Part shown: piece by piece, positions 1-64,000 of the stretch
Position numbering within the stretch: position 1 is the stretch's first letter
Layout: each line of letters starts with the position of its first letter
Assembly: GCA_024279945.1 (NCBI GenBank)
Contig: JAJRRA010000045.1
Coordinates: forward strand, 1 to 64,000
DNA from: Gammaproteobacteria bacterium
Lineage (GTDB): Bacteria > Pseudomonadota > Gammaproteobacteria > Xanthomonadales > SZUA-36
DNA length: 64,000 nt
Direction of reading: 5' to 3'
The notes under the pieces: generated by a model
The model's input: the letters and a program-made list of their open reading frames with translations, nothing else
What the model was told of the DNA's origin: nothing
The model's database searches: none
Program-made: the position numbers and the translations under genes

Positions 1-2
1 CC

Positions 3-122
3 TGGCGGTTTAATCGACGGTTCCGACTTGAAGCCATGGTGCCGCGTCTGTTATTAGCCGCTGCACGTTGCCAGCCTTGGTCTGAGGCCAGACTGCGTGA
101 CGTACCGGTTTATGGTAGCTGA
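3..122 (+). CDS. C-terminal fragment of a possible IS1595/ISXO2-like transposase (5' end outside window)
   Basis: An open frame runs in from the left edge and stops at 120-122. The about 39 visible residues include WRFNRRF followed by a basic stretch (VPRLLLAAARC). That resembles the C-terminal end of IS1595/ISXO2-type DDE transposases, but the fragment is too short to be sure. The catalytic residues and inverted repeats are not in view. Between it and the first phage gene (123-285) another open frame ending at 249 has no usual start codon, so I do not call it. Confidence 0.3.
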   Translation, partial: WRFNRRFRLEAMVPRLLLAAARCQPWSEARLRDVPVYGS

Positions 123-285
123 GATATCGAGCTAATCAGGTTACTTTTTAGAGCGCGGTGCACTGCGTTTCTGTGGCGATAGCTGGCATAGCCTGGCCGG
201 TAAAACCGTGCCGCTACCCGACCTGCCACAGACTCACTGTGATCGCTGATGCCGCTCTGCAGCGGTTTTCAATTTAGGAGGATAT

Positions 286-579
286 ATGAATCAAGCTCAA
301 AGGCATTTGGAATTATTGGGAAAGAAAGCTGAAGACAAAGTGACCGGATTTAAGGGGGTTGTTTCCCTCGTCTCTTTCGATCTGTATGGGTGCGTTCAGG
401 CGGTGGTCTCTCCGCCAGTCGGAAAGGACGGCAAAAAACCATCCGGTGAGTGGTTTGACGTTTCTCGCCTGAAGATATCACCCGTGGTTCGAGTGATGGA
501 TGTGCCGGATTTTGGGTCCGGTTATGTTGCGGAAGGGAAGAAGGGCGCGGCTGAAAAACCACCAATGAACTCTTTCTGA
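286..579 (+). CDS. conserved small phage protein, function unknown
   Basis: A 97-aa soluble protein preceded by a strong ribosome binding site (AGGAGG at 274-279, 6 bases before ATG). The N-terminal half (KVTGFKGVVSLVSFDLYGC) looks like a small beta-barrel fold. I recognise it as similar to conserved short proteins of tailed-phage early regions without an assigned role. No membrane segment or cysteine cluster is present. It is the first gene of a tightly packed rightward run (286-2406). The assignment as a real gene is firm; the function is unknown. Confidence 0.7.
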   Translation: MNQAQRHLELLGKKAEDKVTGFKGVVSLVSFDLYGCVQAVVSPPVGKDGKKPSGEWFDVSRLKISPVVRVMDVPDFGSGYVAEGKKGAAEKPPMNSF

Positions 580-603
580 TGCCCACAAAACAGGGCGGTT
601 AGC

Positions 604-756
604 GTGAAAAACCACACATTCAAACTCAACGGGCAAAAACCCGGAAAAGCGCATAAACACTGGGGTTTCAGAGGGTGCGGCAATTGTACTCTTCTACCGG
701 TGAAGATAACTCAAAGGGGCAATATCAGGCGGGATATAGCGATGGAGGTAATTTGA
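604..756 (+). CDS. small basic phage ORF (GTG start)
   Basis: A 50-aa ORF from GTG 604, ending in TGA 754-756, which overlaps the ATG of the next gene (TGATG). It is basic (KNHTFKLNGQKPGKAHK at the start) and has two cysteines in CGNC. The stop/start overlap and the absence of any other frame filling this gap support translation. The non-ATG start and weak upstream purine stretch weaken it. No family recognised. Confidence 0.35.
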   Translation: MKNHTFKLNGQKPGKAHKHWGFRGCGNCTLLPVKITQRGNIRRDIAMEVI

Positions 757-989
757 TGAATATCGGACACAACTGGCAGGCCAGTTTTATTGATGAATCA
801 CAGCGCGTCATGTTGACCAAGCCAGGCAACAAGACCGCAAGGAACATCTGCATGGAATATGAATTCCCGTTTCTGCGCCGCATCGATGCCAGGACCGGCA
901 TGCGGATGATCGATCATTTCAATGTGCTGCCACCGGATTGCCAGAACACGCTCCTGGAAGCATGCAAAGAACGGTGGGGTGGGAAATGA
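756..989 (+). CDS. small phage protein, function unknown
   Basis: A 77-aa protein. The frame is open from a GTG at 675, but ATG 756 has a good Shine-Dalgarno (GGAGGT at 744-749) and is preferred. The sequence is mixed alpha with an aromatic, charged middle (MEYEFPFLRRIDARTGMRM). It shares its stop region with the next start (ATGA overlap at 986-989), consistent with an early-region operon. No known domain recognised. Confidence 0.6.
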   Translation: MNIGHNWQASFIDESQRVMLTKPGNKTARNICMEYEFPFLRRIDARTGMRMIDHFNVLPPDCQNTLLEACKERWGGK

Positions 990-1183
990 AGCAAAAGAAG
1001 ATGTCCACGTTTTTGGGCTTTGCGGGCGCGGCATTAGGACTGATAGCGAACGGATCCGCCCGGCCACCCCGTAAACCCCGGGCCAGTATCTGCCCGCAAT
1101 GCAAGGGTAAGTTCACCCATCATCAAAAACGGTTCTGCTCCCCGGACTGTTATGACAAATACCACAACCAGGCGGCATCATGA
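986..1183 (+). CDS. small zinc-ribbon-like phage protein
   Basis: A 65-aa protein starting at ATG 986, overlapping the previous stop by 4 bases. The C-terminal half has a probable treble-clef/zinc-ribbon set: CPQC near residue 36, HH near 45 and C-SPDC near 51-55. The N-terminus has a short Gly/Ala-rich hydrophobic stretch. Such small finger proteins are common in phage early regions and may bind nucleic acid; that role is inference. It overlaps the next gene by 4 bases (ATGA at 1180). Confidence 0.6.
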   Translation: MKQKKMSTFLGFAGAALGLIANGSARPPRKPRASICPQCKGKFTHHQKRFCSPDCYDKYHNQAAS

Positions 1184-1407
1184 AGCAGACCACCTGGGAC
1201 GGTATGCAGCTGCGCCAATGGCGCCTGGATCAGGACCTGACAGTCTCGCAGCTGGCCGAGGCGATCCACATATCAGAGAAGCGCCTTTACTCGATCGAGA
1301 ACGGTTATCCGCCCACCCTGGAACAGGCACACAAGATCACCCGACTGACACGCGGTGCCATCCGCTACCGCGATATCTATATCGAATTTGATCCGAGGTA
1401 CGCATGA
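1180..1407 (+). CDS. HTH (XRE-like) DNA-binding protein
   Basis: A 75-aa protein made almost entirely of a Cro/CI-type helix-turn-helix. Recognition helices lie around residues 20-45 (LTVSQLAEAIHISEKRLYSIE). It is small and lacks a cI-type C-terminal domain, so it could be a Cro-like or late regulator. It sits in the rightward run with 4-bp overlaps on both sides, not at a divergent switch. The lysogeny repressor itself is not in the window. Confidence 0.65.
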   Translation: MKQTTWDGMQLRQWRLDQDLTVSQLAEAIHISEKRLYSIENGYPPTLEQAHKITRLTRGAIRYRDIYIEFDPRYA

Positions 1408-1844
1408 GCAGAAAACCCGACATGGATGGCTGGGTGCTTACCTGGCGCCTGAAACTGGATGAACCCTGCATCCTGTTGAACAAGTGGCAGCGGATGCATT
1501 GGCGCCAGCGCAGCCGCTATGAGAAAAAACTCCACTGGCTGGTCCGGGCCCAGGTGAAGTCCAGGCCGACAACAACCATCCGGAAAAGCCGGATCCACAT
1601 TACCCGGGGAAACCCACCACCACGCCCGGATCATGACGGACTGATCGGTGGCCTCAAGCCATTGATCGACATTCTGTGCTCCCAGCGAGCCAGGAACCCG
1701 CTGGGCCTGGGATTCATCATCGATGACAGTCCGCAATACCTGGACACCCTGACCGCAGACTCAGTGATCACCCCGCCAAAGCAGGGCTTTACGCTGATCG
1801 AGATCTGGCAGCCGGGCTCAAGCGATATCAGGAAAGCAGCGTAA
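1404..1844 (+). CDS. RusA-like Holliday junction resolvase family protein
   Basis: A 146-aa protein. A central PDHDGLIGGLKPLIDIL block (about residues 74-90) and a later FIIDDS (about 109-114) match the spacing of acidic residues in RusA-family resolvases (P-D-xD-N-L-K-A-L-K-D-x-L followed by a DD motif). RusA-type enzymes cut four-way junctions as dimers and are common in phage middle regions just before the late-regulator gene. The family match is by motif only; the exact active residues were not aligned. Confidence 0.6.
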   Translation: MSRKPDMDGWVLTWRLKLDEPCILLNKWQRMHWRQRSRYEKKLHWLVRAQVKSRPTTTIRKSRIHITRGNPPPRPDHDGLIGGLKPLIDILCSQRARNPLGLGFIIDDSPQYLDTLTADSVITPPKQGFTLIEIWQPGSSDIRKAA

Positions 1845-1875
1845 TGATCCACATGGAACATCAGGAGAAAAAATA

Positions 1876-2406
1876 ATGGGTGTCCAGAAGCTACTGGCCA
1901 AACTCACCGCTGGTACAATCAATTTGATGGGCTCATCAGGTGGTATCCCGGCCATTACGGCAGCAGAGCTCAATGCGGCCATGGGCTATGCCCAGCGGGA
2001 TGTCACTAATGCCGCAGGATGTCAGACACTGCAAAAGTTGAAAACGCCCACCGGATCCATGATCGTGATGGCCCGTTACGCTGATGATAAAAAGAACCTG
2101 CAAATGCTCAAAGGGCGGCTTCCACGCCAGGTGTATTACGCCTGGTGGAATCACAACACCCCAGACTCGGAAACCATCTCGAAGCTCCAAATGCGCCGCC
2201 TGGCCAGAGTCCTGGCAGATGATTACTGCGAAGTTCCATTGCACGATTACACCACCAGCTATATCGCCCACACTATCGGCATCGATGTGCGCACCTACAA
2301 ACGTAAACTGGCCAGATTTTACGGCGAACAAAAGACTGTGTTGAGTGGCATTGAGGCGGACTTCCTACAGGCTTTCAAAAAACGGCTTTTTGAGCAAATT
2401 TCATAA
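1876..2406 (+). CDS. phage protein of unknown function; position of a late-gene regulator
   Basis: A 176-aa mostly helical protein, the last gene before two terminators, a tRNA and the lysis genes. It has no cysteine cluster like the lambda Q zinc finger and no HTH I can name, although the C-terminal part (residues about 120-170, IGIDVRTYKRKLARFY) could form a DNA-binding helix pair. Its place directly before a terminator pair is where lambdoid phages keep antiterminator Q; that is inference from position only. ATG at 1876 follows GGAGAAAA. Confidence 0.55.
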   Translation: MGVQKLLAKLTAGTINLMGSSGGIPAITAAELNAAMGYAQRDVTNAAGCQTLQKLKTPTGSMIVMARYADDKKNLQMLKGRLPRQVYYAWWNHNTPDSETISKLQMRRLARVLADDYCEVPLHDYTTSYIAHTIGIDVRTYKRKLARFYGEQKTVLSGIEADFLQAFKKRLFEQIS

Positions 2407-2477
2407 AAAAACGCCCGAGTGGTGTAAATGCCATTGAAATGGTGCTATATTCCTAGTGTCCAGAAGTGTCAGAGAAG

Positions 2478-2496
2478 CCCGCGAAAGCGGGTTTTT
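2478..2496 (+). terminator. rho-independent terminator
   Basis: Perfect 5-bp GC stem (CCCGC at 2478-2482, GCGGG at 2487-2491) with a GAAA tetraloop followed by TTTTT. It ends the early/middle run 70 bases after the stop of the preceding gene. Confidence 0.75.
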
Positions 2497-2541
2497 GCGT
2501 TTCTGGCCTTTGAAATTCCGACTCTTCCAACGAGTCTTTTG

Positions 2542-2563
2542 CCGCCATCGAGGCGGTTTTTTT
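2542..2563 (+). terminator. second rho-independent terminator before the phage tRNA
   Basis: Stem CCGCC (2542-2546) and GGCGG (2552-2556), 5-nt loop, then a run of seven T. Two terminators in 90 bp between middle and lysis genes suggest that the late region depends on read-through or its own promoter. Confidence 0.75.
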
Positions 2564-2568
2564 ATTGC

Positions 2569-2643
2569 TGCGGTGAAGTGTTCAGGCAACACGCCGGTCT
2601 CATAAGCCGGAGATTACTGGTTCAACTCCAGTCACCGCATCCA
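2569..2643 (+). tRNA. phage-encoded tRNA with CAT anticodon (Met or lysidine-type Ile)
   Basis: 75 nt folding as a cloverleaf: acceptor TGCGGTG/CACCGCA (7 bp), D stem GTGT/ACAC, anticodon stem CCGGT/GCCGG with loop CTCATAA (anticodon CAT), T stem ACTGG/CCAGT with loop TTCAACT, discriminator T and an encoded CCA. A37 and T33 are in place. CAT can be elongator tRNA-Met or tRNA-Ile2 (modified by TilS); sequence alone does not decide. The short D loop and A at position 8 are unusual. It lies between a terminator and the lysis genes. Confidence 0.85.
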
Positions 2644-2703
2644 AACCGCGAGTCTCGCCGCGATCCGACCAAAGCAAAAAACCGAAAACAGTTGGTGAGA
2701 AAT

Positions 2704-3072
2704 ATGCCTATTGATCTATCCGCTGGCGAAAAAACACAGGTAACAATTACATTGAGATCACTAGCTATCATTGTTATTTTCTCAGTATCGGCTTACATCT
2801 GGCTGTTTACGACGTTTGCCACCAAAGCCGACGCCAGCGCCATTGCCACGCAACTCGGCCAGCACATCCAGCAGACCGATATTTATCGGATTGACCGGGA
2901 TATTGACAACACCCAAGACAAGCTGTTTGACCTCAATGAGCGCATCGCGGCTGAGGGAGAAACAATGGAACGCCGCCAAAAAAGGGATGAATACCAGCGC
3001 AGAATAAAAAAAATGGGCAGTCAAAAAACCTGCATCCAGTCCAATCAATCAAATTGTCGAATAACAAATTAA
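2704..3072 (+). CDS. single-pass membrane protein of the lysis cassette
   Basis: A 122-aa protein from ATG 2704 (the open frame extends upstream to 2428 but crosses two terminators and the tRNA, so that start is rejected). One transmembrane helix at about residues 18-38 (SLAIIVIFSVSAYIWLFTTF) is followed by a charged coiled-coil-prone segment (about 60-105). The stop abuts the ATG of the endolysin. It could be a holin-class or lysis-accessory protein; the coiled coil after one helix is atypical for a canonical holin. Confidence 0.6.
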   Translation: MPIDLSAGEKTQVTITLRSLAIIVIFSVSAYIWLFTTFATKADASAIATQLGQHIQQTDIYRIDRDIDNTQDKLFDLNERIAAEGETMERRQKRDEYQRRIKKMGSQKTCIQSNQSNCRITN

Positions 3073-3516
3073 ATGGATTTTTCTCGCCTGGAAACCACCG
3101 TCATGAAAGACGAGGGATTCCGGCCAAAGCCGTACCTGGACACGATAGGGATCCCCACCATCGGTTATGGCACTACGACCATCCTGGGTCGTCCAGTCAG
3201 CTTGGAGGATCCATCGATATCAGCTCATAACGCCAGGCAAATTCTGCGGGGAGATCTATACCAGTCGTTAGTTGACTCGCAGCACCTGTTTGAGCGATTT
3301 GATGAAATGGACAACGTCCGGCAGGAAGTCATCGCCAACATGGCTTACAACCTGGGACGGAAACGCCTGGGTGGATTTAAGCGCATGATTGCCGCAGCAG
3401 AAAAACTGGACTATGACCTGATGGCCGATGAAATGGTCACCAGTCGGTGGTTCCTGCAGGTTGGCAGCCGGGCAATGAGGCTGTCGCAGGAGATGCGTGA
3501 TGGAATCACTTCTTAG
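3073..3516 (+). CDS. endolysin, GH24 (T4-type) lysozyme
   Basis: A 147-aa muramidase that would cleave the beta-1,4 bond between MurNAc and GlcNAc. The T4 lysozyme triad spacing is present: E14, D23 and T29 within KDEGFRPKPYLDTIGIPTIG, corresponding to E11/D20/T26. The length is near that of T4 lysozyme (164). There is no signal peptide or N-terminal anchor, so it needs a holin for export. It begins directly at the stop of the upstream membrane protein and overlaps the next gene by 17 bases. Confidence 0.9.
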   Translation: MDFSRLETTVMKDEGFRPKPYLDTIGIPTIGYGTTTILGRPVSLEDPSISAHNARQILRGDLYQSLVDSQHLFERFDEMDNVRQEVIANMAYNLGRKRLGGFKRMIAAAEKLDYDLMADEMVTSRWFLQVGSRAMRLSQEMRDGITS

Positions 3517-3706
3517 ACAAAATCGTAAGTACAAGGCCTTTTTGCTGGCATTTTTGACAGCCTCCATTATGTTGGCATTCGACAAATTGACGGGGACCGA
3601 GTGGGTGACATTTTGCGGTGCGGTTTACGCCACCTATGCGGTCGCAAACGTCCGCACGGCCGCGAACGCAATCAGAGGCAGAGACAATGCTGGTGGAGAT
3701 TCTTAA
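3500..3706 (+). CDS. putative holin (two-helix membrane protein)
   Basis: A 68-aa protein from ATG 3500 (an in-frame GTG at 3497 is the alternative). Two hydrophobic segments at about 13-28 (AFLLAFLTASIMLAF) and 34-52, with a basic N-terminus and a charged tail, give the look of a class II/III holin. It overlaps the endolysin and the Rz start. The role is inferred from topology and position in the lysis cassette. Confidence 0.6.
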   Translation: MESLLRQNRKYKAFLLAFLTASIMLAFDKLTGTEWVTFCGAVYATYAVANVRTAANAIRGRDNAGGDS

Positions 3707-4121
3707 ATCGATTGGCGCCAAGGTTGCCGCCAGCGCGATTGGAGCATTCCTGGCGCCATTTAAGCTGTATTTTTTGGCAGCAGCGATGGCGGCAGTTATT
3801 GGATCGGTCGGTTACTACATCTATACCGCCGAGACAGCAAAAGCCCAGGTCATCGTGTTGGAGGATCGGATCGGCGGGTTGCTAAACACGCTGGATCGAA
3901 ATAAAACAGCCATCCAGCAATGCCTGGATACAAATGCCGAAAACGAATCTGAGGCCATTCGCCAGGCTGAACTGGCCCAGTCAGCCGTTGCCCGCGTGGC
4001 CGAGCTCGAGGCCCGGGTCAACCAGGACATCGAGGATATATCTCATGAGGCTGAAACATTTCGCACGGAATTTGATTGTCCTGCTCTTACTGATGATTTT
4101 CGGCAGTGGGTGCGCGACTGA
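3687..4121 (+). CDS. Rz-like i-spanin
   Basis: A 144-aa protein from ATG 3687. An N-terminal membrane anchor (about residues 24-47) is followed by a long periplasmic coiled coil (AKAQVIVLEDRIGGLL... to about 130) rich in Q, E and A. This is the architecture of Rz, the inner-membrane spanin that with Rz1 fuses inner and outer membranes at the last step of lysis. The longer open frame from 3618 has no better start. Its 3' end contains the start of Rz1 in another frame. Confidence 0.8.
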   Translation: MLVEILKSIGAKVAASAIGAFLAPFKLYFLAAAMAAVIGSVGYYIYTAETAKAQVIVLEDRIGGLLNTLDRNKTAIQQCLDTNAENESEAIRQAELAQSAVARVAELEARVNQDIEDISHEAETFRTEFDCPALTDDFRQWVRD

Positions 4122-4338
4122 GCGGATTGTCACAGAGTATGAGACCGTCGATGTGGTTCGGGATCGGTATGTCCCTGTTCCGCCAGGCCTGACCAAGCCG
4201 GTGGAAACAATCGATCTATCAGCCGATTTCGACGTGTACGAGCTCGGCGCAGTAGCAAAGGCTCGGAAAGCACGCATCCGGCAATGCAACGGACAGCTCG
4301 CTGGAATAGCCGGGCTAGCGGAACCATCAACAGACTAA
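4045..4338 (+). CDS. Rz1-like o-spanin lipoprotein, nested start inside Rz
   Basis: A 97-aa protein in the +1 frame relative to Rz. A signal sequence with leucine core (IVLLLLMIF, residues 11-19) ends in GSGC, with C23 as the predicted lipidated residue. The mature part is short and has a proline-containing segment (RYVPVPPGLTKP). Overlapping Rz/Rz1 with the Rz1 start embedded in Rz is the classic two-component spanin layout. The overlap is 77 bases and Rz1 then extends beyond Rz. Confidence 0.8.
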   Translation: MRLKHFARNLIVLLLLMIFGSGCATERIVTEYETVDVVRDRYVPVPPGLTKPVETIDLSADFDVYELGAVAKARKARIRQCNGQLAGIAGLAEPSTD

Positions 4339-4464
4339 TCAACACTCCAGCCTACACAGGGCGGAGCGCAGCCAGCGGTGTCCCAGCGATTCACTCCCGC
4401 TTGTTTCTCCTGCACCGCGGGCTGCTTTGAGACATCCCACCGAACTTAATACGAGGACTATTCC

Positions 4465-4902
4465 ATGGCGGCTTACAACAAGTTTCAGCAATTTACTGAG
4501 GATTTGGCCCATAAGGTCCACAACCTGGGCTCTGATACGCTCACTGTGGCTTTGTGCAACGCGGCTAATGCACCGTCGGCCTCCTTGGATGCGGTTCTGG
4601 CCGATCTGGTAACCATCGCCTATACAAACCTGTCCAGTCGGGTAATCACGACCAGCACATCAGGTCAGACGACGGGTACGTATGACTTGGTACTCAATGA
4701 CCTGACACTGACTGCATCGGGCGGAGCGGTCGCCGCATTTCGTTATGTCGTCGTATACAACGACACCCCAATAGCGCCAGCTGATCCATTGATAGGCTGG
4801 TTTGATTATGGGGCTGATCTGACATTGGCAGATGGCGAAAGCCTGACGATCGATTTCGGCGCGGATGGTGGTACGACAGGATCACTGCTTACGTTAGCGT
4901 AA
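4465..4902 (+). CDS. phage virion-associated protein, function unknown
   Basis: A 145-aa protein starting MAAYNKFQQFTEDLAHKVHN, a recognisable start of a conserved phage protein that usually sits next to fibre genes. The rest is beta-rich with many T, S, G and A residues, typical of virion surface proteins. It is preceded by 126 bp without a gene after Rz1. The exact role (fibre, decoration or adaptor) cannot be told. Confidence 0.6.
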   Translation: MAAYNKFQQFTEDLAHKVHNLGSDTLTVALCNAANAPSASLDAVLADLVTIAYTNLSSRVITTSTSGQTTGTYDLVLNDLTLTASGGAVAAFRYVVVYNDTPIAPADPLIGWFDYGADLTLADGESLTIDFGADGGTTGSLLTLA

Positions 4903-4922
4903 TACCGCTACCTGGTTAGACC

Positions 4923-7376
4923 ATGGCGGTAACAATCAACAACAACTGGGGCGCCGAAACCGGCGGCATGGACGAAGCCAGCAGTGTTGTTTCCGCCACG
5001 GCCTCATCCGCCCAAGCGCATAGTGGCGCCTATAGTTATCTGTGCGCAAGCAGTGCGCAAAATTTCGATTTAGACCCGTTTGAGGCAGTCGCAGACGCGG
5101 GCACCAAATGCATCCTAGGGTTTTGGTATCGCACACCATCGGCGTTCAGCACGCTGGAAATGGCGAAGCTATGGGATGGCACTAACCAGGATTTTTCCCT
5201 GGATCAGCAAAGCGACGGTGCGGTTGATTTACAAGATTCGGCCGGAATCACCCGGATAAACGGCACAACCCTGCTGAGTGCTAGTACGTGGTATTTCATC
5301 GAGGTCTATGTTGACCGGCTGAATTCGGGCGCGGCTGAATTTTTCATCGACGGTGTTTCACAGGGAACAACAGCAGCACAGGATTTCAACGCCATAACTG
5401 GCGGGCCAGTATTGAGATTTGCTGGCACACACGCATCCGCAAGCACCTATTACGATGATATCTATTTTATCTCTGGTGCTACGGCTGCGACTGACCGATT
5501 GGGCGGCTGTGAGGTATTTGGTTATCGGTCAAATCTGAATAGCGCAACTCCCGATATCGGTGACGTACTAGATATCGGCGTCTGGAAAGATGCCCAGGAA
5601 ATTCCGTTTAGCACTACGCTTTATGCTCGATATGAGGGAGCAGGTATACAAGCTGGTGCGGTCAATACAGATGATTTAGGCGGGTCATCAACTGGTGGCC
5701 CGAGCGGTGATACCAAGATCACCGGGTCCATAAAAGCGATTAAGGGCATCTGGAATGCGCGAAGAAGTTCCGGCACGGCCACAACGCATTATGCGCTACT
5801 GGGCAACAGTGGCGATGGTACAACCCGCACGACTGTGGTGTTAGGGACCACAAACAAGATATATACCGTCGTATCTGAGGCGGCCACAATCGTTCCAACC
5901 GCCGCCGAATATTGCCGGATTGGAATTGAAAAAACCGCCGGTAGCCGAAAATGGGATTGCCGGGATATGCTGGCGACAATCCTGCATGTCCCGGCAAACG
6001 ATTTTACACTGACCGCCGCCAGCGGATCGTATAGTGTCACTGGTCAATCTGCCGGTCTTGATTTCGGTACGATCATCAAACCAGTGTCCGGATCATATGC
6101 GGTTACGGGGCAATCAGCCGCGCTGACTGTCACTCGGGGACTAACTGCCTCATCAGGCACGTATGCGATAACGGGTGCGGCGGCTAATTTACTGACAGGC
6201 CGTGATTTATCAGCCGTTGCGGGTAGTTATTTACTGACCGCTCAAGCGGTTGGTTTAACCACGCACCGCGACCTGCCGGCAACATTAGGTAATTATGCAG
6301 TAACTGGCCAGGCCTCCAACCTGGACCTGTTTCGCAACCTGGGTGCAGCAACTGGCGCATATGCTCTGCCCGGCGCATCAGCAGGGCTTGATCGCGGACT
6401 CATATTACAGCTGAATGTCGGCAGCTATTCAATCAGCGGCCAGGCTGCAAATGTTAAACACAACGCCATACTCCAGCCGGCAACTGGGGCATACACTAAG
6501 TCCGGCGTTAATGCCGCGTTGCGATTTGCCCAAGTATTGTCGGTCGGGGCAGGTATACACAACCTGTCCGGCGCCAGCGCAGCTCTTAGTCGTGGATACT
6601 CGCTACAAGCGGCCCCTGGATCATTTAGCCTAATTGGTGTCGCAGCTGCCTTGGATCATGGGTATCAGCTGGGAGCATCAACCGGCAGTCATAGTAGTAC
6701 GGGCCAGCCAGCTGCATTGCAAACAGCCCGACAACTGTCATCCGTTACTGGCAGTTATGCGCTAACGGGAAATTCAGCTGGTCTCCTACCGGCCCAAGTA
6801 TTAGCCGTCAATCCAGGTGTTTATGCCATTACCGGCGTTGCAGCGGATCTGCAAACCGGCGGTAAACTCAGTGCTGATACGGGCGTTTATGCAGTAAGCG
6901 GTCAGTCATCTGGTCTGCAGTATGAGCGCCGATTTACAGTCGCCACCAGCGCGATCGCATTGGCCGGTACGAGTGCGATCCTGCAGCGTGGCTACCTGTT
7001 GGTCGGATCCGCTGGCAATTATGTTCAGACTGGACAATCGGCCTCTCTATCCCGGGTTTATGTGCTGGTCTGTGACACTGGATCAGTCACATACAGCGGC
7101 GTAAACGCCGAACTGGACCATTCTGGCAGCTTGGCGGCTGAGACGGGCACGTACACGATCACCGGTGTATCGGCCAAGCTGCCAGTTAGTCGACAGATTG
7201 CTGCAGACTTTGGGGAATACTCACTAACCGGTCTTGATACAGCACTGTTAGTTAATGTCGTTCCTGTGACGCCATCGACCAGGACATTTAATACTGGAGC
7301 TGGTGATACCTTTGCAACCATTAATGACAATCGTTTGTTCAACACATCAACAAATGCAACCAGGTTTAATGTATGA
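4923..7376 (+). CDS. large fibre/adhesin protein with LamG-like head and 22-residue repeats
   Basis: An 817-aa protein. Residues about 1-200 look like a concanavalin/LamG-type beta-sandwich (HSGAYSYLCASS, FWYRTPSAFSTLEM, YYDDIYFISG). Residues about 200-360 are a second beta domain. Residues 363-780 are 19 in-register 22-aa repeats. The C-terminal about 38 residues (RTFNTGAGDTFATINDNRLF) form a short tail. The gene lies between lysis and packaging genes and overlaps the fibre-adaptor-like gene by 4 bases. A virion fibre or host-binding protein is the likely role; the receptor is unknown. Confidence 0.75.
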   Translation: MAVTINNNWGAETGGMDEASSVVSATASSAQAHSGAYSYLCASSAQNFDLDPFEAVADAGTKCILGFWYRTPSAFSTLEMAKLWDGTNQDFSLDQQSDGAVDLQDSAGITRINGTTLLSASTWYFIEVYVDRLNSGAAEFFIDGVSQGTTAAQDFNAITGGPVLRFAGTHASASTYYDDIYFISGATAATDRLGGCEVFGYRSNLNSATPDIGDVLDIGVWKDAQEIPFSTTLYARYEGAGIQAGAVNTDDLGGSSTGGPSGDTKITGSIKAIKGIWNARRSSGTATTHYALLGNSGDGTTRTTVVLGTTNKIYTVVSEAATIVPTAAEYCRIGIEKTAGSRKWDCRDMLATILHVPANDFTLTAASGSYSVTGQSAGLDFGTIIKPVSGSYAVTGQSAALTVTRGLTASSGTYAITGAAANLLTGRDLSAVAGSYLLTAQAVGLTTHRDLPATLGNYAVTGQASNLDLFRNLGAATGAYALPGASAGLDRGLILQLNVGSYSISGQAANVKHNAILQPATGAYTKSGVNAALRFAQVLSVGAGIHNLSGASAALSRGYSLQAAPGSFSLIGVAAALDHGYQLGASTGSHSSTGQPAALQTARQLSSVTGSYALTGNSAGLLPAQVLAVNPGVYAITGVAADLQTGGKLSADTGVYAVSGQSSGLQYERRFTVATSAIALAGTSAILQRGYLLVGSAGNYVQTGQSASLSRVYVLVCDTGSVTYSGVNAELDHSGSLAAETGTYTITGVSAKLPVSRQIAADFGEYSLTGLDTALLVNVVPVTPSTRTFNTGAGDTFATINDNRLFNTSTNATRFNV
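6009..7262 (+). repeat. 19 tandem 66-bp coding repeats (22 aa each)
   Basis: Starting at the CTG of LTAASGSYSVTG, the frame is divided exactly into 19 units of 22 residues with no insertion or deletion. Consensus: L-x-A-x-x-G-S-Y-x-x-T-G-Q-x-A-x-L-x-x-x-R-x. The Gly-Ser-Tyr, Thr-Gly and Ala-x-Leu positions are best kept. DNA identity between units is low, so this is an old, selection-kept protein repeat and not a recent satellite. Confidence 0.9.
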
Positions 7377-7654
7377 CTTTTACTACATCCAAAGACCCTG
7401 AATCCGTTATTGACTACGCCATCGACTGGTCTGCTACCTTGGCGCAATCTGATCCAGATGACACTATTGCAACCAGCTCATGGGCTGCAGATAACGGGCT
7501 AATAGTGGACAGCGACAGCAAGACAGACACGATAGCGACAGTGTGGGTTTCAGCTGGCAACCGCGGGACGATCGCGTCATTGGTTAATACTATTACAACA
7601 ACAGGAGGCCGGACATATCAGCGCACTATACATCTGACCATGACAGACAAATAA
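7373..7654 (+). CDS. phage fibre-tail adaptor-like protein
   Basis: A 93-aa beta-rich protein. It has the pattern of a small phage family with KDP-x5-DYAIDWS near the N-terminus, followed by alternating TIATSSW and TIATVWVSAG strands. Members usually sit next to fibre genes and resemble an immunoglobulin-like fold. The start overlaps the fibre gene stop by 4 bases (ATGA). Role as adaptor is inferred from family and position. Confidence 0.65.
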   Translation: MTFTTSKDPESVIDYAIDWSATLAQSDPDDTIATSSWAADNGLIVDSDSKTDTIATVWVSAGNRGTIASLVNTITTTGGRTYQRTIHLTMTDK

Positions 7655-7656
7655 GC

Positions 7657-7995
7657 ATGCCAAAGGCCGCGCCGGTACATAACCCTCATCGAGGGCTACC
7701 CAAGTACAGCAAACGGACACAGGCTCAGCTAACCAAACGGCGCCAGCAGCGGCGTCAGTACGCAACCAACAGCAAGATATGGCTACAGATCCGGGCAGCT
7801 CACCTGGCCATTGAGCCATGCTGCCGGGCATGCCGAGCAGCTGGCCGGCTGCAACCAGGCAGCCACGTTGATCACATCGATGGTAACTCCTGGGATAACC
7901 GCCCGGACAACCTGCAGACTCTATGCGCGAGCCATCACAGCCGTAAAACGGTGCGGGAAGATGGTGGCTTCGGCAATGAGAAGAGGAAAGCGTAA
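7657..7995 (+). CDS. HNH endonuclease of the packaging module
   Basis: A 112-aa protein with a beta-beta-alpha-metal HNH core: C56-x2-C59, H70-V-D-H73, N85, C90 and H93/H94, the cysteines forming the structural zinc site. The N-terminus is strongly basic. HNH proteins encoded beside terminase are established partners in cos cleavage in HK97-like phages. Here the gene is about 300 bp upstream of TerS and next to a non-coding stretch that could be cos. Confidence 0.88.
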   Translation: MPKAAPVHNPHRGLPKYSKRTQAQLTKRRQQRRQYATNSKIWLQIRAAHLAIEPCCRACRAAGRLQPGSHVDHIDGNSWDNRPDNLQTLCASHHSRKTVREDGGFGNEKRKA

Positions 7996-8183
7996 TGACA
8001 AAACAGAAAGACAGTAAGGATACCCAGCCGACCAGCTTGAAGACCAAAGCTCAGATGATTGTCAGGCTCCACTGCATCACCTTTGGGACGTTCAACGGCA
8101 AGCGCTGCATCTACGCTGATACCTCAGTCCCTGAAAAGGACATGGAGGATGTCAGGGAAGCAATGCGTGATGGAATTCTGTAG
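7995..8183 (+). CDS. small phage protein, function unknown
   Basis: A 62-aa protein. Its ATG starts at the last base of the HNH stop codon (TAATG), implying coupled translation. The N-terminus is polar (KQKDSKDTQPTS); the rest (MIVRLHCITFGTFNGKRC) is mixed beta. It is the last gene before the presumed cos region. No family recognised. Confidence 0.5.
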   Translation: MTKQKDSKDTQPTSLKTKAQMIVRLHCITFGTFNGKRCIYADTSVPEKDMEDVREAMRDGIL

Positions 8184-8290
8184 CAAAACCCGAGGGAGGG
8201 GCGGGGTAAATCTCTGTGGGAATTAGCCCACGATACGTGCCCCCAGTCGAATTTTTGCACAGTCAAATTAAATTTTCCGGAAAGTTTCTC
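8184..8290. other. candidate cos (packaging) region
   Basis: 107 bp without a gene between HNH and TerS, exactly where HK97-like phages carry cos. It holds a G-rich tract (GGGAGGGGCGGGG at 8194-8206), then AAATCTCT, a small hairpin (GTGGG 8216-8220 / CCCAC 8227-8231), a C-rich stretch and ATTTTTGCA. I have seen a G-tract followed by CAAATCTCT-like sequence upstream of P27-family TerS genes elsewhere. The nick position cannot be read. Confidence 0.45.
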
Positions 8291-8728
8291 ATGGCAAAAC
8301 GAGGACCAAAAACAAAACCGAGCAAACTAAAGGTGGTCGGTGGTACAGAGCGAAAGGACCGGGAAACAAGTCACGTCTACGGCGAATTGCAGGGCGAGAT
8401 TTTACTGCCCGACGACTACGCGGACCTGAAGGATGAGAAGCCCAGGCTGGCGAAAAAGGTACTCAGGACCTGGAACAGAAAGCTCGAAATATATGCTCAG
8501 CGTAGCCAGTCGGTGGTTGGTTTCGAGGGTGTTTTGTATCAATACTGCCTGCTGGAAGTGTCAATTAATGAGATGTACAACATGGGCGCGCCGGTATCAA
8601 CTGCCATGGTTTCGCAGTATCGGGTATACGCCACTGAGTTTTATGACACTCCGGCATCACAAGTCATAAGCGGACCGGGTCCGAAAGGAAACCCATTCGC
8701 CAATAATGGCAAACCACGCAAGGCGTAA
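8291..8728 (+). CDS. terminase small subunit, P27 family
   Basis: A 145-aa protein. The open frame begins at 8216, but ATG 8291 gives MAKRGPKTKPSKLKVVGGTE, the typical start of P27-family TerS proteins, and leaves the cos region untranslated. The rest is helical, as expected for the DNA-recognition subunit that binds cos and regulates TerL. It overlaps TerL by 23 bases. Confidence 0.85.
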   Translation: MAKRGPKTKPSKLKVVGGTERKDRETSHVYGELQGEILLPDDYADLKDEKPRLAKKVLRTWNRKLEIYAQRSQSVVGFEGVLYQYCLLEVSINEMYNMGAPVSTAMVSQYRVYATEFYDTPASQVISGPGPKGNPFANNGKPRKA

Positions 8729-10418
8729 CTATGTAGCCATTGCGGTTAAGTATGCCGAGGACGTTACCAGCAGAAAGTTAGTCGCCGGCAAGTGGACCCG
8801 CCTGGCATGCCGGCGGTTCCTGAAGGATCTGAAGCGTAAGTCATCCGCCCGTTGGTTCCCATACCGATTCGATGATTGGCACGCCAGCGATGTGTGTGAC
8901 TTCATCGAGAAGTTGCCGCATGTCGAGGGTGAATGGGATCACGACACACTGATCCTGGAGCCGTGGCAGATATTCATTCTGGTCAATGTGTTTGGCTGGC
9001 GTCAGGCATATGGGAAGGCCAAGGGCGCCAGGCGCTTCAATACGGCCTACATAGAGCTAGGCAGGAAGAATGGCAAGTCGGCCCTGACCAGCGGAATCGC
9101 ACTGTACTGCCTGACCTGCGAACAGGAACCGGGGCCCCAGGTAAAGACCGCGGCGACCACTGGCGACCAGGCAAGGATTGTATTCAATGTTTCCAAGGCG
9201 ATGGCGGAGAAAACTCCGGCATTGGTGGAGGCATTTCAGCTCGAACCGATGGCGAATTCCATTGTGTGCCGGCAGAACATGGGCAGTATTCAGCCGATCA
9301 ACGCCAAGGCCAGCACCCAGGATGGACTGAATCCACACCTGACGATCATCGATGAGCTCCATGCTCACAAGGATCGCAAGCTGTTTGATGTGCTCCGTTC
9401 GGCCCGTGGCGCCCGCAGGAACCCGCTGAGCTGGTACATCACCACCGCGGGTTATGACATGACCACGGTGTGCTATGAGCAGCGCCAGTTTGTCACCAAG
9501 ATCCTCGAGAACGTGCTCCAGGCAGAGCATTACTTCGGCATTATTTACACCCTGGACGAAGGTGACGATCCGTTTGATCCGGCCATCTGGATCAAAGCGA
9601 ACCCGAACTTGGGTGTATCTGTCCAGGTAGCAGAGCTCAAGCAGTACGCAAAGGAGGCCCGGGAGTCACCGCAGCTCGAGGGAGAATTCAGAACCAAGCG
9701 TTGCAACCAATGGCTCTTCGCTGCCAGCGCCTGGTTGTCTATTGCCGACTGGGATGAGTGTGCTGAAAAAGGTCTGAAGATTGAGGACCTGGTTACCTGC
9801 CCGGCCTGGCTCGGCGGGGATCTGGCAGACCGCAATGATGTCACCAGCCTGGTACTGGTATTCGACCGGGATCCGGACCTGGTGGCTTTTGCTTGGCATT
9901 TCCTGCCGAAAGATATTGTTCAGGCCGCGGCGGACCGGACATCTGCCCACTATCTCGCCTGGGAAAAGCGTGGTCTTTTCAATCTGACTGAGGGAGACAT
10001 CACGGACTATGGCGCCATAGAGCAGTTTGTAAGGGATCTATGTGAGCGGTTCGAGATTAGGAAGATCACTTTTGATCAATACGGCTCCGCTCAAATCACG
10101 TCGAACCTGGTCGGTGATGGACTCCCTGCCCAGGTCATGTACAAGAACGCCAAGAATTTTACAGACCCTGCCAAGGAGCTTGAGGCCAGGGTCCAGGTGA
10201 AGCGTTTCAGGCACACGGGGGATCCGGTGCTGAAATGGAATGCCAGCAATTGTGTGGTCAGCGTCGGGGTAGACGGATCGATTCTGCCCAAGAAAGAGAA
10301 CAAGGATTCACCCAACAAGATCGATGGAATTGACGCATTGCTCAATGGGATAGCTGGCTATCTACAGGAACAAAATGACGAAGTTTCCTCGATTTACTCT
10401 CACAGGCCTGTTCATTGA
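8706..10418 (+). CDS. terminase large subunit
   Basis: A 570-aa packaging motor and nuclease. The N-terminal ATPase has the deviant Walker A G119-RKNGKS and Walker B LTIID216-E217 followed by LHAH; a coupling motif TTAG follows. The C-terminal RNase H-like nuclease begins near residue 370 (GGDLADRND, D372) with further acidic residues downstream (FDQYGSAQ). The length is normal for the family. It translocates DNA into the prohead and cuts at cos. Start ATG 8706 lies inside TerS in another frame. Confidence 0.93.
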   Translation: MANHARRNYVAIAVKYAEDVTSRKLVAGKWTRLACRRFLKDLKRKSSARWFPYRFDDWHASDVCDFIEKLPHVEGEWDHDTLILEPWQIFILVNVFGWRQAYGKAKGARRFNTAYIELGRKNGKSALTSGIALYCLTCEQEPGPQVKTAATTGDQARIVFNVSKAMAEKTPALVEAFQLEPMANSIVCRQNMGSIQPINAKASTQDGLNPHLTIIDELHAHKDRKLFDVLRSARGARRNPLSWYITTAGYDMTTVCYEQRQFVTKILENVLQAEHYFGIIYTLDEGDDPFDPAIWIKANPNLGVSVQVAELKQYAKEARESPQLEGEFRTKRCNQWLFAASAWLSIADWDECAEKGLKIEDLVTCPAWLGGDLADRNDVTSLVLVFDRDPDLVAFAWHFLPKDIVQAAADRTSAHYLAWEKRGLFNLTEGDITDYGAIEQFVRDLCERFEIRKITFDQYGSAQITSNLVGDGLPAQVMYKNAKNFTDPAKELEARVQVKRFRHTGDPVLKWNASNCVVSVGVDGSILPKKENKDSPNKIDGIDALLNGIAGYLQEQNDEVSSIYSHRPVH

Positions 10419-10539
10419 TCTGCTGATTTTTGGAGGCATGGCCATGCTGTTTTATGGATTACACCAAGCCTATCCGCCTGCTGCTTATGTAGTGGTAGGA
10501 GCGGCTCTGATATTCCTGGGACTGAGGTTTAACAAATGA
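10375..10539 (+). CDS. 54-aa two-helix membrane protein between terminase and portal
   Basis: A small ORF from ATG 10375 to TGA 10537-10539, overlapping the TerL 3' end by 44 bases and the portal ATG by 4 bases (ATGA). Two hydrophobic segments (GLFIDLLIFGGMAMLFYGL and AYVVVGAALIFLGL) are joined by a short loop. The tight coupling to the portal start argues that it is translated. Short membrane ORFs at this site occur in some HK97-like phages; the role is unknown. Confidence 0.6.
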   Translation: MTKFPRFTLTGLFIDLLIFGGMAMLFYGLHQAYPPAAYVVVGAALIFLGLRFNK

Positions 10540-11734
10540 TTTTTGACCGGCTTGCGAGAGAAACGGTAGCTGACCGTACAGACCTGGGCAGAACTTCGTC
10601 CAGGATGTTTGGTCTCCCGCCCGCCGGTGTTCCAGTTGACGAGCATTCAGCCCTGAAGTTCGGCGCAGTATTTGGCTGTGTGAAAGTGATTTCAGAGTCC
10701 CTGATGATCCTGCCCTGGCGGGTACTAGAAACCGTGAATGGATCCCGCGAAGCGGCACCAGATCACCCGGTTGATCCGCTGCTCAAGAGCAGACCAAATC
10801 CGGAGATCCCGGCCTATTCGTTCGTGTCAACCTTGACCGCTCATGCTTTGTTGCAGGGCAACGGCTATGCAGAGATCGAGCGGGATCGAGCTGGCCGGCC
10901 ACTGGCTATGTGGCAGCTGGATCCAGCCCGCGTAAATCTGGAACGCGATAGCCTGGGCCAGCTCTATTACAAGGTTCGGAACGACCAGGCTCAGGACTCT
11001 CAGGTTCCTCCGGAGGATATGTTTCATCTGCGTGGGCCGAGCTACGACGGCCTGACCGGTCATAGCATTGTGAGTTTAGCCCGTGATGCAATCTCCGCCG
11101 GCCTGGCAGCGGAGCGCTTTGGCAGTACATTTTCGGCAACGGTGCGATTCCAGGTGGGATCGTCCAGCATATTGAAGGCACTAAACTCAAGGCATTCGAT
11201 CCTGATACGCTCGAGAATTTTTATGAGTCATGGGAAGAACGCCTCAAGGGGTCGGCCAAGGGCAACAAGGTCATGTACCTGGATCCCGGGCTGCAATACA
11301 AGAAGCTGAGCATACCGCCGAACGATGCCCAGTTCATCGAGACACGGAAACTGTCCGTACCCGATATCTGCAGGTGGTTCCGGGTTCCGCCGCATAAAGT
11401 GCAGGATCTGGAAAAGGCTACATTCTCGAACATAGAACAGCAGTCAAAAGAATTCACCGAGGACGCGATTATTCCCTGGGTTACACGCTGGGAGCAGGAA
11501 GCCAACCTGAAGCTGGTCGACGATCCGTACTATACAAAAATGAATATTCAGGCACTGCTGCGCGGCGACTCAGCTGCCCGCGGGGAGTGGTATCAACGCA
11601 TGATGGACCGGGGCGTATACACCATTAACCAGGTGCTGGCGAAGGAAGACGAAAACGGCATTGGACCGGAAGGAGACAAGCGCATGGTGCCGCTGAATAT
11701 GACCACCCTCGAACGACTTGGAGAAAAGCAATGA
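10536..11734 (+). pseudogene. portal protein, HK97 family, broken by a 1-nt frameshift
   Basis: Two overlapping frames together make one HK97-type portal of about 399 aa. Frame A (10536-11309) carries the N-terminal part to FGSTF at about residue 198. It then turns to nonsense. Frame B (open before 11273, ending at 11734) continues FGNGAIPGGIVQHIEG...SIPPNDAQFIETRK...FRVPPHKV, the conserved portal C-terminal half. The break is at the T run 11130-11133; one added T restores FFGNGAIPGG. It overlaps the protease by 4 bases. It is either a decayed gene or a base-calling deletion. Confidence 0.88.
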
Positions 11735-12612
11735 AACCGATTTGGGCAATAGAACCGATTGCCTTTGGTGCCTTCCTGAAAGGCCTGGTGTTGAAATTAA
11801 AAGCCGGTCAGAACCAGGAGCACCCAAGGATCGAAGTAGACCTTGCGGCCGATGCTGAAACAATCCACGCCGGACCGGTCGAGGACGCGCAAAGGGCTGG
11901 CTTTCCAGTTCAGAAAAATGGATCCATGGCCATCATTAACATTACCGGCCCGATGATGAAGAACGTGAGCTGGCTCCGTTACTTCGGCTTTGCCGGCACG
12001 TCCGACATGAGAATGGCCATCCGTTCCGCCGTCGCTGATGATGAGGTGGACCAGATCCTGCTGCGCATTGATTCACCTGGTGGAACCGTTGACGGCACCG
12101 CTGAGCTCGCAGATGAGGTCAAGGCAGCCGCAGCGGAAAAGAATGTCATTGCCCAGGTGGATGGAATGGCAGCATCCGCAGCCTACTGGGTGGCCAGCCA
12201 GGCCAATGCAATCTATTCCGGTCGCATGGATCTGATCGGGTCCATCGGTGTTCGCATGGCGATCTACGATTTCTCAGCAATGTTCGATGAAGCGGGCATC
12301 AAAGCCATTGCCATCGACACCGGTGATTTTAAATCTACTGGCCTGCAGGGAACTGAAATCACTGATGACCAGGTGGCCTACCTGCAGGGAATCGTGGATG
12401 CACAGTTCCAGGAGTTCAGATCAGCAGTCATGGCTGGCCGTGTAATGAGCTCAGATCAGTTTGATCAGGTCGCGGATGGTCGTGTATTCACCGCCGATGA
12501 TGCCATGAATCTGGGCCTGATCGATCGCATCCAAAACATCGACATGACCGTAAGCAATTTCAAATCGCAAGCCATAAGGAAAGCCCGGCTTGCACTTTCC
12601 CAAACCGCCTGA
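11731..12612 (+). CDS. prohead protease, S49 (SppA/ClpP-fold) type
   Basis: A 293-aa serine protease of the SppA type, used by many HK97-like phages for capsid maturation. The core has LLRIDSPGGTVDG, the nucleophile S149 in DGMAASAAYW, and K201 in DTGDFKSTG as the likely general base (Ser-Lys dyad of S49). GSIGV follows the nucleophile. Some phage S49 genes also hold an internal scaffold at the C-terminus; here the C-terminal extension is short. Start codon overlaps the portal stop (ATGA). Confidence 0.9.
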   Translation: MKPIWAIEPIAFGAFLKGLVLKLKAGQNQEHPRIEVDLAADAETIHAGPVEDAQRAGFPVQKNGSMAIINITGPMMKNVSWLRYFGFAGTSDMRMAIRSAVADDEVDQILLRIDSPGGTVDGTAELADEVKAAAAEKNVIAQVDGMAASAAYWVASQANAIYSGRMDLIGSIGVRMAIYDFSAMFDEAGIKAIAIDTGDFKSTGLQGTEITDDQVAYLQGIVDAQFQEFRSAVMAGRVMSSDQFDQVADGRVFTADDAMNLGLIDRIQNIDMTVSNFKSQAIRKARLALSQTA

Positions 12613-12671
12613 ACCGAGGCGGTCTTTACCTGGGCAGTCTTACTGCTCTCATACTATTGCGAGGTGTTTAA

Positions 12672-13964
12672 ATGAATAAGCTCAAAGAGCTTCGCGCCCG
12701 CCTGCAAAGCCTTAGCGAGCAGGCCCAGGCTATCGTGGATCAGGATGAAATGTCCGACGAAGATTCAGCGCACTTTGATTCCCTGATGGGCGACATTGAA
12801 ACCGTCAAGGCCAGCATTTCCAGGCATGTGCAGATCGAGGCGCATACTGCAGAAATGATGGCTTCTGCTGGTCGCCGGACCGGCGCTGAAGTACCGGATG
12901 GCGCGTCCTTTGAAGGCGGCGAACGCCGTGAGGAACAGGATCCGTGGGCAGGCTTTGCCGGACCTGGCGAGTTTACCCAGGCCGTAGTGGCTGCATCCGC
13001 CGGGAATATAGATCCCCGGCTGGCAGCCATACCGGAACTCATGGGAGCGCCGTCAAATTACCACGTCGAGCGTGGTACGGATGAGGGTTACATGGTTCCT
13101 CCGGCACTGCGGGACGGTGTGTTCGAGGCCGTTGATGCGGTGGAGGACATTGTCAACATGGTTGACGATGAGCCGACCACCTCAAACGCGGTGCAATTGA
13201 TCGCTGACGAGTCAACTCCTTGGGGTGCAACAGGAGTCCAGGCATACTGGGCCTCTGAAGCCAGTCAGTTCACCGCATCAAAGGCGGCGACAAAAGCCCA
13301 GCTCCTGCAGCTCCACAAGCTGTATGCGTTTACCACGGCATCGGATGAGATCCTGGAAGACGGCCCCAGGCTGTTTGATCGCCTGACCCGCAAGGCGGGC
13401 CTGGCCATTGGCTGGAAAGCCTCCGAAGCCATTTTCAACGGTACGGGCGCTGGGCAGCCGCTTGGCTTCATGCGGGCGGCTTCTTTGGTTACCGTTGCCA
13501 AGGAAGGTAGTCAGACGGCCGTCACCGTCAATGCGGATAACATTGCAAAAATGTATGCCAGGAACATCAACCCCGGCAGGGCCATGTGGTTTGTGAACCA
13601 GGACGTGCTGCCGGAACTGCTCACCATGACCCTTGGTAACCAGCCGATCTGGATCCCGCCGCAGGCCGGCTTTGCAGCCGCTCCTGGCGGCATCCTGTTG
13701 GGCCGCCCAGTGTTGTTCTCTGAGCACTGTGCAACCCTCGGCACCAAGGGTGATGTTGTGTTTGGTGACCCGCTCGGATACTACGCTCCGCGTAAGAACG
13801 GCGTGAAGTTCGCCAGCTCCATGCACCTCTATTTCGATTACGATCTGGAGGCATTCCGCTGGACGTTCCGTTTGGGCGGTCAGCCCTTCCTGAGCGCCGC
13901 CGTCAGCCCCGCCAAGGGCAGTAGCACCAAGAGCCACTTTGTGACCCTGGCTGTCAGGGCCTGA
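12672..13964 (+). CDS. major capsid protein, HK97 fold
   Basis: A 430-aa protein. Residues about 1-65 form a charged coiled coil (MNKLKELRARLQSLSEQ...), the HK97 delta/scaffold domain normally removed by the prohead protease. The capsid body starts near residue 110. Conserved HK97-like elements include ILEDGPRLFDRL, GTGAGQPLGFM, MWFVNQD and LLGRPVLFSE. The length and gene order portal-protease-capsid fit. It is preceded by GAGGTGT 6 bases before the ATG. Confidence 0.92.
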   Translation: MNKLKELRARLQSLSEQAQAIVDQDEMSDEDSAHFDSLMGDIETVKASISRHVQIEAHTAEMMASAGRRTGAEVPDGASFEGGERREEQDPWAGFAGPGEFTQAVVAASAGNIDPRLAAIPELMGAPSNYHVERGTDEGYMVPPALRDGVFEAVDAVEDIVNMVDDEPTTSNAVQLIADESTPWGATGVQAYWASEASQFTASKAATKAQLLQLHKLYAFTTASDEILEDGPRLFDRLTRKAGLAIGWKASEAIFNGTGAGQPLGFMRAASLVTVAKEGSQTAVTVNADNIAKMYARNINPGRAMWFVNQDVLPELLTMTLGNQPIWIPPQAGFAAAPGGILLGRPVLFSEHCATLGTKGDVVFGDPLGYYAPRKNGVKFASSMHLYFDYDLEAFRWTFRLGGQPFLSAAVSPAKGSSTKSHFVTLAVRA

Positions 13965-13986
13965 TAAAGGGCACTCCCCAAGAAAT

Positions 13987-14010
13987 AGCCTCCGCAAGGA
14001 GGCTGCTTCT
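13987..14010 (+). terminator. hairpin after the capsid gene
   Basis: 7-bp stem AGCCTCC (13987-13993) / GGAGGCT (13998-14004) with a GCAA loop, then GCTTCTTTT. The T stretch is interrupted, so it may only attenuate transcription after the highly expressed capsid gene. Confidence 0.5.
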
Positions 14011-14037
14011 TTTCACTTTGAACTTTGAGGATCAGTT

Positions 14038-14484
14038 ATGAACCCGAATATCAAACCTTCAAACCGCGGGGTGCTGGCAGCTGTTATTGACCCAGATGCT
14101 CTCACCGCGGCAACACACACTTCTGGCTGGGTCAGTATGGTTGACTTTGGCGCCATCATGGCTGTCATCATGGCCGGAACACTTGGCGCAAGTGCGACAG
14201 TGGACGCGAAGCTGGAGCAGGCAACGGACAGCTCTGGCACCGGCACCAAGGATATTTCCGGCAAAGCGATCACGCAACTGACCCAAGCCGGGACAGACAG
14301 TGACAAGCAGGCCATCATTAACTGCCGCTCGGACGAATTGGATGTAAACAACAGTTTCACCCATGTTCGTTTGAGCATTACCGTGGGCACAGCAACGTCT
14401 GACGGCGGTGGGTTGATCCTCGGTTTCGATGGCAGGTATCAGCCGGTTGCTGATGCCAGCACGGTCGACGAGGTAGTGGACTGA
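14038..14484 (+). CDS. virion protein next to capsid, possible head decoration
   Basis: A 148-aa protein. The pattern (SMVDFGAIMAVIMAGTLGASATVDAKLEQATDSSG...) is beta-rich and matches small phage proteins found right after the capsid gene, thought to be head-associated. It is bracketed by a hairpin on each side, so it is likely to be an abundantly expressed unit. No catalytic motif. Role is inferred from position. Confidence 0.55.
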   Translation: MNPNIKPSNRGVLAAVIDPDALTAATHTSGWVSMVDFGAIMAVIMAGTLGASATVDAKLEQATDSSGTGTKDISGKAITQLTQAGTDSDKQAIINCRSDELDVNNSFTHVRLSITVGTATSDGGGLILGFDGRYQPVADASTVDEVVD

Positions 14485-14505
14485 TCTCTGGTCAGTGACT
14501 GAACA

Positions 14506-14538
14506 GGCGGGACCAGCAATTGCAGGTCCCGCCTTTTT
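14506..14538 (+). terminator. rho-independent terminator
   Basis: Perfect 9-bp stem GGCGGGACC (14506-14514) / GGTCCCGCC (14525-14533) followed by TTTTT. It separates the capsid/decoration unit from the connector genes. Confidence 0.85.
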
Positions 14539-14553
14539 ACCAGGTGTGTATCA

Positions 14554-15150
14554 ATGGCTGAAAAACTGATCACGGCACCAACTGTTGAGCCGGTCACACT
14601 GCCTGAAGCGAAAGCGCAGCTCTATGTGACTGACACCGCCGATGACATGCTGATCACCAGCAAGATCAAGGCGGCACGGTGGCTGGTGGAAAAGTACCTC
14701 AATCGCGCCCTGGTCCAGCAGACCTGGAAGCTGCAGCTGGACGCATTTCCAGCCATTATCCGCCTGGCGCGCCCACCACTGAATTCAATCAGCTCTATCC
14801 AGTATGTTGACACGGATGGCACGACACAGTCCCTGGATACGTCAAAGTACCAGGTGGACAACATCAGCGAACCGGCCCGAATCGTGCCAGCGTATGGTGA
14901 GACCTGGCCCAACACCAGGGGTCAGATTGGAGCGGTGACCGTAACGTATGTGGCTGGCTATGACGGTGACGGCGCCAGCCCCGAGGATCTGACCGCTAAT
15001 ATCCCGCAGACGATCAAGGACGCTATCCTGCTATTGGTAACAGAGCTTTATGAAAACCGGGAAGTAAGTGTCATTGGCACTATCCTGTCTTACAACTCAA
15101 CGATTGAGTCTCTACTTTTTGCCCACCGGGTAAGGCCAATTATTCCATGA
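14554..15150 (+). CDS. head-tail connector protein (gp6-like / phiE125 gp8 family)
   Basis: A 198-aa protein. The N-terminal part (PVTLPEAKAQLYVTDTADDMLI) is the typical helix of gp6-type adaptors (x-LxEAKxHLR-x-D). W-KLQLDAFP and VTYVAGYDG are also typical. It would form a ring under the portal. The start overlaps nothing, 16 bases after the terminator T run; its stop overlaps the next start by 4 bases. Confidence 0.82.
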   Translation: MAEKLITAPTVEPVTLPEAKAQLYVTDTADDMLITSKIKAARWLVEKYLNRALVQQTWKLQLDAFPAIIRLARPPLNSISSIQYVDTDGTTQSLDTSKYQVDNISEPARIVPAYGETWPNTRGQIGAVTVTYVAGYDGDGASPEDLTANIPQTIKDAILLLVTELYENREVSVIGTILSYNSTIESLLFAHRVRPIIP

Positions 15151-15740
15151 GCGTTTGGGTGTTGGTCGGATCTGGCCCGAGCCTGATCCAGGAAGACATC
15201 GACCTGGCTCGTGATCGGGCCCGGGTGATGGTAATCAATGACAATTACCGCCGTGCGATCTGGGCCGATTATCTGTATGCCGCGGATCTGATGTGGTGGC
15301 ACAACCATTATGACCTGGTCAATGAATACTTCCAGGGAGAGCTCTGGACTCAGGATGCAGACGCGGTAAAGCTCTATGACAGGCTCAACTACATTGAGTC
15401 GATCGAGGGGGTTGGACTCAGTAAAGATCCGGCGATCATTCACCAGGGCAGCCTGAGTGGATACCAGGCCATCAACCTGGTATATCACTGGGGCGCCAAG
15501 GTCATCTTATTGTTGGGTTACGACATGCAAAAGACCGGAGGCCAGGGCCATTGGTTCGGGGATCACAAGGGGCGGATGAACAACGCCAGCAGTTATGGCC
15601 AGTGGAACCATTGGTTTCAGTCTATTGACCCGGCTGAGTACGGGATCCGGATCGTCAACTGCAGCCGGCAAACGGCCCTGGACAATTTCCCGCGGATGCC
15701 AATAGGTGAAGCACTTGAACGATACAGCACGGCAGATTGA
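15147..15740 (+). CDS. DUF115 / MptE-like Rossmann protein of phage
   Basis: A 197-aa protein beginning VWVLVGSGPSL, the phosphate-binding start of the DUF115/6-hydroxymethylpterin-kinase-like fold. It continues with VMVINDNYRRAIWADYLYAADLMWW, typical of phage members of the family. Later IIHQGSLSGYQAINLVYHWG and ILLLGYDM fit a Rossmann core. Bacterial DUF115 proteins act in flagellin or surface glycosylation. It is the first of three enzymes inserted between connector and head-closure genes. Substrate unknown. Confidence 0.7.
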   Translation: MSVWVLVGSGPSLIQEDIDLARDRARVMVINDNYRRAIWADYLYAADLMWWHNHYDLVNEYFQGELWTQDADAVKLYDRLNYIESIEGVGLSKDPAIIHQGSLSGYQAINLVYHWGAKVILLLGYDMQKTGGQGHWFGDHKGRMNNASSYGQWNHWFQSIDPAEYGIRIVNCSRQTALDNFPRMPIGEALERYSTAD

Positions 15741-16275
15741 GCGGGCGAAATATGAGCGGATATACAAACTGCCAGACTACAAGATGGGCGCTGCCCGCTT
15801 ATTGGACGCACAGGATGATGTAAGGGGTCTACCTTTCAGAACATCCTATCTGGATGTAGGGTGCGGCCGCGGGGAAATGCTGGATTTCGCAGAGGCTGAA
15901 GGGTTCGTTCGGGTTCAGGGTGTCGAAGCAGTTCCTTACCTGTGTGATGGCGGGCGGGTTATTCAGGCTGATGCCTGGGACCTTCCATTCAAAGATCGAG
16001 AATTTTCAGCGGTGAGTATGTTCGATGTAATCGAGCACCTGCTTCCGGCGGATGAGATATCTGTCCTTGAGGAGCTCAAGCGCGTTGCCTTTCGTCGCGT
16101 GATCCTGACCGCAAACAATCGGCCCAGTAGATCCCTTGGGGTTGAGCTCCACATCAACACCAAGCCCTATGAGACCTGGGACGAGATATTCCGAGAGGTC
16201 TTTAATGGCTGGACGGTGAACTGGAAGCCTGGCAAAAGGTATGTATCAGAAACATGGGAAATGCTACGTCAATAG
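15706..16275 (+). CDS. class I SAM-dependent methyltransferase
   Basis: A 189-aa protein from GTG 15706. Motif I is LDVGCGRGEML (about residues 48-58), motif II region VQGVEAVPYL, motif III VIQADAWDLPF and a motif IV-like SMFDVIEHLLP, the usual order of a class I methyltransferase. It overlaps the previous gene by 35 bases and the next by 22, so the three genes of the cassette are coupled. It probably methylates a sugar or lipid-linked small molecule; the target is inferred from its neighbours. Confidence 0.8.
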   Translation: MKHLNDTARQIERAKYERIYKLPDYKMGAARLLDAQDDVRGLPFRTSYLDVGCGRGEMLDFAEAEGFVRVQGVEAVPYLCDGGRVIQADAWDLPFKDREFSAVSMFDVIEHLLPADEISVLEELKRVAFRRVILTANNRPSRSLGVELHINTKPYETWDEIFREVFNGWTVNWKPGKRYVSETWEMLRQ

Positions 16276-17057
16276 AAATCTATTGCAACCAGGCACCACA
16301 CCAGATTGAAGCGGCCCGGATCTTTGACGAAGGCCTGGCCAGGCATGGAATCAAGGTACAGATCAAATCGCCACACGAACCACGCTGCGCTGACTTGGCT
16401 GTAGTGTGGGGGCACCGGTATACCTATCTCCACCAGAGGGATTACCTGGTGATGGAGTGTGGCTATATCGGTGACCGGATGCAGAACATCAGCCTCGGGT
16501 TTAACGGGCTCAATGGACGTGCTACTTTTCCGCGGCCGAACGGGGAAGACCGGGCCGGGCAATGGAAGCGTAAGCTGAAACATTTTCACTTTGGGCAATA
16601 CGTCCTGATCATGGGCCAATGCCCAGGTGATGCCAGCATTCCCGGACTTGATGTCGGGGTATGGGCTGAGGAAGCAGCGGTTGAGGTTCGGAAGCATGTC
16701 GGCCATGAGATCTATTTCAGACCGCACCCTCTACAGAATATCCAGACCAGCCTTCCTCAGAAAAGTGGGGATCTGGCTAACGCCCTGGCACACGCTCACC
16801 TGGTGGTTACCTACAACTCAAACAGTGGGGTGGATGCGATCCTGGCGGGTTGTCCGGTAGTTGCCTATGACCGGGGATCCATGGTCTATGACCTGGCCAG
16901 CCACGATGGTAGCTACAAAGTACCTGCTGACCGCGGAGACTGGCTCCAAAGAATTTCATATTGCCAATGGTCAAGGGATGAAATCCTGACCGGTAAAGCC
17001 TGGGAAGTGTTGTATGAGAGTTGGAAATCTACGCAATCGGATCACACTGCAGCCTAA
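16254..17057 (+). CDS. GT-B-like glycosyltransferase / capsule-polysaccharide-type protein
   Basis: A 267-aa protein. The C-terminal half (VVTYNSNSGVDAILAGCPVVAYDRGSM) matches the sugar-nucleotide-binding end of GT-B enzymes of the KpsC/KpsS capsule type. An HPL motif (FRPHPLQNI) precedes it. The N-terminal half is short compared with full GT-B enzymes. It is the third gene of the DUF115/methyltransferase/GT cassette, overlapping its neighbours on both sides. Donor and acceptor cannot be read from sequence. Confidence 0.65.
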   Translation: MGNATSIEIYCNQAPHQIEAARIFDEGLARHGIKVQIKSPHEPRCADLAVVWGHRYTYLHQRDYLVMECGYIGDRMQNISLGFNGLNGRATFPRPNGEDRAGQWKRKLKHFHFGQYVLIMGQCPGDASIPGLDVGVWAEEAAVEVRKHVGHEIYFRPHPLQNIQTSLPQKSGDLANALAHAHLVVTYNSNSGVDAILAGCPVVAYDRGSMVYDLASHDGSYKVPADRGDWLQRISYCQWSRDEILTGKAWEVLYESWKSTQSDHTAA

Positions 17058-17358
17058 GTCTGAAGTACAGGATTCGACCGGGGATCCGGTGAACACATGG
17101 GATACCGCCAACCAGGTCGAAGTCGCGGGATCCATTAAGGCACTGAACGGTCGGGAATTGATTGAGGCTCAGAAAATAGAATCCCAGGTCCTCTACACCA
17201 TCATGATTCGCAATACCTCTGATGTGTCCAGTGTGGATCATTCCTGGCGGGCCGTGAGTGGCGGGAAGAATTACGCAATCCATGCGGTAATTCCTCATGA
17301 CCAGAAAGGCCGCTGGCTTGCACTGCAGTGCTCCGAGGGGATCCAGGATAATGGCTAG
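17014..17358 (+). CDS. head closure / head-tail adaptor protein (SPP1 gp16-like)
   Basis: A 114-aa beta-barrel protein. MRVGNLRNRITLQ is the standard start of the family, followed by a WDTANQVEVAGSIKALNGREL block and a conserved C-terminal region. It seals the connector after packaging. It overlaps the preceding GT gene by 44 bases and the next gene start by 8 (ATGGCTAG). Confidence 0.85.
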   Translation: MRVGNLRNRITLQPKSEVQDSTGDPVNTWDTANQVEVAGSIKALNGRELIEAQKIESQVLYTIMIRNTSDVSSVDHSWRAVSGGKNYAIHAVIPHDQKGRWLALQCSEGIQDNG

Positions 17359-17793
17359 TCAGTCTGATCTGATCTGCGTAACACGATCAAGAAATTAAAA
17401 CAACTGCCTGGTCAACTTTCAGGAAAGGGCGGGGGCCCGATCCGGAAAGCGTTATTTCAAGCTGCCAAGGTAATCGAGCTTGAAGCGGAGCAGCGTGTTG
17501 TAAAAGTGACAGGCCGGGTTGAGAGTGCAATAAAGAAAGCCCGGGACCGGAATCCAAGATCATTGCCAGGCAGACCAGCTGAGGTCTATCACGTCGGCGT
17601 CAACATGGGAAAGATGTCTAAACCAAAGACCGCTTATTACTGGTGGTTTCTTGAAAATGGAACCGCCAAGATGGCCGCCCGGCCATTTCTACGGCCAGCC
17701 TTTGAATCCAAAAAACGAGAAGCCGTCCGGCGGTTTAGTGAAGTGCTGAAAAAAGACGTGGATAGGCTGGAACGAACAGGTGGCAGGCTGTGA
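17351..17793 (+). pseudogene. HK97 gp10-like tail-neck protein, frame broken by a 5-bp duplication
   Basis: ATG 17351 overlaps the previous stop and reads MASQSDL, then ends after 15 codons. Downstream, another frame reads LRNTIKKLKQLPGQLSGKGG...EAEQRVVKVTG and the usual gp10 C-terminus (YYWWFLENGTAKMAARPFLRPAF). A tandem TCTGA TCTGA at 17363-17372 explains the break: removing one 5-bp copy joins MASQSDL to RNTIKKL and gives about 145 aa, the usual family length. Without repair only 95 aa from GTG 17506 can be made. Confidence 0.8.
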
Positions 17794-18143
17794 CAGTAAA
17801 CACCACAATTTACGGCTTGTTGTCTGGAGCAAGCGACGTAGCTGCACTTGTTGGCACACGCATTATCCCGGGCGTCGCCAAAGAATCGACAGACGCCCCA
17901 CGGATCACCTACCAAACAATTTCAGACCTGCCATACAGCTTGTTGGCTGGCGGGAGTAACGGCAAGAAGGCCCGGGTCCAGGTGAACTGCTGGGCCACAA
18001 CCCGCAGCGGAGCTGATGATTTGGCAGCCAAAGCAAAAACTGCACTCGAGGCCAGCGGCTATATTGTTGGTGGTATCGATGATTATGACGCGGAGGCCCA
18101 GCTCCATGTCACTCGTTTTGACTGGAGCGTTATTACCTCCTGA
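17790..18143 (+). CDS. tail completion / tail terminator protein (DUF3168 family)
   Basis: A 117-aa protein from GTG 17790, overlapping the previous stop (GTGA). MTVNTTIYGLLSGASDVAALVGTRIIPG and the later LPYSLLAGG...VQVNCWA match the DUF3168/gp17-type neck protein that caps the tail tube. Length is normal. It follows the gp10-like gene as in HK97-type phages. Confidence 0.82.
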   Translation: MTVNTTIYGLLSGASDVAALVGTRIIPGVAKESTDAPRITYQTISDLPYSLLAGGSNGKKARVQVNCWATTRSGADDLAAKAKTALEASGYIVGGIDDYDAEAQLHVTRFDWSVITS

Positions 18144-18168
18144 GGACCGCAAATAGTTTCTTCACCTG

Positions 18169-18190
18169 CCAGCCTGACGGCTGGTGTTTT
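18169..18190 (+). terminator. hairpin before the tail tube gene
   Basis: 6-bp stem CCAGCC (18169-18174) / GGCTGG (18179-18184), TGAC loop, then TGTTTT. A modest terminator or attenuator separating neck genes from the tail tube gene. Confidence 0.5.
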
Positions 18191-18243
18191 GCCTCTGATG
18201 TATCGGGGGCCTTTTTACTACTTATCTATCGGAGGCATCAGCC

Positions 18244-18660
18244 ATGGCTGGATATATTGATACACAAGGCACCATTCTTAAAATAGGCGATAGTGGCAGT
18301 CCTGAAGCATTTACCACGATCCCCAACATTGTCGATATCGATGGCCCGTCTGCAGCGGCCACTGAAAAGGATGCCACAACCCTGGCGAGCACCGCAATCG
18401 AAAGCCGCCCGGGCCTGGTCGACTGGGGCAGCCTGAATCTTGAAATGATGTGGGATGAGCGTGACACAGTGCATGCTGGTATGCGCGCAGACTTCAATGC
18501 AAAGACTGTGCGGAACTTCCAACTCATCGATGCAGGATCACCTACAAAAACATACTCTAGCACCGGGTGGATCAAGACCCTGCCTGCGAACTATTCACTC
18601 AATGAATTAGTTCGGGCATCTGTTGAAATCCGCCTGACAGGCCCTCTGACGGTTGCCTGA
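18244..18660 (+). CDS. major tail tube protein
   Basis: A 138-aa beta-rich protein. The sequence begins MAGYIDTQGTILKIGD, with PNIVDIDGPSAAATEKDAT and later SLNLEMMWDERD and SSTGWIKTLPANYSLNELV. This is the pattern of siphovirus tail tube proteins of the lambda gpV/TP901-1 type. It has its own leader after a hairpin and a good binding site (CGGAGG), consistent with high expression. It is followed by the chaperone genes as in all long-tailed phages. Confidence 0.82.
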   Translation: MAGYIDTQGTILKIGDSGSPEAFTTIPNIVDIDGPSAAATEKDATTLASTAIESRPGLVDWGSLNLEMMWDERDTVHAGMRADFNAKTVRNFQLIDAGSPTKTYSSTGWIKTLPANYSLNELVRASVEIRLTGPLTVA

Positions 18661-18726
18661 TCCATAACAACGAACGGCCCGGACCCGGGCCATTACCCCT
18701 ACCTATAAAACTTAAAAGGTGAAGAC

Positions 18727-19083
18727 ATGCCAAATTTGAAAGATGCGTTAATGAGCCAGTTCTCTCTCGGTGTTGTTGAAAAAAACATTCCAGGCTTTGA
18801 CGATCCCGTGTTCATCAAAAAGCTGTCCTCAGCCGAAGTTGAGAATTTCGAAGTAGTCCGGATGAACGTGAAGACGGGCGCCCCGGATTTTTCCAAATAC
18901 CCGGGCACAAAGGCTGCGCTTATCTATCTTTGCCTGTGCGATGAAGATGGTGCCGCGATTTTTGATTCAGCAAAAGAGATCAACAGCAACATGAGTTCTG
19001 AGTTTGTTGACCTGGCACACCAGATTTGCCAGGAAGTAAATCACATGGGTGGCAAAGAAGAGGATGACGCCAGGGGAAACTGA
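18727..19083 (+). CDS. tail assembly chaperone, gpG-like
   Basis: A 118-aa acidic protein between tail tube and tape measure, the position of lambda gpG. It ends in an acidic stretch (GGKEEDDARGN). The last two sense codons plus the preceding base form G-GGA-AAC, a -1 slippery heptamer, directly before the TGA. It is expected to coat the tape measure during assembly and not to be in the virion. Start ATG 18727 follows AAAAGGTGAAG. Confidence 0.8.
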   Translation: MPNLKDALMSQFSLGVVEKNIPGFDDPVFIKKLSSAEVENFEVVRMNVKTGAPDFSKYPGTKAALIYLCLCDEDGAAIFDSAKEINSNMSSEFVDLAHQICQEVNHMGGKEEDDARGN

Positions 19084-19430
19084 TTCGGCATCCCAGCCTG
19101 GTAGCGGTTTTTGAAGTAGCCACCCAGCTTGGGATGCCAATAGGCGTGCTGGTTCAGTCCATGACCCAGTGGGAGTTAACGCACTGGCTTGCCCTCCAGG
19201 ACCTGTATCCCTCCGGTGAAAAGCGGGCGGACATGCGCATGGCCATACAAACCGCCGCGCTCGTCAACATCCACCTCCCTAAAAAATCCAAAGGTGTCAA
19301 GCCTGAAGACTACATGGTCCAGACCATGCTGGAAAAAGAAGCCGCCAAGAAATTGCGCGGATCTTCATCCGGTTTCGATAAAAAAGCCTTTTTTGCGCGC
19401 ATTGAAAGCATAGCCGTAAAGAGTACCTGA
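18727..19430 (+). CDS. gpGT fusion chaperone made by -1 programmed frameshift
   Basis: Slipping back one base at GGGAAAC (19074-19080) bypasses TGA 19081-19083 and continues ...GKLIRHPSLVAVFEVATQL into the frame that ends at 19430. That gives a G-T fusion of about 234 aa. The downstream frame is open from before the slip site to 19430, and the T part (WELTHWLALQDLYPSGEKR) has the look of lambda gpT-like domains. Dual products with a small frameshifted fraction are known for lambda-type tails. Confidence 0.8.
19074..19080 (+). promoter_or_regulatory. -1 ribosomal slippery heptamer GGGAAAC
   Basis: The heptamer is in the correct phase (G GGA AAC, X-XXY-YYZ) relative to the gpG-like frame, one codon before its stop. 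The -1 frame is the open T-like frame. No clear downstream pseudoknot was worked out by eye; lambda also lacks a strong one. Confidence 0.8.
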
Positions 19431-19431
19431 T

Positions 19432-21417
19432 ATGTCCCTCAGTAAACTGTCCATCGATCTTTCAGCCAACATCGCTAAGTTTGAATCTGATATGGGGCGG
19501 GCGGCACGGATTAGCCAAAAGCGCACCAAGCAGATGAAGCGTGATGCGAAGATTGCCGGCCGGGCGATCAGCGCTGCCTTTGTCGGTGTTGGTGTTGCCA
19601 TGGCGGCGATGGTCAAGCGCACAACGGCTGTGGCTGACCAAATGCAGAAGCTCAGTCTACGGACGGGGATCAGCACCAAGGCACTCAGTGAGTATAAGCA
19701 CGCTACAGAGCTGAGTGGCCTGTCATTTGAGCAGTGGACAAACGGTGTCAAACGTATGCAGCGGGCCTTGTCCGATGCGGATGTTGGGTTATCTACCCAG
19801 GTCCGGGCTTTTGATCGCCTGGGTATCTCCGTCGACGAACTGATGAAGCTCGAGCCTGATCAGCAGTTTGAGGCAATTGCCGAGGCAATGTCCGGCATGG
19901 AAAGCGCCACGTTGAAAAGTGCGACAGCTCAAGAGATATTCGGCCGTGCGGGTACTGAAATGCTCTCCATGATGGCGAACGGAAGGAAGGGTATACAGGA
20001 AATGCGTAAGGAGGCCGAGCGGTTTGGCTTGTCCATCGGCCAGGACTTTGCAGATAAGGCGGCACTCTTCAACGACAACATGACCCGCTTCGGTGCTCAG
20101 TTCGAGGCCATGCAGCTCCAGTTGGTTGGGGGACTGCTGCCGGCACTGATTCAGATCCAGGAACATTTCCTGAGTTCTGGAACCGCAGCATCTGATGCTG
20201 CGGATGCTGGTGAGGAATTTGGAGCATTTCTTAAAGGCGTATTGGCTGTCCTAATCGTCGCAAAAAACGCAACCTATGCCTTTACTAAAGCTCTCGTTGG
20301 TCTTTCGTCGCTTATATTTAATTCCTTTAAGGCTGTCCTGGCGCCATTATCTGGTGCAATTAATTCGATTGTTACGGCGATGGAGGATCTTAGCCAAGGC
20401 AACTTCAAGGCTGCTGCCGCTTCGATTGGACGTATGGGTCGGCTAATCGGGTCCGATTGGTCAGAAGCCCAACGTAATGTTGAAACAGCGGTCGGGTTCA
20501 TAGCTGATGAAGCATTTGGCGACCTGACAAACGGGTTATCAGAGGCGCAGGAACTCTTGGCGAGTACCGGCGAAAGTTTCAGCAAACTCACCGGGCCAGC
20601 TGAAGAAGCAAGCAATGACATCACCCTTGTATTCGCGACGCTGGACGAGCGGACGGGGGAATTCACCGGTCGGATCAAGGCCGTCAAAGATAGCCTGACT
20701 ACGTCGTTTGCCGATCTGGATGCTATTGGCGAGTTTGAGGCCAGCCTGCAGTCGTTGCTCGATACGCTCTATCCGGTCCAGGCCGCTGGCAGGGCGCTTG
20801 GTGATGATCTGGCGCTCCTGACCAAAGCCTATGAGGGTGGATCCATCAGCCTGGCTCAGTACCAGGATGCCGTTACCAGGGCGACGGCTGCGTTCAACGG
20901 ATCGGAGGCGGTGGTCGACGCCATGGAGGATGTCAATCGATCGGCTACTAGTGCCTTTACATCATTCCTGGACAACACACAATCAGCCAAAGCAGCGTTC
21001 AAGGACTTCGCTGACAGCATTACGCAGATGGCTATTAAGCTGTTCGCACAGAAGGCTATCATGGCACTGTTCGGTGGCATGGGCGGTGGGGGAGGCGGCC
21101 TCGGTGGCATCGTCAGTTCCATCTTCGGTGGTGGGCTGGCGACTGGTGGAACAGCAATGCCAGGGAAACTCTACGAGGTTAATGAAAAGGTCCCGGAAAT
21201 ATTTGACACCGGAACCAAGCAATTCATGATGACTCCGTCTGGTGGTGGCAAGGTCACTCCTATGGGGTTGGCTGCCGGCACCGGTGGCAACAACGTCACA
21301 GTCCATATCGACGCCCGTGAATCGGATAATCCAGGTCGACTTCTTGCTCTGATTCCAATCATTCAATCACAAGTCGAGCAAAGCCTCACGTTGAAATTAC
21401 GGAGGGGCTATCTGTGA
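19432..21417 (+). CDS. tail tape measure protein
   Basis: A 661-aa protein. The N-terminal region is helical and basic (MSLSKLSIDLSANIAKFESDMGRA), with a hydrophobic helix at about 48-62. The middle part is alanine- and glutamate-rich coiled coil with hydrophobic segments (about 265-300). The C-terminal region is Gly-rich (GGMGGGGGGLGGIVSSIFGGG) and ends in a small domain. At roughly 0.15 nm per residue the tail would be near 100 nm. The ATG is 1 base after the gpT stop. Confidence 0.9.
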   Translation: MSLSKLSIDLSANIAKFESDMGRAARISQKRTKQMKRDAKIAGRAISAAFVGVGVAMAAMVKRTTAVADQMQKLSLRTGISTKALSEYKHATELSGLSFEQWTNGVKRMQRALSDADVGLSTQVRAFDRLGISVDELMKLEPDQQFEAIAEAMSGMESATLKSATAQEIFGRAGTEMLSMMANGRKGIQEMRKEAERFGLSIGQDFADKAALFNDNMTRFGAQFEAMQLQLVGGLLPALIQIQEHFLSSGTAASDAADAGEEFGAFLKGVLAVLIVAKNATYAFTKALVGLSSLIFNSFKAVLAPLSGAINSIVTAMEDLSQGNFKAAAASIGRMGRLIGSDWSEAQRNVETAVGFIADEAFGDLTNGLSEAQELLASTGESFSKLTGPAEEASNDITLVFATLDERTGEFTGRIKAVKDSLTTSFADLDAIGEFEASLQSLLDTLYPVQAAGRALGDDLALLTKAYEGGSISLAQYQDAVTRATAAFNGSEAVVDAMEDVNRSATSAFTSFLDNTQSAKAAFKDFADSITQMAIKLFAQKAIMALFGGMGGGGGGLGGIVSSIFGGGLATGGTAMPGKLYEVNEKVPEIFDTGTKQFMMTPSGGGKVTPMGLAAGTGGNNVTVHIDARESDNPGRLLALIPIIQSQVEQSLTLKLRRGYL

Positions 21418-22007
21418 CTGACTATTCCTGGCCCTCATCTATTACACCCGCCACCGATAATCTGACCTGGTTGGACAATACTGTCGTGTTTCGCTCGAAG
21501 CTGGGCGGAACCATACGTACGGAGTCAAGGCCTGGAGGCCGGTGGTTTCTGTCTCTGGCTATGGAGTTGGAAAACTCTGTAGACTTGGGTTTGCTTGAGG
21601 CCTTTTTGTTTCGCCTCAATGGCGCTGAAAACAGAGCTGTTATTAAGGATTTCTCCTATGCGCGCAACGGACCAGGTGGTGGATCCCCATTGGTCAATGG
21701 CGCCAGTCAAACCGGCAAGTCTTTAATAACAGATGGCTGGACGCCAAGCACAAAAGTTCTTTATGCCGGGGACAGAATCGGGATATCCAACCAGATGATC
21801 CCTCTTGCATCTGATGCAACTTCTAATGCGTCTGGCCAGGTCACCCTATCGCTAACTCACTCTATCCGTACGGCCCCCGCCAACAATGCTGCTATAGAAA
21901 TATCTAACCCAACCGCACGTTACATCCTTGTTAATAAGGCATCATTTGCGGCCTCTCCTGGCGTTGACAAGGTTGTGTTGGCCGAGTTCGAGGAAGCGAT
22001 CCCCTAA
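21414..22007 (+). CDS. distal/minor tail protein
   Basis: A 197-aa protein starting with GTG 21414 (overlap of 4 with the tape measure stop). It contains WPSSITPATDNLTWLDNTVVF, RPGGRWFLSL, LEAFLFRLNG and GGGSPLVNGASQTG, a pattern seen in a family of phage proteins right after the tape measure gene. They are probably baseplate or tail-tip proteins like lambda gpM. The role is by position and pattern. Confidence 0.7.
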   Translation: MTDYSWPSSITPATDNLTWLDNTVVFRSKLGGTIRTESRPGGRWFLSLAMELENSVDLGLLEAFLFRLNGAENRAVIKDFSYARNGPGGGSPLVNGASQTGKSLITDGWTPSTKVLYAGDRIGISNQMIPLASDATSNASGQVTLSLTHSIRTAPANNAAIEISNPTARYILVNKASFAASPGVDKVVLAEFEEAIP

Positions 22008-22636
22008 TGGTTTCCGCTCTGAACAAGGCGGAACTCGAGTCCGCTCACTCCCGCCGCATCTATTTTATCTATCTGAATTTTGCGGTGTCGCCGTTTTATG
22101 CCTGCACGGGTGATCGCGATTACGTCTGGAACAGCATTACCTGGAATGGTGTTGGTGATATTTCTGGTATATCAGATATAGCTGACGCCGCAGATTCAGC
22201 AGCCAGGCCGGTAACTATTACATTGACCGGCGTTGACGCCTATGTCACTGATCCAATCCAAAGCAGGACCAATTATAAGGGCCGGGCTGCAATGATCTAC
22301 AGGGGGTTTTTGGACAGCAATGATGATCTGGTAGATACTCCCGAAACCAGATTTTCCGGACTCATGGACGTTGGCACCATGATTCGCGATGAAAACTATG
22401 TGGCTCAAATTGTCTGTGAGCCGATTGCCGCCCGGTATCTCCGGGCCCACATATCACGCTATTCAGATGAAGACCACCAATTACGTAACCCTGGTGACAA
22501 ATTCTACGAGTTTCAGCCGCAGATGGAGGCGAAGGATGTGACCTGGGGCGGTAAGCGAATCTCCCCAGCGGCCGGATGGAGTGGAGGCAGCGGCGGGCCA
22601 ATCGGGCCCGGCCGCGGTTTCAGGCGTATATTCTGA
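22007..22636 (+). CDS. tail tip assembly protein (gpL-like position)
   Basis: A 209-aa protein overlapping the previous stop (TAATG) and the next start (TGATG). Sequence such as IYFIYLNFAVSPFYACTGDRDYVWNSITWNGVGDI and VTITLTGVDAYV is typical of phage tail proteins around the tip with a beta-sandwich. The C-terminal end is Gly/Pro-rich and low-complexity (GWSGGSGGPIGPGRG). Role inferred from order after the tape measure. Confidence 0.65.
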   Translation: MVSALNKAELESAHSRRIYFIYLNFAVSPFYACTGDRDYVWNSITWNGVGDISGISDIADAADSAARPVTITLTGVDAYVTDPIQSRTNYKGRAAMIYRGFLDSNDDLVDTPETRFSGLMDVGTMIRDENYVAQIVCEPIAARYLRAHISRYSDEDHQLRNPGDKFYEFQPQMEAKDVTWGGKRISPAAGWSGGSGGPIGPGRGFRRIF

Positions 22637-25600
22637 TGGGCTTGTTCAAGAAATTAATCGGTATCGCGGTTGGTGTTGGCCTGCTATTTGTACCGGGAAT
22701 GCAATTGGCTGGCGTCGGCCTGATCATGGGCAGTGTATCAGCCATGCTGATTAAAACGCCTGGTGCAGCTCGGCGGCTGCAAGAGCAAAGTGTGATGGTT
22801 CGCTCTTCGGTCAAAGCCCAGGAGATCCTCTACGGCGAAGATCGTAAATCTGGAGTGGTTGTTTACTTCGACACCAGCGGATCAGAAAATGAATATCTCT
22901 GGTTTGTTATCGCAGTTGTAGAACATGAGATCGACAGCTACACGACCCTCTGGTTCGATGATGCACCGATCGATATCGCGACTGAGATTGATGTCAGCGG
23001 GTTTGTTACACTTGCGAAATATGTCGACGCTGACGGTACTCAGTTAGTCAAGACGGGATTCTACACAGGGGCCGCGTCACAGACTGCTGATGCTGATCTT
23101 GTTGCCGCATTTACCGACTGGACTACCAGCCACAATGGCCACAATGTTGCTTATTTTTGGGTGCGGCTGCAGCTGGATAAATCGGACGGCGGCACAGACC
23201 CCGATTTGCCGGAAGCTAACGTGTGGGCTAAGGGTTACCCCAGATCCATAGCGGTAACCGCCAAGGGCAAAAAGATTTATGATCCGCGTCTGGATGACCT
23301 CAACGGTGGAACTGGCTCCCACCGAGTCGATACAGAGTCCACATGGGAGTGGTCGGACAACCCTGTTCTGATCCGCACCGATTACCTCCGGTCAAGCCGG
23401 TTTGGGCCATCGCCACCGCTGATATCATCTGATATCGACTGGCCGACCGTTATTGCGCATGCCGACATCTGTGATGAACTGGTGTCTATACCAGGATCTA
23501 CGACACAGAAACGCTATCAGTTTAATGGCGTTGTCGAGGTTTCGGGTACTCCGAAATCAATACTTGAGTCAATGCAGTCTGCTGATCATGGTGTGACGTT
23601 AACCCTGACCTCTGGAGTCGAAGTCCGGGTGGGCGTGTGGGAGACATCGTCGCACACGATTGATGATACTTGGTTGGCCGGGACATACACATTTACGTCA
23701 GCGGTCGCGATGGACAATGCTTATAATGCTGTTCGTGGACAGTTCTTGTCAGCGGCCGATGACTACGCTCTTATCGAGTTTCAACCACAAACGTCAGCAG
23801 CTTATGAGACCGAGGACGGCGTAGGGCGAGTATTTCAGGATGTTGTTCTGCCATTCACCAATGAGGAATATGCTGCCCAGCGCCTGGCGATCATTGAACT
23901 GAAAAAATCACGGCAGCAGAAGTCTGTCCAGATTCAATGCAATTACCGGGCTGAGTTGGTTTCTCTCTATCAGATTGTTACGCTTGATTTGCCCGGCTTC
24001 TCTCTGGATACATTTCGCGTAATCGGTATCAGTTCCAACATGATGGACGGCATAACTACCCTGCATCTGCGCGAAGAGGTGGCCACTGACTGGACCTACG
24101 ACGTTGCCGATCTGGCCACTCCACCAGTTATCCCCTCGATTATCCGTAGTGATGATGGGGTTCCGCCACCTACTGGTCTTACCACGGCCTCCGGTCCGGA
24201 CGGGATCTGGTTAACCTGGACATCACCCAGCATGCAGAACGTCCTGCAGCTGGAGATCTACGCATCAGCAACGAACGATCGCAGCACTGCGTCTTTTGTA
24301 TCGGCTGAGTTCGGCGAAACCTATTTCCACCAGCTCCCCGTTGGAACTGTCAGGTACTACTGGATCCTGGCCCGCGGCAGGAATGGCCTGGTGTCTACGT
24401 GGCATCCGACAGGTGCAACATCAGGAGTTTCTGGTACGGCTGGCGGTGAAAATGTTGTTTATTACATCAAACCGCTGTCCGGAACTGCGATTAAAAATGG
24501 GTCAGGAACGCTGACCATTGAGGCTCATAAAATCAGTGGTGGGGTGGATGCCATTTTATCGGCTGGCACCATCAAGCTGTATGACCCCAGCAACCTCGTG
24601 GTTACCGCGGCGAATGGGTATGTGACCGGATCGGACGGGTATACCGGAATCCTGGATTCCGGCGACATCTCAGGAGCCAAGATAATCACGCTGAAAGATG
24701 GTATTGGTGGTACTGCCCTGGATACGGTGTCTCTGGTCGACATCGCAGATGGAGGAGCTGGCTCCGATGCGGTCTATGGATATATCGAAGCATCCAATAC
24801 TCTGGCCTGGACCCGGGCGATCAACGCGGGATTATGGACTCCTGCATCTCTGACCACGGATCTCGATGTCACCTTCGTTCAGGGTGGTATTGAAGTCGCC
24901 CGGATTGCTAGGCGGATTACCCTGACATCAAGCACTGGTGTATTAAACGTAACAACAACGACCCACAAAAATGGCGACCTGAATACGGCACGGGTCACAG
25001 TAAGCAATTCAGGTGCAGGCTCCACAGCCCTTACATCACAATATGATTATTCGTACGGTGGTGACGCTGCATCCGTTGCCGAGACGGTTAGTTCAGCTCA
25101 GGGAGGCAGTGATGGGGCAACTGGCGCATCAGGTGTTGATGGCATGACGTTTGTACTCAGTAATGCCGCGCACACAATCCCCACTGACTCCGCCGGAAAT
25201 AACGGCGATTACACCGGATCCGGAACTACGATCAGGGTTTACGAAGGCGCGACAGAATTAAACTATGACGGCATAGGGACCTCTGCTAGCACGTGGAAAA
25301 TCGGCACGATTGTCGATACCAACATCACAGTAGGCACCACCACCGACAGCGGAGCGTACGCAACAATCGGCGTTGCCAGTGCAATGACCGCAGACACCGC
25401 TTCGATTGATTACCCGATTTCTGGCAAACGCGCTGACGGCACTGCATTTAGCATCACTCTCACCCAGACGTTTGCGAAAGCAAAAGCGGGCAGCACTGGC
25501 GGAGGAACCAGCAACCCGGTACAACTGACCGGCGGTACTGTTTCCGACAGCAGCTTGACACCAACAGATGCACGGGCCGAGTGGGGTTTGTACGGAGACG

Positions 25601-25896
25601 GCAAGGAAAAGAAAAAACTGGGAACAGCATCGTATGTGATTATTGCGGACTGGCTGATCTCAGGGGCACTTGCTGACTATGATGTCAAATGCACTGTTAA
25701 CTCCGGCACGACACCATCCGGTAGCGCCAATGGATCATGGCTAAATCTGGCAACGTTCCGGTATTGGTATCTGACCGACACGTCATCAATTGGCGGGGTT
25801 ATCACTTGCAACCTCACCATCGAAATCAGAAACGCCATCACGACAACCGTGATAGATACGGCAACCGTAATTCTTAAAGCCCAAGAATCAGCATAG
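22636..25896 (+). CDS. tail tip / host-specificity protein (gpJ-like) with FN3 domain
   Basis: A 1086-aa protein from ATG 22636. The N-terminus has a hydrophobic glycine-rich region (about 4-45), unusual but common in this family, then a gpJ-like tail tip domain (about 60-500, YLWFVIAVVEHEIDSYTTLWFDDAP). A fibronectin type III module follows at about 510-600 (PPPTGLTTASGPDGIWLTW). The last about 450 residues are beta-rich and probably carry receptor contact. It ends the tail operon. Confidence 0.8.
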   Translation: MGLFKKLIGIAVGVGLLFVPGMQLAGVGLIMGSVSAMLIKTPGAARRLQEQSVMVRSSVKAQEILYGEDRKSGVVVYFDTSGSENEYLWFVIAVVEHEIDSYTTLWFDDAPIDIATEIDVSGFVTLAKYVDADGTQLVKTGFYTGAASQTADADLVAAFTDWTTSHNGHNVAYFWVRLQLDKSDGGTDPDLPEANVWAKGYPRSIAVTAKGKKIYDPRLDDLNGGTGSHRVDTESTWEWSDNPVLIRTDYLRSSRFGPSPPLISSDIDWPTVIAHADICDELVSIPGSTTQKRYQFNGVVEVSGTPKSILESMQSADHGVTLTLTSGVEVRVGVWETSSHTIDDTWLAGTYTFTSAVAMDNAYNAVRGQFLSAADDYALIEFQPQTSAAYETEDGVGRVFQDVVLPFTNEEYAAQRLAIIELKKSRQQKSVQIQCNYRAELVSLYQIVTLDLPGFSLDTFRVIGISSNMMDGITTLHLREEVATDWTYDVADLATPPVIPSIIRSDDGVPPPTGLTTASGPDGIWLTWTSPSMQNVLQLEIYASATNDRSTASFVSAEFGETYFHQLPVGTVRYYWILARGRNGLVSTWHPTGATSGVSGTAGGENVVYYIKPLSGTAIKNGSGTLTIEAHKISGGVDAILSAGTIKLYDPSNLVVTAANGYVTGSDGYTGILDSGDISGAKIITLKDGIGGTALDTVSLVDIADGGAGSDAVYGYIEASNTLAWTRAINAGLWTPASLTTDLDVTFVQGGIEVARIARRITLTSSTGVLNVTTTTHKNGDLNTARVTVSNSGAGSTALTSQYDYSYGGDAASVAETVSSAQGGSDGATGASGVDGMTFVLSNAAHTIPTDSAGNNGDYTGSGTTIRVYEGATELNYDGIGTSASTWKIGTIVDTNITVGTTTDSGAYATIGVASAMTADTASIDYPISGKRADGTAFSITLTQTFAKAKAGSTGGGTSNPVQLTGGTVSDSSLTPTDARAEWGLYGDGKEKKKLGTASYVIIADWLISGALADYDVKCTVNSGTTPSGSANGSWLNLATFRYWYLTDTSSIGGVITCNLTIEIRNAITTTVIDTATVILKAQESA

Positions 25897-25911
25897 GAGC
25901 ATGATATAAAA

Positions 25912-26040
25912 ATGGCATTTATCGGCGGTATCATTTTGGCCGTAGCAGTAGTGTGGATTATTTACCGAAACAAGTCTGGGAAGCCCGTCATACCGGGTAC
26001 GGGTGGTGGCAGCAATCGGCCGCCGAAGCACCGGCAATAG
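25912..26040 (+). CDS. 42-aa single-pass membrane protein at the prophage end
   Basis: A small ORF from ATG 25912 with AGGAG 15 bases upstream. One hydrophobic helix (MAFIGGIILAVAVVWIIY) precedes a short basic, Gly/Pro-rich tail (GTGGGSNRPPKHRQ). It is the last phage ORF before the att site and could be a lysogenic-conversion or superinfection-exclusion protein, though nothing proves it. The ORF is very short; coding potential rests on RBS and membrane pattern. Confidence 0.5.
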   Translation: MAFIGGIILAVAVVWIIYRNKSGKPVIPGTGGGSNRPPKHRQ

Positions 26041-26162
26041 CGCTCCAAAAAATGTTCAAAACTAAAAGGGCATAGTGAGGTAAAACAAGGGGTTACAAAC
26101 GATAGAAAAATCCCATTTTTTGAACATCAAGGCGCTGAAAATACTGTTGTATCAGTTGGATA
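26041..26162. other. non-coding prophage end, nothing recognised
   Basis: 122 bp, AT-rich, without a credible ORF, between the last phage gene and the palindrome/att site. A pair of A/T runs around GAAAAATCCCATTTTTT is the only visible feature. Confidence 0.4.
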
Positions 26163-26180
26163 GACTGAATCGATTCAGTC
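26163..26180. repeat. 18-bp perfect palindrome abutting the tRNA remnant
   Basis: GACTGAATC followed directly by its reverse complement GATTCAGTC. It ends exactly where tRNA-Thr similarity begins. It could be an integrase-binding arm/core element or the phage-side hairpin at the attachment site. Confidence 0.6.
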
Positions 26181-26226
26181 ATTCGTAATGCGTAGGTCGG
26201 GTGTTCGAGTCACCCTGTCGGCACCA
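26180..26226 (+). other. prophage attachment site: truncated 3' half of tRNA-Thr(CGT)
   Basis: The 47 bp match the 3' part of a bacterial tRNA-Thr(CGT): anticodon loop TTCGTAA, 3' anticodon stem TGCG, extra loop AGGTC, T stem GGGTG/CACCC with loop TTCGAGT, acceptor 3' strand TGTCGGC, discriminator A and CCA. No matching 5' acceptor (GCCGACA) or D arm lies upstream, so it is not a working tRNA gene. Phages integrating in tRNA 3' ends leave this kind of duplicate; the intact tRNA should lie at the other prophage end, left of the window. Confidence 0.8.
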
Positions 26227-26444
26227 ATTAAATCAATTAGTTAGGTATTACACGCACTCGCAATAATTGCACTCTAAGTGCAACCTAAGTGAAACAATCA
26301 GGTTATGGCTTTATTGTCGGCTGGTTGGCTGTGGAGGCCTGTACTGCTTCAAGTTCGCCAACGACGTGGCTTTCCCCTCCGGTGTTTTCGGGTCCGTACG
26401 GGGTACCCGGGGAGGGCGGGCTTATTTGGATTTGGTGCATTTTC
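26227..26444. other. gene-free host sequence between att site and higBA
   Basis: About 220 bp without a credible gene. It has short repeats (GCACTCTAAGTGCAACCTAAGTG) close to the att site and a GC-rich stretch near 26395-26420. Overlapping short frames on both strands here have no RBS or recognisable protein. Confidence 0.4.
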
Positions 26445-26466
26445 TTGCATATTGCGCAATATGCAA
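26445..26466. promoter_or_regulatory. 22-bp perfect palindrome, candidate HigA operator
   Basis: TTGCATATTGC followed directly by its reverse complement, centred at GCGC, 44 bases before the higB start. It sits in the expected promoter zone, with TATAGA at 26473-26478 as a possible -10. HigA-type antitoxins repress their own operon by binding such palindromes. Confidence 0.7.
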
Positions 26467-26510
26467 GTTTTGTATAGACTACCTGCATACTCAGTAAGGA
26501 AGAGTTGCAA

Positions 26511-26795
26511 TTGATCAAGAGCATCAAGCACAAAGGGTTGAAGCGTTTTTTCAATAGCGGTGGCAGCGATACTCGAGGCATTAATTCCGACCATGAGGAC
26601 AAGTTGCGCGACCAGTTGGCCGCCCTGGATTCCGCCACGGATATTGCGGATATGGATCTTCCGGGGTGGCGCCTGCACCCATTGAAGGGGCAGGACAAAG
26701 GGCGGCACGCAATCTGGGTCAGCGGCAACTGGCGAATGACCTTCGAATTTGAAAATGGCGATGCGTATGTCGTAGATTATGAGGATTATCATTGA
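26511..26795 (+). CDS. higB: HigB-like toxin (RelE superfamily mRNA interferase)
   Basis: A 94-aa protein. TTG 26511 is the best start (MIKSIKHKGLKRFF is the standard HigB N-terminus; AAGGAAG lies 8 bases upstream, while the other TTG at 26505 is too close). Conserved elements include DLPGWRLHPLKGQDKGRHAIWVSGNWRMTF. HigB cuts mRNA on the ribosome. The toxin precedes the antitoxin, the usual order for higBA, with a TGATG overlap. Confidence 0.88.
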   Translation: MIKSIKHKGLKRFFNSGGSDTRGINSDHEDKLRDQLAALDSATDIADMDLPGWRLHPLKGQDKGRHAIWVSGNWRMTFEFENGDAYVVDYEDYH

Positions 26796-27118
26796 TGGCT
26801 AAAATTACTGTACACCCGGGCGGATTTATCAAGCGTAACTATATTGATGAGTTGGGCCTCAGGGCGGCCGAATTGGCTGACGCACTGGAAGTGTCTGAGT
26901 CCACCTTGAGCCGCCTGGTTCATGAAAAGATCGATTTGTCTCCGACCCTGGCGGTGAAGCTGAGCAAGGTGCTGGGACGCTCGGCTGAAAGCTGGATGGC
27001 GATGCAAGCCAATCACACGTTGGCCAGATATAAGACTGAATTGGAGCAATGGACCCCGACTCGTCAGGTGACCGCTGAAGGCCTGGTCGCGAGCCGGTTA
27101 AAGGGTCAGGTACAATAA
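26795..27118 (+). CDS. higA: HigA-like antitoxin (XRE HTH)
   Basis: A 107-aa protein from ATG 26795. It starts ITVHPGGFIKRNYIDELGL, the signature beginning of HigA antitoxins. An HTH spans about residues 22-45 (RAAELADALEVSESTLSRLVHEK), and the C-terminal helix would neutralise the toxin. It is expected to repress the operon through the palindrome upstream of higB. Confidence 0.88.
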   Translation: MAKITVHPGGFIKRNYIDELGLRAAELADALEVSESTLSRLVHEKIDLSPTLAVKLSKVLGRSAESWMAMQANHTLARYKTELEQWTPTRQVTAEGLVASRLKGQVQ

Positions 27119-27173
27119 AAGCACGAAAACTTGGTAACGTTTTGAAAACTATATATATATTAGGATGCAGTGC

Positions 27174-27617
27174 TTATAAATGAACCTGACCCCTATAGGA
27201 CGGAATATTCGTGATGTCACCGCGCTGCAGCAGTTTTCTCAATACCTGTCGGCAGCGACCGAATTCCTCCTTGGTGAACCTGCCCCGAGAAACTTTAGCA
27301 ACTTGCTGACGATGCTCGGCCAGTTTCTCGCGCAGCATCGGTGTCTTTCGGTTCAGGTAGTCACCGACCCAGAAAAGATTGGTGAGCATTTCTTTGGCGC
27401 GTAGTTCGCCATATTCGCCGTCAAACGAATAGTGTCCTCGTGCCAGGTACATGATGTATGAACCGGTGCTGAGATTTCGGAACGGCGACGTTATCTCAAC
27501 GGTGATGTCATACGAATTACCGAACATGTGACCTTCGACATCATGGCCGTTCGCAGTGACGTTAACAATCTGGGAAACAACGAAGCCCTGAGCAGGGCCA
27601 GCAGAAATAACTGACAT
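27174..27617 (-). CDS. hypothetical cytosolic protein
   Basis: A 147-aa protein with ATG at 27617, preceded on its strand by AGGATGG about 6 bases upstream. The N-terminal half is beta-rich (FVVSQIVNVTANGHDVEG...YDITVEITSPFRNLSTGSYIMYLARGHYSF); the C-terminal half is helical and basic (LREKLAEHRQQVAKVSRGRFTKEEF). There is no signal peptide or membrane helix. I do not recognise a family. The 276 bp upstream (27618-27893) hold no gene and probably its promoter. Confidence 0.6.
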   Translation of the reverse strand: MSVISAGPAQGFVVSQIVNVTANGHDVEGHMFGNSYDITVEITSPFRNLSTGSYIMYLARGHYSFDGEYGELRAKEMLTNLFWVGDYLNRKTPMLREKLAEHRQQVAKVSRGRFTKEEFGRCRQVLRKLLQRGDITNIPSYRGQVHL

Positions 27618-27893
27618 TTCACCATCCTCTTTAGCAGTATTTTGTCAGCAGTGTTTGCCTGACGCGCCCTGAAAGCCGGATGCTCAAATCGGCGCAACTA
27701 AATTATAACAAATTCAACTCAAACTTGCGTTCACAAATTCGCTGTCAGCGTAAGTGAAGCAGCTCAAGTATTGTGAGAATTTGAGATGTTGGTTCTAAGG
27801 TGTTTGTAAGACCTGAGATTCATCAGGGTGCGTTGTTTGGCACTGGCGTCACCCGATGGTACCTACTGGTCTTTTGGACAGCTACGCGGTTGT

Positions 27894-29567
27894 TTAATCG
27901 TGCACGATCTCTTTGATGGCTTTCTCCCGCATGATAAATTTCTGGATTTTTCCGGTTACCGTCATCGGGAATTCTTCAACGATCCGAATGTGTTTTGGGA
28001 CCTTGTAATAGGCGATCTGTTCATTGCAGTAATCCCGCACGTCATCCGCCGTCAGTGTTTCGCCTTCATTTAGCCGGATCCAGGTGGCGACCGCCTCGCC
28101 AAACTTTTTATCCGGCACACCAAACACGGCCGCCTCCTGGATTTTTGGATGCTGGAACAGGTATTCCTCGATTTCGCGTGGATAGATGTTTTCACCGCCC
28201 CGGATAATCATGTCCTTGACCCGCCCAACGATATCGCAATAACCCTCATCATCAATCATCGCCAGATCACCGGTATGCATCCAGCCTGCTTTGTCGATAC
28301 CTTCTTTGGTGCGCTCATCATCATCCCAGTAACCAAGCATGACACTGTAACCTCGGGTACAGAGTTCGCCCGAAGTGCCTCTTGGCACCACCGCACCCTG
28401 TTTGTCGATGATCTTGACCTGTACATGAGGGTGTACCCGCCCGACCGTTGATACCCGTTTTTCCAGGGGGTCATCGGTAGCACTCTGAAAACTGACCGGG
28501 CTGGTCTCGGTCATGCCGTAACAAATCGTGACCTCGTCCATATGCATTTCGCTGATCACATTACGCATGACTTCAATTGGACAGGGCGCTCCGGCCATGA
28601 TCCCGGTGCGCAAATGGCTGAAATCAAATGTTTTGAAAATTGGGTGCTCCAATTCGGCGATAAACATGGTGGGTACCCCATGCAGGGCCGTGCACCGTTC
28701 CTCACTGACTGCTTCGAGTACGGCAAGTGGCTCAAAAGCCTCTGATGGGAAAACCATGGCTGCACCGTGCGTAACACTGGCCAGCACCCCAAGCACCATT
28801 CCAAAACAGTGGTATAGCGGCACCGGGATACACAGACAATCTTTTTGGGTCAGCTTCATTGCCTGACCGCAAAAATACCCATTGTTCAACACATTAAAAT
28901 GCGTCAGTGTGGCACCCTTGGGTAACCCTGTGGTGCCACTGGTGAACTGGATATTGATGGCGTCATCTGGCTGGTTGGCCAATGCTCGGGCACGCAACTG
29001 ATCGGCTGCATTCGGGGGTGCCATGGCGGCAATATCGTCAAAACGAATCATGCCGGCCACGGGTTCGTCATTGATGACAATCAGCGACTGAAGCTCTGGC
29101 AATTCCGGCAGATTGAGTGGGCCGTCACCGGATGTGTTGATACCCGGTGCTATATCACGCAACATGCCAATATAATCGCTACTCCTGAACTCACTGGCCA
29201 GGATTAGTGACTTGCAGCCAACCTTGTTGAGCGTATAACTGAGCTCAGCCTTGCGGTAGGCGGGATTGATATTGACCAGGATCAGGCCGGCTTTCGCCGT
29301 TGCGAACTGTGCAATCACCCATTCGATATTATTAGGCGACCAGATCCCAATTCGATCACCCGCTTGCAACCCCAGAGAAAGCAGGCCACCGGCAAATGCA
29401 TCGACAGCTTCGCCGAACTGCCGATAGGACCAGCGAATACCCTGGTGGCGAACAACGATGGCTTCTTTGTCACCCCATTGCTCCACCGCCTTATCAAAGG
29501 CATCGCCAATGGTCTGGTAAATCAATGCCTGGTCGCTGGTACCGCATACAAAGCTATTTGGCGTCAT
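27894..29567 (-). CDS. acyl-CoA synthetase (AMP-binding, ACSF2-like)
   Basis: A 557-aa adenylate-forming ligase. The P-loop [13 protein letters not shown] lies near residue 210, YGMTETSP near 350, the hinge/ATP-binding [27 protein letters not shown] near 430-460 and the catalytic lysine region TGKIQKF at the C-terminus. It activates a carboxylate to acyl-AMP then acyl-CoA, resembling ACSF2-type medium-chain ligases. ATG 29567 is 5 bases after the MFS stop; a GTG at 29579 overlapping the MFS end is an alternative. It is second in a leftward operon with the transporter. Confidence 0.9.
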
Positions 29568-29571
29568 CGTC

Positions 29572-30837
29572 TTATTCACTTAGTCTCATATCTGCTTCTA
29601 TCGATTTTGCTGCAAACAGAAAATTGCTCCCCGCCAAAACCGCGACAAATGCTGTACCTATCATGGCATAGCGCAATGCATTGTCACCATATACCGGGTT
29701 CAATAAGTCACTGGTGTATCCAATAAGCAACGGAGCGAGACCTATACCCAGCATACTGATTGAGAACATGCCAATTGCGGACGCCGTTGCCCGCATATTA
29801 GGCGGCATCACGCTCATCATAGCTGCCATTTGTGGTCCAACTGCAACCCCAAACAATGCACTTCCAATTGAAATAAAAACAAAGGCCATATTCGGTTCCG
29901 GCACTGACAGTGCGATGATAAATATGGGTGCACAGCCAATATATGCGATCGCGGTTATCCAAACTAACCAACGCTCATCTCTTAGTATGAGAACGTTGGC
30001 AAGCTTACCGCCAATTAACATGCCAATAAATTGCCCTCCTCCATAGGCCAGACCAAACCATGCACCCACCTGCGATGTAGTCAGGTGGTGTAAGCGAATA
30101 AAAAATGGAGGTGCCCATTGTATAATTCCGTATATCATGAACATTCCGAAAATACTGCCAGACAAGATGTGTAAATAAGACCTATTCTGCAAAATAAAGC
30201 GAAATACTTCCGACACATTCGTGGGTGCAACATCAACATTACCATCATGTTGTCCACGTTCCGGCTCTTTCAACATAAAATAGGTAATAACGGCAAGGAT
30301 TAAACCAGGCAGACCCAATAGCAAGAATGCCGACCGCCACCCATAAGTTTCTCCAACCCAACCACCTATTGAAAAACCCGCAGCAACACCAACGGTCATC
30401 CCCGTCGAAAAAATGGCTAACGCAAAGGCGCGTTGTTCTTTTGGAAAGCAATCAGAAATCAACGAATGCGCAGTCGGTATGCAACCGGCTTCACCGATAC
30501 CAACACTAAACCGGGCAATTAACAGATGTGTAAATGTTTGCGCCAGGCTCGTTAGTATGGTCATAGCACTCCACAATGTCATCGCCAGGGTAATGATATT
30601 TTTTCTTATTCCTCGATCCGCCCAGCGTGCAATCGGCAGCCCCATGACAGCGTAGAAAACAGCAAAGGCAAAACCGGTCAGTAAGCCTAACTGTGCATCA
30701 CTAAGCCCCATATCCTCCTTGATAGATTGACTGAGAACCGCAAGGATCATACGGTCCATATAATTGACGGTGTTAATAAGGAATAAAATCACCAACACAT
30801 AGCGCATGTTTGAGTCAGTAACCTGGTTTGGTTGCAT
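29572..30837 (-). CDS. MFS transporter (spinster-like)
   Basis: A 421-aa protein with about 12 transmembrane segments. The N-terminal part [34 protein letters not shown] and the loop 2-3 motif PIARWADRG are typical of spinster/ACS-like MFS carriers. ATG 30837 with AAAGGAT upstream is chosen over the upstream GTG-type extension to 30888. It precedes the acyl-CoA ligase, suggesting import of the organic acid that the ligase activates. Substrate unknown. Confidence 0.88.
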
Positions 30838-30905
30838 ATTTAATCCTTTTATTGTTTGAACCGGACCCAAGTTACTTTTATGAACCATTCCGGTAAAGAA
30901 TATTT

Positions 30906-30923
30906 TATTTCATAAAGTGAATA
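30906..30923. promoter_or_regulatory. candidate operator, copy 1 (TTCA-N5-TGAA)
   Basis: TATTTCATAAAGTGAATA, an imperfect palindrome with TTCA/TGAA arms. It differs at two of 18 positions from the reverse strand of the site at 32843-32860. It lies between the leftward MFS operon and the rightward dipeptidase gene, covering the -35 position of the TATAAT box at 30930. Confidence 0.6.
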
Positions 30924-30929
30924 CTGTAT

Positions 30930-30935
30930 TATAAT
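30930..30935 (+). promoter_or_regulatory. -10 box of the dipeptidase promoter
   Basis: A perfect TATAAT. A usual -35 is not visible, since the place 16-17 bases upstream is filled by the operator-like palindrome (ATTTCA). This is consistent with a regulated promoter whose activity depends on a protein bound there. Confidence 0.5.
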
Positions 30936-31023
30936 GAACTTACGACAGATTAATACCCCGACTTAGGGTTTTAACTAATCAACCTGCTGCAAAAATATAT
31001 AAAGTTTGGACAAGATAAAGACC

Positions 31024-32130
31024 ATGCACATTAAAAACCAATATCAGGTATTTTTCGATTCCGACAAAGAATATCCCGTTGAAGTCATTGACTTATTACA
31101 AGAATCTGTTGTGATTGATATGCTTCACCCGATTGAGTTCGTAAGTTGCCGGGCAGAACAATGGATACAAAACCCTGAGAAGGTTTCGTTAGATGTTTTT
31201 GAGCGATACCAGGAGTCCGGCCTGAAAAGTATTTGCACCGGTCACGTAACCAGTGGCCCTGAGGCCTATATCACCTACCTCAAACTCATTGCGTCATGGA
31301 ATAGCATTATTTCCAGTAATGATGATAAATTTCTCAAGATTACAAAAGTAGATGATTTCGATCGAGCCAGGGCAGATGGGAAGCTTGGAATATTATTAAG
31401 CAACCAATGTTCTGATCATTTTCGTACTATTGACGATGTCAGTTTTTTTTACAATCTGGGTCAACGCATTTCACAATTGACTTACAATGAACGCAATCGA
31501 ATTGGTGATGGATCAACCGAGCGTACTGATTCTGGGATTAGTGATTTTGGTGTAGATATAATAGAAAAGATGGACCAACTGGGGATGGCTGTTGACGTAT
31601 CCCACTGTGGGGATCGCACGACGCTGGATGCCTTTGAATTTTCTAATAAACCCGTATTGATGACGCATGCCAATTGCCGAGCGCTCAACGATCATCCCCG
31701 CTGCAAAACCGATGAGGCCATTAAAGAAATGGCAAAAAATGGTGGTGTGATGGGAATTACTTTCCTGAGAATGTTCGTACGAGGAGAGGATCCTGTAACA
31801 CTGGACCACGTTATCGACCATTATGAGCATATAGCAAAGCTGGTTGGTGTCGAACACCTTGGTCTGGGAACAGATTACGATTTATACGGCTACGATCAAA
31901 TGCTTCCTGATGAGTTGGAGGCGATGAAACAATCCTTCAAACGCAGTTACGCTGTTCGAAAAAAAGTAGATATAGAAGGCCTCAATCACCCCAAAAAGAT
32001 ATTTGACCTGGCAAATGGATTGTTAAATAGAGGATTTAGCAAGACGGAAATTATTGCTATTCTGGGGGGTAATTTGAAACGTGTTCTTAAAGACGTATTC
32101 ATCCCTGATCCGTCATCTTTAAATAACTGA
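31024..32130 (+). CDS. membrane-dipeptidase family (M19) amidohydrolase with altered metal ligands
   Basis: A 368-aa protein from ATG 31024 (TTG 31006 in frame is an alternative). The family core is clear: LTYNERNRIGDGSTERTDSGISDFG, DVSHCGDRTT, MTHANCRAL and LGLGTDYD carry the second-site histidines and the aspartate. The usual N-terminal HxD appears as VIDMLHP and the bridging Glu region as LSNQCSD. This matches an M19 subfamily that has Gln there, so activity may differ from classical dipeptidases. No signal peptide, thus probably cytoplasmic. Confidence 0.8.
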   Translation: MHIKNQYQVFFDSDKEYPVEVIDLLQESVVIDMLHPIEFVSCRAEQWIQNPEKVSLDVFERYQESGLKSICTGHVTSGPEAYITYLKLIASWNSIISSNDDKFLKITKVDDFDRARADGKLGILLSNQCSDHFRTIDDVSFFYNLGQRISQLTYNERNRIGDGSTERTDSGISDFGVDIIEKMDQLGMAVDVSHCGDRTTLDAFEFSNKPVLMTHANCRALNDHPRCKTDEAIKEMAKNGGVMGITFLRMFVRGEDPVTLDHVIDHYEHIAKLVGVEHLGLGTDYDLYGYDQMLPDELEAMKQSFKRSYAVRKKVDIEGLNHPKKIFDLANGLLNRGFSKTEIIAILGGNLKRVLKDVFIPDPSSLNN

Positions 32131-32140
32131 ATGCTGGTGA

Positions 32141-32752
32141 TTAGCTCGATTTCTTGCCCATCAAGTTGTCAAACAAATCTGTTGCGCCGGCGACGACATT
32201 TAGAATAGTGGCATCTTCTTCACTAACTGATATATAGGCGTGCCCCATATGCGCATCGAAATATACCGAGTCGCCACTTTCCAATACCCTGGCTGCATAA
32301 TGTTCAATGTGCACTTCAACGGCCCCGCTTAATACGAAGACAAACTCTTCACCTGCATGGGAAATCAGGTTTTTAAATTCATTTATAGAACGTGCCGTAA
32401 CTGTTACAAAAGTTGGATCCATCAGTTTCCGGGTAAGCTGTGTCCCCAGTGGTTCATAAATATAAGTTGAGGCAGGGTGCTTCTCCCTCATCCGGGCAAG
32501 CGTAACCGCATAACGAGTGAGGCTCCCGGTAGTCTCAGCTTCAAAGATGGGTGACCCAATATTCAGCAGTGTGGACAGGTCGACATCCAGCCCCTTGACA
32601 AGCTTCAGTAAATTGTCATAGGTCGGTGAAATCTTGCTATTTTCAGTTTTGGACAGGGTAGATTGTGCAAGCCCGGATCTTTCGCTAAGTTGTCGTAAAG
32701 TCAACCCTTTTTTCTTTCTTAAAAACCTCAGATGTGGGCCAAAGTGTGCCAT
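32141..32752 (-). CDS. XRE-cupin transcriptional regulator
   Basis: A 203-aa protein. The HTH lies at about residues 8-60 (LRFLRKKKGLTLRQLSERSGLAQSTLSKTEN); the C-terminal cupin at about 115-195 has HAGEEFVFVLSGAVEVHIEH and ESGDSVYFDAHMGHAY. Regulators of this design sense small ligands in catabolic clusters (PuuR-like). It sits convergent to the dipeptidase gene, 10 bp from its stop, and divergent from the TonB receptor. It is the natural candidate to bind the two shared palindromes. Confidence 0.85.
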   Translation of the reverse strand: MAHFGPHLRFLRKKKGLTLRQLSERSGLAQSTLSKTENSKISPTYDNLLKLVKGLDVDLSTLLNIGSPIFEAETTGSLTRYAVTLARMREKHPASTYIYEPLGTQLTRKLMDPTFVTVTARSINEFKNLISHAGEEFVFVLSGAVEVHIEHYAARVLESGDSVYFDAHMGHAYISVSEEDATILNVVAGATDLFDNLMGKKSS

Positions 32753-32842
32753 TATTTTCCAATCCCGTTTCCATCGAACATCATTATTTTAATAATTTTA
32801 CTGTAATTTCCCCGGCGAGTCATATATTTCCTATTGGATATT

Positions 32843-32860
32843 TATTCATTATATGAAATA
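32843..32860. promoter_or_regulatory. candidate operator, copy 2 (TTCA-N5-TGAA)
   Basis: TATTCATTATATGAAATA; its reverse complement is 16/18 identical to the site at 30906-30923. It lies in the AT-rich 202-bp divergent region between the regulator gene and the TonB receptor. Two copies in the two divergent intergenic regions of one cluster point to one regulon. Confidence 0.6.
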
Positions 32861-32954
32861 ATACTTTCTCAATACGACAAAATATTTTTCACGCTATATA
32901 CCAATGCAGGGAACGTACATCAATAGAAGTATCTCGTAATGAGAGGGAATTACA

Positions 32955-35186
32955 ATGCCACTTTCAAAAAGAATTTCACCAAATCAATTATCATCTTTAA
33001 ATTTTCGTAAACGGTTAAATACATGCCTGTTTACGGGCGTTTTGATGCTCGCTCTGATACCGGTTTGTCATGCCCAGGAAATGCAACTTGAAGAGGTAGT
33101 GGTAACGGCTTTGAAACGATCAAGCTCGTTGCAGGACACTCCCATAAGTATATCCGCCTTGACTGGAGATACCCTGGATAAGCTGGGTGCAAATAGTTTT
33201 ATCGACTATGTTAACCACGTCCCGGGGTTGACAATTGTGGACGAGGGGCCCGGTTTCCGACGCCTGGTTATCCGTGGTGTTCAGGGGGTTGGGGAAGCTC
33301 AGGTAGGTCTTTATTACGATGAAACTCCGGTGACCGGAGCACCCAGTTCCGGCAATAACGCCGGTGCTTCTCAACCGGATTTCAGGCTATTTGATGTCGA
33401 ACGAGTAGAGGTGTTGCGTGGGCCACAGGGGACGCTATACGGTGCCGGCTCCATGGGTGGAACAGTTCGTGTAATTGCCAATAAGCCGGATTCCACAAAA
33501 TTTGAAGCGTTGGCTGAGGCCGAGTTTTCATCAACAAGAAATGCCGGTCTGGGATATCAGGTAAAAGGTATGGTTAATATCCCCATCATAGAAGGCAAAC
33601 TCGCCGGACGTGCCGTGGCATTTTATGAAGATACCGATGGTTTCATTGACAACGGTCGGCTCGGTCTAAAGGGCATCAACGATGCGAAAATTCGGGGAGG
33701 ACGTTTTTCCCTGCGCTTTGATGTCAATGACAGTTTCAACTTAATCGCCACTGCTTATATTCAACGGACAGATCTTGGCGCGTCTAATGCCTTTTCCAAG
33801 CCGAGTGGTGACTTGCTGGCCATCGATTTCGTCAAAACTGATCATAAAGATGATTTTGAGATCTTCAATATTACGGGTAGTTATGATTTTGACTGGGGCA
33901 ATTTCCTATTTACATCTTCTTACTACAATCGGGACACATCCAGGAATATCGACACTACGGACTTCCTGATGGGGCTTGTTGGCATCCCTGTGCCACCGCT
34001 TGGATCACCAACCCCGGTAATACCGGGCCTTATACCTGCCATGGTACGTCCGACAGATGACATTAATATTTGGAGTCATGAAATACGTTTGAATTCGTCG
34101 GGTGAGAACCGACTTAATTGGACTATTGGCGGTTTTTTACAAGATCGGCAAAGCAATCTCACTAACCAGGTTCTCCCCACCGATATTAAGGGTGACATAC
34201 CATCACCGATGGTTGAGTTATTTACCCGTACCGCCGCCGAAAATTTGAAGCAAAAAGCGGTATTTGGTGAAATTTCCTATGACGTATTGGAAAGCTTCAC
34301 ACTGACTTTTGGCGCGCGTTATTTTGATGTGAAAAAAGTCAATAATTCAGCCGTAACCGTGGGTTTTGGACCGTTCCCACCGGGACCTGGCCCCGAATTA
34401 AATTATGATGACGATGGTGTGCTGCTTAAATTCCACGGCAAATACGTTATCAATGAGAATGCAATGATATACGCACAGGCTGCTGAGGGATTCCGTGTTG
34501 GCGGCGCCAATCAAAAAACACTTGTCGAAGTGCCTGATTCATATGGTTCAGATAGTTTATGGAGCTACGAAATCGGTGCCAAAACCAGTTGGCTGGACAA
34601 TCACTTAAACGTTAATATCGCTGCCTATTACATTGATTGGAAAGACATCCAAACACCCGCGTCTATCGGACCGTTTAATTTCATAAGCAACGCTGGCGGG
34701 GCTAGAATCCAGGGTGTAGAAATAGAAATATTCAGCCAACTGACGAACAGCTTCAGCATCGACGGGAACTTGACGTTATCTTCTTCGAAGTTGACAGAGG
34801 ATCAAGACCCTGCATTCATCGCCAATCCAGGCAGAAAGGGGGATAATATCCCCTATGTACCAGACATAACGGCCTCTTTATCCGCACAGTATGTTCGTTC
34901 AGTCTTCAGCGACCTGGAGGGGTTAATAAGGCTGGATATGAGCTACACTGGAGGTTCTGCATCGAAATTTAATCCTGCCGATGTTTATTATGAAACATTA
35001 GACAGCTATTTTTTGGCACAAGTGAAAGTTGGGATCACGTCCGAAGATTGGGCTGTATATTTATTTGCACACAATCTATTTGATAAACGCGCGGAGGTTA
35101 GAATACTCAGCGACCAGTTCCGCACCCAGACTCAATTTACCGTACAGCCCAGAACATTCGGTTTGACATTCCGAAAATCTTTTTAG
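32955..35186 (+). CDS. TonB-dependent outer membrane receptor
   Basis: A 743-aa protein. The signal peptide ends near A40 (PVCHA), followed by the TonB box region MQLEEVVVTALKR. The plug domain is at about 50-170 (DTPISISALTGD, VEVLRGPQGTLYGAGSMGGTVRV) and a 22-strand-type barrel follows, ending in the aromatic GLTFRKSF (terminal F). It is of the type seen for many organic substrates, not specific to iron. It has a GAGAGGG binding site just before the ATG. Confidence 0.9.
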   Translation: MPLSKRISPNQLSSLNFRKRLNTCLFTGVLMLALIPVCHAQEMQLEEVVVTALKRSSSLQDTPISISALTGDTLDKLGANSFIDYVNHVPGLTIVDEGPGFRRLVIRGVQGVGEAQVGLYYDETPVTGAPSSGNNAGASQPDFRLFDVERVEVLRGPQGTLYGAGSMGGTVRVIANKPDSTKFEALAEAEFSSTRNAGLGYQVKGMVNIPIIEGKLAGRAVAFYEDTDGFIDNGRLGLKGINDAKIRGGRFSLRFDVNDSFNLIATAYIQRTDLGASNAFSKPSGDLLAIDFVKTDHKDDFEIFNITGSYDFDWGNFLFTSSYYNRDTSRNIDTTDFLMGLVGIPVPPLGSPTPVIPGLIPAMVRPTDDINIWSHEIRLNSSGENRLNWTIGGFLQDRQSNLTNQVLPTDIKGDIPSPMVELFTRTAAENLKQKAVFGEISYDVLESFTLTFGARYFDVKKVNNSAVTVGFGPFPPGPGPELNYDDDGVLLKFHGKYVINENAMIYAQAAEGFRVGGANQKTLVEVPDSYGSDSLWSYEIGAKTSWLDNHLNVNIAAYYIDWKDIQTPASIGPFNFISNAGGARIQGVEIEIFSQLTNSFSIDGNLTLSSSKLTEDQDPAFIANPGRKGDNIPYVPDITASLSAQYVRSVFSDLEGLIRLDMSYTGGSASKFNPADVYYETLDSYFLAQVKVGITSEDWAVYLFAHNLFDKRAEVRILSDQFRTQTQFTVQPRTFGLTFRKSF

Positions 35187-35318
35187 GTATAAACACCCTT
35201 TCGGTTAAGTGTACTTCCGGAATCAGCAGCTGTTATTTGAATTACCTGGCGCATAACAATTGAGCACCTTCGATACGAACAATTCAACATTACTAACTTA
35301 AGCAACGGTCGATCAAAT

Positions 35319-36299
35319 ATGTGGATTTTGAGCAGGGAAGATGTAATAACACTTTTGCCCATGGATGAATGTATCGATGTAATTAGTAAAGCCATGCGGG
35401 CGACGTCTTCTGGAGATGTATTTCTACCATCACGTACTGCTATGAGTGTCCCTTTTGCTCACAACGCAATGCTTGGATACATGCCGGGTTATTTGAAGCA
35501 GCCGGTATGTTTTGGTGCAAAGCTAATTACTGTCTTTCCCTTGAATAAACAAAACGGTCATCAGTCACATTCCGGGGTGATTGTTCTTTTTGAGCCTGAA
35601 ACCGGCCAAACACAAGCCATAATTCATGCAGGTGAAATTACTGCTATTCGAACGGCCGCAGCAAGTGCCGTCGCCACACAGATGTTAGCGAGAGAAGATG
35701 CCAGTCACCTTACAATTCTTGGGAATGGTGAACAGGGACATCAACATCTTATCGCCATGAGTGAAATCAGGAATATCACTCATGTACGAATTTGGGGAAG
35801 ATCGTTTAGCCATGCTCAACAATTCGCGACCCAATTTTCAAAACAATATGGTATTGATATCGAGGCAATTGAAGATATCGAAATTGCAGTTAAATCTGCA
35901 GATATCATTTGTACAACCACTTCATCTTGCAAGCCTCTTTTGAAAGGCAGTTGGCTGGCGCAAGGCACACATATAAATGCAGTTGGCGCGAGCCTCGCTG
36001 ATCAGGCGGAAGTCGATATAGAAGCTGTAAAACGCTCACGATTCTATGTTGATTATAAACCTTTGGCAAAAGAACAAGCTGGAGAATACCTTAATGCTTT
36101 GGCAGCCAACACCATTAACGAGGAACATATGATTGGGGAGATTGGTGAAGTCCTGTTGGGCAAGGTAAAGGGCAGGACATCTTCAAATGAGATTACTCTC
36201 TACAAATCTCTTGGTGTAGCCACACAAGATCTTGCTGCTTCTATTTATGTCTATGAGAAAGCTATTCACCAAAATATCGGATGGCAAGTAGATTTCTGA
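35319..36299 (+). CDS. ornithine cyclodeaminase / mu-crystallin family oxidoreductase
   Basis: A 326-aa protein with NAD(P)-binding Rossmann motif LGNGEQGHQHL near residue 138 and the substrate-side ITAIRTAAASAVATQ near 107-121. The family includes ornithine cyclodeaminase, alanine dehydrogenase, ketimine reductase and enzymes making or breaking amino-acid-derived imines. It lies 132 bp downstream of the TonB receptor, same strand, with its own short leader. It probably processes the imported amino acid-like substrate. Confidence 0.85.
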   Translation: MWILSREDVITLLPMDECIDVISKAMRATSSGDVFLPSRTAMSVPFAHNAMLGYMPGYLKQPVCFGAKLITVFPLNKQNGHQSHSGVIVLFEPETGQTQAIIHAGEITAIRTAAASAVATQMLAREDASHLTILGNGEQGHQHLIAMSEIRNITHVRIWGRSFSHAQQFATQFSKQYGIDIEAIEDIEIAVKSADIICTTTSSCKPLLKGSWLAQGTHINAVGASLADQAEVDIEAVKRSRFYVDYKPLAKEQAGEYLNALAANTINEEHMIGEIGEVLLGKVKGRTSSNEITLYKSLGVATQDLAASIYVYEKAIHQNIGWQVDF

Positions 36300-36437
36300 A
36301 CAGGCAGAATTATCCCGGTGGTGGTCCGGGTTCTGGATAGTAACCCGCTGTGCCAGATTTTCAAGCACACACTCTATTCGCTACAAAATGTTGCCATTTT
36401 TGCCATCATTTTCTCTCTAAAAATACTGCATAAATTT

Positions 36438-36446
36438 TGCTATAGT
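36438..36446 (+). promoter_or_regulatory. possible extended -10 promoter (TGC-TATAGT)
   Basis: TGCTATAGT, 48 bases before the first secreted paralogue, in an AT-rich stretch. A clear -35 is not present. The hairpin-like CCCGG...CCGGG at about 36314-36331 could end the upstream operon. Confidence 0.3.
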
Positions 36447-36493
36447 CAAAAATCAGATTTCTTTAACAAGAACCAGAAGAGAGGGGGACAAAC

Positions 36494-37449
36494 ATGATCC
36501 GCGCACGCTCATACCTGTATATTTTCCTGTGTTGCGCCCTGGCTGCCGCACTTTTTCCGGCACCGTTTCGGCGCAGGACAACCTTTTGACCAATGGAGGA
36601 TTCGATCAGGATTTGTCGGGCTGGGAGAATCCCTGGGGCAACCGGGGCGAATGGAACTCACTGGATGCCGCCGGTAGCGCGTCGTCGGGTTCGGCGCTGC
36701 TCTATAACGAAGGTGAGAGTAACGGTGGAGTACCAACGGTTCTGGTTCAATGTTACAAGTTCAGAGGGGATGGAGATTTCGAATGGGGAGGGCAGGTTCG
36801 CGTCCTCCCGGGTCAGCCGAATGGGACTTCTGCCCAAATTTTCATTGCCACCTATAATACGGATAATTGTGCAGGAGAGTCGCTGGAAAGAAGCAGCGTC
36901 GGTTCGCCAGCCGTTGGTAGCTGGCTTCTGGTCAATAAACGAATCACCGCCAGTATCTCCACTTCCAGCATTGGGATTTCACTCGGTGTGCTCAAACCGA
37001 GCGGAGAGACAGCAACTGCCAGCGGCTATTTTGATAACGTATTCCTGCGCCAGTCAGATACCGGATTTCGCCTGATCGATGAAAGGTTTTCGGGATCCTG
37101 GTACAACCCTGACTTTCCCGGCCAGGGCATCATTATCGACATCTCACGCGTCATTAAACTGTTTTTTGGTGGTTGGTACACCTGGACTACAACGCCGGGC
37201 GAAATCGACTGGATGACCTTGCAGGGAGAGTTCACGGGTGAACTCGCAAAGCTCAAGATCTACCGCAGCAGTGGGGGCAAGTTCGTTGATCCGGCGGCCG
37301 TTACGACGGTGCCGGTTGGTGTGGCCGAAATTCGCTTCATAAGTTGCACCGAGGCTGAGTTCTTCTTCCAGTTCGACGGTGAAGCCAACGTCACAACGGT
37401 GCCCCTTACGCGGCTTACGCCGCCGTTCAGAGGTTGCGAAGAAGAGTGA
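36494..37449 (+). pseudogene. secreted two-domain protein, paralogue 1, frame broken in the signal peptide
   Basis: ATG 36494 (with GAGGGGG upstream) reads MIRARSYLYIFLCCALAAALF and then stops after 31 codons. One added T in the T run 36552-36556 gives ...ALFSGTVSA-QDNLLTNGG and joins the open frame to 37449 (about 318 aa). The mature part resembles the next gene throughout: a galactose-binding-like module (NGGFDQDLSGW), then a domain with GSWYNPDFPGQG and GGWYTW. As read, the exported form cannot be made. Confidence 0.75.
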
Positions 37450-37484
37450 TGTCTTTAATACATACAAGAATCGAGGGAACAAAC

Positions 37485-38438
37485 ATGACCCGCGTACGCC
37501 CATATCTGAATATTGCCCTGTTTTGCACCCTGGCTGCGGTGCTTTTTTCCGGCTCCGCACTGGCAGGTGAGAACTATTTGACCAATGGAGGGTTTGATGA
37601 GGATCTGTCGGTCTGGGTTAACACCTGGGATCGGCGGGGCGAGTGGGATCCACTCGATGCCGCCGGGGATCCGGCTTCAGGTTCAGCTCTGCTCTATAAC
37701 GAAGGTGAGAGCAATGGTGCGACACCATTAGTGCTGGATCAATGTGTCCGGTTTGGTGGTGCGCAGTCTCTCGAATGGGGGGGGCAGGTCCGCATCCCAT
37801 CAGATCAGCCGAATGGGACTACCCCCAATATTTTCTTCCTGACCTTTCCTGAGGACAATTGCGGCGGAAGTTTTCTGCAATTGGAAAATGTCGGTACACA
37901 GACCGTTGGCGACTGGGTTGCAATCAACAACCAGGTCATCACCGACCCTGCTACTGCCAGCATTAGGATTTCGCTTGGCCTGTCCAAACCAAATGGTGAG
38001 ACAGCAACTGCCAGCAGCTATTTTGACGATGTCTACCTGCGCCGGACTGATTCCACCTACCGTTTCATCGACGACAGGATGACGGGGTCCTGGTACAACC
38101 CTGACTTTCCCGGCCAGGGCTTTGTTGTCGACATTTCACCCAGCATCAGCCTGTTTTTCGGTGGTTGGTACACCTGGACCGACACGCCGGGCGCTATCGA
38201 CTGGATGACCTTGCAGGGAGAGTTCTCGGGTGAGGTCGCAAATCTCAAGATCTACCGTAGCAGTGGGGGCAAGTTCCTCGATCCAACGGAAGTCACCACG
38301 GTGCCGATTGGTGTGGCCGAGGTTCGCTTCATAAGTTGCACTGAGGCTGAACTCTTATACAAGTTCGATGGTGAAGGCGATTTCACTCTGATGCCCCTGA
38401 TGCGGCTCCTGCCGGCGTTCTATGACTGCGTCGACTGA
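37485..38438 (+). CDS. secreted two-domain protein, paralogue 2
   Basis: A 317-aa protein from ATG 37485 (GAGGGAAC upstream). The signal peptide ends near ALAGEN (about residue 26). The first domain (NYLTNGGFDEDLSVW, residues about 28-190) looks like a carbohydrate-binding CBM4/9-type jelly roll. The second (about 195-317) has GSWYNPDFPGQGFVVDIS and LFFGGWYTW, a repeated-type domain common in secreted gammaproteobacterial proteins of unknown role. It lies 35 bp after paralogue 1; same layout and clear sequence similarity show a tandem duplication. Confidence 0.75.
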   Translation: MTRVRPYLNIALFCTLAAVLFSGSALAGENYLTNGGFDEDLSVWVNTWDRRGEWDPLDAAGDPASGSALLYNEGESNGATPLVLDQCVRFGGAQSLEWGGQVRIPSDQPNGTTPNIFFLTFPEDNCGGSFLQLENVGTQTVGDWVAINNQVITDPATASIRISLGLSKPNGETATASSYFDDVYLRRTDSTYRFIDDRMTGSWYNPDFPGQGFVVDISPSISLFFGGWYTWTDTPGAIDWMTLQGEFSGEVANLKIYRSSGGKFLDPTEVTTVPIGVAEVRFISCTEAELLYKFDGEGDFTLMPLMRLLPAFYDCVD

Positions 38439-38512
38439 CGTGCCACAGCAGCTCCGCGCAGAGGGGTTACGCAGCACGGTAGTCTTGTAATCAGGGGGCA
38501 GCCAGGGATGAT

Positions 38513-39376
38513 ATGAAATTTCACATCATCACGGCCATGTACAACGTGGATGAATGGATCGAGGAGAACATTCAGGCGCTGAAAGATCAGACCCATGCCA
38601 ATTTTCAGGCAATTCTGGTCGATGATATGTCGACGGACAAAACAGTAGTTCAGGTTAAAGCGGCTATTGAGGGTGACGACCGGTTCTGTTTGATCATCAA
38701 CCGGGAAAAGAAATACAAAACCCGTAATGTAGTGGAAGCGATTGAAGCCGCCCGTCCGGACGATGAAGACGTGCTGGTGTTGGTGGATGGCGATGACAAA
38801 CTGGCGCATCCGAATGTGCTGAAGAAGCTGGCAGATGTTTATCGACAACATGATTGCTGGATGACTTACGGTTCCTACGAGAACTCACAGGGTGTTCGAC
38901 ACAAACACTGCATTCCTTATCAGCAGAGTGTTATCAGAAACAACCGCTACCGGAAATCAGCGTGGCTGGCCGGGCATTTAAAGACGTTCAAATATAAATT
39001 GTGGAACAAGCTGGATCTGGATGTTGTCATGGTCAGCGATCAGGAAATAAAACAGGTTCTGCGCAGATGTGTGTGGAAACTGCAGTTTCGCCGCTGGAAT
39101 CAGTGGAAGGACATCAAGGCTGAAGATTTACGTGACCGGTCCGGGAAGTTCATCAGACGCATTGATGACAAGGCGTTCTCCTATCCCATGTTGGAAATGT
39201 CCGGTGACCGGGCCTGCTTTATTGATGAAATACTGTATATCTTTCGCTCCGAGCGTTCGCCTTACGATGGGCCGGACAAAAATTATGGTGAGGACAAGAG
39301 TGAAAAATGGCACACGCGTTTGATACGGGAAGTTCTCGCCCATAAAAAGTCCTACAAAAGACTGGATCAGCTATAA
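38513..39376 (+). CDS. glycosyltransferase family 2
   Basis: A 287-aa GT-A protein. It begins MKFHIITAMYNVDEWIEENI with ILVDDMSTDKTV (nucleotide binding) and LVDGDDKLAHP (metal-binding DxD-like DGDD near residue 90). The C-terminal part is basic. It has no membrane helix. The ATG follows AGGGATGAT, 74 bp after the secreted paralogue; it might glycosylate a surface polymer, which I infer only. Confidence 0.85.
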   Translation: MKFHIITAMYNVDEWIEENIQALKDQTHANFQAILVDDMSTDKTVVQVKAAIEGDDRFCLIINREKKYKTRNVVEAIEAARPDDEDVLVLVDGDDKLAHPNVLKKLADVYRQHDCWMTYGSYENSQGVRHKHCIPYQQSVIRNNRYRKSAWLAGHLKTFKYKLWNKLDLDVVMVSDQEIKQVLRRCVWKLQFRRWNQWKDIKAEDLRDRSGKFIRRIDDKAFSYPMLEMSGDRACFIDEILYIFRSERSPYDGPDKNYGEDKSEKWHTRLIREVLAHKKSYKRLDQL

Positions 39377-39384
39377 AAACCGAT

Positions 39385-39411
39385 GGGGTCAGGTTCGCAG
39401 AATCTGACCCC
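39385..39411. repeat. REP-like hairpin
   Basis: A 12-bp stem (GGGGTCAGGTTC at 39385-39396 and GAATCTGACCCC at 39400-39411, one G-T pair) with a GCA loop. No T tract follows. Such GGGGTCAG hairpins recur in gammaproteobacterial genomes between genes; a bidirectional terminator role is possible. Confidence 0.55.
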
Positions 39412-39507
39412 GGTCCGGTCCGGAGCGCGAAGCGATTTCAGCCTGGTTTACCGCCTATTCTTACAAAGTGTATCAATAACAGGACCCGCCTTGGTGCAAT
39501 GTGCAGG

Positions 39508-40521
39508 CTAGAACTTTGCACCCACGCCAATAGCCAGGGTGGTGTCATCTTTTGACGCACCGGTGGCCGGCTCTGTTTCATAGTCATAGCGCAAGGAGAT
39601 TTTGGCGTAAACGTTGCTGATGATATCGAACTGGAAACCGGTGTTGGTTTTCAGAATGGCATTGTTATCACCATAAAACTGGTAGTTCAGTTTCTGATCA
39701 TGGAAGAACGAGATGGCGCCATCGTGGAAACGGTGTGTATAGATTAAATTCCACAAGCCGACTGAGCCACTGTCTGACAGGCCACCGATCTTCTCGTTTG
39801 AGTAACCGGTGCCAAAACTGAATGTCAGGAAGCGGCTTGAGTCATTCAGCAGGTCACGCCCGGCCAGCACACCCAGCGTGTAACGATAGGAGAGATCCCG
39901 GATCGGGTCCCGCTCGTAAGTCGCTGTCGCGCCCACGTACCAGGGGTCGTTGAACAACCAGTTGTACTGGTAGTTGAACAGGTCCTGTTTTTTGGTGCTG
40001 ATACCATCGGTCTCGTCACGGCGGAAGGTCAGTTCGGCCAGGTGGCGGTGATCGCCCAGCCTGAGCTTTGTATCTGTAAAGAGCAGGGTGTTCTGGCTGT
40101 CGGTATTGCCGCTGTTAAAGGTCGCGTTGACGTCTACCTGTGATGAACGACTGTAATAACTTTCCGGCTCAGTGGCCCGGGCCAGATCCGTCAGGCCAAT
40201 GGTCATTTCAGTGCCATCAATAATGAGGATCTGTCCTTCTTCTGATGCGCCGCCAAGCTGTCCACTGACCTTGCTGCCATCGGCCAGTTCGATTTCAAAT
40301 TGAAGCTCACCATCGATCGAAACGACCGCGGCGATATCCACCCCGTATTCGCTTGCATAGCTGGGGTCGATATAGACCTTGCCATCCACGACCTTGGTCA
40401 CCTTGCCGGTAATAATGTCACCATTTTTCATAATCAGTTGACCGGCAAACGTAATGCCAGGTAACAGGAGCAGGCCAAGCAGAAGGCTGGAAACAGCCCT
40501 CCTCAAGAAAGGGAATTGCAT
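39508..40521 (-). CDS. DUF481 outer membrane beta-barrel protein
   Basis: A 337-aa protein with a signal peptide ending near A26. An N-terminal region with MKNGDIITGKVTKVVDGKVYID (Sm-like beta domain, about 28-115) precedes a barrel of the DUF481/YdiY type (about 125-337) with alternating aromatic strands. It ends in GVGAKF with a terminal Phe. It is expected in the outer membrane; function unknown. It sits 19 bp after the stop of the DUF349 gene on the same strand. Confidence 0.82.
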   Translation of the reverse strand: MQFPFLRRAVSSLLLGLLLLPGITFAGQLIMKNGDIITGKVTKVVDGKVYIDPSYASEYGVDIAAVVSIDGELQFEIELADGSKVSGQLGGASEEGQILIIDGTEMTIGLTDLARATEPESYYSRSSQVDVNATFNSGNTDSQNTLLFTDTKLRLGDHRHLAELTFRRDETDGISTKKQDLFNYQYNWLFNDPWYVGATATYERDPIRDLSYRYTLGVLAGRDLLNDSSRFLTFSFGTGYSNEKIGGLSDSGSVGLWNLIYTHRFHDGAISFFHDQKLNYQFYGDNNAILKTNTGFQFDIISNVYAKISLRYDYETEPATGASKDDTTLAIGVGAKF

Positions 40522-40540
40522 TTTTTAATCTCCAAAAGAA

Positions 40541-43371
40541 TTAATAAGAGGACGCCCTGATTTTTTCCACTCCCGAACAAAAGCGCTCGGTCCAGCGGCT
40601 GGATGGATGCAGGGAAATAAATTGGTTGATGGATACCTGTAGCGCATCTGCTGCCGGAACTTGCTGGCTGCCCATGCCTTCAAGTAGTCGCTTCATCTGG
40701 TAGTTCATGCGCGCCTCTTTGTCTTCGACCGGTGACTCGATTTCACCGAGGATTTCCAGTGCAATGCATGCTTCCAGCATTTTTTCTTCGTTTCCTTCAG
40801 CCGGACCGTCTTGCCAGAAGGATTCCAGTGCTTGCCGGTCGATGCCTTTGGGCAGTTCACTTTCTTTTGCCCAGAAGGTGGTGGCTGCATCTGTATCTGT
40901 GGTTTTTAGCGCACATGCCCTGATGCGTTCCAGAAGCTGTTGCCATCGAGCCTGTTCCTGACGGGCACGGATGCCATTGACAACATCCCGGGCCTGGCTT
41001 TCGATGTTCTGGAAGTCCTTGCCCAGGCGTTGTTGTATGGCATGGGGCAGGTCGATTTCGCGGAACTGCTGTTTCAACCCAGACAGGTCTTTCTTCAGGT
41101 GCAAACGCCGTTCATCATCATCCGAATTCAGTAAGTCCCTGGCCTGATCACGCAAGGACTCGGCCTGCTTTACGCAAGCATCGATTTCGGCGTTATTTTG
41201 ATCACGTTGCTGATCCAGACGGGCAAATACTTCATCGCAGGCTGTGCGAAGTTTCTTCCACAGCTTACGGTCGACACCGACCGGTGTCATGCCCACCTCT
41301 TTCCAGTCGCGCTGGATTCGCTTGGCCTGGTCAATGGCGTGTCGCAGGTCTTCCAGTTCGACCAATTCCTGTGCACGGGCCACCAATTCTTCCTTGAGCG
41401 CGATGTTGCGCCCATATTCTTCCTTGATATGGCCGTATATCCGGTCACAAATTGAGCGAAATGCCTTTTGGCTTTTTTTCTCCCCCTTCTGGTCTACCGG
41501 CTTGATGTTACGGAAAGCTTCCCGGGCGGTATCCAGCGTTTTCTGAACCAGGCGCCAGTCCGGTGCGGCGCCAGGCGGGCTATCCCCGGGCTCCTCGTCA
41601 TCGGTTGGCGCACCGGTGGATTGAGGCCAGGCCATTTTATTTTCATAGTCTCTCAGTTGTGCAACCAGTTGCATGCGTTGTTTGAAATTTTCCCGCCGCA
41701 GTTCAGCCTGGCGTGCGAAGGCAGCCTTACAGGGTTCAAACGCCTGATCGGCAGCCGTTTTGAATTCTTCCCACAATTGCTGGTCACGCGCGCGGGGCAG
41801 GGGGCCGAGTTGTTTCCACTCATCTTGCAGCGATTTGATTTTTGCAGCGAGCGTTACAACATTTTCCTTGCTTCCGAGCAGGGATTTCATACTGGCGCAG
41901 AGTTCTATTTTCTTGGGTTCAATGGCAAAGCCCTGCCAGTCGTGAACTTCGTTCAGACGGGCAGCCAGTGGTCGTAACTCTTGTTCAAAGAGTTGCCGTT
42001 GCCTCGGCGCCAGTGGCTTGAGGAGTCGCCTGACTTTGTTGAGAGCCCGGTCCGCGTCTTTACTGTGATTCTGGTCCAGCTCTACGCCTAGTTGGTCAAG
42101 TGCCGTGCGCACCCGCCGGATATACTTTTCCTGCCCCTGTTTCAGGGTGCTGATCTGCGTATTCAGTTGGGTTGATGCCTGGCGCAGTTGGGCTATTTGA
42201 GCAGGCGCAATAGTGAGTTGTGAATCAGGCCAGGGCAGGGAGCCTGCCCACTTGTTTACGATCCCGATCTGCCGCTGCAGGGATTGGTAGTCGGAAGAAT
42301 CCACATGGTGTGCTTCATGCAAACCTTTTCCAGTGCCGGTTTCCTGTCAATCAGGCTTTGAGCGGTTTTAAGCAGTGATCGCCAGCGTTTAACGTACTTG
42401 TGCAAAAGCTTTGATTGTTCCGGTGTACAGGGGGCACTTTTGCTTGCCGTATGCCAGCGTTTTTCCAGCTCATCCAGAAGGTCACTCAGTTGCCTAATGG
42501 TTGCGGGATCATCGAACGTTGGCGTTGACTGGTCGATTACTTTCAATTCAGCTATGAGCGCTTCGAACAATTGGTTTGCATTTGCCAGATCTGCTTGTCT
42601 TTGCTTATCCGCGACTTGTATTGCGGACAGGTCGGATAGTCGATCCCGGCAGATGGCCAGGTGGTGCTGAAATTGTTTCTCCTGAGTGGGATTTGCCCAA
42701 GCATTTACCGTTGGCCACTGTTGCACCAGCAGTTGGTAGCGGCCCTTGTATTCCGGTGAATCCACAGCTTTTGCCAGATCCTCTGCCTTCTGGGTCAGTT
42801 GCTGGACCTTTTCCCTGCATTCGGCCTCTTCCCTTTGCCTGCAATGGTACTCATCGAGCAAGGTTTTGCAGTGGCGATAGACAGCTTTGTCGTGGCCGCG
42901 GGCATGATGGAGAAGCCGGTCCAGTAATTCGATATCCCGGATGCCCTGTGCTGCGTGCAGGCGCACTCTTGCCAGCGGATGTTCACTGGCGATATCCAGA
43001 CGGAGTTCATCGTTCCTGAGTCGGGTGATGGCAGCGGTAAGCAGTTGCGGGTCGTCGGTGAGGCCTGCGATCCGGATCAGGACGGCGTCATTATCGATTG
43101 TGGCAATCTGCTCCGGGTCAGGCAGTAATTGTGCCAGGCGCTGTGCCTTCGCCTGTTTCTGCAATGCTGTCGGCAGGGTATCGATCAGTGTATCGAGGGT
43201 GTCCGGATTGCTGATGCGAGACAGGGCTCTGGCTCGTACGGCGGGGTCAGGATCCGTACTGCTCAGTTCGACAAGCACCTCCGGGTCATCCAGTTGATCA
43301 ACCGCATCCAGGCGGACCGTGGGATTTTTATGTTGCCACCCGGGGCGGTTGAGTGAATCAAACAACGACAT
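40541..43371 (-). pseudogene. DUF349 protein split by a frameshift (HEAT-like N-terminus plus DUF349 repeats)
   Basis: Two overlapping leftward frames look like one protein of about 944 aa. 42256-43371 encodes the N-terminal part (MSLFDSLNRPGWQHKNPTVR, HEAT-like repeats to about 200, then coiled coil). 40541-42322 encodes the C-terminal part with several DUF349 helical repeats (KRIQRDWKEVGMTP). The frames join at the AAA at 42321-42323 (TTT on the coding strand): one added T gives ALEKVLHEAHHV. The start is ATG 43371 (AGGAAG upstream). A TTG start in the C-terminal half is the alternative to a true break. Confidence 0.7.
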
Positions 43372-43556
43372 CAAAACTTCCTGAAATTCTGCGACAACAC
43401 GAAACCGTTATTTTACAGCGAAAGAGCAGGAAGTGATCAAAAAAGAGTGTTCAACGCCTGACTCCGGGGTTCTGAAGACCTCGGAGTCAAGCTGTCAAGG
43501 TGCTTTATATCTGTGGGAAGTTGTAGGGAGTTTACTTATTCACCAGTCATGGACAG

Positions 43557-43802
43557 TCAGTTCTGTCTCATGCCAAAAGAAAATTTAAAGCGCCGAAGCC
43601 ATGATTCTGAGGGCGCAGTCTCCGCAAGCCAACAACCGTCATTGGCTGATTCCAGTTTTGATGGATCGACGATAGTGCCTGTTCTTCCCAACGAATCTCC
43701 GGTAAAAATCGTGATCTGGTAAGGGGAAATTCCTCCCAGACCCACAATATCCTGAAGTCTTTGCACTTGAAAAATCGTCAATCTCAGGTTTGTCTGTGTC
43801 AT
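43557..43802 (-). CDS. small hypothetical protein
   Basis: An 81-aa protein with ATG at 43802 and AGGAAG 7 bases upstream on its strand. It reads MTQTNLRLTIFQVQRLQDIVG, then a moderately polar region with AETAPSESWLRRFKFSFG. No family recognised. An opposite-strand frame (43513-43722) is a shadow. The 43375-43556 gap has a hairpin (GACTCCG...CGGAGTC) around 43459-43488. Confidence 0.45.
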   Translation of the reverse strand: MTQTNLRLTIFQVQRLQDIVGLGGISPYQITIFTGDSLGRTGTIVDPSKLESANDGCWLAETAPSESWLRRFKFSFGMRQN

Positions 43803-44162
43803 GGTTCCACTTCCTGTGTCAGTCTAATTGTTCTTTTGTTCTGATTTCCGTTCTTTGTTTTTATGATAAGTAATGCAAATTACATACCAAATATTACACT
43901 GCTTGGAAATTATCAGAAAAAATATATATAACAGGTGGTTGGTTATTTTCCGCTACTGAAAAAATATCAGGTACAACAGTATTTGGAAAATGAGGTGACC
44001 AGAATCGACAGGCAATGCCAAAAATTGTCACACCTCCAAAACGGAGTACCATCGAATTGACATGGGTGAGTTTGTGGGTGACCAGGCTGTGGTAGTTTTG
44101 CAGTATGGATATACATTCTGGTAGTTTTTAGCTTTAAACAGGAAGTGGAACAGTGGTGCAAA
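43803..44162. other. AT-rich intergenic region upstream of mtnA
   Basis: 360 bp without a credible gene. It contains a short inverted repeat (GTAATGCAAATTAC near 43870) and AGGAAGTGGAAC at 44140, which is also found as the leader of the divergent small gene. No riboswitch fold was recognised by eye. It must hold the divergent promoters. Confidence 0.4.
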
Positions 44163-45272
44163 ATGCGGGTTAACGGTATTCCATATCGGTCCATTTGGCT
44201 GGACGACGATTGCTGGTCAGTCAACATTATCGATCAGACTTTCCTGCCGCATGAGTTTGTGATCCGGTCTTTGAAAAGTATGCAGGAGGTCGCCGAGGCC
44301 ATTTCAACCATGCGGGTGCGCGGCGCACCCCTGATCGGCGCAACCGCGGCTTATGGCGTGGCGCTGGCGATGCGGGAGAGTGCTGACACCGGATCACTGG
44401 CTGCAGCCTGTGCACAGTTGCTTGAAACCCGCCCGACCGCGGTCAACCTGCGTTGGGCGCTGGACCGCTTGAAAGCAGCACTTGAACCCCTGCCGCCGGA
44501 AGAACGGTGTTCGGTGGCCTACCTGATGGCCCGGGATATCTGCGATGAGGACGTGGATATCAATAACCGCATTGGTGAATTCGGTCTGCGGCTGATTCGA
44601 GGTTTGTGGGAACAGCGAAGATATGACGCAGATGTTTTGCATATCCTCACTCATTGCAATGCCGGCTGGATTGCTACCGTTGACTGGGGCACGGCGCTTG
44701 CACCCATTTACAAAGCACACGACACAGGCATCCCCGTCCATGTGTGGGTGGATGAAACTCGCCCGCGCAACCAGGGTGCGGCCTTGACGGCCTGGGAACT
44801 CCAGGCCCACGGCGTGCCGCATGATGTGATCGTCGACAACGCGGGCGGTCACCTGATGCAGCATGGTTTGGTTGACCTTTGCCTCACCGGCACAGATCGC
44901 ACGGCGCGCAATGGTGATGTCTGCAACAAGATTGGCACCTACCTCAAGGCGCTGGCGGCGCATGATAACGATCTGCCGTTTTATGTCTGCCTGCCCAGCC
45001 CAACCATTGACTGGGCCATGGCCGATGGCGTTGCCGGCATCCCCATCGAAGAACGTGATGCCGCCGAGGTGACGCGGGTAAGGGGCAAGACCGCAGGCGG
45101 TGAAATGGCTACCGTCCAGATCACACCCGATGGTGTCAGGGCGCGCAATTTTGCGTTTGATGTGACCCCGGCCCGGCTGCTTACCGGCCTGATCACCGAA
45201 CGCGGTATCTGTCCGGCCAGTGAGGCTGGTCTCGAATCGCTGTTTCCCGAACACGGGGCAGGGGCGACATGA
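44163..45272 (+). CDS. mtnA: methylthioribose-1-phosphate isomerase
   Basis: A 369-aa protein from ATG 44163. It converts 5-methylthioribose-1-phosphate (or 5-deoxyribose-1-phosphate) to the ribulose form. Catalytic residues are C165 (THCNAG) and D245 (LTGTDRTARNGDV), matching C160/D240 of Bacillus MtnA. Substrate motifs STMRVRGAPLIGATAAYG and NAGGHLMQ are present. Length is normal. It overlaps the aldolase gene by 4 bases. An earlier GTG 44145 has a misplaced RBS. Confidence 0.93.
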   Translation: MRVNGIPYRSIWLDDDCWSVNIIDQTFLPHEFVIRSLKSMQEVAEAISTMRVRGAPLIGATAAYGVALAMRESADTGSLAAACAQLLETRPTAVNLRWALDRLKAALEPLPPEERCSVAYLMARDICDEDVDINNRIGEFGLRLIRGLWEQRRYDADVLHILTHCNAGWIATVDWGTALAPIYKAHDTGIPVHVWVDETRPRNQGAALTAWELQAHGVPHDVIVDNAGGHLMQHGLVDLCLTGTDRTARNGDVCNKIGTYLKALAAHDNDLPFYVCLPSPTIDWAMADGVAGIPIEERDAAEVTRVRGKTAGGEMATVQITPDGVRARNFAFDVTPARLLTGLITERGICPASEAGLESLFPEHGAGAT

Positions 45273-45904
45273 GTGAGGGCCTACGGCGGCAACTGATCGA
45301 AACAGCGCTCGCAATGAACGCGAGCGGTATCAATAAAGGCAGGTCAGGCAATCTGAGCGTCCGGACAGAGGATGGTTGCCTGATCACGCCATCGGCTGTG
45401 CATTACTCTGATTTGTCTCCCGGGGATATCGTCGCGATGAATCTTGATGGCAAGTGGCAAGATTCAGTCAAACCGTCCAGTGAATGGCGCTTCCATCGGG
45501 ATCTCTACCGCCACCGCGAGGATGCCCAGGCAATCGTGCACGCTCATCCGGTTTACTGCGCCACGCTGGCCTGCATGGGCCGGTCGATCCCCGCTGTTCA
45601 TTACATGGTGGCGGCGGCTGGTGGGGGGGACATCCGATGTGCCGCTTACGCAACTTTTGGCACACAGGAGCTTTCCGACTATGTACTGATGGCGATGACG
45701 GGGCGCAAGGCGTGCCTGATGGCGAATCATGGCCTGTTGTGCCTCGAACAGGATCTGCCACGGGCATTGGCGCTGGCGGTAGAAGTCGAGCAATTGGCGC
45801 AGATGTATTATCAGTGCCTGCTGGCTGGCGAGCCGGTGATCCTGGATGAGGAAGAGATGGGCAGGGTACTGGAGAAGTTCAAAAGCTACGGCAGACAGGA
45901 TTAA
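45269..45904 (+). CDS. class II aldolase (MtnA partner; DHAP-shunt type or MtnB-like)
   Basis: A 211-aa class II aldolase/adducin-fold enzyme. Zinc ligands H91 and H93 (VHAHPVY) and a later histidine in MANHGLL are visible, with SSEWRFHRDLY preceding as the substrate/catalytic region. With MtnA it would act on 5-methylthioribulose-1-P, either as aldolase giving DHAP plus (methylthio)acetaldehyde or as MtnB dehydratase. No MtnC/MtnD follow, so the aldolase (DHAP shunt) reading is favoured. Translation is coupled to mtnA. Confidence 0.75.
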   Translation: MSEGLRRQLIETALAMNASGINKGRSGNLSVRTEDGCLITPSAVHYSDLSPGDIVAMNLDGKWQDSVKPSSEWRFHRDLYRHREDAQAIVHAHPVYCATLACMGRSIPAVHYMVAAAGGGDIRCAAYATFGTQELSDYVLMAMTGRKACLMANHGLLCLEQDLPRALALAVEVEQLAQMYYQCLLAGEPVILDEEEMGRVLEKFKSYGRQD

Positions 45905-45905
45905 A

Positions 45906-46252
45906 GGCTTGTCGGCTGCAAGCGACCTCTTACTGTGAGAGCGCCCTTGGGCGCGATGGACCAATGTTTGGCTTGTCGGCCGCAAGCGACCTCTTACTGT
46001 GAGAGCGCCCTTGGGCGCGATAGACCGATGTTTGGCTTGTCGGCCGCAAGCGACCTCTTACTGTGAGAGCGCCCTTGGGCGCGATGGACCAATGTTTGGC
46101 TTGTCGGCTGCAAGCGACCTCTTACTGTGAGAGCGCCCTTGGGCGCGATGGACCGATGTTTGGCTTGTCGGCCGCAAGCGACCTCTTACTGTGAGAGCGC
46201 CCTTGGGCGCGATGGACCGATGTTTGGCTTGTCGGCCGCAAGCGGCCTCTTA
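45906..46252. repeat. 64-bp tandem repeat array (5 full units + partial), REP-like
   Basis: Units start at 45906, 45970, 46034, 46098, 46162 and 46226 (the last partial), all spaced exactly 64 bp with only a few substitutions. Each unit holds a perfect hairpin GCGCCC-TT-GGGCGC (first at 45941-45954) and GTGAGAGCGCCCTTGGGCGCGAT, like Pseudomonas-type REP elements. It fills the gap between the convergent aldolase and aldehyde dehydrogenase genes and reaches the latter's stop codon. Confidence 0.92.
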
Positions 46253-47671
46253 CAGACCCATGACGGCCTTGGTTTCCAGGTAATCTTCGATGCCGCTGGC
46301 GCCCCACTCCCGACCGTTGCCGGATTGTTTGTAGCCGCCAAAGGGTGCATGGATATCATTATCCGCACCGTTGAGGTGGACCATTCCGGTGCGCAACCGG
46401 CGCGCTACGAGCATGGCCTCTTCTGGCGTCCCGCCGTACACGTAGCCGGACAGGCCGTAGTCGGTGTCATTGGCGATGGTGATGGCCTCGCTCAGCCCGG
46501 AATAGGGGATCATGCACAGCACAGGTCCGAATATTTCCTCGCGGGCGATAGTCATGTTGTTGGAGACATCGCGGAAGATGGTTGGCTTCACGTAATAACC
46601 GGTTTCCAGGCCCTCCGGTTTGCCGGGTCCGCCGATAACCAGTTGGGCGCCTTCTGAGATGCCCTTTTCGATCAGACCCTGGATCTTGTTGTACTGTGCT
46701 TCGCTGATGACCGGGCCCATCTTTGTTTCCGGATTTTGCGGATCACCGGGATGTACCTTTTCAGCGACCGCTGCAGCCAGATTCACCGCATCTTCGTAGC
46801 AGCTTGCCGGAACCAGCATGCGGCTGGGTGCGTTACAGGACTGGCCGGTGTTGCTGAACATGCAGTTCACACCATGGGTAATTGCTTCTTCCAACGGGGC
46901 AGATTCAAGAATGATGTTGGCAGACTTGCCGCCCAATTCCTGGGCCACGCGCTTAACATTGTCAGCCGCCGCTTTGGCTACCAGTATGCCGGCGCGGGTT
47001 GAGCCGGTGAAGGACATCATGTCGATGCCGGGGTGTGCGGACATGGCGGAACCCACGCCTGGGCCGTCACCGTTGACCAGATTGAAAACTCCGGCGGGTA
47101 CACCGGCGGTTTCAAGGACTTCGGCAAACAGCATGGCATCTACCGGCGCAATCTCGCTGGGTTTCAATACCATGGTGCAACCGGCAGCCAGAGCCGGCGC
47201 AACCTTGCAGGCAATCTGGTTGACCGGCCAGTTCCACGGTGTAATCAGGCCACAGACTCCAACGGGTTCCTTCACAATTATGGAATCACCTACCTTTTCT
47301 TCCATGGCCATGCCCTGCAGGGCGGCAAGGGTGGACATCAGGTGTCCCAGGCCTGCGGCTGCCTGCGCCTGATGGGCGAAAGTGATGGGGGCGCCCATTT
47401 CGGCAGAAATAGCCGCAGCGATGTCTTTGAATCGGGCTTTATAGGCATCGATAGCCTTGCCCAGCAGTTCAATGCGCTGCTCCACAGTCCAGAGGGAGTA
47501 ATCTTCGAAAGCCGCTCTTGCCGCAGCCACGGCGCGATCCACATCTTGCGCGGATCCATAAGCAACTTTACCGATGGATTTTTCAGTCGCTGGATTGATG
47601 ATGTCTGCTGCCCTGCCAGAGTCGTTGTTTACCCACTGGCCATTGATGTAATGTCTGGTGCAATCGTACAT
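46250..47671 (-). CDS. NAD(P)-dependent aldehyde dehydrogenase
   Basis: A 473-aa protein; ATG 47671 is chosen (MYDCTRHYINGQW) because the upstream 35 residues look like untranslated leader. It has the Rossmann motif FTGSTRAG, the general base ELGGKSA, and the nucleophile Cys in NTGQSCNAPSRM (about 280). It oxidises an aldehyde to the acid. Its 3' end meets the 64-bp repeat array. In this neighbourhood it may use the aldehyde made by the class II aldolase; that is inference. Confidence 0.9.
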   Translation of the reverse strand: MYDCTRHYINGQWVNNDSGRAADIINPATEKSIGKVAYGSAQDVDRAVAAARAAFEDYSLWTVEQRIELLGKAIDAYKARFKDIAAAISAEMGAPITFAHQAQAAAGLGHLMSTLAALQGMAMEEKVGDSIIVKEPVGVCGLITPWNWPVNQIACKVAPALAAGCTMVLKPSEIAPVDAMLFAEVLETAGVPAGVFNLVNGDGPGVGSAMSAHPGIDMMSFTGSTRAGILVAKAAADNVKRVAQELGGKSANIILESAPLEEAITHGVNCMFSNTGQSCNAPSRMLVPASCYEDAVNLAAAVAEKVHPGDPQNPETKMGPVISEAQYNKIQGLIEKGISEGAQLVIGGPGKPEGLETGYYVKPTIFRDVSNNMTIAREEIFGPVLCMIPYSGLSEAITIANDTDYGLSGYVYGGTPEEAMLVARRLRTGMVHLNGADNDIHAPFGGYKQSGNGREWGASGIEDYLETKAVMGL

Positions 47672-47881
47672 GGTGAGACCTCTGAAAATATACGCCTGAA
47701 GTATGGCTGCCCGTGATGGTGTACGGCTGTGGCCTGTCCTGCGTTGGGATGGGAGATACCGTATCCTAACCCGCATAAACTATGTGCACAATGGATTTAG
47801 CGGGCAAAAACTGAAGCAGAACACACAGCACGGTTTTTGCTAAGCTGTGGGTTAAATGCAAACTCCTCAAGAGGAACAACC

Positions 47882-49504
47882 ATGCTCGGTTTGATGCAAG
47901 ATTATCCCCTGTTAACCCATACAATTCTTGACCATGCGGCACTCAATCACGGTGAGCGCGAACAGGTTACCCGTTCCGTTGAAGGCCCGATTCGCAGCAC
48001 GACGCTGGCGCAGATCAGAACACGTGCGCTGAAAGTAGCCAAAGCACTGGCAGGAGAAGGGGTAAGCCTGGGTGACCGTATCGCTACCATGGCCTGGAAC
48101 ACGGACCGGCACCTGGAAACCTGGTTCGGGATCATGGGAAACGGCGCGATTTGCCACACGCTGAACCCGCGCCTGTTTGCCGATCAGTTGGACTACATCG
48201 TTAATCATGCCGAAGACGACATCATGTTTGTCGACCTGACCTTCGTTCCACTGGTTGAGGCTTTACAGAATCGTTTCGGCACGGTGAGGAAATACATTGT
48301 ACTGACGGACTCCGAGCACATGCCTGAGACGTCCTTGCCTGGTGCCGTTGCCTATGAAGACTGGATCGCCGCGGTAGATGATGATTTTGCCTGGGGTGAT
48401 TTCGATGAAAACACGGCAGCAGCCCTGTGTTACACCTCCGGTACAACCGGCAACCCCAAAGGTGTGCTTTATTCCCATCGATCCAATGTTCTGCACGGCC
48501 TGACGGTTAATCAGCCGGATGTGTTCGGGCTCACTTCCGAAGATGTCATTATGGCCATCGTGCCGATGTTTCACGCCAATGCCTGGGCACTGACCTACGC
48601 TGCCCCGGCGGCGGGTGCCAAGCTGGTGATGCCGGGCGCCGGTATGGACGGTAAGAGCATTTACGAGTTGTTGGAAAATGAGAAAGTAACCGCCACGGCC
48701 GCTGTACCGACGGTCTGGTTGGGGCTTTTGCAATATCTCGACGAAACCGGCAAGAAATTGCCCTATCTGCAAAAAGTCGTTATTGGTGGGGCAGCCTGCC
48801 CGCCAATGATGATTCGCCGTTTTGAATTGGATTTTGATGTGGAGGTCATTCACGGCTGGGGCATGACTGAAATGTCGCCGGTGGGCACCACGGGTAAATT
48901 AAAGCATGCCACCCTGAATCTGGATCGCGAGGCGCGGTTGAAACTCAAGGAGAAACAGGGCAGGACACCCTACCTCGTGGAAATGAAAATTGTTGGTGAT
49001 GATGGCAAGGAACTGCCCCGTGACGGCAAGGTATTTGGCCACCTGCTGGTGCGGGGCCCGGCTGTTTCGAAGAGCTATTTCAAGCTTGACCAGGATATTC
49101 TGACTGCGGACGGCTGGTTTGATACGGGTGATATCGCAACGATTGATTCGCTGGGCTTTATGCAGATCACTGATCGCGACAAGGATGTGATCAAGTCAGG
49201 TGGTGAATGGATTTCCTCAATTGAAATTGAGAATGAAGCCGTGGGCTGTCCGGGCGTTGCCGAGGCCGCCGTGATTGGCCTGCCGCATCCCAAGTGGAGC
49301 GAACGGCCCCTGCTGCTGGTCATCAGGGAAGTGGGTTCTGACATCGACAAGGAAGCGGTGCTGGTTTACCTGGATGGAAAAATTGCCAAGTGGTGGATGC
49401 CTGATGATGTGGTCTTTGTTGATGAGATTCCGCACACAGCCACCGGTAAAATTCAGAAAATGACACTGCGGGAGCAATTCAAGGACTTTGAGTTCGGGGA
49501 TTGA
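47882..49504 (+). CDS. acyl-CoA ligase, DmdB-like (long/medium-chain fatty acid CoA ligase family)
   Basis: A 540-aa adenylate-forming ligase from ATG 47882 with AAGAGGA upstream. P-loop [12 protein letters not shown] near residue 185, [10 protein letters not shown] near 320, [12 protein letters not shown] near 415, and C-terminal [10 protein letters not shown]. The N-terminus [20 protein letters not shown] is typical of the clade with DmdB, the methylmercaptopropionate-CoA ligase, and fatty-acid ligases. Which acid is used cannot be said. It directly precedes the formate dehydrogenase genes (about 20 bp). Confidence 0.85.
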
Positions 49505-49525
49505 TTCCCCCGATTGGAAAAAACC

Positions 49526-50005
49526 ATGCAGTCATCAGCGGTTTCACTACAGGAGATTGTCGACAGCGCCCTTGAATCTCATCTTGGGAAAATCGGTGCT
49601 TTGCTGCCTGTGTTGTATTCGATCCAGGATAAGCTTGGCCATGTTCCCAGGCAGGCCGTGCCGATGATCGCCCGGGCCATGAGCCTGTCACGCGCTGAAA
49701 TTCACGGCGTGATGAGTTTTTACCATGATTTTCGTAGCGAACCTGCTGGTGAGAACATTATCCACCTGTGTCGCGCCGAGGCTTGCCAGGCGATGGGGGC
49801 GCGCAAACTGGAGCAGCATGTTATCCGCCGCCTGGGCATCGGCTTTGGTGAAACCACGGCGGACGGCCTGGTCTCGCTGGAGCCGGTCTATTGCCTGGGC
49901 AACTGTGCCTGCACGCCATCCATCCGGGTCAATGACGATATCCATGCCCGCGTCACTGCGCAGAAATTTGATGAAATAATGGATTGCCTGGAGGCAAAAA
50001 GCTGA
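49526..50005 (+). CDS. fdsG: formate dehydrogenase gamma subunit (NuoE-like, [2Fe-2S])
   Basis: A 159-aa thioredoxin-like ferredoxin. The four [2Fe-2S] cysteines are visible as LCRAEACQ and VYCLGNCACTPS. It passes electrons in the NAD-dependent formate dehydrogenase complex. ATG 49526 is used; TTG 49514 is an alternative. It overlaps the next gene (TGATG). It starts 22 bases after the stop of the acyl-CoA ligase, so the ligase may share the operon. Confidence 0.9.
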   Translation: MQSSAVSLQEIVDSALESHLGKIGALLPVLYSIQDKLGHVPRQAVPMIARAMSLSRAEIHGVMSFYHDFRSEPAGENIIHLCRAEACQAMGARKLEQHVIRRLGIGFGETTADGLVSLEPVYCLGNCACTPSIRVNDDIHARVTAQKFDEIMDCLEAKS

Positions 50006-51549
50006 TGGCGCTGCGGATTTTTGTTCCCCGGGATGCCACGGCCTGTGCCCTGGGTGCGGACGAAGTCGCAGATTCCATCAGCAAAGGTGCAAAGGGAAGG
50101 GGAACTGACGTTGAAGTCATCCGCAATGGTTCGCGTGGTGCAGTCTGGCTGGAACCGCTGCTGGAGATTCAGACGGATGCCGGCCGGGTGGCTTTTGGCC
50201 CGGTCGCACCTGGTGATGTTCCCGGCTTGTTCGAAGCGGGTTTTCCGGGGGAGGCGGATCATCCCCTGTCGCTGGGGCCTGTTGATGAAATTCCCTGGCT
50301 GGCCAGGCAGCAAAGGCTGACTTTCGTCCGGGCCGGCCTGGGCGACCCCCTGTCACTGGAAAATTATCAGGCGCTTGATGGTTTCAAAGGCCTTGAACGG
50401 GCCCTGGCACTGGAACCCCAGGCCATTGTTGATGAAATCACAGAGTCTGGCCTGCGCGGACGCGGTGGCGCCGCGTTCCCCACGGGCATCAAGTGGCAGA
50501 CCGTACTGGATGCCGAAAGTGACGGTGAGAATCATCAGAAATACATCGTATGCAACGCGGATGAGGGTGATTCGGGCACCTTTGCCGACCGCCTGCTGAT
50601 GGAGTCGGATCCTTACCAGTTGATTGAAGGCATGATCATCGCCGGGCTGGCCGTGGGCGCGAGCGAAGGGTTCATCTATCTGCGTTCGGAATACCCCCAT
50701 TGCCGGAAGGCGTTGGAGGAGGTGATTTCACGGGCGGAACAGGCGGCTTACCTGGGCGACAACATTTGTGGCAGCGGCAAGGCCTTCCGGATCGATCTTC
50801 GGATTGGGGCGGGTGCGTATATCTGTGGAGAGGAAACCTCGTTGCTCGAGAGCCTGGAAGGCAAGCGCGGCATGATTCGATTCAAGCCGCCGCTGCCCGC
50901 AGTCAAGGGCCTGATGGGGTTGCCCACCGTGGTGAACAATGTGCTCTCGCTGGCTGCGGTGAGCACTGTACTGGCTAAGGGCGCTGCCGCATACCGTGAT
51001 TTCGGCACCGGCCGGTCCCGCGGTACGTTGACGGTTCAGCTTGGAGGCAATATCAAACGCGGCGGCCTGGTTGAACTGCCCTTGGGCGCTACGGTGCGCG
51101 AGTTGCTGGAAGATTTTGGTGGCGGCACGGCCAGCGGCAGGCCGGCGCGGGCAATCCAGGTGGGCGGCCCACTGGGGACTTATCTGCCCGAATCCCAGTG
51201 GGACGTCGCGCTGGATTATGAAGCGCTGGCGGGGATCGGCGCTATGCTGGGTCATGGAGGTGTTGTCGTATTTGACGATACCGTGGATATGGCGCAGCAG
51301 GCGAGGTTTGCAATGGAGTTCTGTGCCGGCGAGTCCTGCGGGAAGTGCACACCCTGCCGGGTGGGCTCGGTGCGGGGTCTTGAAGTCATTGACCGTGTCA
51401 TTGCCGGTCGTGAACGTGAATTCAACCTGGCCTTGCTGGATGATCTTTGCAGCACCATGATCGATGGTTCCTTGTGCGCCATGGGTGGACTGACACCTTA
51501 CCCGGTACGCAGCGCGCTGGAGTATTTTCCTGAGGATTTCAGTCGGTGA
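50005..51549 (+). CDS. fdsB: formate dehydrogenase beta subunit (NuoF-like flavoprotein)
   Basis: A 514-aa protein. N-terminal about 110 residues are a thioredoxin-like domain; then FMN/NADH-binding RGRGGAAFPTGIKW near 151-165 and CNADEGDSGTFADR; ICGEETSLLESLEG; then a C-terminal 4Fe-4S motif ESCGKCTPCRVG near 445. It takes electrons from the subunit above to NAD+. ATG 50005 overlaps the fdsG stop. Confidence 0.93.
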   Translation: MALRIFVPRDATACALGADEVADSISKGAKGRGTDVEVIRNGSRGAVWLEPLLEIQTDAGRVAFGPVAPGDVPGLFEAGFPGEADHPLSLGPVDEIPWLARQQRLTFVRAGLGDPLSLENYQALDGFKGLERALALEPQAIVDEITESGLRGRGGAAFPTGIKWQTVLDAESDGENHQKYIVCNADEGDSGTFADRLLMESDPYQLIEGMIIAGLAVGASEGFIYLRSEYPHCRKALEEVISRAEQAAYLGDNICGSGKAFRIDLRIGAGAYICGEETSLLESLEGKRGMIRFKPPLPAVKGLMGLPTVVNNVLSLAAVSTVLAKGAAAYRDFGTGRSRGTLTVQLGGNIKRGGLVELPLGATVRELLEDFGGGTASGRPARAIQVGGPLGTYLPESQWDVALDYEALAGIGAMLGHGGVVVFDDTVDMAQQARFAMEFCAGESCGKCTPCRVGSVRGLEVIDRVIAGREREFNLALLDDLCSTMIDGSLCAMGGLTPYPVRSALEYFPEDFSR

Positions 51550-54368
51550 ACCACGCCAGCGGAAAAGTCGTTACGCTGACGGTTGACGGGCAGGAACTTT
51601 CGGTTCCAAGGGAAAGTTCCGTGATGCAGGCCGCAGCCAGAGTGGGCATCAAGATACCCAAACTCTGTGCAACGGACGCCCTGGACGCCTTTGGGTCCTG
51701 CCGCGTCTGCCTGGTGGAAATCGAGGGCCGCAAGGGCTATCCCGCTTCGTGTACTACACAAGTCGAGGAAGGTATGGTAATCCACACCGGGTCTGAACGC
51801 CTGGATCATTTGCGCCGCAATGTGCTTGAACTGTACATCTCGGATCATCCACTCGAATGCATTGACTGTTCCGCTAACGGTGACTGTGAATTACAGGATA
51901 CGGCCGGGGCGCTGGGTGTGGAAAACTGCCGCTACGGCACGGATGGTGTGAACCACCAGGATGCTGAAAAAGACACATCCAATCCCTATTTTACCTTCGA
52001 CCCATCTCAGTGCATCGTGTGTTACCGCTGCGTGCGGGCCTGTGATGATATTCAGGGCAGTTTTGCACTGAGCGTGGACGGGCGCGGTTTTGCATCCCGC
52101 ATCATCGCCGGACAGTCAGACTCTTTCATGGATTCCGATTGTGTCTCCTGTGGCGCCTGTGTGGATCACTGCCCGACCGAAGCCCTGATTGAAAATACCC
52201 TGATTGAGCACGGCCTGCCGGAACGCAGCGTAGTCACCACTTGTGCTTATTGTGGTGTGGGTTGCTCTTTTATCGCGGAACTGAAGGGCGACAGGGTTTT
52301 GCGCATGACACCCGACCGGCAGGGCCGGGCGAATGAGGGGCACGCCTGCATCAAGGGCCGTTTTGCCTTTGCCTACGCCACGCACCCGGACCGGATTACC
52401 CGGCCCATGATCCGCCAAAGCATTGATGACCCCTGGCGGGAAGTCAGTTGGGATGAGGCGGTGCAATATGCAGCCACTCGACTGCGAAATATCCAGCAGG
52501 AGCACGGTCGGGACAGCATTGGCGGCATCACTTCCTCGCGCTGCACCAATGAAGAGACCTTCCTGGTGCAAAAGATGATTCGGGCGGCTTTCGGTAACAA
52601 TAATGTGGATAACTGTGCCCGGGTCTGCCATGCCCCGACCGGTTATGGTTTGAAGACCACGCTGGGTGAATCCGCCGGGACGCAGGCTTTCAGTTCGGTC
52701 GCCTGCGCAGATGTGATCCTGGTGATGGGCGCCAATCCCAGCGATGCCCATCCGGTGTTCGCTTCGCGCTTGAAGCGCCGTTTGCGCCAGGGTGCGAAAT
52801 TGATCGTGGTGGACCCGCGCAGGATCGAATTGGTCGATTCCCCCCACATTCGGGCCGACCATCATCTTGCCGTACGACCCGGTGGTAACGTCGCGCTGAT
52901 TAATGCCATGGCGCACGTTATCGTCACCGAGGGTCTGGCCTCAGATGATTTCATCACGGCCCGTTGCGAACCTGAAGCTTACCGGATCTGGCGTGAATTC
53001 ATCAGCAAGGAACAGAACTCTCCGGAAATGACCGAACGTATCACCGGTGTCGCCGCAGCGCAGTTGCGTGCTGCGGCACATTTGTTCGCCTCGGCGCCAA
53101 ATGCAGCCATATATTATGGTCTCGGCGTATCCGAGCACAGCCAGGGTTCAACCACGGTGATGGGTATTGCCAATCTGGCCATGGTAACGGGTAACCTGGG
53201 GCGCGAAGGGGTTGGCGTCAATCCCCTGCGCGGACAGAACAATGTACAGGGCTCTTGTGATATGGGCTGCTTTCCGCACGAATTGCCGGGTTACCGGCAC
53301 GTTTCCGATAGCCAGGTGCGTAGCGAGTTCGAGCGGGAGTGGAATGTGCAACTGCAAGCAGATCCGGGCCTGCGTATTCCGAATATGTTTGATGCGGCGA
53401 TCAGCGGCCATTTCAAAGGGCTTTACGTGCAGGGTGAAGACGTGGCCCAGTCCGATCCGAATACCCGGCACGTGGAGCAGGCGCTGAAATCACTGGATTG
53501 CCTGATCGTGCAGGATATTTTCCTCAACGAGACCGCACGCTATGCTCATGTGTTCCTGCCCGGTTCTTCCTTCCTGGAGAAAAATGGCACATTCACCAAT
53601 GCCGAGCGGCGAATCTCCCGGGTACGCAAGGCGATTGAGCCCTTGGCAGGTATGGAGGACTGGCAAGTCACCATGGCGCTGAGCAAGGCCCTCGGCTATC
53701 CCATGAACTATAGCCATCCAGCAGAAATCATGGATGAAATCGCCCGCTTGATGCCGACCTTCCGTGGTGTGAGCTACGAGAAGCTGGAACGTTTGGGCAG
53801 TATCCAGTGGCCCTGTAATGAGGATGCCCCGGAAGGCACGCCGACCATGCACGTGGGTGAGTTTGTTCGTGGCAAGGGTTATTTTGCCATCACCGGCTTT
53901 GTTCCCACGCAGGAACGAACCACGCGCCGTTTCCCCCTGTTGCTGACCACCGGGCGAATCCTGTCTCAGTACAATGTGGGTGCCCAGACCCGGCGTACGG
54001 CCAATTCAGAGTTTTACAGTGAAGACGTGCTGGAGATTCATCCTTTCGACGCTGCAGAACGCGGCATCAGTCAGGATGACTGCTGCGACATCAGCAGCCG
54101 TGCAGGCAACACGGTATTGCGGGCGGTGATCAGCGAGCGTATGCAGCCCGGAGTGGTGTACACCACTTTTCATTTTCCAACCAGCGGCGCCAATGTTGTG
54201 ACCACGGACAATTCCGACTGGGCGACCAATTGCCCGGAATACAAGGTGACCGCAGTGCAGGTCAGCCAGGTCGGTGAAAGCTCTCAGTGGCAGAAAGAAT
54301 ACCGTGCATTCGCCCGCAGGCAGGAAGATTTGCTGGATCAGGCGCACTCTGACGACGGCCGGGATTGA
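51546..54368 (+). CDS. fdsA: formate dehydrogenase alpha subunit (Mo-bis-MGD, catalytic)
   Basis: A 940-aa protein from GTG 51546 overlapping the fdsB stop. Order: N-terminal [2Fe-2S] domain (about 1-85, CATDALDAFGSCRVC), His/Cys [4Fe-4S] (HPLECIDCSANGDCE), two [4Fe-4S] motifs (CIVCYRCVRAC about 157-167, CVSCGACVDHCP about 198-209), a further [4Fe-4S] in the FDH domain (CAYCGVGC), and the molybdenum domain. Catalytic C361-H362 lies in ARVCHAPTGYGL, so this is a Cys and not a selenocysteine enzyme. It oxidises formate to CO2, soluble and NAD-linked. Confidence 0.95.
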   Translation: MNHASGKVVTLTVDGQELSVPRESSVMQAAARVGIKIPKLCATDALDAFGSCRVCLVEIEGRKGYPASCTTQVEEGMVIHTGSERLDHLRRNVLELYISDHPLECIDCSANGDCELQDTAGALGVENCRYGTDGVNHQDAEKDTSNPYFTFDPSQCIVCYRCVRACDDIQGSFALSVDGRGFASRIIAGQSDSFMDSDCVSCGACVDHCPTEALIENTLIEHGLPERSVVTTCAYCGVGCSFIAELKGDRVLRMTPDRQGRANEGHACIKGRFAFAYATHPDRITRPMIRQSIDDPWREVSWDEAVQYAATRLRNIQQEHGRDSIGGITSSRCTNEETFLVQKMIRAAFGNNNVDNCARVCHAPTGYGLKTTLGESAGTQAFSSVACADVILVMGANPSDAHPVFASRLKRRLRQGAKLIVVDPRRIELVDSPHIRADHHLAVRPGGNVALINAMAHVIVTEGLASDDFITARCEPEAYRIWREFISKEQNSPEMTERITGVAAAQLRAAAHLFASAPNAAIYYGLGVSEHSQGSTTVMGIANLAMVTGNLGREGVGVNPLRGQNNVQGSCDMGCFPHELPGYRHVSDSQVRSEFEREWNVQLQADPGLRIPNMFDAAISGHFKGLYVQGEDVAQSDPNTRHVEQALKSLDCLIVQDIFLNETARYAHVFLPGSSFLEKNGTFTNAERRISRVRKAIEPLAGMEDWQVTMALSKALGYPMNYSHPAEIMDEIARLMPTFRGVSYEKLERLGSIQWPCNEDAPEGTPTMHVGEFVRGKGYFAITGFVPTQERTTRRFPLLLTTGRILSQYNVGAQTRRTANSEFYSEDVLEIHPFDAAERGISQDDCCDISSRAGNTVLRAVISERMQPGVVYTTFHFPTSGANVVTTDNSDWATNCPEYKVTAVQVSQVGESSQWQKEYRAFARRQEDLLDQAHSDDGRD

Positions 54369-54373
54369 GAAAC

Positions 54374-54583
54374 ATGCAGGAAATTGACCAACTCGTAAAA
54401 ATGGCAAATCAGCTTTCCGATAACTTCAGTTTTCACGAAGATGCAGTTGATCGCCTGGCAGACCATCTGCGGCGATTCTGGGCACCATCCATGCGCAGGA
54501 AACTAAGCACGTTTGTGGATGCCGGGGGCGAGGGTTTGCAGCCTGATGCCATTGTCGCGCTCCGGCGACTGCAGGTTTCTTGA
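54374..54583 (+). CDS. fdsD: formate dehydrogenase delta subunit
   Basis: A 69-aa helical protein from ATG 54374, the standard small last subunit of the fds operon (MQEIDQLVKMANQLSDNFSF, RFWAPSMRRKL). It aids maturation or stability of the complex. It overlaps mobA by TGATG. The usual fdsC (sulfur-transfer chaperone) between A and D is absent here. Confidence 0.85.
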   Translation: MQEIDQLVKMANQLSDNFSFHEDAVDRLADHLRRFWAPSMRRKLSTFVDAGGEGLQPDAIVALRRLQVS

Positions 54584-55203
54584 TGCGGGAGACAAGGCTG
54601 GCGGGAGTGATTTTGGCGGGGGGGCGTTCCCGGCGCATGGGGGGCGGGTTCAAGGCCCTGGCGCCGTTGGGCGGGAAACCGCTTCTCCGGCATGTCATTG
54701 AGCGTTTACAGCCTCAGGTACAGTCACTGGTGCTGAGCGTTGAAAAACACGTGGCTGAATTCGATGCCTTCGGTTTGCCGCAGGTGGAAGACCCTGCGCC
54801 GGGCAGCCGTGGCCCGCTGGGTGGTTTGTTGTCAGCCCTGGGAAATATGGAGGCGGATTGTCACTGGATGCTGCTGGTCCCATGCGATGCGCCTTTTCTG
54901 CCACTTGAACTGGCGCAACGATTGTTAAATTGTGCACTTGATAAGGACCAGTGGGGCTGCACAGTCCGCTATGATGCACAGGTCCAGCCTACCTTCTCCC
55001 TGTGGAACCGGCGCTTGTTACCCCGCTTGGAAAAAGCCGTTCTGGAAGAAGGTATGGCGGGATTCAAGCAGTTTCTTCGGGTTTCACCGCTTGCGGTCCT
55101 GGATTGGGAACAGGCCGATTTCTCACCCTTCTTCAATATCAACGAGCCGGATACTCTGGCTGAAGCCGCCCGCTTGTTTGGACCGGTTTCGGCACCCATA
55201 TGA
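54583..55203 (+). CDS. mobA: molybdenum cofactor guanylyltransferase
   Basis: A 206-aa nucleotidyltransferase that attaches GMP to Mo-MPT to make MGD, the cofactor needed by FdsA. Motif LAGGRSRRMGGGFKAL at the start, VPCDAPFLP near 105, and the C-terminal FFNINEPDTL typical of MobA. It uses ATG 54583, coupled to fdsD. The next gene follows after 7 bases. Confidence 0.9.
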   Translation: MRETRLAGVILAGGRSRRMGGGFKALAPLGGKPLLRHVIERLQPQVQSLVLSVEKHVAEFDAFGLPQVEDPAPGSRGPLGGLLSALGNMEADCHWMLLVPCDAPFLPLELAQRLLNCALDKDQWGCTVRYDAQVQPTFSLWNRRLLPRLEKAVLEEGMAGFKQFLRVSPLAVLDWEQADFSPFFNINEPDTLAEAARLFGPVSAPI

Positions 55204-55210
55204 CAACCGT

Positions 55211-55765
55211 ATGTTTGCACCACTACAAGAGGAAAAGACCTTGACCGCAGATAAGGAATTCAAACCACTCAATATGGCCGTGCTGACCCTGTCGGACACC
55301 CGGACGTTTGAAAATGACACGTCGGGTGATGCCCTGGTCGAGATGTTGACCGCTGCCGGGCATCGGCTGGCAGAGCGCGATTTGTGTGAGGATAATGTCT
55401 ACCGGATGCGCGCCATTATCGCCAACTGGATTGCTGATCCCCAGATACACGTCATCATCACGACCGGCGGCACCGGCATGACCCAACGTGATTCAACACC
55501 GGAAGCCCTGGCCCCGTTATTCGACAAGCAAATTGAGGGATTCGGCGAATTGTTCCGGCAGGTATCCTATGATGAAATCGGCTCGTCCACCCTCCAGTCC
55601 CGCGCCCTGGCCGGCCTGTCGAACCAGACCCTGGTGTTCTGTTTGCCGGGTTCAACCGGCGCTTGTCGTACCGGCTGGAATTCCATTTTGAAAGAGCAAC
55701 TGGACAGCAGGCACAAGCCCTGCAATTTCGTCGGAATCACTGCGCTTGGCTCGGGACAGCACTGA
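55211..55765 (+). CDS. moaB: molybdenum cofactor biosynthesis protein (MPT adenylyltransferase-like)
   Basis: A 184-aa protein from ATG 55211; the open frame extends upstream through mobA, but the family start is here. Key motif IITTGGTGMTQRDSTPEAL, then RALAGLSNQTLVFCLPGSTGACRTGW. It adenylates molybdopterin ahead of molybdate insertion, or is an equivalent MoaB. It is followed 2 bases later by moeA. Confidence 0.9.
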   Translation: MFAPLQEEKTLTADKEFKPLNMAVLTLSDTRTFENDTSGDALVEMLTAAGHRLAERDLCEDNVYRMRAIIANWIADPQIHVIITTGGTGMTQRDSTPEALAPLFDKQIEGFGELFRQVSYDEIGSSTLQSRALAGLSNQTLVFCLPGSTGACRTGWNSILKEQLDSRHKPCNFVGITALGSGQH

Positions 55766-55767
55766 GC

Positions 55768-56952
55768 ATGCTGAGCGTAAATGAAGCCATCGATAGCCTG
55801 CTGAATGGTGCCCGGCGGTTGGTGGAAAACGAAGAAATTGATCTGATTTCAGCACTGGGACGCGCCCTGTCCGAAGATATTATTGCATCCATGGATGTAC
55901 CACCCGCAGACAACAGTGCGATGGACGGTTACGCATTCCGTCACGGCGACTGGCGGGGCGCGCAAAGCGAGCTTCCGGTCAGTCAGCGCATCACGGCCGG
56001 TTCGGTGCCGCAACCGCTGGAGCCGGGAACGGCTGCGCGAATTTTTACCGGTGCCCAGGTGCCCGATGGCGCCGACACGGTGGTGATGCAGGAACACTGC
56101 GAGGCTTCCAGTGATGCAGTTCGAATACTTAGCTTACCGGTATTGAGCGCCAACATCAGGCCTCGCGCCCAGGACATTACAGCGGGACAGAAAATTCTTT
56201 CCGCCGGACATCGCATGAGGGGGCAGGACATGGGCCTGCTGGCGTCCCAGGGGATTGGGAAAATCCCGGTATACCGGCGGCTTAAAGTTGCCATTCTGTC
56301 GACCGGCGATGAACTGCGTGAACCCGGTCAGGAATTGCAGGATGGTCAGATTTATAATTCAAACCGGTTCACCATGCATGGTCAACTCACCGCATGGGGA
56401 TTCGATGTCGTTGACATGGGGGTTGCCCGGGATGACCCGGAGGCGATTCGGGATCTGTTTGCGAGGGCAGCGGCATCAGCGGATGTCATTGTTTCTTCCG
56501 GTGGCGTTTCCGTGGGTGAGGAAGACCATGTTAAAGACGTAGTGGAGTCCCTGGGTTCCATTGACTTGTGGAAAATCGCGATCAGACCCGGCAAACCGTT
56601 TGCCTTCGGCCAGGTCAACGGTACCCCGTTTCTGGGTTTGCCCGGTAATCCGGTATCCGTTTTTGTCACCTTGCTGATTATCGGGCGACCCTACCTGTTT
56701 TGTTGTCAGGGCATTGCGGATACCGCGATCCATCCGGTGCAGCATACTGCGTGTCTTGATCAACGGGGCAGCGCACGTGAGGTTTATATACGTGTTCGTC
56801 TTGCTGAGGAGGGCTTGGTGCCGTTTTCCAGCCAAAGCAGTGGCGTTTTGCTGTCTACCTCCTGGAGCGATGGCCTGGTGCGCCAACCGCTAGATCAAGA
56901 CATCAAGCAAGGTGATCAGGTCGAATTTTTACCCTGGCCCGTCCTGAACTAG
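55768..56952 (+). CDS. moeA: molybdopterin molybdenumtransferase
   Basis: A 394-aa protein from ATG 55768. Motifs PPADNSAMDGYAF near 46-58, GAQVPDGADTVVMQE near 100 and SSGGVSVGEEDHVKDVVE near 245, then LPGNPVSVFVT. It inserts molybdate into adenylated molybdopterin. Length is close to E. coli MoeA (411). It ends the fds-mob-moa-moe run and its 3' end overlaps the convergent lhgO by 24 bases. Confidence 0.92.
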   Translation: MLSVNEAIDSLLNGARRLVENEEIDLISALGRALSEDIIASMDVPPADNSAMDGYAFRHGDWRGAQSELPVSQRITAGSVPQPLEPGTAARIFTGAQVPDGADTVVMQEHCEASSDAVRILSLPVLSANIRPRAQDITAGQKILSAGHRMRGQDMGLLASQGIGKIPVYRRLKVAILSTGDELREPGQELQDGQIYNSNRFTMHGQLTAWGFDVVDMGVARDDPEAIRDLFARAAASADVIVSSGGVSVGEEDHVKDVVESLGSIDLWKIAIRPGKPFAFGQVNGTPFLGLPGNPVSVFVTLLIIGRPYLFCCQGIADTAIHPVQHTACLDQRGSAREVYIRVRLAEEGLVPFSSQSSGVLLSTSWSDGLVRQPLDQDIKQGDQVEFLPWPVLN

Positions 56953-58125
56953 CCCACAGATGTGCTTGCCGATCGGGATGGCGGAAGTGGCTGCGGGTGA
57001 CGGTGCATTGCAGACATGCAGGCTTCTGGCGGTTTGTTTGAACAGGAAATCGTCCACCATGGTGCCGTCACGTAATACAGCCTGGGCGCGAACCCCGGCC
57101 GGATAAGATTCCATATCCTGCAGGGTAATACCGGGGCAGTACTTTCTGACCTGTGCGAGGTATCCGCGTTTCCAGATGGAGTTGCAGTATTCTCTCAGGC
57201 CACTACCCAGGTGGCGGCCGCTGAGTCTCCAGAAACCGGGAAAGGATAGAGTCTCGAAAGTATCTCTGATATTGAAGTTAAATTTTCCATAACCCTCCCG
57301 CTTCCAGCCCTGCACGGCGTTGGGACCGACAATTATTGAACCATCAATCATTTTTGTCAGGTGAACGCCCAGGAAGGGCAGGGCGGGATCAGGAATAGGG
57401 TAGATCAGGTGCCGGATAATGAAGTTTTTTTGCGACTGGAGGCGGAAATATTCCCCGCGGAATGGAATGATTCTGAAATTATTTGCCAGGCCCTGCATGG
57501 CCGCCAGACGGTCTGCCATCAGGCCGGCACAGATAATGAGGTAATTCGCTTCGAGGGTCTTATCAGCCGTCTGGATCCTGATCCGGTCCGGCGACTCCGT
57601 GATGCCTGTAACGGGCGTACTGAGTTGCATCTCGCCCTCCATCAAGCGGATCTGTTTCGCCATTTCGCGGCAAATGCCCACGTAATCCACGATGCCCGAT
57701 TCACGCACCAGGATGGCGCCTTTACCCGTGATTTCCGGTTCCAGCTCCCGCAGGCGGGCAGGGCTTATTTGTTCGGGAGAGAGATTATTTTCAAGGCAAC
57801 GCTCAAATAATGCGTTCAATCGACGCCGTTCGTTTTCGTTGCTGGCCACCAACAGCTTACCGGTCTGTTGGCAGGGAATGTGGTGCTGCCTGCAGAATTC
57901 GTAGCTTGCTGTCAAGCCTTCCTTGCAGAAGCGCGCTTTCAAGCTACCGGGTTGGTAATACACACCGGCATGAATCACGCCGCTGTTATGGCCGGTCTGG
58001 TGCTGTGCCAGACCGCTTTCCTTTTCCAGTAGCAGTAGCTTTTTGTTCCGGTAGCGCTTTTTCAGGTGCCAGGCCACGGACAGCCCAATGATCCCGCCGC
58101 CTATTATGATGAAATCAAATTTCAC
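56929..58125 (-). CDS. lhgO: L-2-hydroxyglutarate oxidase (FAD)
   Basis: A 398-aa flavoprotein with GTG at 58125. N-terminal Rossmann motif FIIIGGGIIGLSVAWHL, HNSGVIHAGVYYQPGSLKARFC (the conserved LhgO block), and the C-terminal FAD part RAQAVLRDGTMVDDF. It oxidises L-2-hydroxyglutarate to 2-oxoglutarate, giving electrons to the membrane quinone pool. Convergent with moeA, overlapping by 24 bases. Confidence 0.9.
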   Translation of the reverse strand: MKFDFIIIGGGIIGLSVAWHLKKRYRNKKLLLLEKESGLAQHQTGHNSGVIHAGVYYQPGSLKARFCKEGLTASYEFCRQHHIPCQQTGKLLVASNENERRRLNALFERCLENNLSPEQISPARLRELEPEITGKGAILVRESGIVDYVGICREMAKQIRLMEGEMQLSTPVTGITESPDRIRIQTADKTLEANYLIICAGLMADRLAAMQGLANNFRIIPFRGEYFRLQSQKNFIIRHLIYPIPDPALPFLGVHLTKMIDGSIIVGPNAVQGWKREGYGKFNFNIRDTFETLSFPGFWRLSGRHLGSGLREYCNSIWKRGYLAQVRKYCPGITLQDMESYPAGVRAQAVLRDGTMVDDFLFKQTARSLHVCNAPSPAATSAIPIGKHICGLVQDGPG

Positions 58126-58188
58126 CGCTGCAGTATGCAGCCATTTGGCGAGGAATACCCCTTCACACCAAATAGCTGGCTGTGGGCT

Positions 58189-58773
58189 TTATCCTCTGCA
58201 GCTGGCGCCGTCGTTCTTGATCAGGCTTACTTCGCCATCATTATTCACAACAACCTTGCTTTGTGAACTGGCTCCGGAGTTCCTGCTGCAGACGGTAAAT
58301 TCTCCGCTGTTCAGAAGTTGGGCACTGGTCAGTCCGGCGACAGTGAATGCCGGGGAATCGGAAAATGCACCGCTAGCCTGGATGCGGATGTTTTTACCGG
58401 GAGGGCCATAAGCCTGAACGAGTTCGATATCCTGCGGAACACCATCTGCATTGCCGTCTGAATAGATCAGCCAGCCCTGGTTCCAATTGCTGCTCTGGTA
58501 GCATGAGACGCCATCAGCAGACGGACATATTCTGACCGTGATGTGCCGCCGGTCTGATTCATTTTTTGCCAGTGTCAGGCTCAAAGCAAGGTCACTGACT
58601 GTGCTGTCGAGAGAACGGCTTTGAATCATGGAGGAGATGTCGGGCACAGTCAGCAGTATGACGACACCAATGGCAGCAACCCCGATCAGAAATTCGATAA
58701 CAGTCATACCACCCTCTGACCGTGCCCGTTTGCTGTTTGAGACATTGCCAGATTTTATTTTGTAAAGTTTCAT
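58189..58773 (-). CDS. type IV pilin-like / GspH-FimT family prepilin
   Basis: A 194-aa protein with ATG 58773 and AAGGGGA upstream. The class III leader ends in EGG-M23 with E at +5 (MTVIEFLIG), followed by a hydrophobic helix (VAAIGVVILLTV). The C-terminal part has cysteine pairs (ICPSADGVSCY, CSRNSG...SCRG). It would be a minor pilin or pseudopilin processed by a prepilin peptidase; no pilus operon is next to it. Confidence 0.82.
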   Translation of the reverse strand: MKLYKIKSGNVSNSKRARSEGGMTVIEFLIGVAAIGVVILLTVPDISSMIQSRSLDSTVSDLALSLTLAKNESDRRHITVRICPSADGVSCYQSSNWNQGWLIYSDGNADGVPQDIELVQAYGPPGKNIRIQASGAFSDSPAFTVAGLTSAQLLNSGEFTVCSRNSGASSQSKVVVNNDGEVSLIKNDGASCRG

Positions 58774-59200
58774 TTTGTATTCCCCTTGATACTTGTTGCC
58801 AGCAAGTTGTAAGTCAGTGGGCGGGATAAGCAAGCGCAGCAAATACGCGAAACTGATCGGCCCCTGGCCAAACTTACCGTTCCCTGGTTAATTCAAAGAG
58901 TCGAAACCGTGAGGCGACGACCGCCTTTCATTGGCAGTCCTTTGCACACAGCCCTTCCTGGCTGCGTCAAATCCATTTGATGTCTTAAGCCGCGATTGCA
59001 TATGCTGAGTCGATCCGGTGACTATTTAGCACGTAAGGCAACAAAAACCATTTGCGTATAGAACGCGGCTTGATTCCACTGACTATTATAGACAATGAGC
59101 TAGAGCAAAGGTAATAGCCTGCCGGCCGTTTATCGGGTTGAATGAACCATTCAGCCAAAAGCCATCACGGTATTGTGCCTGCGGACTGCAGTAATCGGGC
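58774..59200. other. gene-free stretch, nothing recognised
   Basis: About 430 bp between the prepilin start and the next terminator. Short frames on either strand have no RBS or family pattern. The part near the prepilin is likely its promoter/leader. No repeat, RNA fold or att-like sequence stood out. Confidence 0.4.
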
Positions 59201-59234
59201 AAAAGAAAAAGCCGATACGGATAACCGTACCGGC
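59201..59234 (-). terminator. rho-independent terminator of the Cys-rich protein gene
   Basis: Read leftward: stem GCCGGTACGG / CCGTATCGGC (10 bp, one G-T) with TTAT loop, then TTTTTCTTTT (A run 59201-59210 on the plus strand). Confidence 0.85.
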
Positions 59235-59280
59235 CCTGATTTCCTGGCCGGCGACAGGCTCGCCGAGCCTTGTTTTCCGC

Positions 59281-59685
59281 TTAATCGAATACTTCGGTCA
59301 TTGCGGTCTTGCACGCTGCAGATACGGTGTCGGTGTGAGATTCCAGGCATTGCTTGACCCGGCCCTCACCCAACTGGACTTCAGCGCAGTGGGCGATGAT
59401 GTCGTCCTGGCATTCTCCGGCCACATAATTCAGCGCAGAAATTGCATGCTCCAGCGCTGCAGATGCGGCGTACAGGGCGTATTCACACTGACCTGACAGC
59501 TTGTCTTCGTGTGCATAAAAGCAAGCCAGGAGTCTTCCTTCGCCCTGGGTGACCTGGCTGCAGTATTTCTCGATTTCGACACTGCAGCCTTTTTCGACAT
59601 CGCTGACGATGTCCTGAGCGGAGCTGCTGCCTGCGAAACTCAATAGCGCCGCAACGGCCAGAAAAATTGAAATTCTGAACTTCAT
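59281..59685 (-). CDS. secreted cysteine-rich (GLG1-like repeat) protein
   Basis: A 134-aa protein with a signal peptide ending near SSA-Q24. The mature part has eight cysteines in two repeats of the Golgi-apparatus GLG1 type: C-x7-C around DVEKGCSVEIEKYCSQV, then later ECQDDIIAHCAEVQLGEGRVKQC. Bacterial forms are periplasmic or secreted and of unknown role. It is followed by a strong terminator. Confidence 0.78.
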   Translation of the reverse strand: MKFRISIFLAVAALLSFAGSSSAQDIVSDVEKGCSVEIEKYCSQVTQGEGRLLACFYAHEDKLSGQCEYALYAASAALEHAISALNYVAGECQDDIIAHCAEVQLGEGRVKQCLESHTDTVSAACKTAMTEVFD

Positions 59686-59799
59686 GTGTGCTTACTCCAA
59701 TACGTTATCTGGTTCAAGGGCGGTAGATTGTCAAGGAGCGCGCGCCAAAGATCAACCCTTGTTTTAGTTCAGGACTTTCGAACAGCGGCAGGGCAGTAA

Positions 59800-59827
59800 T
59801 AAAAACTCCTGGCAGCCTGCTAGGAGT
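59800..59827 (-). terminator. rho-independent terminator of the DUF3313 gene
   Basis: Read leftward from the stop codon: ACTCCT / AGGAGT stem with an inner short pairing, then TTTTTATT (59798-59805 A-rich on the plus strand). Confidence 0.65.
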
Positions 59828-60524
59828 CACCTTCAGGTTGGGAACCGTAAGTCCTGGCTTCGCTCAATGCGTTGACGAGAATGTTTGCCCAGCCCTTGAG
59901 TATCCGTTGGGCTGCAGACCGGTTGGTTACCGAGTTGGTCCAGGTGTAGAATCCCGCATTTGACCGGTCGATCCTGCGATCGAGGGCCTGGGCAATGATG
60001 TCCCCGGTAAGCGAATCGTACAGTTCAATGTAAAGAGTCATCTCCCCGGCTGAAGAAGTGTAGGAGTTGATGCGGCCGACATGAGGTGTATCCGGGGCCG
60101 TGATATCCAGATTGATAATGGCGGGCCTGATGATCATGACGTCTTCACCCGTTTCATCCGTGACTTGATATCCTGCCTCCTCGAGCGCGTTTTTAAACAC
60201 CGTCTGGAATTCAGCCGCCAGCGAATTCTTGATTTTTTCTATATCCTTTGAATTGATTCGAAAAGAGGTGGCTGATCGGGATCTCTGATCCCGCTCCCAG
60301 TTTTTCGTGAAGGCAACGTAGGCATCGAGCAACTGGACTCGCTTGTAGGGGGAAAGATCTGCCCCGGGTTCTGCGTAAACGATGGCCAGTTTGGAATCGG
60401 GTACGCGGTGCAAACCGTTCACGGTAACGTCAGGGAATTCCTGTTTTTGCGCGTCGGCGCTGTTTGCAGCAAACAGGCCAAGTACTGCGGTCAACAGCAG
60501 GGGAAAAGAGATCCTGATTTTCAT
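59820..60524 (-). CDS. DUF3313 family secreted protein
   Basis: A 234-aa protein with a signal peptide ending near A25 (ADAQKQE). The mature sequence has VYAEPGADLSPYKRVQLLDAYVAFTKNWERDQ and a later MTLYIELYDSLTGDIIAQALDRR, the pattern of DUF3313, often lipoproteins; here no lipobox cysteine is present, so it is periplasmic. Function unknown. Confidence 0.78.
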   Translation of the reverse strand: MKIRISFPLLLTAVLGLFAANSADAQKQEFPDVTVNGLHRVPDSKLAIVYAEPGADLSPYKRVQLLDAYVAFTKNWERDQRSRSATSFRINSKDIEKIKNSLAAEFQTVFKNALEEAGYQVTDETGEDVMIIRPAIINLDITAPDTPHVGRINSYTSSAGEMTLYIELYDSLTGDIIAQALDRRIDRSNAGFYTWTNSVTNRSAAQRILKGWANILVNALSEARTYGSQPEGDS

Positions 60525-60742
60525 TTAATGTATGCTCCGGTAGGTCGTCAGTGTAAGGACCCGCTATCCATCAAGTCTATTACAGCCATCAGCGCAGCGT
60601 CCAGATGTTGGGACACAGAGGGGCTCGGAGTTTCGCTGAATCGATTATGTACTTAAAACGGGTTATGATTTTTACAATGAACTGCCATAGATGCGATCTT
60701 CGCTCGTTTTTCCGATTAAATATTTTTCAGGGTCTGCTGACC

Positions 60743-61993
60743 ATGAGATATACGGTCGTAATTTTACTGCTGTTATGCAACCTGGCTTATGCTGGCGCCA
60801 GGGAAATCGATGACTATCGCTGGGAGGGGGTAGAGCGCATTGTAGCGATTGGTGATCTTCATGGTGACTACGACAATTACCTTGGCGTATTGAGGATTGC
60901 CGGGTTAATAGATAAAAGAGGAAAATGGTCTGGTGGTAAAACCCACCTGGTGCAGACCGGGGATATTCCAGATCGTGGACCGGATTCGATAACAATTATC
61001 GAACACATCAGCAAGCTTGCCAAACAGGCGAAGAAGAAAGGCGGAAGAGTCCACGTCCTGATTGGCAATCACGAAGCCATGAATATGTATGGTGACCTGC
61101 GCTATGTGCATCCCGGTGAGTTCAAAGCCTTCGTTAAGCATAATTCGGCCACCCTGCGGGATCGATATTTTGCGGCTTTTATGCAGAACATGAAAACACA
61201 GGACCCCGCGCAATTCGCGGCCCTGCCCGCCAATTACCGGGAGCAGTGGAATGTCAAGTTTCCCCTGGGCTGGGTGGAACATCGCCAGGCCTGGGATCCA
61301 GCCTGGAATCCGGAGGGCAAAATGGCCACCTGGGTGCTGGAACGCAAGGTAGCGGTCAAGATCAATGACACAATATTTCTCCACGGTGGCATCAGTGGTT
61401 TTTACTGTCAGAACAGCCTGGAATCCATGACGGAAAAAGCCCATGCAGGTCTGAAACATTACAACTTCAATTCGCCCGGAATCGTAGAAGATGAATTTGG
61501 TCCCCTGTGGTACCGGGGCTTATCCGGTGTTGAACCTCAGGCTTTGCCTGCTACCGTTGATGCCATTCTTGAGTACCAGAAAGTTCGCCAGATCGTTGTC
61601 GGCCATACGCCTACCAGTGGCGTGATTTGGCCACGATACAATGCGAAGGTCGTAATGATCGACAGTGGCATTTCCCATGCCTATGGTGGCTACCTGGCCT
61701 ATCTGGAAATTACACCGGAAGGACTGTTTGCCGGTTACCAGGGAGGGAAGCTGCCTTTGCCATCCAGTGATGAAGGCCTGGTGACCTATCTGGAAAAAGT
61801 GATTGAGAAGAATCCAGATAATCCCTACCTGCAGGAGAGGCTGGAAATTTTGCTGCACCCTGTAACGATCCAAGCGAGCGGCCCCCAGGCACCGGCTGCT
61901 CAGGGTGAAGTCGGCGAAGTGGCGGTAGCTGAAACCGTAACGACGGTACCGGCGGTACCCAACCCCATTCCTATTTGCGGCATTTCGCCCTGA
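60743..61993 (+). CDS. secreted PPP-family metallophosphatase (Shewanella-like)
   Basis: A 416-aa protein from ATG 60743; the frame extends to 60605, but this start gives a good signal peptide (VVILLLLCNLAYAGA). The PPP core is complete: GDLHGD at 37-42, GDIPDRGP at 73-80, GNHE at 108-111 and later HGG and VVGHTP metal ligands. This is the arrangement of Shewanella-like phosphatases, so it may act on phosphoproteins in the periplasm. The last about 45 residues are low-complexity Pro/Ala/Val-rich. It overlaps the next convergent gene by 23 bases. Confidence 0.88.
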   Translation: MRYTVVILLLLCNLAYAGAREIDDYRWEGVERIVAIGDLHGDYDNYLGVLRIAGLIDKRGKWSGGKTHLVQTGDIPDRGPDSITIIEHISKLAKQAKKKGGRVHVLIGNHEAMNMYGDLRYVHPGEFKAFVKHNSATLRDRYFAAFMQNMKTQDPAQFAALPANYREQWNVKFPLGWVEHRQAWDPAWNPEGKMATWVLERKVAVKINDTIFLHGGISGFYCQNSLESMTEKAHAGLKHYNFNSPGIVEDEFGPLWYRGLSGVEPQALPATVDAILEYQKVRQIVVGHTPTSGVIWPRYNAKVVMIDSGISHAYGGYLAYLEITPEGLFAGYQGGKLPLPSSDEGLVTYLEKVIEKNPDNPYLQERLEILLHPVTIQASGPQAPAAQGEVGEVAVAETVTTVPAVPNPIPICGISP

Positions 61994-63065
61994 TTTTCTT
62001 GTCAAAATCCTGATCATCTTTCAGGATTTCAAAGAATTTCTGCAGAAATACCAGTGCTTTTTTCCGGCTATGTGCGTTCAGCAGGGGCTCATCTGTGAGC
62101 AGGGCCAATATGGCCTGCTCATTTTCGAGAAATCGTTGTCTGCCGTCCTCCAGGTATTCATTGTGCACACAAAAACCCCGGTATAAGCGTTGTGTGACGT
62201 CGTTGACCGGTAGTTTATCGGGTGGCACAGCATAGGGGGCATCAATCAGGCCGGCAGCATCAAAATCATAGGGGATGGAATAGACTGGGTCCTTGTTCGG
62301 GTTCTGTCCGATCAGCTTGGCATTGTGGCAGCATCTATTTTTATCGGGTCCGCCGACGGCTGACCAGTCCAGATTCGAGATCATGTACTGGAACAGGGCC
62401 AAATTGACGGTTTCCCGTGGTTCCAGTCGCTCTTTAGTGGTTTTCGCAATTTCCAGCTTTTTCTGGCCGTTACGCCTGGCGACATCACTGTCATCTTCGA
62501 TCAGAAAAGCAAATCTTGGATCGCCCTGGACACCGCGTTTGCTGTCCACGTAAGTGACAGCAAGCGGGCGTACCCTGAAACTGAAGTCGGTGATGATGTT
62601 GTACATCCGGTAGGCCAGCATTTCCAGGATATAAAACTGCTCGAAGCGTGCACTTGTCTGACAGTGGGTGACCATTTTCACTGACTTCTGGCCACGGAAC
62701 GTAGTGCCCTTGACTTCTTTCTTTTTGAAGCGGAGTTTGACCGGTGGGAAACGGCAAACGGCTTGTCGGGTAAGGCCTCTGCGCTCTACGGTCAGGTTCA
62801 GCGTTGTGGTTTTGCCGAGTTCGTCGGTAAATTCCATTTTTGCCGGGTAGCCGCCCTGGTATCTTGCTTTACGTTCAATTTCCCGCCAGGGTGCGGTAAT
62901 GCTAACTGCAATGGGTCCAGAGCGGGAGAATAATTTGGCCTGTTTGGCTGCAGAAATTTCTTTTTCAGTTGCGGGCAGGGGGGCTATGAGAAAAAGCAGG
63001 ACCAAAAACAGGCACAGCTTGATTGTAGTTCTGCCGGGAATAAAGCTGTGGCCTGAATAGGACAT
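61971..63065 (-). CDS. secreted hypothetical protein, possibly CotH-kinase-like
   Basis: A 364-aa protein with an N-terminal hydrophobic signal (about residues 15-32). It has KMEFTDELGKTTTLNLTVERRG, PVKLRFKKKEV near 110, RFEQFYILEMLAYRMYNII near 142 and IPYDFDAAGL near 268. Parts of the layout (R-x-KG, YDFD) recall CotH-type atypical kinases, but I cannot confirm the active residues. Convergent with the PPP phosphatase. Function unknown. Confidence 0.55.
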   Translation of the reverse strand: MSYSGHSFIPGRTTIKLCLFLVLLFLIAPLPATEKEISAAKQAKLFSRSGPIAVSITAPWREIERKARYQGGYPAKMEFTDELGKTTTLNLTVERRGLTRQAVCRFPPVKLRFKKKEVKGTTFRGQKSVKMVTHCQTSARFEQFYILEMLAYRMYNIITDFSFRVRPLAVTYVDSKRGVQGDPRFAFLIEDDSDVARRNGQKKLEIAKTTKERLEPRETVNLALFQYMISNLDWSAVGGPDKNRCCHNAKLIGQNPNKDPVYSIPYDFDAAGLIDAPYAVPPDKLPVNDVTQRLYRGFCVHNEYLEDGRQRFLENEQAILALLTDEPLLNAHSRKKALVFLQKFFEILKDDQDFDKKIRAKCRK

Positions 63066-63109
63066 GACGATTTTCCTGTTCTTTAATCGTTCACGAAGCC
63101 AGAACCTAT

Positions 63110-63367
63110 CTACAACTGGGTTGTTCCAATACCTTTTTCTTCGAGCAGAATGGGAATATTGTCGATCACCGGGTAGATAACTTTTTCATCCTCGGTGATT
63201 AGCGCCTCTTGCAAAACCCGTTCTACGACTACGCCACGAACGGTCTGGATGTCACCCGCGCGGATGGCGGCATTGAGTTTTTCAAGCCTGGCGGAAGACA
63301 GGCGTGTCAGGGGTGTCTTGCTCAGCGGACAGCAAAGGATTTCCAGTAGTTTTCCATCAATGGGCAT
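63110..63367 (-). CDS. UPF0434/Trm112-like small protein
   Basis: An 85-aa protein. It begins MPIDGKLLEILCCPLSKTPL and has the C-terminal YPVIDNIPILLEEKG, the standard pattern of the UPF0434/Trm112 family (E. coli YcaR). These are small zinc-binding helpers of methyltransferases or of unknown bacterial role. The usual second CxxC is missing; only CC near 12-13 is seen. Its upstream region faces purE. Confidence 0.85.
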   Translation of the reverse strand: MPIDGKLLEILCCPLSKTPLTRLSSARLEKLNAAIRAGDIQTVRGVVVERVLQEALITEDEKVIYPVIDNIPILLEEKGIGTTQL

Positions 63368-63545
63368 AAGGAGCGACCTTGCAGCTTACCGGTTTTCCAT
63401 TGTACTGGGGCCGGTTGACACTTGCCATCACCCGGTGCAGCACGTCTGCAAGGTGGTGGTCAAAATAAGGGCTATGTCTGTCGGCCACATGTACTGGTAA
63501 AATGCATGGTTTCAATACTTACTCATCCTGACAGGAATTATTGCC

Positions 63546-64000
63546 GTGAATGAAAAGGTGCTCGTCGGAATTATCATGGGCTCCCAGTCCGACTGGGAAA
63601 CCATGAAGCACGCTGCTGAAACACTGGAAAGCCTGGGAGTTGCCCATGAAACCCGGGTCGTTTCGGCACATCGCACACCAGACCGGATGTTTGCATACGC
63701 TGAACAGGCCGTGGACCGGGGGCTGATGGTGATTATTGCAGGTGCCGGTGGGGCCGCGCACCTGCCGGGTATGGTGGCGGCAAAAACCATCGTTCCGGTG
63801 TTGGGTGTGCCGGTGCAGTCCAAAGCGCTCAACGGTATGGATTCCCTGTTATCAATTGCCCAGATGCCTGCGGGAATTCCGGTCGGCACGCTGGCCATTG
63901 GCGTTGCCGGTGCAGTCAATGCAGCCCTGTTGGCGGCAGCCATCATCGGCAATACCTCACCCGGGGTTCGCCAGGCGCTTGAGCAGTTCCGTTCCCAGCA
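63546..64000 (+). CDS. purE: N5-carboxyaminoimidazole ribonucleotide mutase (5' part; runs off window)
   Basis: A frame open to the edge from GTG 63546 with CAGGAA 9 bases upstream. It reads [16 protein letters not shown], then [23 protein letters not shown] and PVGTLAIG, the full PurE active-site set. It interconverts N5-CAIR and CAIR in purine synthesis. About 151 of roughly 160-170 residues are visible; the stop is outside. Long opposite-strand frames here are shadows. Confidence 0.93.

Follow-up and report, generated by a model that had tools for sequence, protein, structure and literature searches.

The window, a 64,000-nucleotide stretch of gammaproteobacterial DNA, raises the question of why three enzyme genes of a glycan type should lie between the head-tail connector and head-closure genes of a prophage. 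The five genes concerned, all on the forward strand, lie in the head-tail joining region of an HK97-like prophage (Table 1). The connector gene overlaps the Maf-like gene by 4 bp (15147-15150), the Maf-like gene overlaps the methyltransferase (MT) gene by 35 bp (15706-15740), the MT gene overlaps the KpsC/WbbB-like glycosyltransferase (GT) gene by 22 bp (16254-16275), and the GT gene extends 44 bp (17014-17057) into the head-completion gene. The earlier description of three coupled genes that overlap one another and their structural neighbors by 4 to 44 bases therefore was accurate. The trio was not distinguished from its neighbors by GC content or hydropathy, and none of the three enzymes contains a membrane or hydrophobic segment (mean hydropathy over 19 residues peaks at 1.01). 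Judged from the gene layout, the trio would be expressed late together with the virion genes. Elsewhere in the prophage, the portal gene carries a frameshift near position 11130, where homologues match two frames, and the N-terminal part of a gp10-like gene is apparently missing; the prophage copy may therefore be defective or contain assembly errors. The three enzyme reading frames are open.

Table 1. Genes of the prophage in and around the head-tail joining region, with positions in the window. For the last five genes only the start is given.
Feature	Position	Strand	Evidence
gp6-like head-tail connector, left neighbor	14554..15150	+	PF05135 5.7e-11; phrog_442 1.9e-28
Maf/DUF115-like putative CMP-ulosonic acid O-glycosyltransferase, 197 aa	15147..15740	+	phrog_4603 7.2e-46
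SAM-dependent methyltransferase (MT), GTG start, 189 aa	15706..16275	+	PF08241 (Methyltransf_11) 4.4e-10
KpsC/WbbB-like putative retaining Kdo-transferase-type glycosyltransferase (GT), 267 aa	16254..17057	+	profile, fold, motifs
Head-completion/head-closure protein, right neighbor	17014..17358	+	PF05521 2.8e-20; phrog_25 7e-16
HK97-type major capsid protein	12672..13964	+	homology to annotated capsid genes in related loci
Tail terminator	17790..18143	+	PF11367 9.6e-14; phrog_347
Major tail protein	18244..18660	+	phrog_158 5.8e-16
Terminase	8706 (start)		
Portal	10536 (start)		
Protease	11731 (start)		
Tape measure	19432 (start)		
Tail fiber	22576 (start)		

The designation of the GT as KpsC/S-like in the earlier note was weak for the window protein by itself (PF05159, E 0.019) but was borne out by more sensitive comparisons. 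A PDB search with a profile of 40 GT family members matched only WbbB (GT99) and KpsC, with a best E value of 1.7e-4. The AF2 model of the protein (pLDDT 92.6) was compared with known structures using Foldseek, and the ten best matches all were KpsC or WbbB (E 1.2e-6 to 7.2e-5, TMq 0.46-0.56). Retaining Kdo transferases are characterized by a QxxxD motif, a (K/R)xHP motif and a catalytic glutamate (PMC9587256, PMC12887879). The phage QxxxD sequence (Q122, D126) aligned with the motif in WbbB and KpsC, and R156-P-H158-P159 corresponds to the (K/R)xHP CMP-binding motif. Residues E68, D126, R156, H158 and P159 are invariant in all 40 sequences and Q122 is present in 39 of them; E68 aligned with a KpsC glutamate at low score. 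The retaining beta-Kdo transferases WbbB, KpsC (GT107) and KrkA (GT140) have QxxxD, RxHP and a related fold in common with the phage GT, in which the conserved E68 is a candidate for their general-base glutamate, although identity to the latter is only ~11-15%, the TM scores are 0.46-0.56 and the phage enzyme comprises just ~267 amino acids. No member of the family (0 of 40) was assigned to a PHROG family. By profile, modeled fold and active-site residues, the GT belongs to the CMP-ulosonate (retaining beta-Kdo transferase) enzymes.

The Maf-like protein points to the same class of donor. The DUF115 label applied previously fitted the window protein poorly when it was searched alone (PF01973, E 0.042), but PF01973 was matched by 29 of 34 family members with a best E value of 8.3e-9, and the PHROG match in Table 1 is strong. 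Alignment of the family with Maf-like proteins from genomes (MAF_flag10 core) using hhalign gave a probability of 97.1% (E 4.8e-11, 184 columns). In PDB searches with profile A1, the GT42 sialyltransferase CstII (7.7e-5) provided the only matches below E 0.01; with profile A4 the CstII match was weaker (0.018). Structure prediction, which the earlier note had suggested as a check, was informative for the GT but not for this protein: the AF2 model (pLDDT 95) yielded generic Rossmann proteins as best Foldseek matches (E 2e-3), with CstII and Maf outside the top 50. A search for PF06002 (CST-I) in 143 genomes produced no usable sialyltransferase set. Maf enzymes O-glycosylate serine and threonine residues of flagellin with nonulosonic acids, and a clostridial Maf enzyme transfers either Neu5Ac or Kdo to these residues, with Kdo transfer observed in E. 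coli (PMC11339370). The phage protein has core motifs in common with these flagellin glycosyltransferases (GPSL; LAxxxGA..I.L.G.D; H..G). However, the N- and C-terminal domains that flank the Maf core are absent from its 197 residues, so it is a relative of the Maf core and not a full Maf protein, and a flagellin acceptor is unexpected in a phage. By profile, the protein nevertheless belongs to a CMP-ulosonate enzyme family.

Labeling of the third protein as a SAM methyltransferase was confirmed by the Methyltransf_11 match. It is a generic class I enzyme whose distant PDB matches include sugar O-methyltransferases, and mean column identity in the phage family is 54%. The possibility that MT is a housekeeping gene of the host was rejected: it was found in one of 369 genomes of the host's class, namely the window's own genome, and close relatives accounted for only four of the 80 genome-contig loci that were kept. 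These relatives lie on four alphaproteobacterial contigs, three of them among recognized phage structural genes. The host genome (97% complete) includes kdsB for CMP-Kdo synthetase (TIGR00466, 234.6 bits) adjoining lpxK, and a NeuB homologue was not detected in it. Among CMP-ulosonates, a synthesis gene was thus found for CMP-Kdo alone. Kdo is not proven, as pseudaminic acid can also serve KpsC homologues (PMC12887879); the donor class would be CMP-activated ulosonic acids, with Kdo the most likely member. The earlier idea of a glycan bearing a methyl group thus gained support, and the evidence narrows its donor to this class.

Conservation of the gene set was assessed by scanning IMG/VR with MT as the probe, which retrieved relatives mostly at 41-56% identity; single-protein scans with the Maf-like protein and with GT returned nothing and one locus, respectively. 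The loci were scanned with profiles built here for the three enzymes and for morphogenesis genes, and the labels of flanking genes rest on iterated profiles. After removal of same-contig duplicates, 86 phage or prophage MT loci were available; these include some near-identical phages and many environmental fragments, and the counts represent loci and not independent events. All three genes are present in 45 of the 86, nearly always in the head/neck module and in at least five exact slots: between capsid and gp6-like genes (18 loci), around the gp6-like gene, which sometimes lies inside the trio (7 loci), between gp6-like and head-completion genes (4 loci and the window), between portal and head-completion genes (2 loci), and between tail terminator and major tail protein genes (2 loci). 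The remaining trios lack one recognized flank or fall outside these slots, and MT with GT directly precedes the large terminase gene in three further loci. The trio therefore recurs, but the interval between gp6-like and head-completion genes is only one of several that it occupies. Random placement in other phages, which the note had held would count against its proposal, was not seen. On the MT tree, where support is weak for many branches, the set switches slot at least 16 times, which implies that it moves, or that neck genes shuffle around it, while it stays within the morphogenesis block.

The internal organization of the set also is maintained. Complete trios have the order Maf-like, MT, GT with the exception of one locus (L143) in which GT precedes MT. 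Of 48 adjacent MT-GT pairs, 45 overlap, usually by 4 bp, and Maf-like and MT genes do so in 38 of 43 pairs, a few fused reading frames included, with 4 bp again commonest. The latter two are fused into one polypeptide in five reading frames from three lineages (L016, L160/L161 and L164/L165). In podoviruses the order is major capsid protein, Maf-like, MT, tail tubular A, where the gene before MT encodes a diverged form of the Maf-like protein (hhalign 81%, E 1.2e-5 with profile A4); GT was not detected beside this pair. No recurrent fourth gene that might specify an acceptor or partner was found near the trio; the families seen there repeatedly are just the usual capsid-protease, tail and scaffold-type ones. 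The trio is a conserved unit of overlapping genes that is tied to virion morphogenesis genes far beyond chance.

Our preferred answer to the question posed by the locus, to which we give a probability of about 0.5, is that the trio is a phage-encoded late glycosylation cassette that modifies the virion by O-glycosylation of one of its proteins with a methyl-capped ulosonic acid. The Maf-like protein would move an ulosonic acid, most likely Kdo, from host CMP-Kdo to a serine or threonine residue of a head, neck or tail protein. The GT then would add a second ulosonic acid by retaining double displacement, with D126 as the nucleophile, E68 as the base and H158 in CMP binding, and MT would cap the glycan or its first sugar. 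MT is bound more closely to the Maf-like protein, as the fusions and the podovirus pair without detected GT indicate, so the methylated sugar may be the first one. A particle protein is favored as acceptor because of the location among head and neck genes in both siphoviruses and podoviruses. We infer the donor, the order of steps, the acceptor and the benefit, which could lie in shielding, stability or receptor contact, among others. Virion proteins modified in this way would be expected to show mass shifts of ~220 Da for Kdo and 14 Da for methyl. The broader proposal that Gram-negative phages share an undescribed virion-Kdo system, in which host CMP-Kdo is diverted and a head or neck protein is O-glycosylated by a stand-alone Maf core, extended by a KpsC-like enzyme and capped with methyl, is more tentative, and we lean somewhat against it. 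To our knowledge, glycosylated virions of tailed phages are proven in few cases, notably among mycobacterial phages. A recognizable common gene set in Gram-negative phages would serve as a sequence marker for modified virions, would connect virion assembly with the LPS precursor pool, and would explain a family whose only annotations, in D3, P1, Caulobacter phages and others, are 'alpha-2,3-sialyltransferase' or 'putative morphogenetic function'.

The cassette might instead alter the host envelope late in infection by adding methylated Kdo or heptose to LPS core or capsule, a change that would keep released virions from sticking to debris or protect infected cells from superinfection. Relatives of the GT, namely KpsC, KpsS and WbbB, do work on envelope glycans (PMC12887879), and glycosyltransferase clusters of jumbo phages have been proposed to change surface polysaccharide (PMC7824862). 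The position of the set beside tail and lysis genes in Caulobacter jumbo phages likewise favors the envelope and speaks against the virion. The absence of a visible acceptor at the locus and of a recurring fourth gene also counts against the virion reading, as do the generic fold matches of the Maf-like model, the pterin pyrophosphokinases in PF01973 and the dispensability of the P1 homologues. However, Maf-type relatives modify proteins (PMC11339370), placement in siphoviruses and podoviruses is constantly within head and neck genes, and the trio lacks a flippase, a membrane segment and any O-antigen-type partner. In this respect it differs from the Gtr-type LPS-conversion operons of prophages, which include a membrane flippase and a membrane glycosyltransferase. 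Overall, an envelope target is unlikely, with perhaps the standing of a serious minority view.

That the genes merely hitch-hike in the late operon with no particle-linked role is improbable. The repeated changes of slot on the MT tree would suit such cargo, as would the finding that the P1 homologues pmgO, pmgP and pmgQ are dispensable for laboratory growth (PMC10695390), although the movement is almost entirely within the morphogenesis block, and gene order, 4-bp overlaps and fusions persist among relatives at ~30-55% identity. The non-essentiality in P1 implies that any function probably is conditional. We regard as very improbable that the DUF115-like protein is a pterin or nucleotide pyrophosphokinase, with DNA or a small molecule as the target of the set. 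PF01973 was named for MptE and also includes pterin pyrophosphokinases, and a thiamin pyrophosphokinase is among the weak fold matches of the Maf-like model, but the profiles link the family to Maf (97.1%) and CstII, with no link to PDB pyrophosphokinase sequences, and the partner GT carries invariant Kdo-transferase motifs. A role in DNA modification was set aside as these motifs are those of CMP-ulosonate enzymes.

Modification of the virion, the reading preferred here, also can be viewed against isolated phages. The Maf-like family corresponds to PHROG 4603 ('alpha-2,3-sialyltransferase'), which occurs in 74 phage records, including Pseudomonas phages D3, PMG1 and PAJU2, P1 and P7, Caulobacter and Brevundimonas jumbo phages, Klebsiella phage Eowyn and others. 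The listed hosts are Gram-negative, save for unlabelled records and three from algal culture. The earlier note knew of no described system with this trio at this place, but the territory is not unknown: Detrevirus D3 (orf7, orf12 and orf13), PAJU2 (gp10-gp12), Psp6 and Eowyn (gp005-gp003) encode a Maf-like protein, a second transferase and a methyltransferase, and in D3, PAJU2 and Psp6 the set is in the neck region as in the window. These sets differ in that the order is Maf-GT-MT, the second transferase has a weak resemblance to the heptosyltransferase TibC (PDB 4rb4, E 0.0044) and is not KpsC-like, and the methyltransferase is only distantly related to that of the window. In Caulobacter phages CcrSC and CcrColossus, two KpsC-like transferases and a methyltransferase come after the Maf-like protein, but these are jumbo phages that have extra transferases and carry the set between their tail and lysis genes, not in the neck. 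Literature searches found no description of a function for the trio, for the D3/PAJU2 sialyltransferase or for a phage KpsC; PmgO, PmgP and PmgQ are not mentioned in the text of the P1 virion proteome paper, and the enzymes are undiscussed in the CcrColossus paper. Sets of this kind therefore are already visible in databases but have no described function.

A close parallel is cluster O mycobacteriophage Corndog, in which gp35-gp38 comprise an O-methyltransferase and glycosyltransferases within the virion structural genes, as in the window (PMC4351075). The host is mycobacterial, however, and the genes lie between portal and protease genes. No mycobacteriophage was among the listed matches of the three window enzymes and three relatives in the phage collection; on these comparisons, the window trio and the Corndog enzymes are analogous and not homologous. 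The Corndog enzymes are made in infected cells and are absent from virions, and modification of the capsid was proposed by the authors (PMC4351075); glycosylation of mycobacteriophage virions was reported later (Freeman 2023, as cited in PMC12691614).

The Maf-like protein and the methyltransferase also occur together in other phage and prophage loci, including as single fused ORFs. Four environmental podoviruses (L146, L152, L158 and L162) encode a divergent Maf-like protein and a methyltransferase flanked by genes for the major head protein and tail tubular protein. The second transferases of Detrevirus, Psp6 and Eowyn belong to one family, which shows weak likeness to the heptosyltransferase TibC and possesses a conserved cysteine-rich C-terminal stretch (CxC...C) that is reminiscent of the iron-binding TibC family.

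Coordinates of features in the window and in compared phage and prophage loci (L-numbers)
Feature	Location	Family
Transferase family of Detrevirus, Psp6 and Eowyn	L002:7748-8572	
Transferase family of Detrevirus, Psp6 and Eowyn	L003:5519-6343	
Transferase family of Detrevirus, Psp6 and Eowyn	L005:5897-6724	
Transferase family of Detrevirus, Psp6 and Eowyn	L197:6574-7461	
Small protein behind capsid gene	window 14038-14484	phrog_28483
Fused Maf-like and methyltransferase domains, single ORF	L016:3879-5114	
Fused Maf-like and methyltransferase domains, single ORF	L161:1105-2274	
Fused Maf-like and methyltransferase domains, single ORF	L165:7347-8975	

The small protein encoded behind the capsid gene, whose counterpart in locus L021 is 69% identical, may decorate the capsid and is a candidate for the acceptor. 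The portal gene (window 10536-11734) comprises two ORFs in different frames: portal homologues matched one frame until position ~11130 and another frame beyond this point. Thus, the split may reflect either a defective prophage or an assembly error at this gene. The HK97 gp10-like gene (17352-17793) also appears to be frameshifted close to its start; the ORF represents the C-terminal part only (17506-17793). A tRNA-Met (CAT) gene (2569-2643) is located within the prophage close to the endolysin and spanin genes.

Kdo-rich scales are known in the alga Tetraselmis. Several proteins that share the KpsC-like fold of the window's glycosyltransferase are present in the giant algal virus Tetraselmis virus 1 (BFVD A0A2P0VNK4 and A0A2P0VP54). 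Tetraselmis viridis virus S20 (L200) has an alga as its recorded host, yet it is a tailed phage of the ordinary kind; its head genes are followed by two genes for Maf-like proteins, one for a glycosyltransferase and one for a methyltransferase.

Follow-up and report, generated by a model that had tools for sequence, protein, structure and literature searches.

Eight XRE-cupin regulators are known in Pseudomonas aeruginosa, and all of those with determined regulons are repressors that bind beside their own gene (PMC7901475). Where motifs have been derived, their operators are palindromes that differ from regulator to regulator, and inhibition by these proteins is thought to proceed by occlusion of core promoters (PMC7901475). 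PsdR has two sites, which surround psdR; it represses mdpA, which encodes a metallo-dipeptidase, and dppA3, a gene for peptide uptake (PMC7901475). Its proven operator in Pseudomonas aeruginosa is TTAAG-N5-CTTAA (PMC10965056).

The locus described here lies in a window of 64,000 nt (the whole stretch of DNA analyzed) from a gammaproteobacterial genome. It resembles the PsdR system in that two sites, also of 5-N5-5 form (TTTCA-N5-TGAAT), lie around an XRE-cupin gene, beside genes for an (M19-type) dipeptidase-family protein and for uptake proteins. It differs in its half-sites, TTTCA and TGAAT, and in its genes, which encode an M19-like protein, an MFS transporter and a TonB receptor rather than MdpA and DppA3; we claim no orthology. 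The XRE-cupin architecture is also that of PuuR from Escherichia coli, a repressor released by its ligand. However, the regulator scores 47.3 bits, over the HTH region only, against the cut-off of 211 of NCBIfam NF007408, and its assignment as a PuuR equivalog was rejected because this score is far too low. Here, neither the PsdR consensus nor the 15-bp motif of PuuR had matches better than those in shuffles.

Gene Content and Sequence Elements of the Cluster

The genes of the cluster, assigned with Pfam, and the elements found between them by sequence are as follows.

27894 to 29579, minus strand: AMP-binding acyl-CoA ligase, also above the cut-off of NF009233; overlaps the MFS gene by 8 bp
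29572 to 30837, minus strand: MFS transporter; the start at 30837 is preceded by AAGGA, and the open frame reaches 30888
30905 to 30923, plus strand: site 1 (operator-like), TTATTTCATAAAGTGAATA, core TTCA-N5-TGAA, in the MFS/M19 divergent intergenic region over the −35 position of the M19 promoter
30930 to 30935, plus strand: TATAAT, candidate −10 box of the M19 gene; its −35 position, under site 1, has no good hexamer
31024 to 32130, plus strand: M19-family (renal dipeptidase-like) protein without the HxD motif and bridging Glu
32141 to 32752, minus strand: XRE-cupin transcriptional regulator (HTH_3 + Cupin_2), presumed to bind the sites; best solved relative, 1y9q
32843 to 32861, minus strand: site 2 (operator-like), TTATTTCATATAATGAATA, in the XRE-cupin/TonB divergent intergenic region, ~90 bp upstream of both start codons
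32848 to 32853, minus strand: TATAAT within site 2, facing the XRE-cupin gene; candidate −10 box with no convincing −35
32955 to 35186, plus strand: TonB-dependent outer-membrane receptor
35319 to 36299, plus strand: ornithine cyclodeaminase (OCD)/mu-crystallin family enzyme

In the regulator, an N-terminal HTH of the XRE/Cro-CI type (HTH_3, 2e-13) is joined to a C-terminal Cupin_2 domain (1.6e-12). The acyl-CoA ligase gene probably comes second in the MFS operon, and the OCD gene is possibly cotranscribed with the TonB gene. Two tandem genes on the plus strand at 36529 to 38438, neither with a Pfam match, encode products with 63% identity over 295 aa and represent a tandem duplication. Upstream of the cluster, at ~17000 to 26000, phage tail-type genes (for example, 22576 to 25896) suggest a prophage, as judged from their sequences.

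Symmetry and Promoter Context of the Two Sites

An earlier note on this DNA had described the sites as near-identical 18-bp palindromes with TTCA-N5-TGAA arms. Both 18-mers, TATTTCATAAAGTGAATA (30906 to 30923, plus strand) and TATTTCATATAATGAATA (32843 to 32860, minus strand), were found where it had placed them and agree, as it had counted, at 16 of 18 positions; on extension, identity grows to 18 of 21 (TTTTATTTCATAAAGTGAATA and TATTATTTCATATAATGAATA). The arms are present in both sites, and the regions that hold them are indeed divergent intergenics of one cluster, MFS(−)/M19(+) and XRE-cupin(−)/TonB(+). The term palindrome overstated the symmetry, since neither site is a symmetric 18-mer and their common symmetric core, TTCA-N5-TGAA, measures 13 bp. 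Site 1 is symmetric in its 4+4 bp arms only, and in site 2, 9 of 12 positions pair around the same center; its inverted repeat reads TTCAT-N3-ATGAA. An inverted-repeat, operator-like element thereby adjoins the regulator's own gene.

Promoter predictions around both sites were weak: TATAAT occurs downstream of site 1 and within site 2, each with a weak −35 match. The claim that site 1 overlies the −35 of a TATAAT box held for its position, but no TTGACA-like hexamer is found there. Many activator-dependent promoters likewise have no good −35 hexamer, which would fit an alternative in which the XRE-cupin protein, bound at both sites, is mainly an activator or controls part of the cluster only. 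Against activation, the P. aeruginosa XRE-cupin proteins of determined regulon are inhibitors without exception (PMC7901475). We regard activation or partial control as distinctly improbable.

The Site Pair Is Specific to the Cluster

To gauge chance, we shuffled the two intergenic regions (both 69% AT) 1,500 times with dinucleotides kept and counted pairs in either orientation. A 16/18 pair arose in 14 of the 1,500 shuffles and an 18/21 pair in 3. These frequencies are to be weighed against the AT richness of the intergenics and against the choice of the pair, in the earlier note, after a view of all 64 kb. Because shuffles of such regions do reach these matches, the pair taken alone is suggestive, not overwhelming, and only moderately improbable. 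The main remaining rival explanation is that two AT-rich intergenics match by chance and were chosen by eye; the ~1% of shuffles with a 16/18 pair and the many region pairs that could have been inspected speak for it. On the other side are the rarity of the 18/21 pair, the centering of both sites on an inverted repeat with the half-site spacing of PsdR, their location in the two regulatory regions that flank the only regulator, the want of further genomic copies and the recurrence of the pattern in relatives (loci L047, L182 and L118, described below). With these taken together, a chance match is unlikely.

Within the 64-kb window, three matches with at most three mismatches were found versus 0.03 expected. 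The third, at 18592, was rejected; it has three mismatches and lies inside a phage-type gene. Across the whole genome (3.92 Mb), sites 1 and 2, both flanking the regulator, were the only places with at most two mismatches, there being no third. At three mismatches, the genome held three matches to the 18-mer and five to the 19-mer, versus two control matches each. All but one of the six that were checked, that at 18592 among them, lie inside predicted genes, and the remaining one abuts a gene start; because these matches do not exceed the control level and fall almost entirely in coding sequence, they were rejected. Thus, with no third place at two mismatches or fewer, and with three-mismatch matches near the control level and almost all in genes, the site pair is specific to this cluster. 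The genome-wide search that the earlier note had proposed therefore turned up no multitude of random copies and did not refute its reading. In a second cluster of the same genome (L057, C78:1-9000), an XRE-cupin gene is divergent from genes for an MFS transporter and a TonB receptor; the window motif has no copy at the regulator of this paralogous cluster.

The number of sites also bears on an alternative in which they serve a different regulator, such as ArgR, Fur or some other global factor, and the XRE-cupin protein binds elsewhere: for a global factor, more than two sites would be expected. The TonB receptor and OCD genes of the cluster would suit such a factor, as would an ARG-box-like match (TGGATATTTATTCA, 13/14) that overlaps site 2, but site 1 has no ARG-box match. 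The 97%-complete genome gave no PF01316 match, whereas control genomes do match, and ArgR was rejected for want of its gene. Fur was rejected as well, its best box matches being no better than those in shuffles. Control by another regulator is therefore very unlikely.

Homologous Clusters Carry Operator-Like Sequences of Their Own

A scan of genome contigs with the regulator alone returned no relative. Samples at the family, order, class and phylum levels, together with genome contigs, yielded no close ortholog of the regulator or of the cluster as a whole; relatives from the same family are <40% identical, and the two congeners (assemblies 77 to 83% complete) have neither the M19 gene of the cluster nor a close regulator. 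For these reasons, the exact sites cannot be footprinted by conservation.

Among 80 loci with relatives of the M19 gene, ~18 also include an XRE-cupin gene in the DNA examined, often plus a TonB receptor gene (in Povalibacter, Steroidobacter, Rudaea, Arenimonas, Sphingomonas, Euryhalocaulis and others). Clusters such as L113, L153, L158 and L182, from Arenimonas, Rudaea, Povalibacter, Steroidobacter and other bacteria, link the same XRE-cupin, M19 and TonB families as the window, and in several the regulator is preceded by operator-like inverted repeats. They differ in that their regulators are less than about 45% identical to ours, their operator is of the TCCTGATTAGA type and their gene order is usually different. 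Strong inverted repeats of their own precede the regulators of L113 (TCCTGATTAGA..TCTAATCAGGA), L114 (TTTTCTAAT..ATTAGAAAA) and L148 and L163 (AGTTGCGTATACGAAACT). In two loci the repeats are paired: cluster-specific 21-mers that agree at 19 of 21 positions occupy the XRE and M19 promoters of L182 (Arenimonas) and the XRE and TonB promoters of L118. Each of these pairs arose in 0 of 200 shuffles in a test in which the window 21-mer pair arose in 1 of 200; they differ from the window sites in sequence and equal them in strength. The same test gave no second common site upstream of M19 or TonB in many other relatives' loci, partly because the M19 gene there already adjoins the XRE gene, from which it diverges.

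The regulators nearest to that of the window are ~44 to 47% identical, 50% at best, and some of them adjoin gcvT-gcvH-gcvP. The gcv-adjacent regulators (L045, L047 and similar), among the closest by sequence (~44%), have the motif RTTTCC-N4-RGAAAC near the regulator gene; this motif of the closest clade occurs 11 times in 1.92 Mb of loci, and XRE-relative loci account for 8 of these matches. In L047, where a copy stands on each side of the regulator, ahead of gcvT, the first of the two is directly followed by TATAAT. This clade and the window sites have the left half-site ATTTC in common. The gcv loci differ in that the regulators would, by position, regulate gcvTHP, in a spacing one base shorter and in having no M19 or TonB gene. 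We treat the resemblance between the two motifs as a lead rather than a test. Overall, the comparison of homologous clusters that the earlier note had suggested points to the same logic, worked out with operator-like sequences particular to each cluster (the L182 and L118 pairs and the flanking sites of L047).

As a separate observation, the XRE-cupin regulators of L037, L039, L045 and L047 adjoin gcvTHP with GTTTCC-N4-GGAAAC palindromes. Judged by this arrangement, they are probable gcv regulators; a literature search found no description of gcv XRE-cupin regulators.

A Likely Local Repressor and Its Predicted Mode of Action

We consider it likely that a local XRE-cupin repressor, encoded between the two sites, uses them as its operators. 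The proposal of the earlier note that the XRE-cupin protein is the binder gains support from the uniqueness of the sites in the genome, the paired sites of homologous clusters and the literature on local XRE-cupin repressors, which together argue for this protein as the probable binder of the sites. Its binding, repression, autoregulation and release by a ligand are predicted here by analogy with its family. An XRE-cupin dimer would bind each TTTCA-N5-TGAAT element. Occupancy of site 1 would block the M19-like promoter and perhaps also the divergent MFS-ligase operon, and occupancy of site 2 would do the same to the gene for the TonB receptor, perhaps to the OCD gene and, in probable autoregulation, to the regulator's own gene. 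A small molecule tied to the imported or processed substrate would then bind the cupin domain and release the dimer, turning the whole unit on. Because the sites flank the regulator gene and recur nowhere else at this similarity, the regulator most likely switches only its neighbors.

The system is a sound, if ordinary, instance of an already known type of local switch in bacteria. A broader proposal, which we put forward tentatively and which may well not hold, is that the pair marks a local switch governing an uptake module that is widespread yet undescribed and consists of the XRE-cupin regulator, the TonB receptor, the MFS and OCD proteins and an M19-like protein whose metal site is altered. 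Its substrate would be peptide-like, and every lineage would have evolved an operator sequence of its own together with the regulator. A literature search returned nothing direct on an M19/TonB/XRE-cupin module. The relatives indicate that an XRE-cupin/M19-like/TonB module recurs in several proteobacterial groups, with operators that can be read by comparison. For an uncharacterized uptake cluster, the local-repressor model offers a testable operator and a small regulon, and knowledge of its inducer would show which substrate the TonB receptor and the unusual M19-like protein handle.

The M19-Like Protein and the Base Composition of the Cluster

The product of the gene at 31024 to 32130, labeled a dipeptidase in the earlier note, belongs to the M19 family but lacks some of its metal-ligand residues: the HxD motif and the bridging Glu, ligands in canonical M19 dipeptidases, are absent. 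It shares this feature with its subfamily (relatives L119-L198), in which DML replaces HxD in 76 of 76 alignable members, Gln stands at the position of the bridging Glu in 77 of 77, and two His and the late Asp are retained. Dipeptidase is therefore to be taken as a family name only. As these residues suggest, the metal site and the reaction of the protein may differ from those of true dipeptidases. The subfamily is broad, with members in Acidobacteria, Gemmatimonadota, Bacteroidota and Proteobacteria.

The genes from MFS to OCD (29572 to 36299) contain 42 to 46% G+C versus 54 to 55% in two measured outer stretches of the window. Because of this low G+C content and the absence of the M19 gene and a close regulator from the two congeners, horizontal acquisition of the MFS-to-OCD block is probable.
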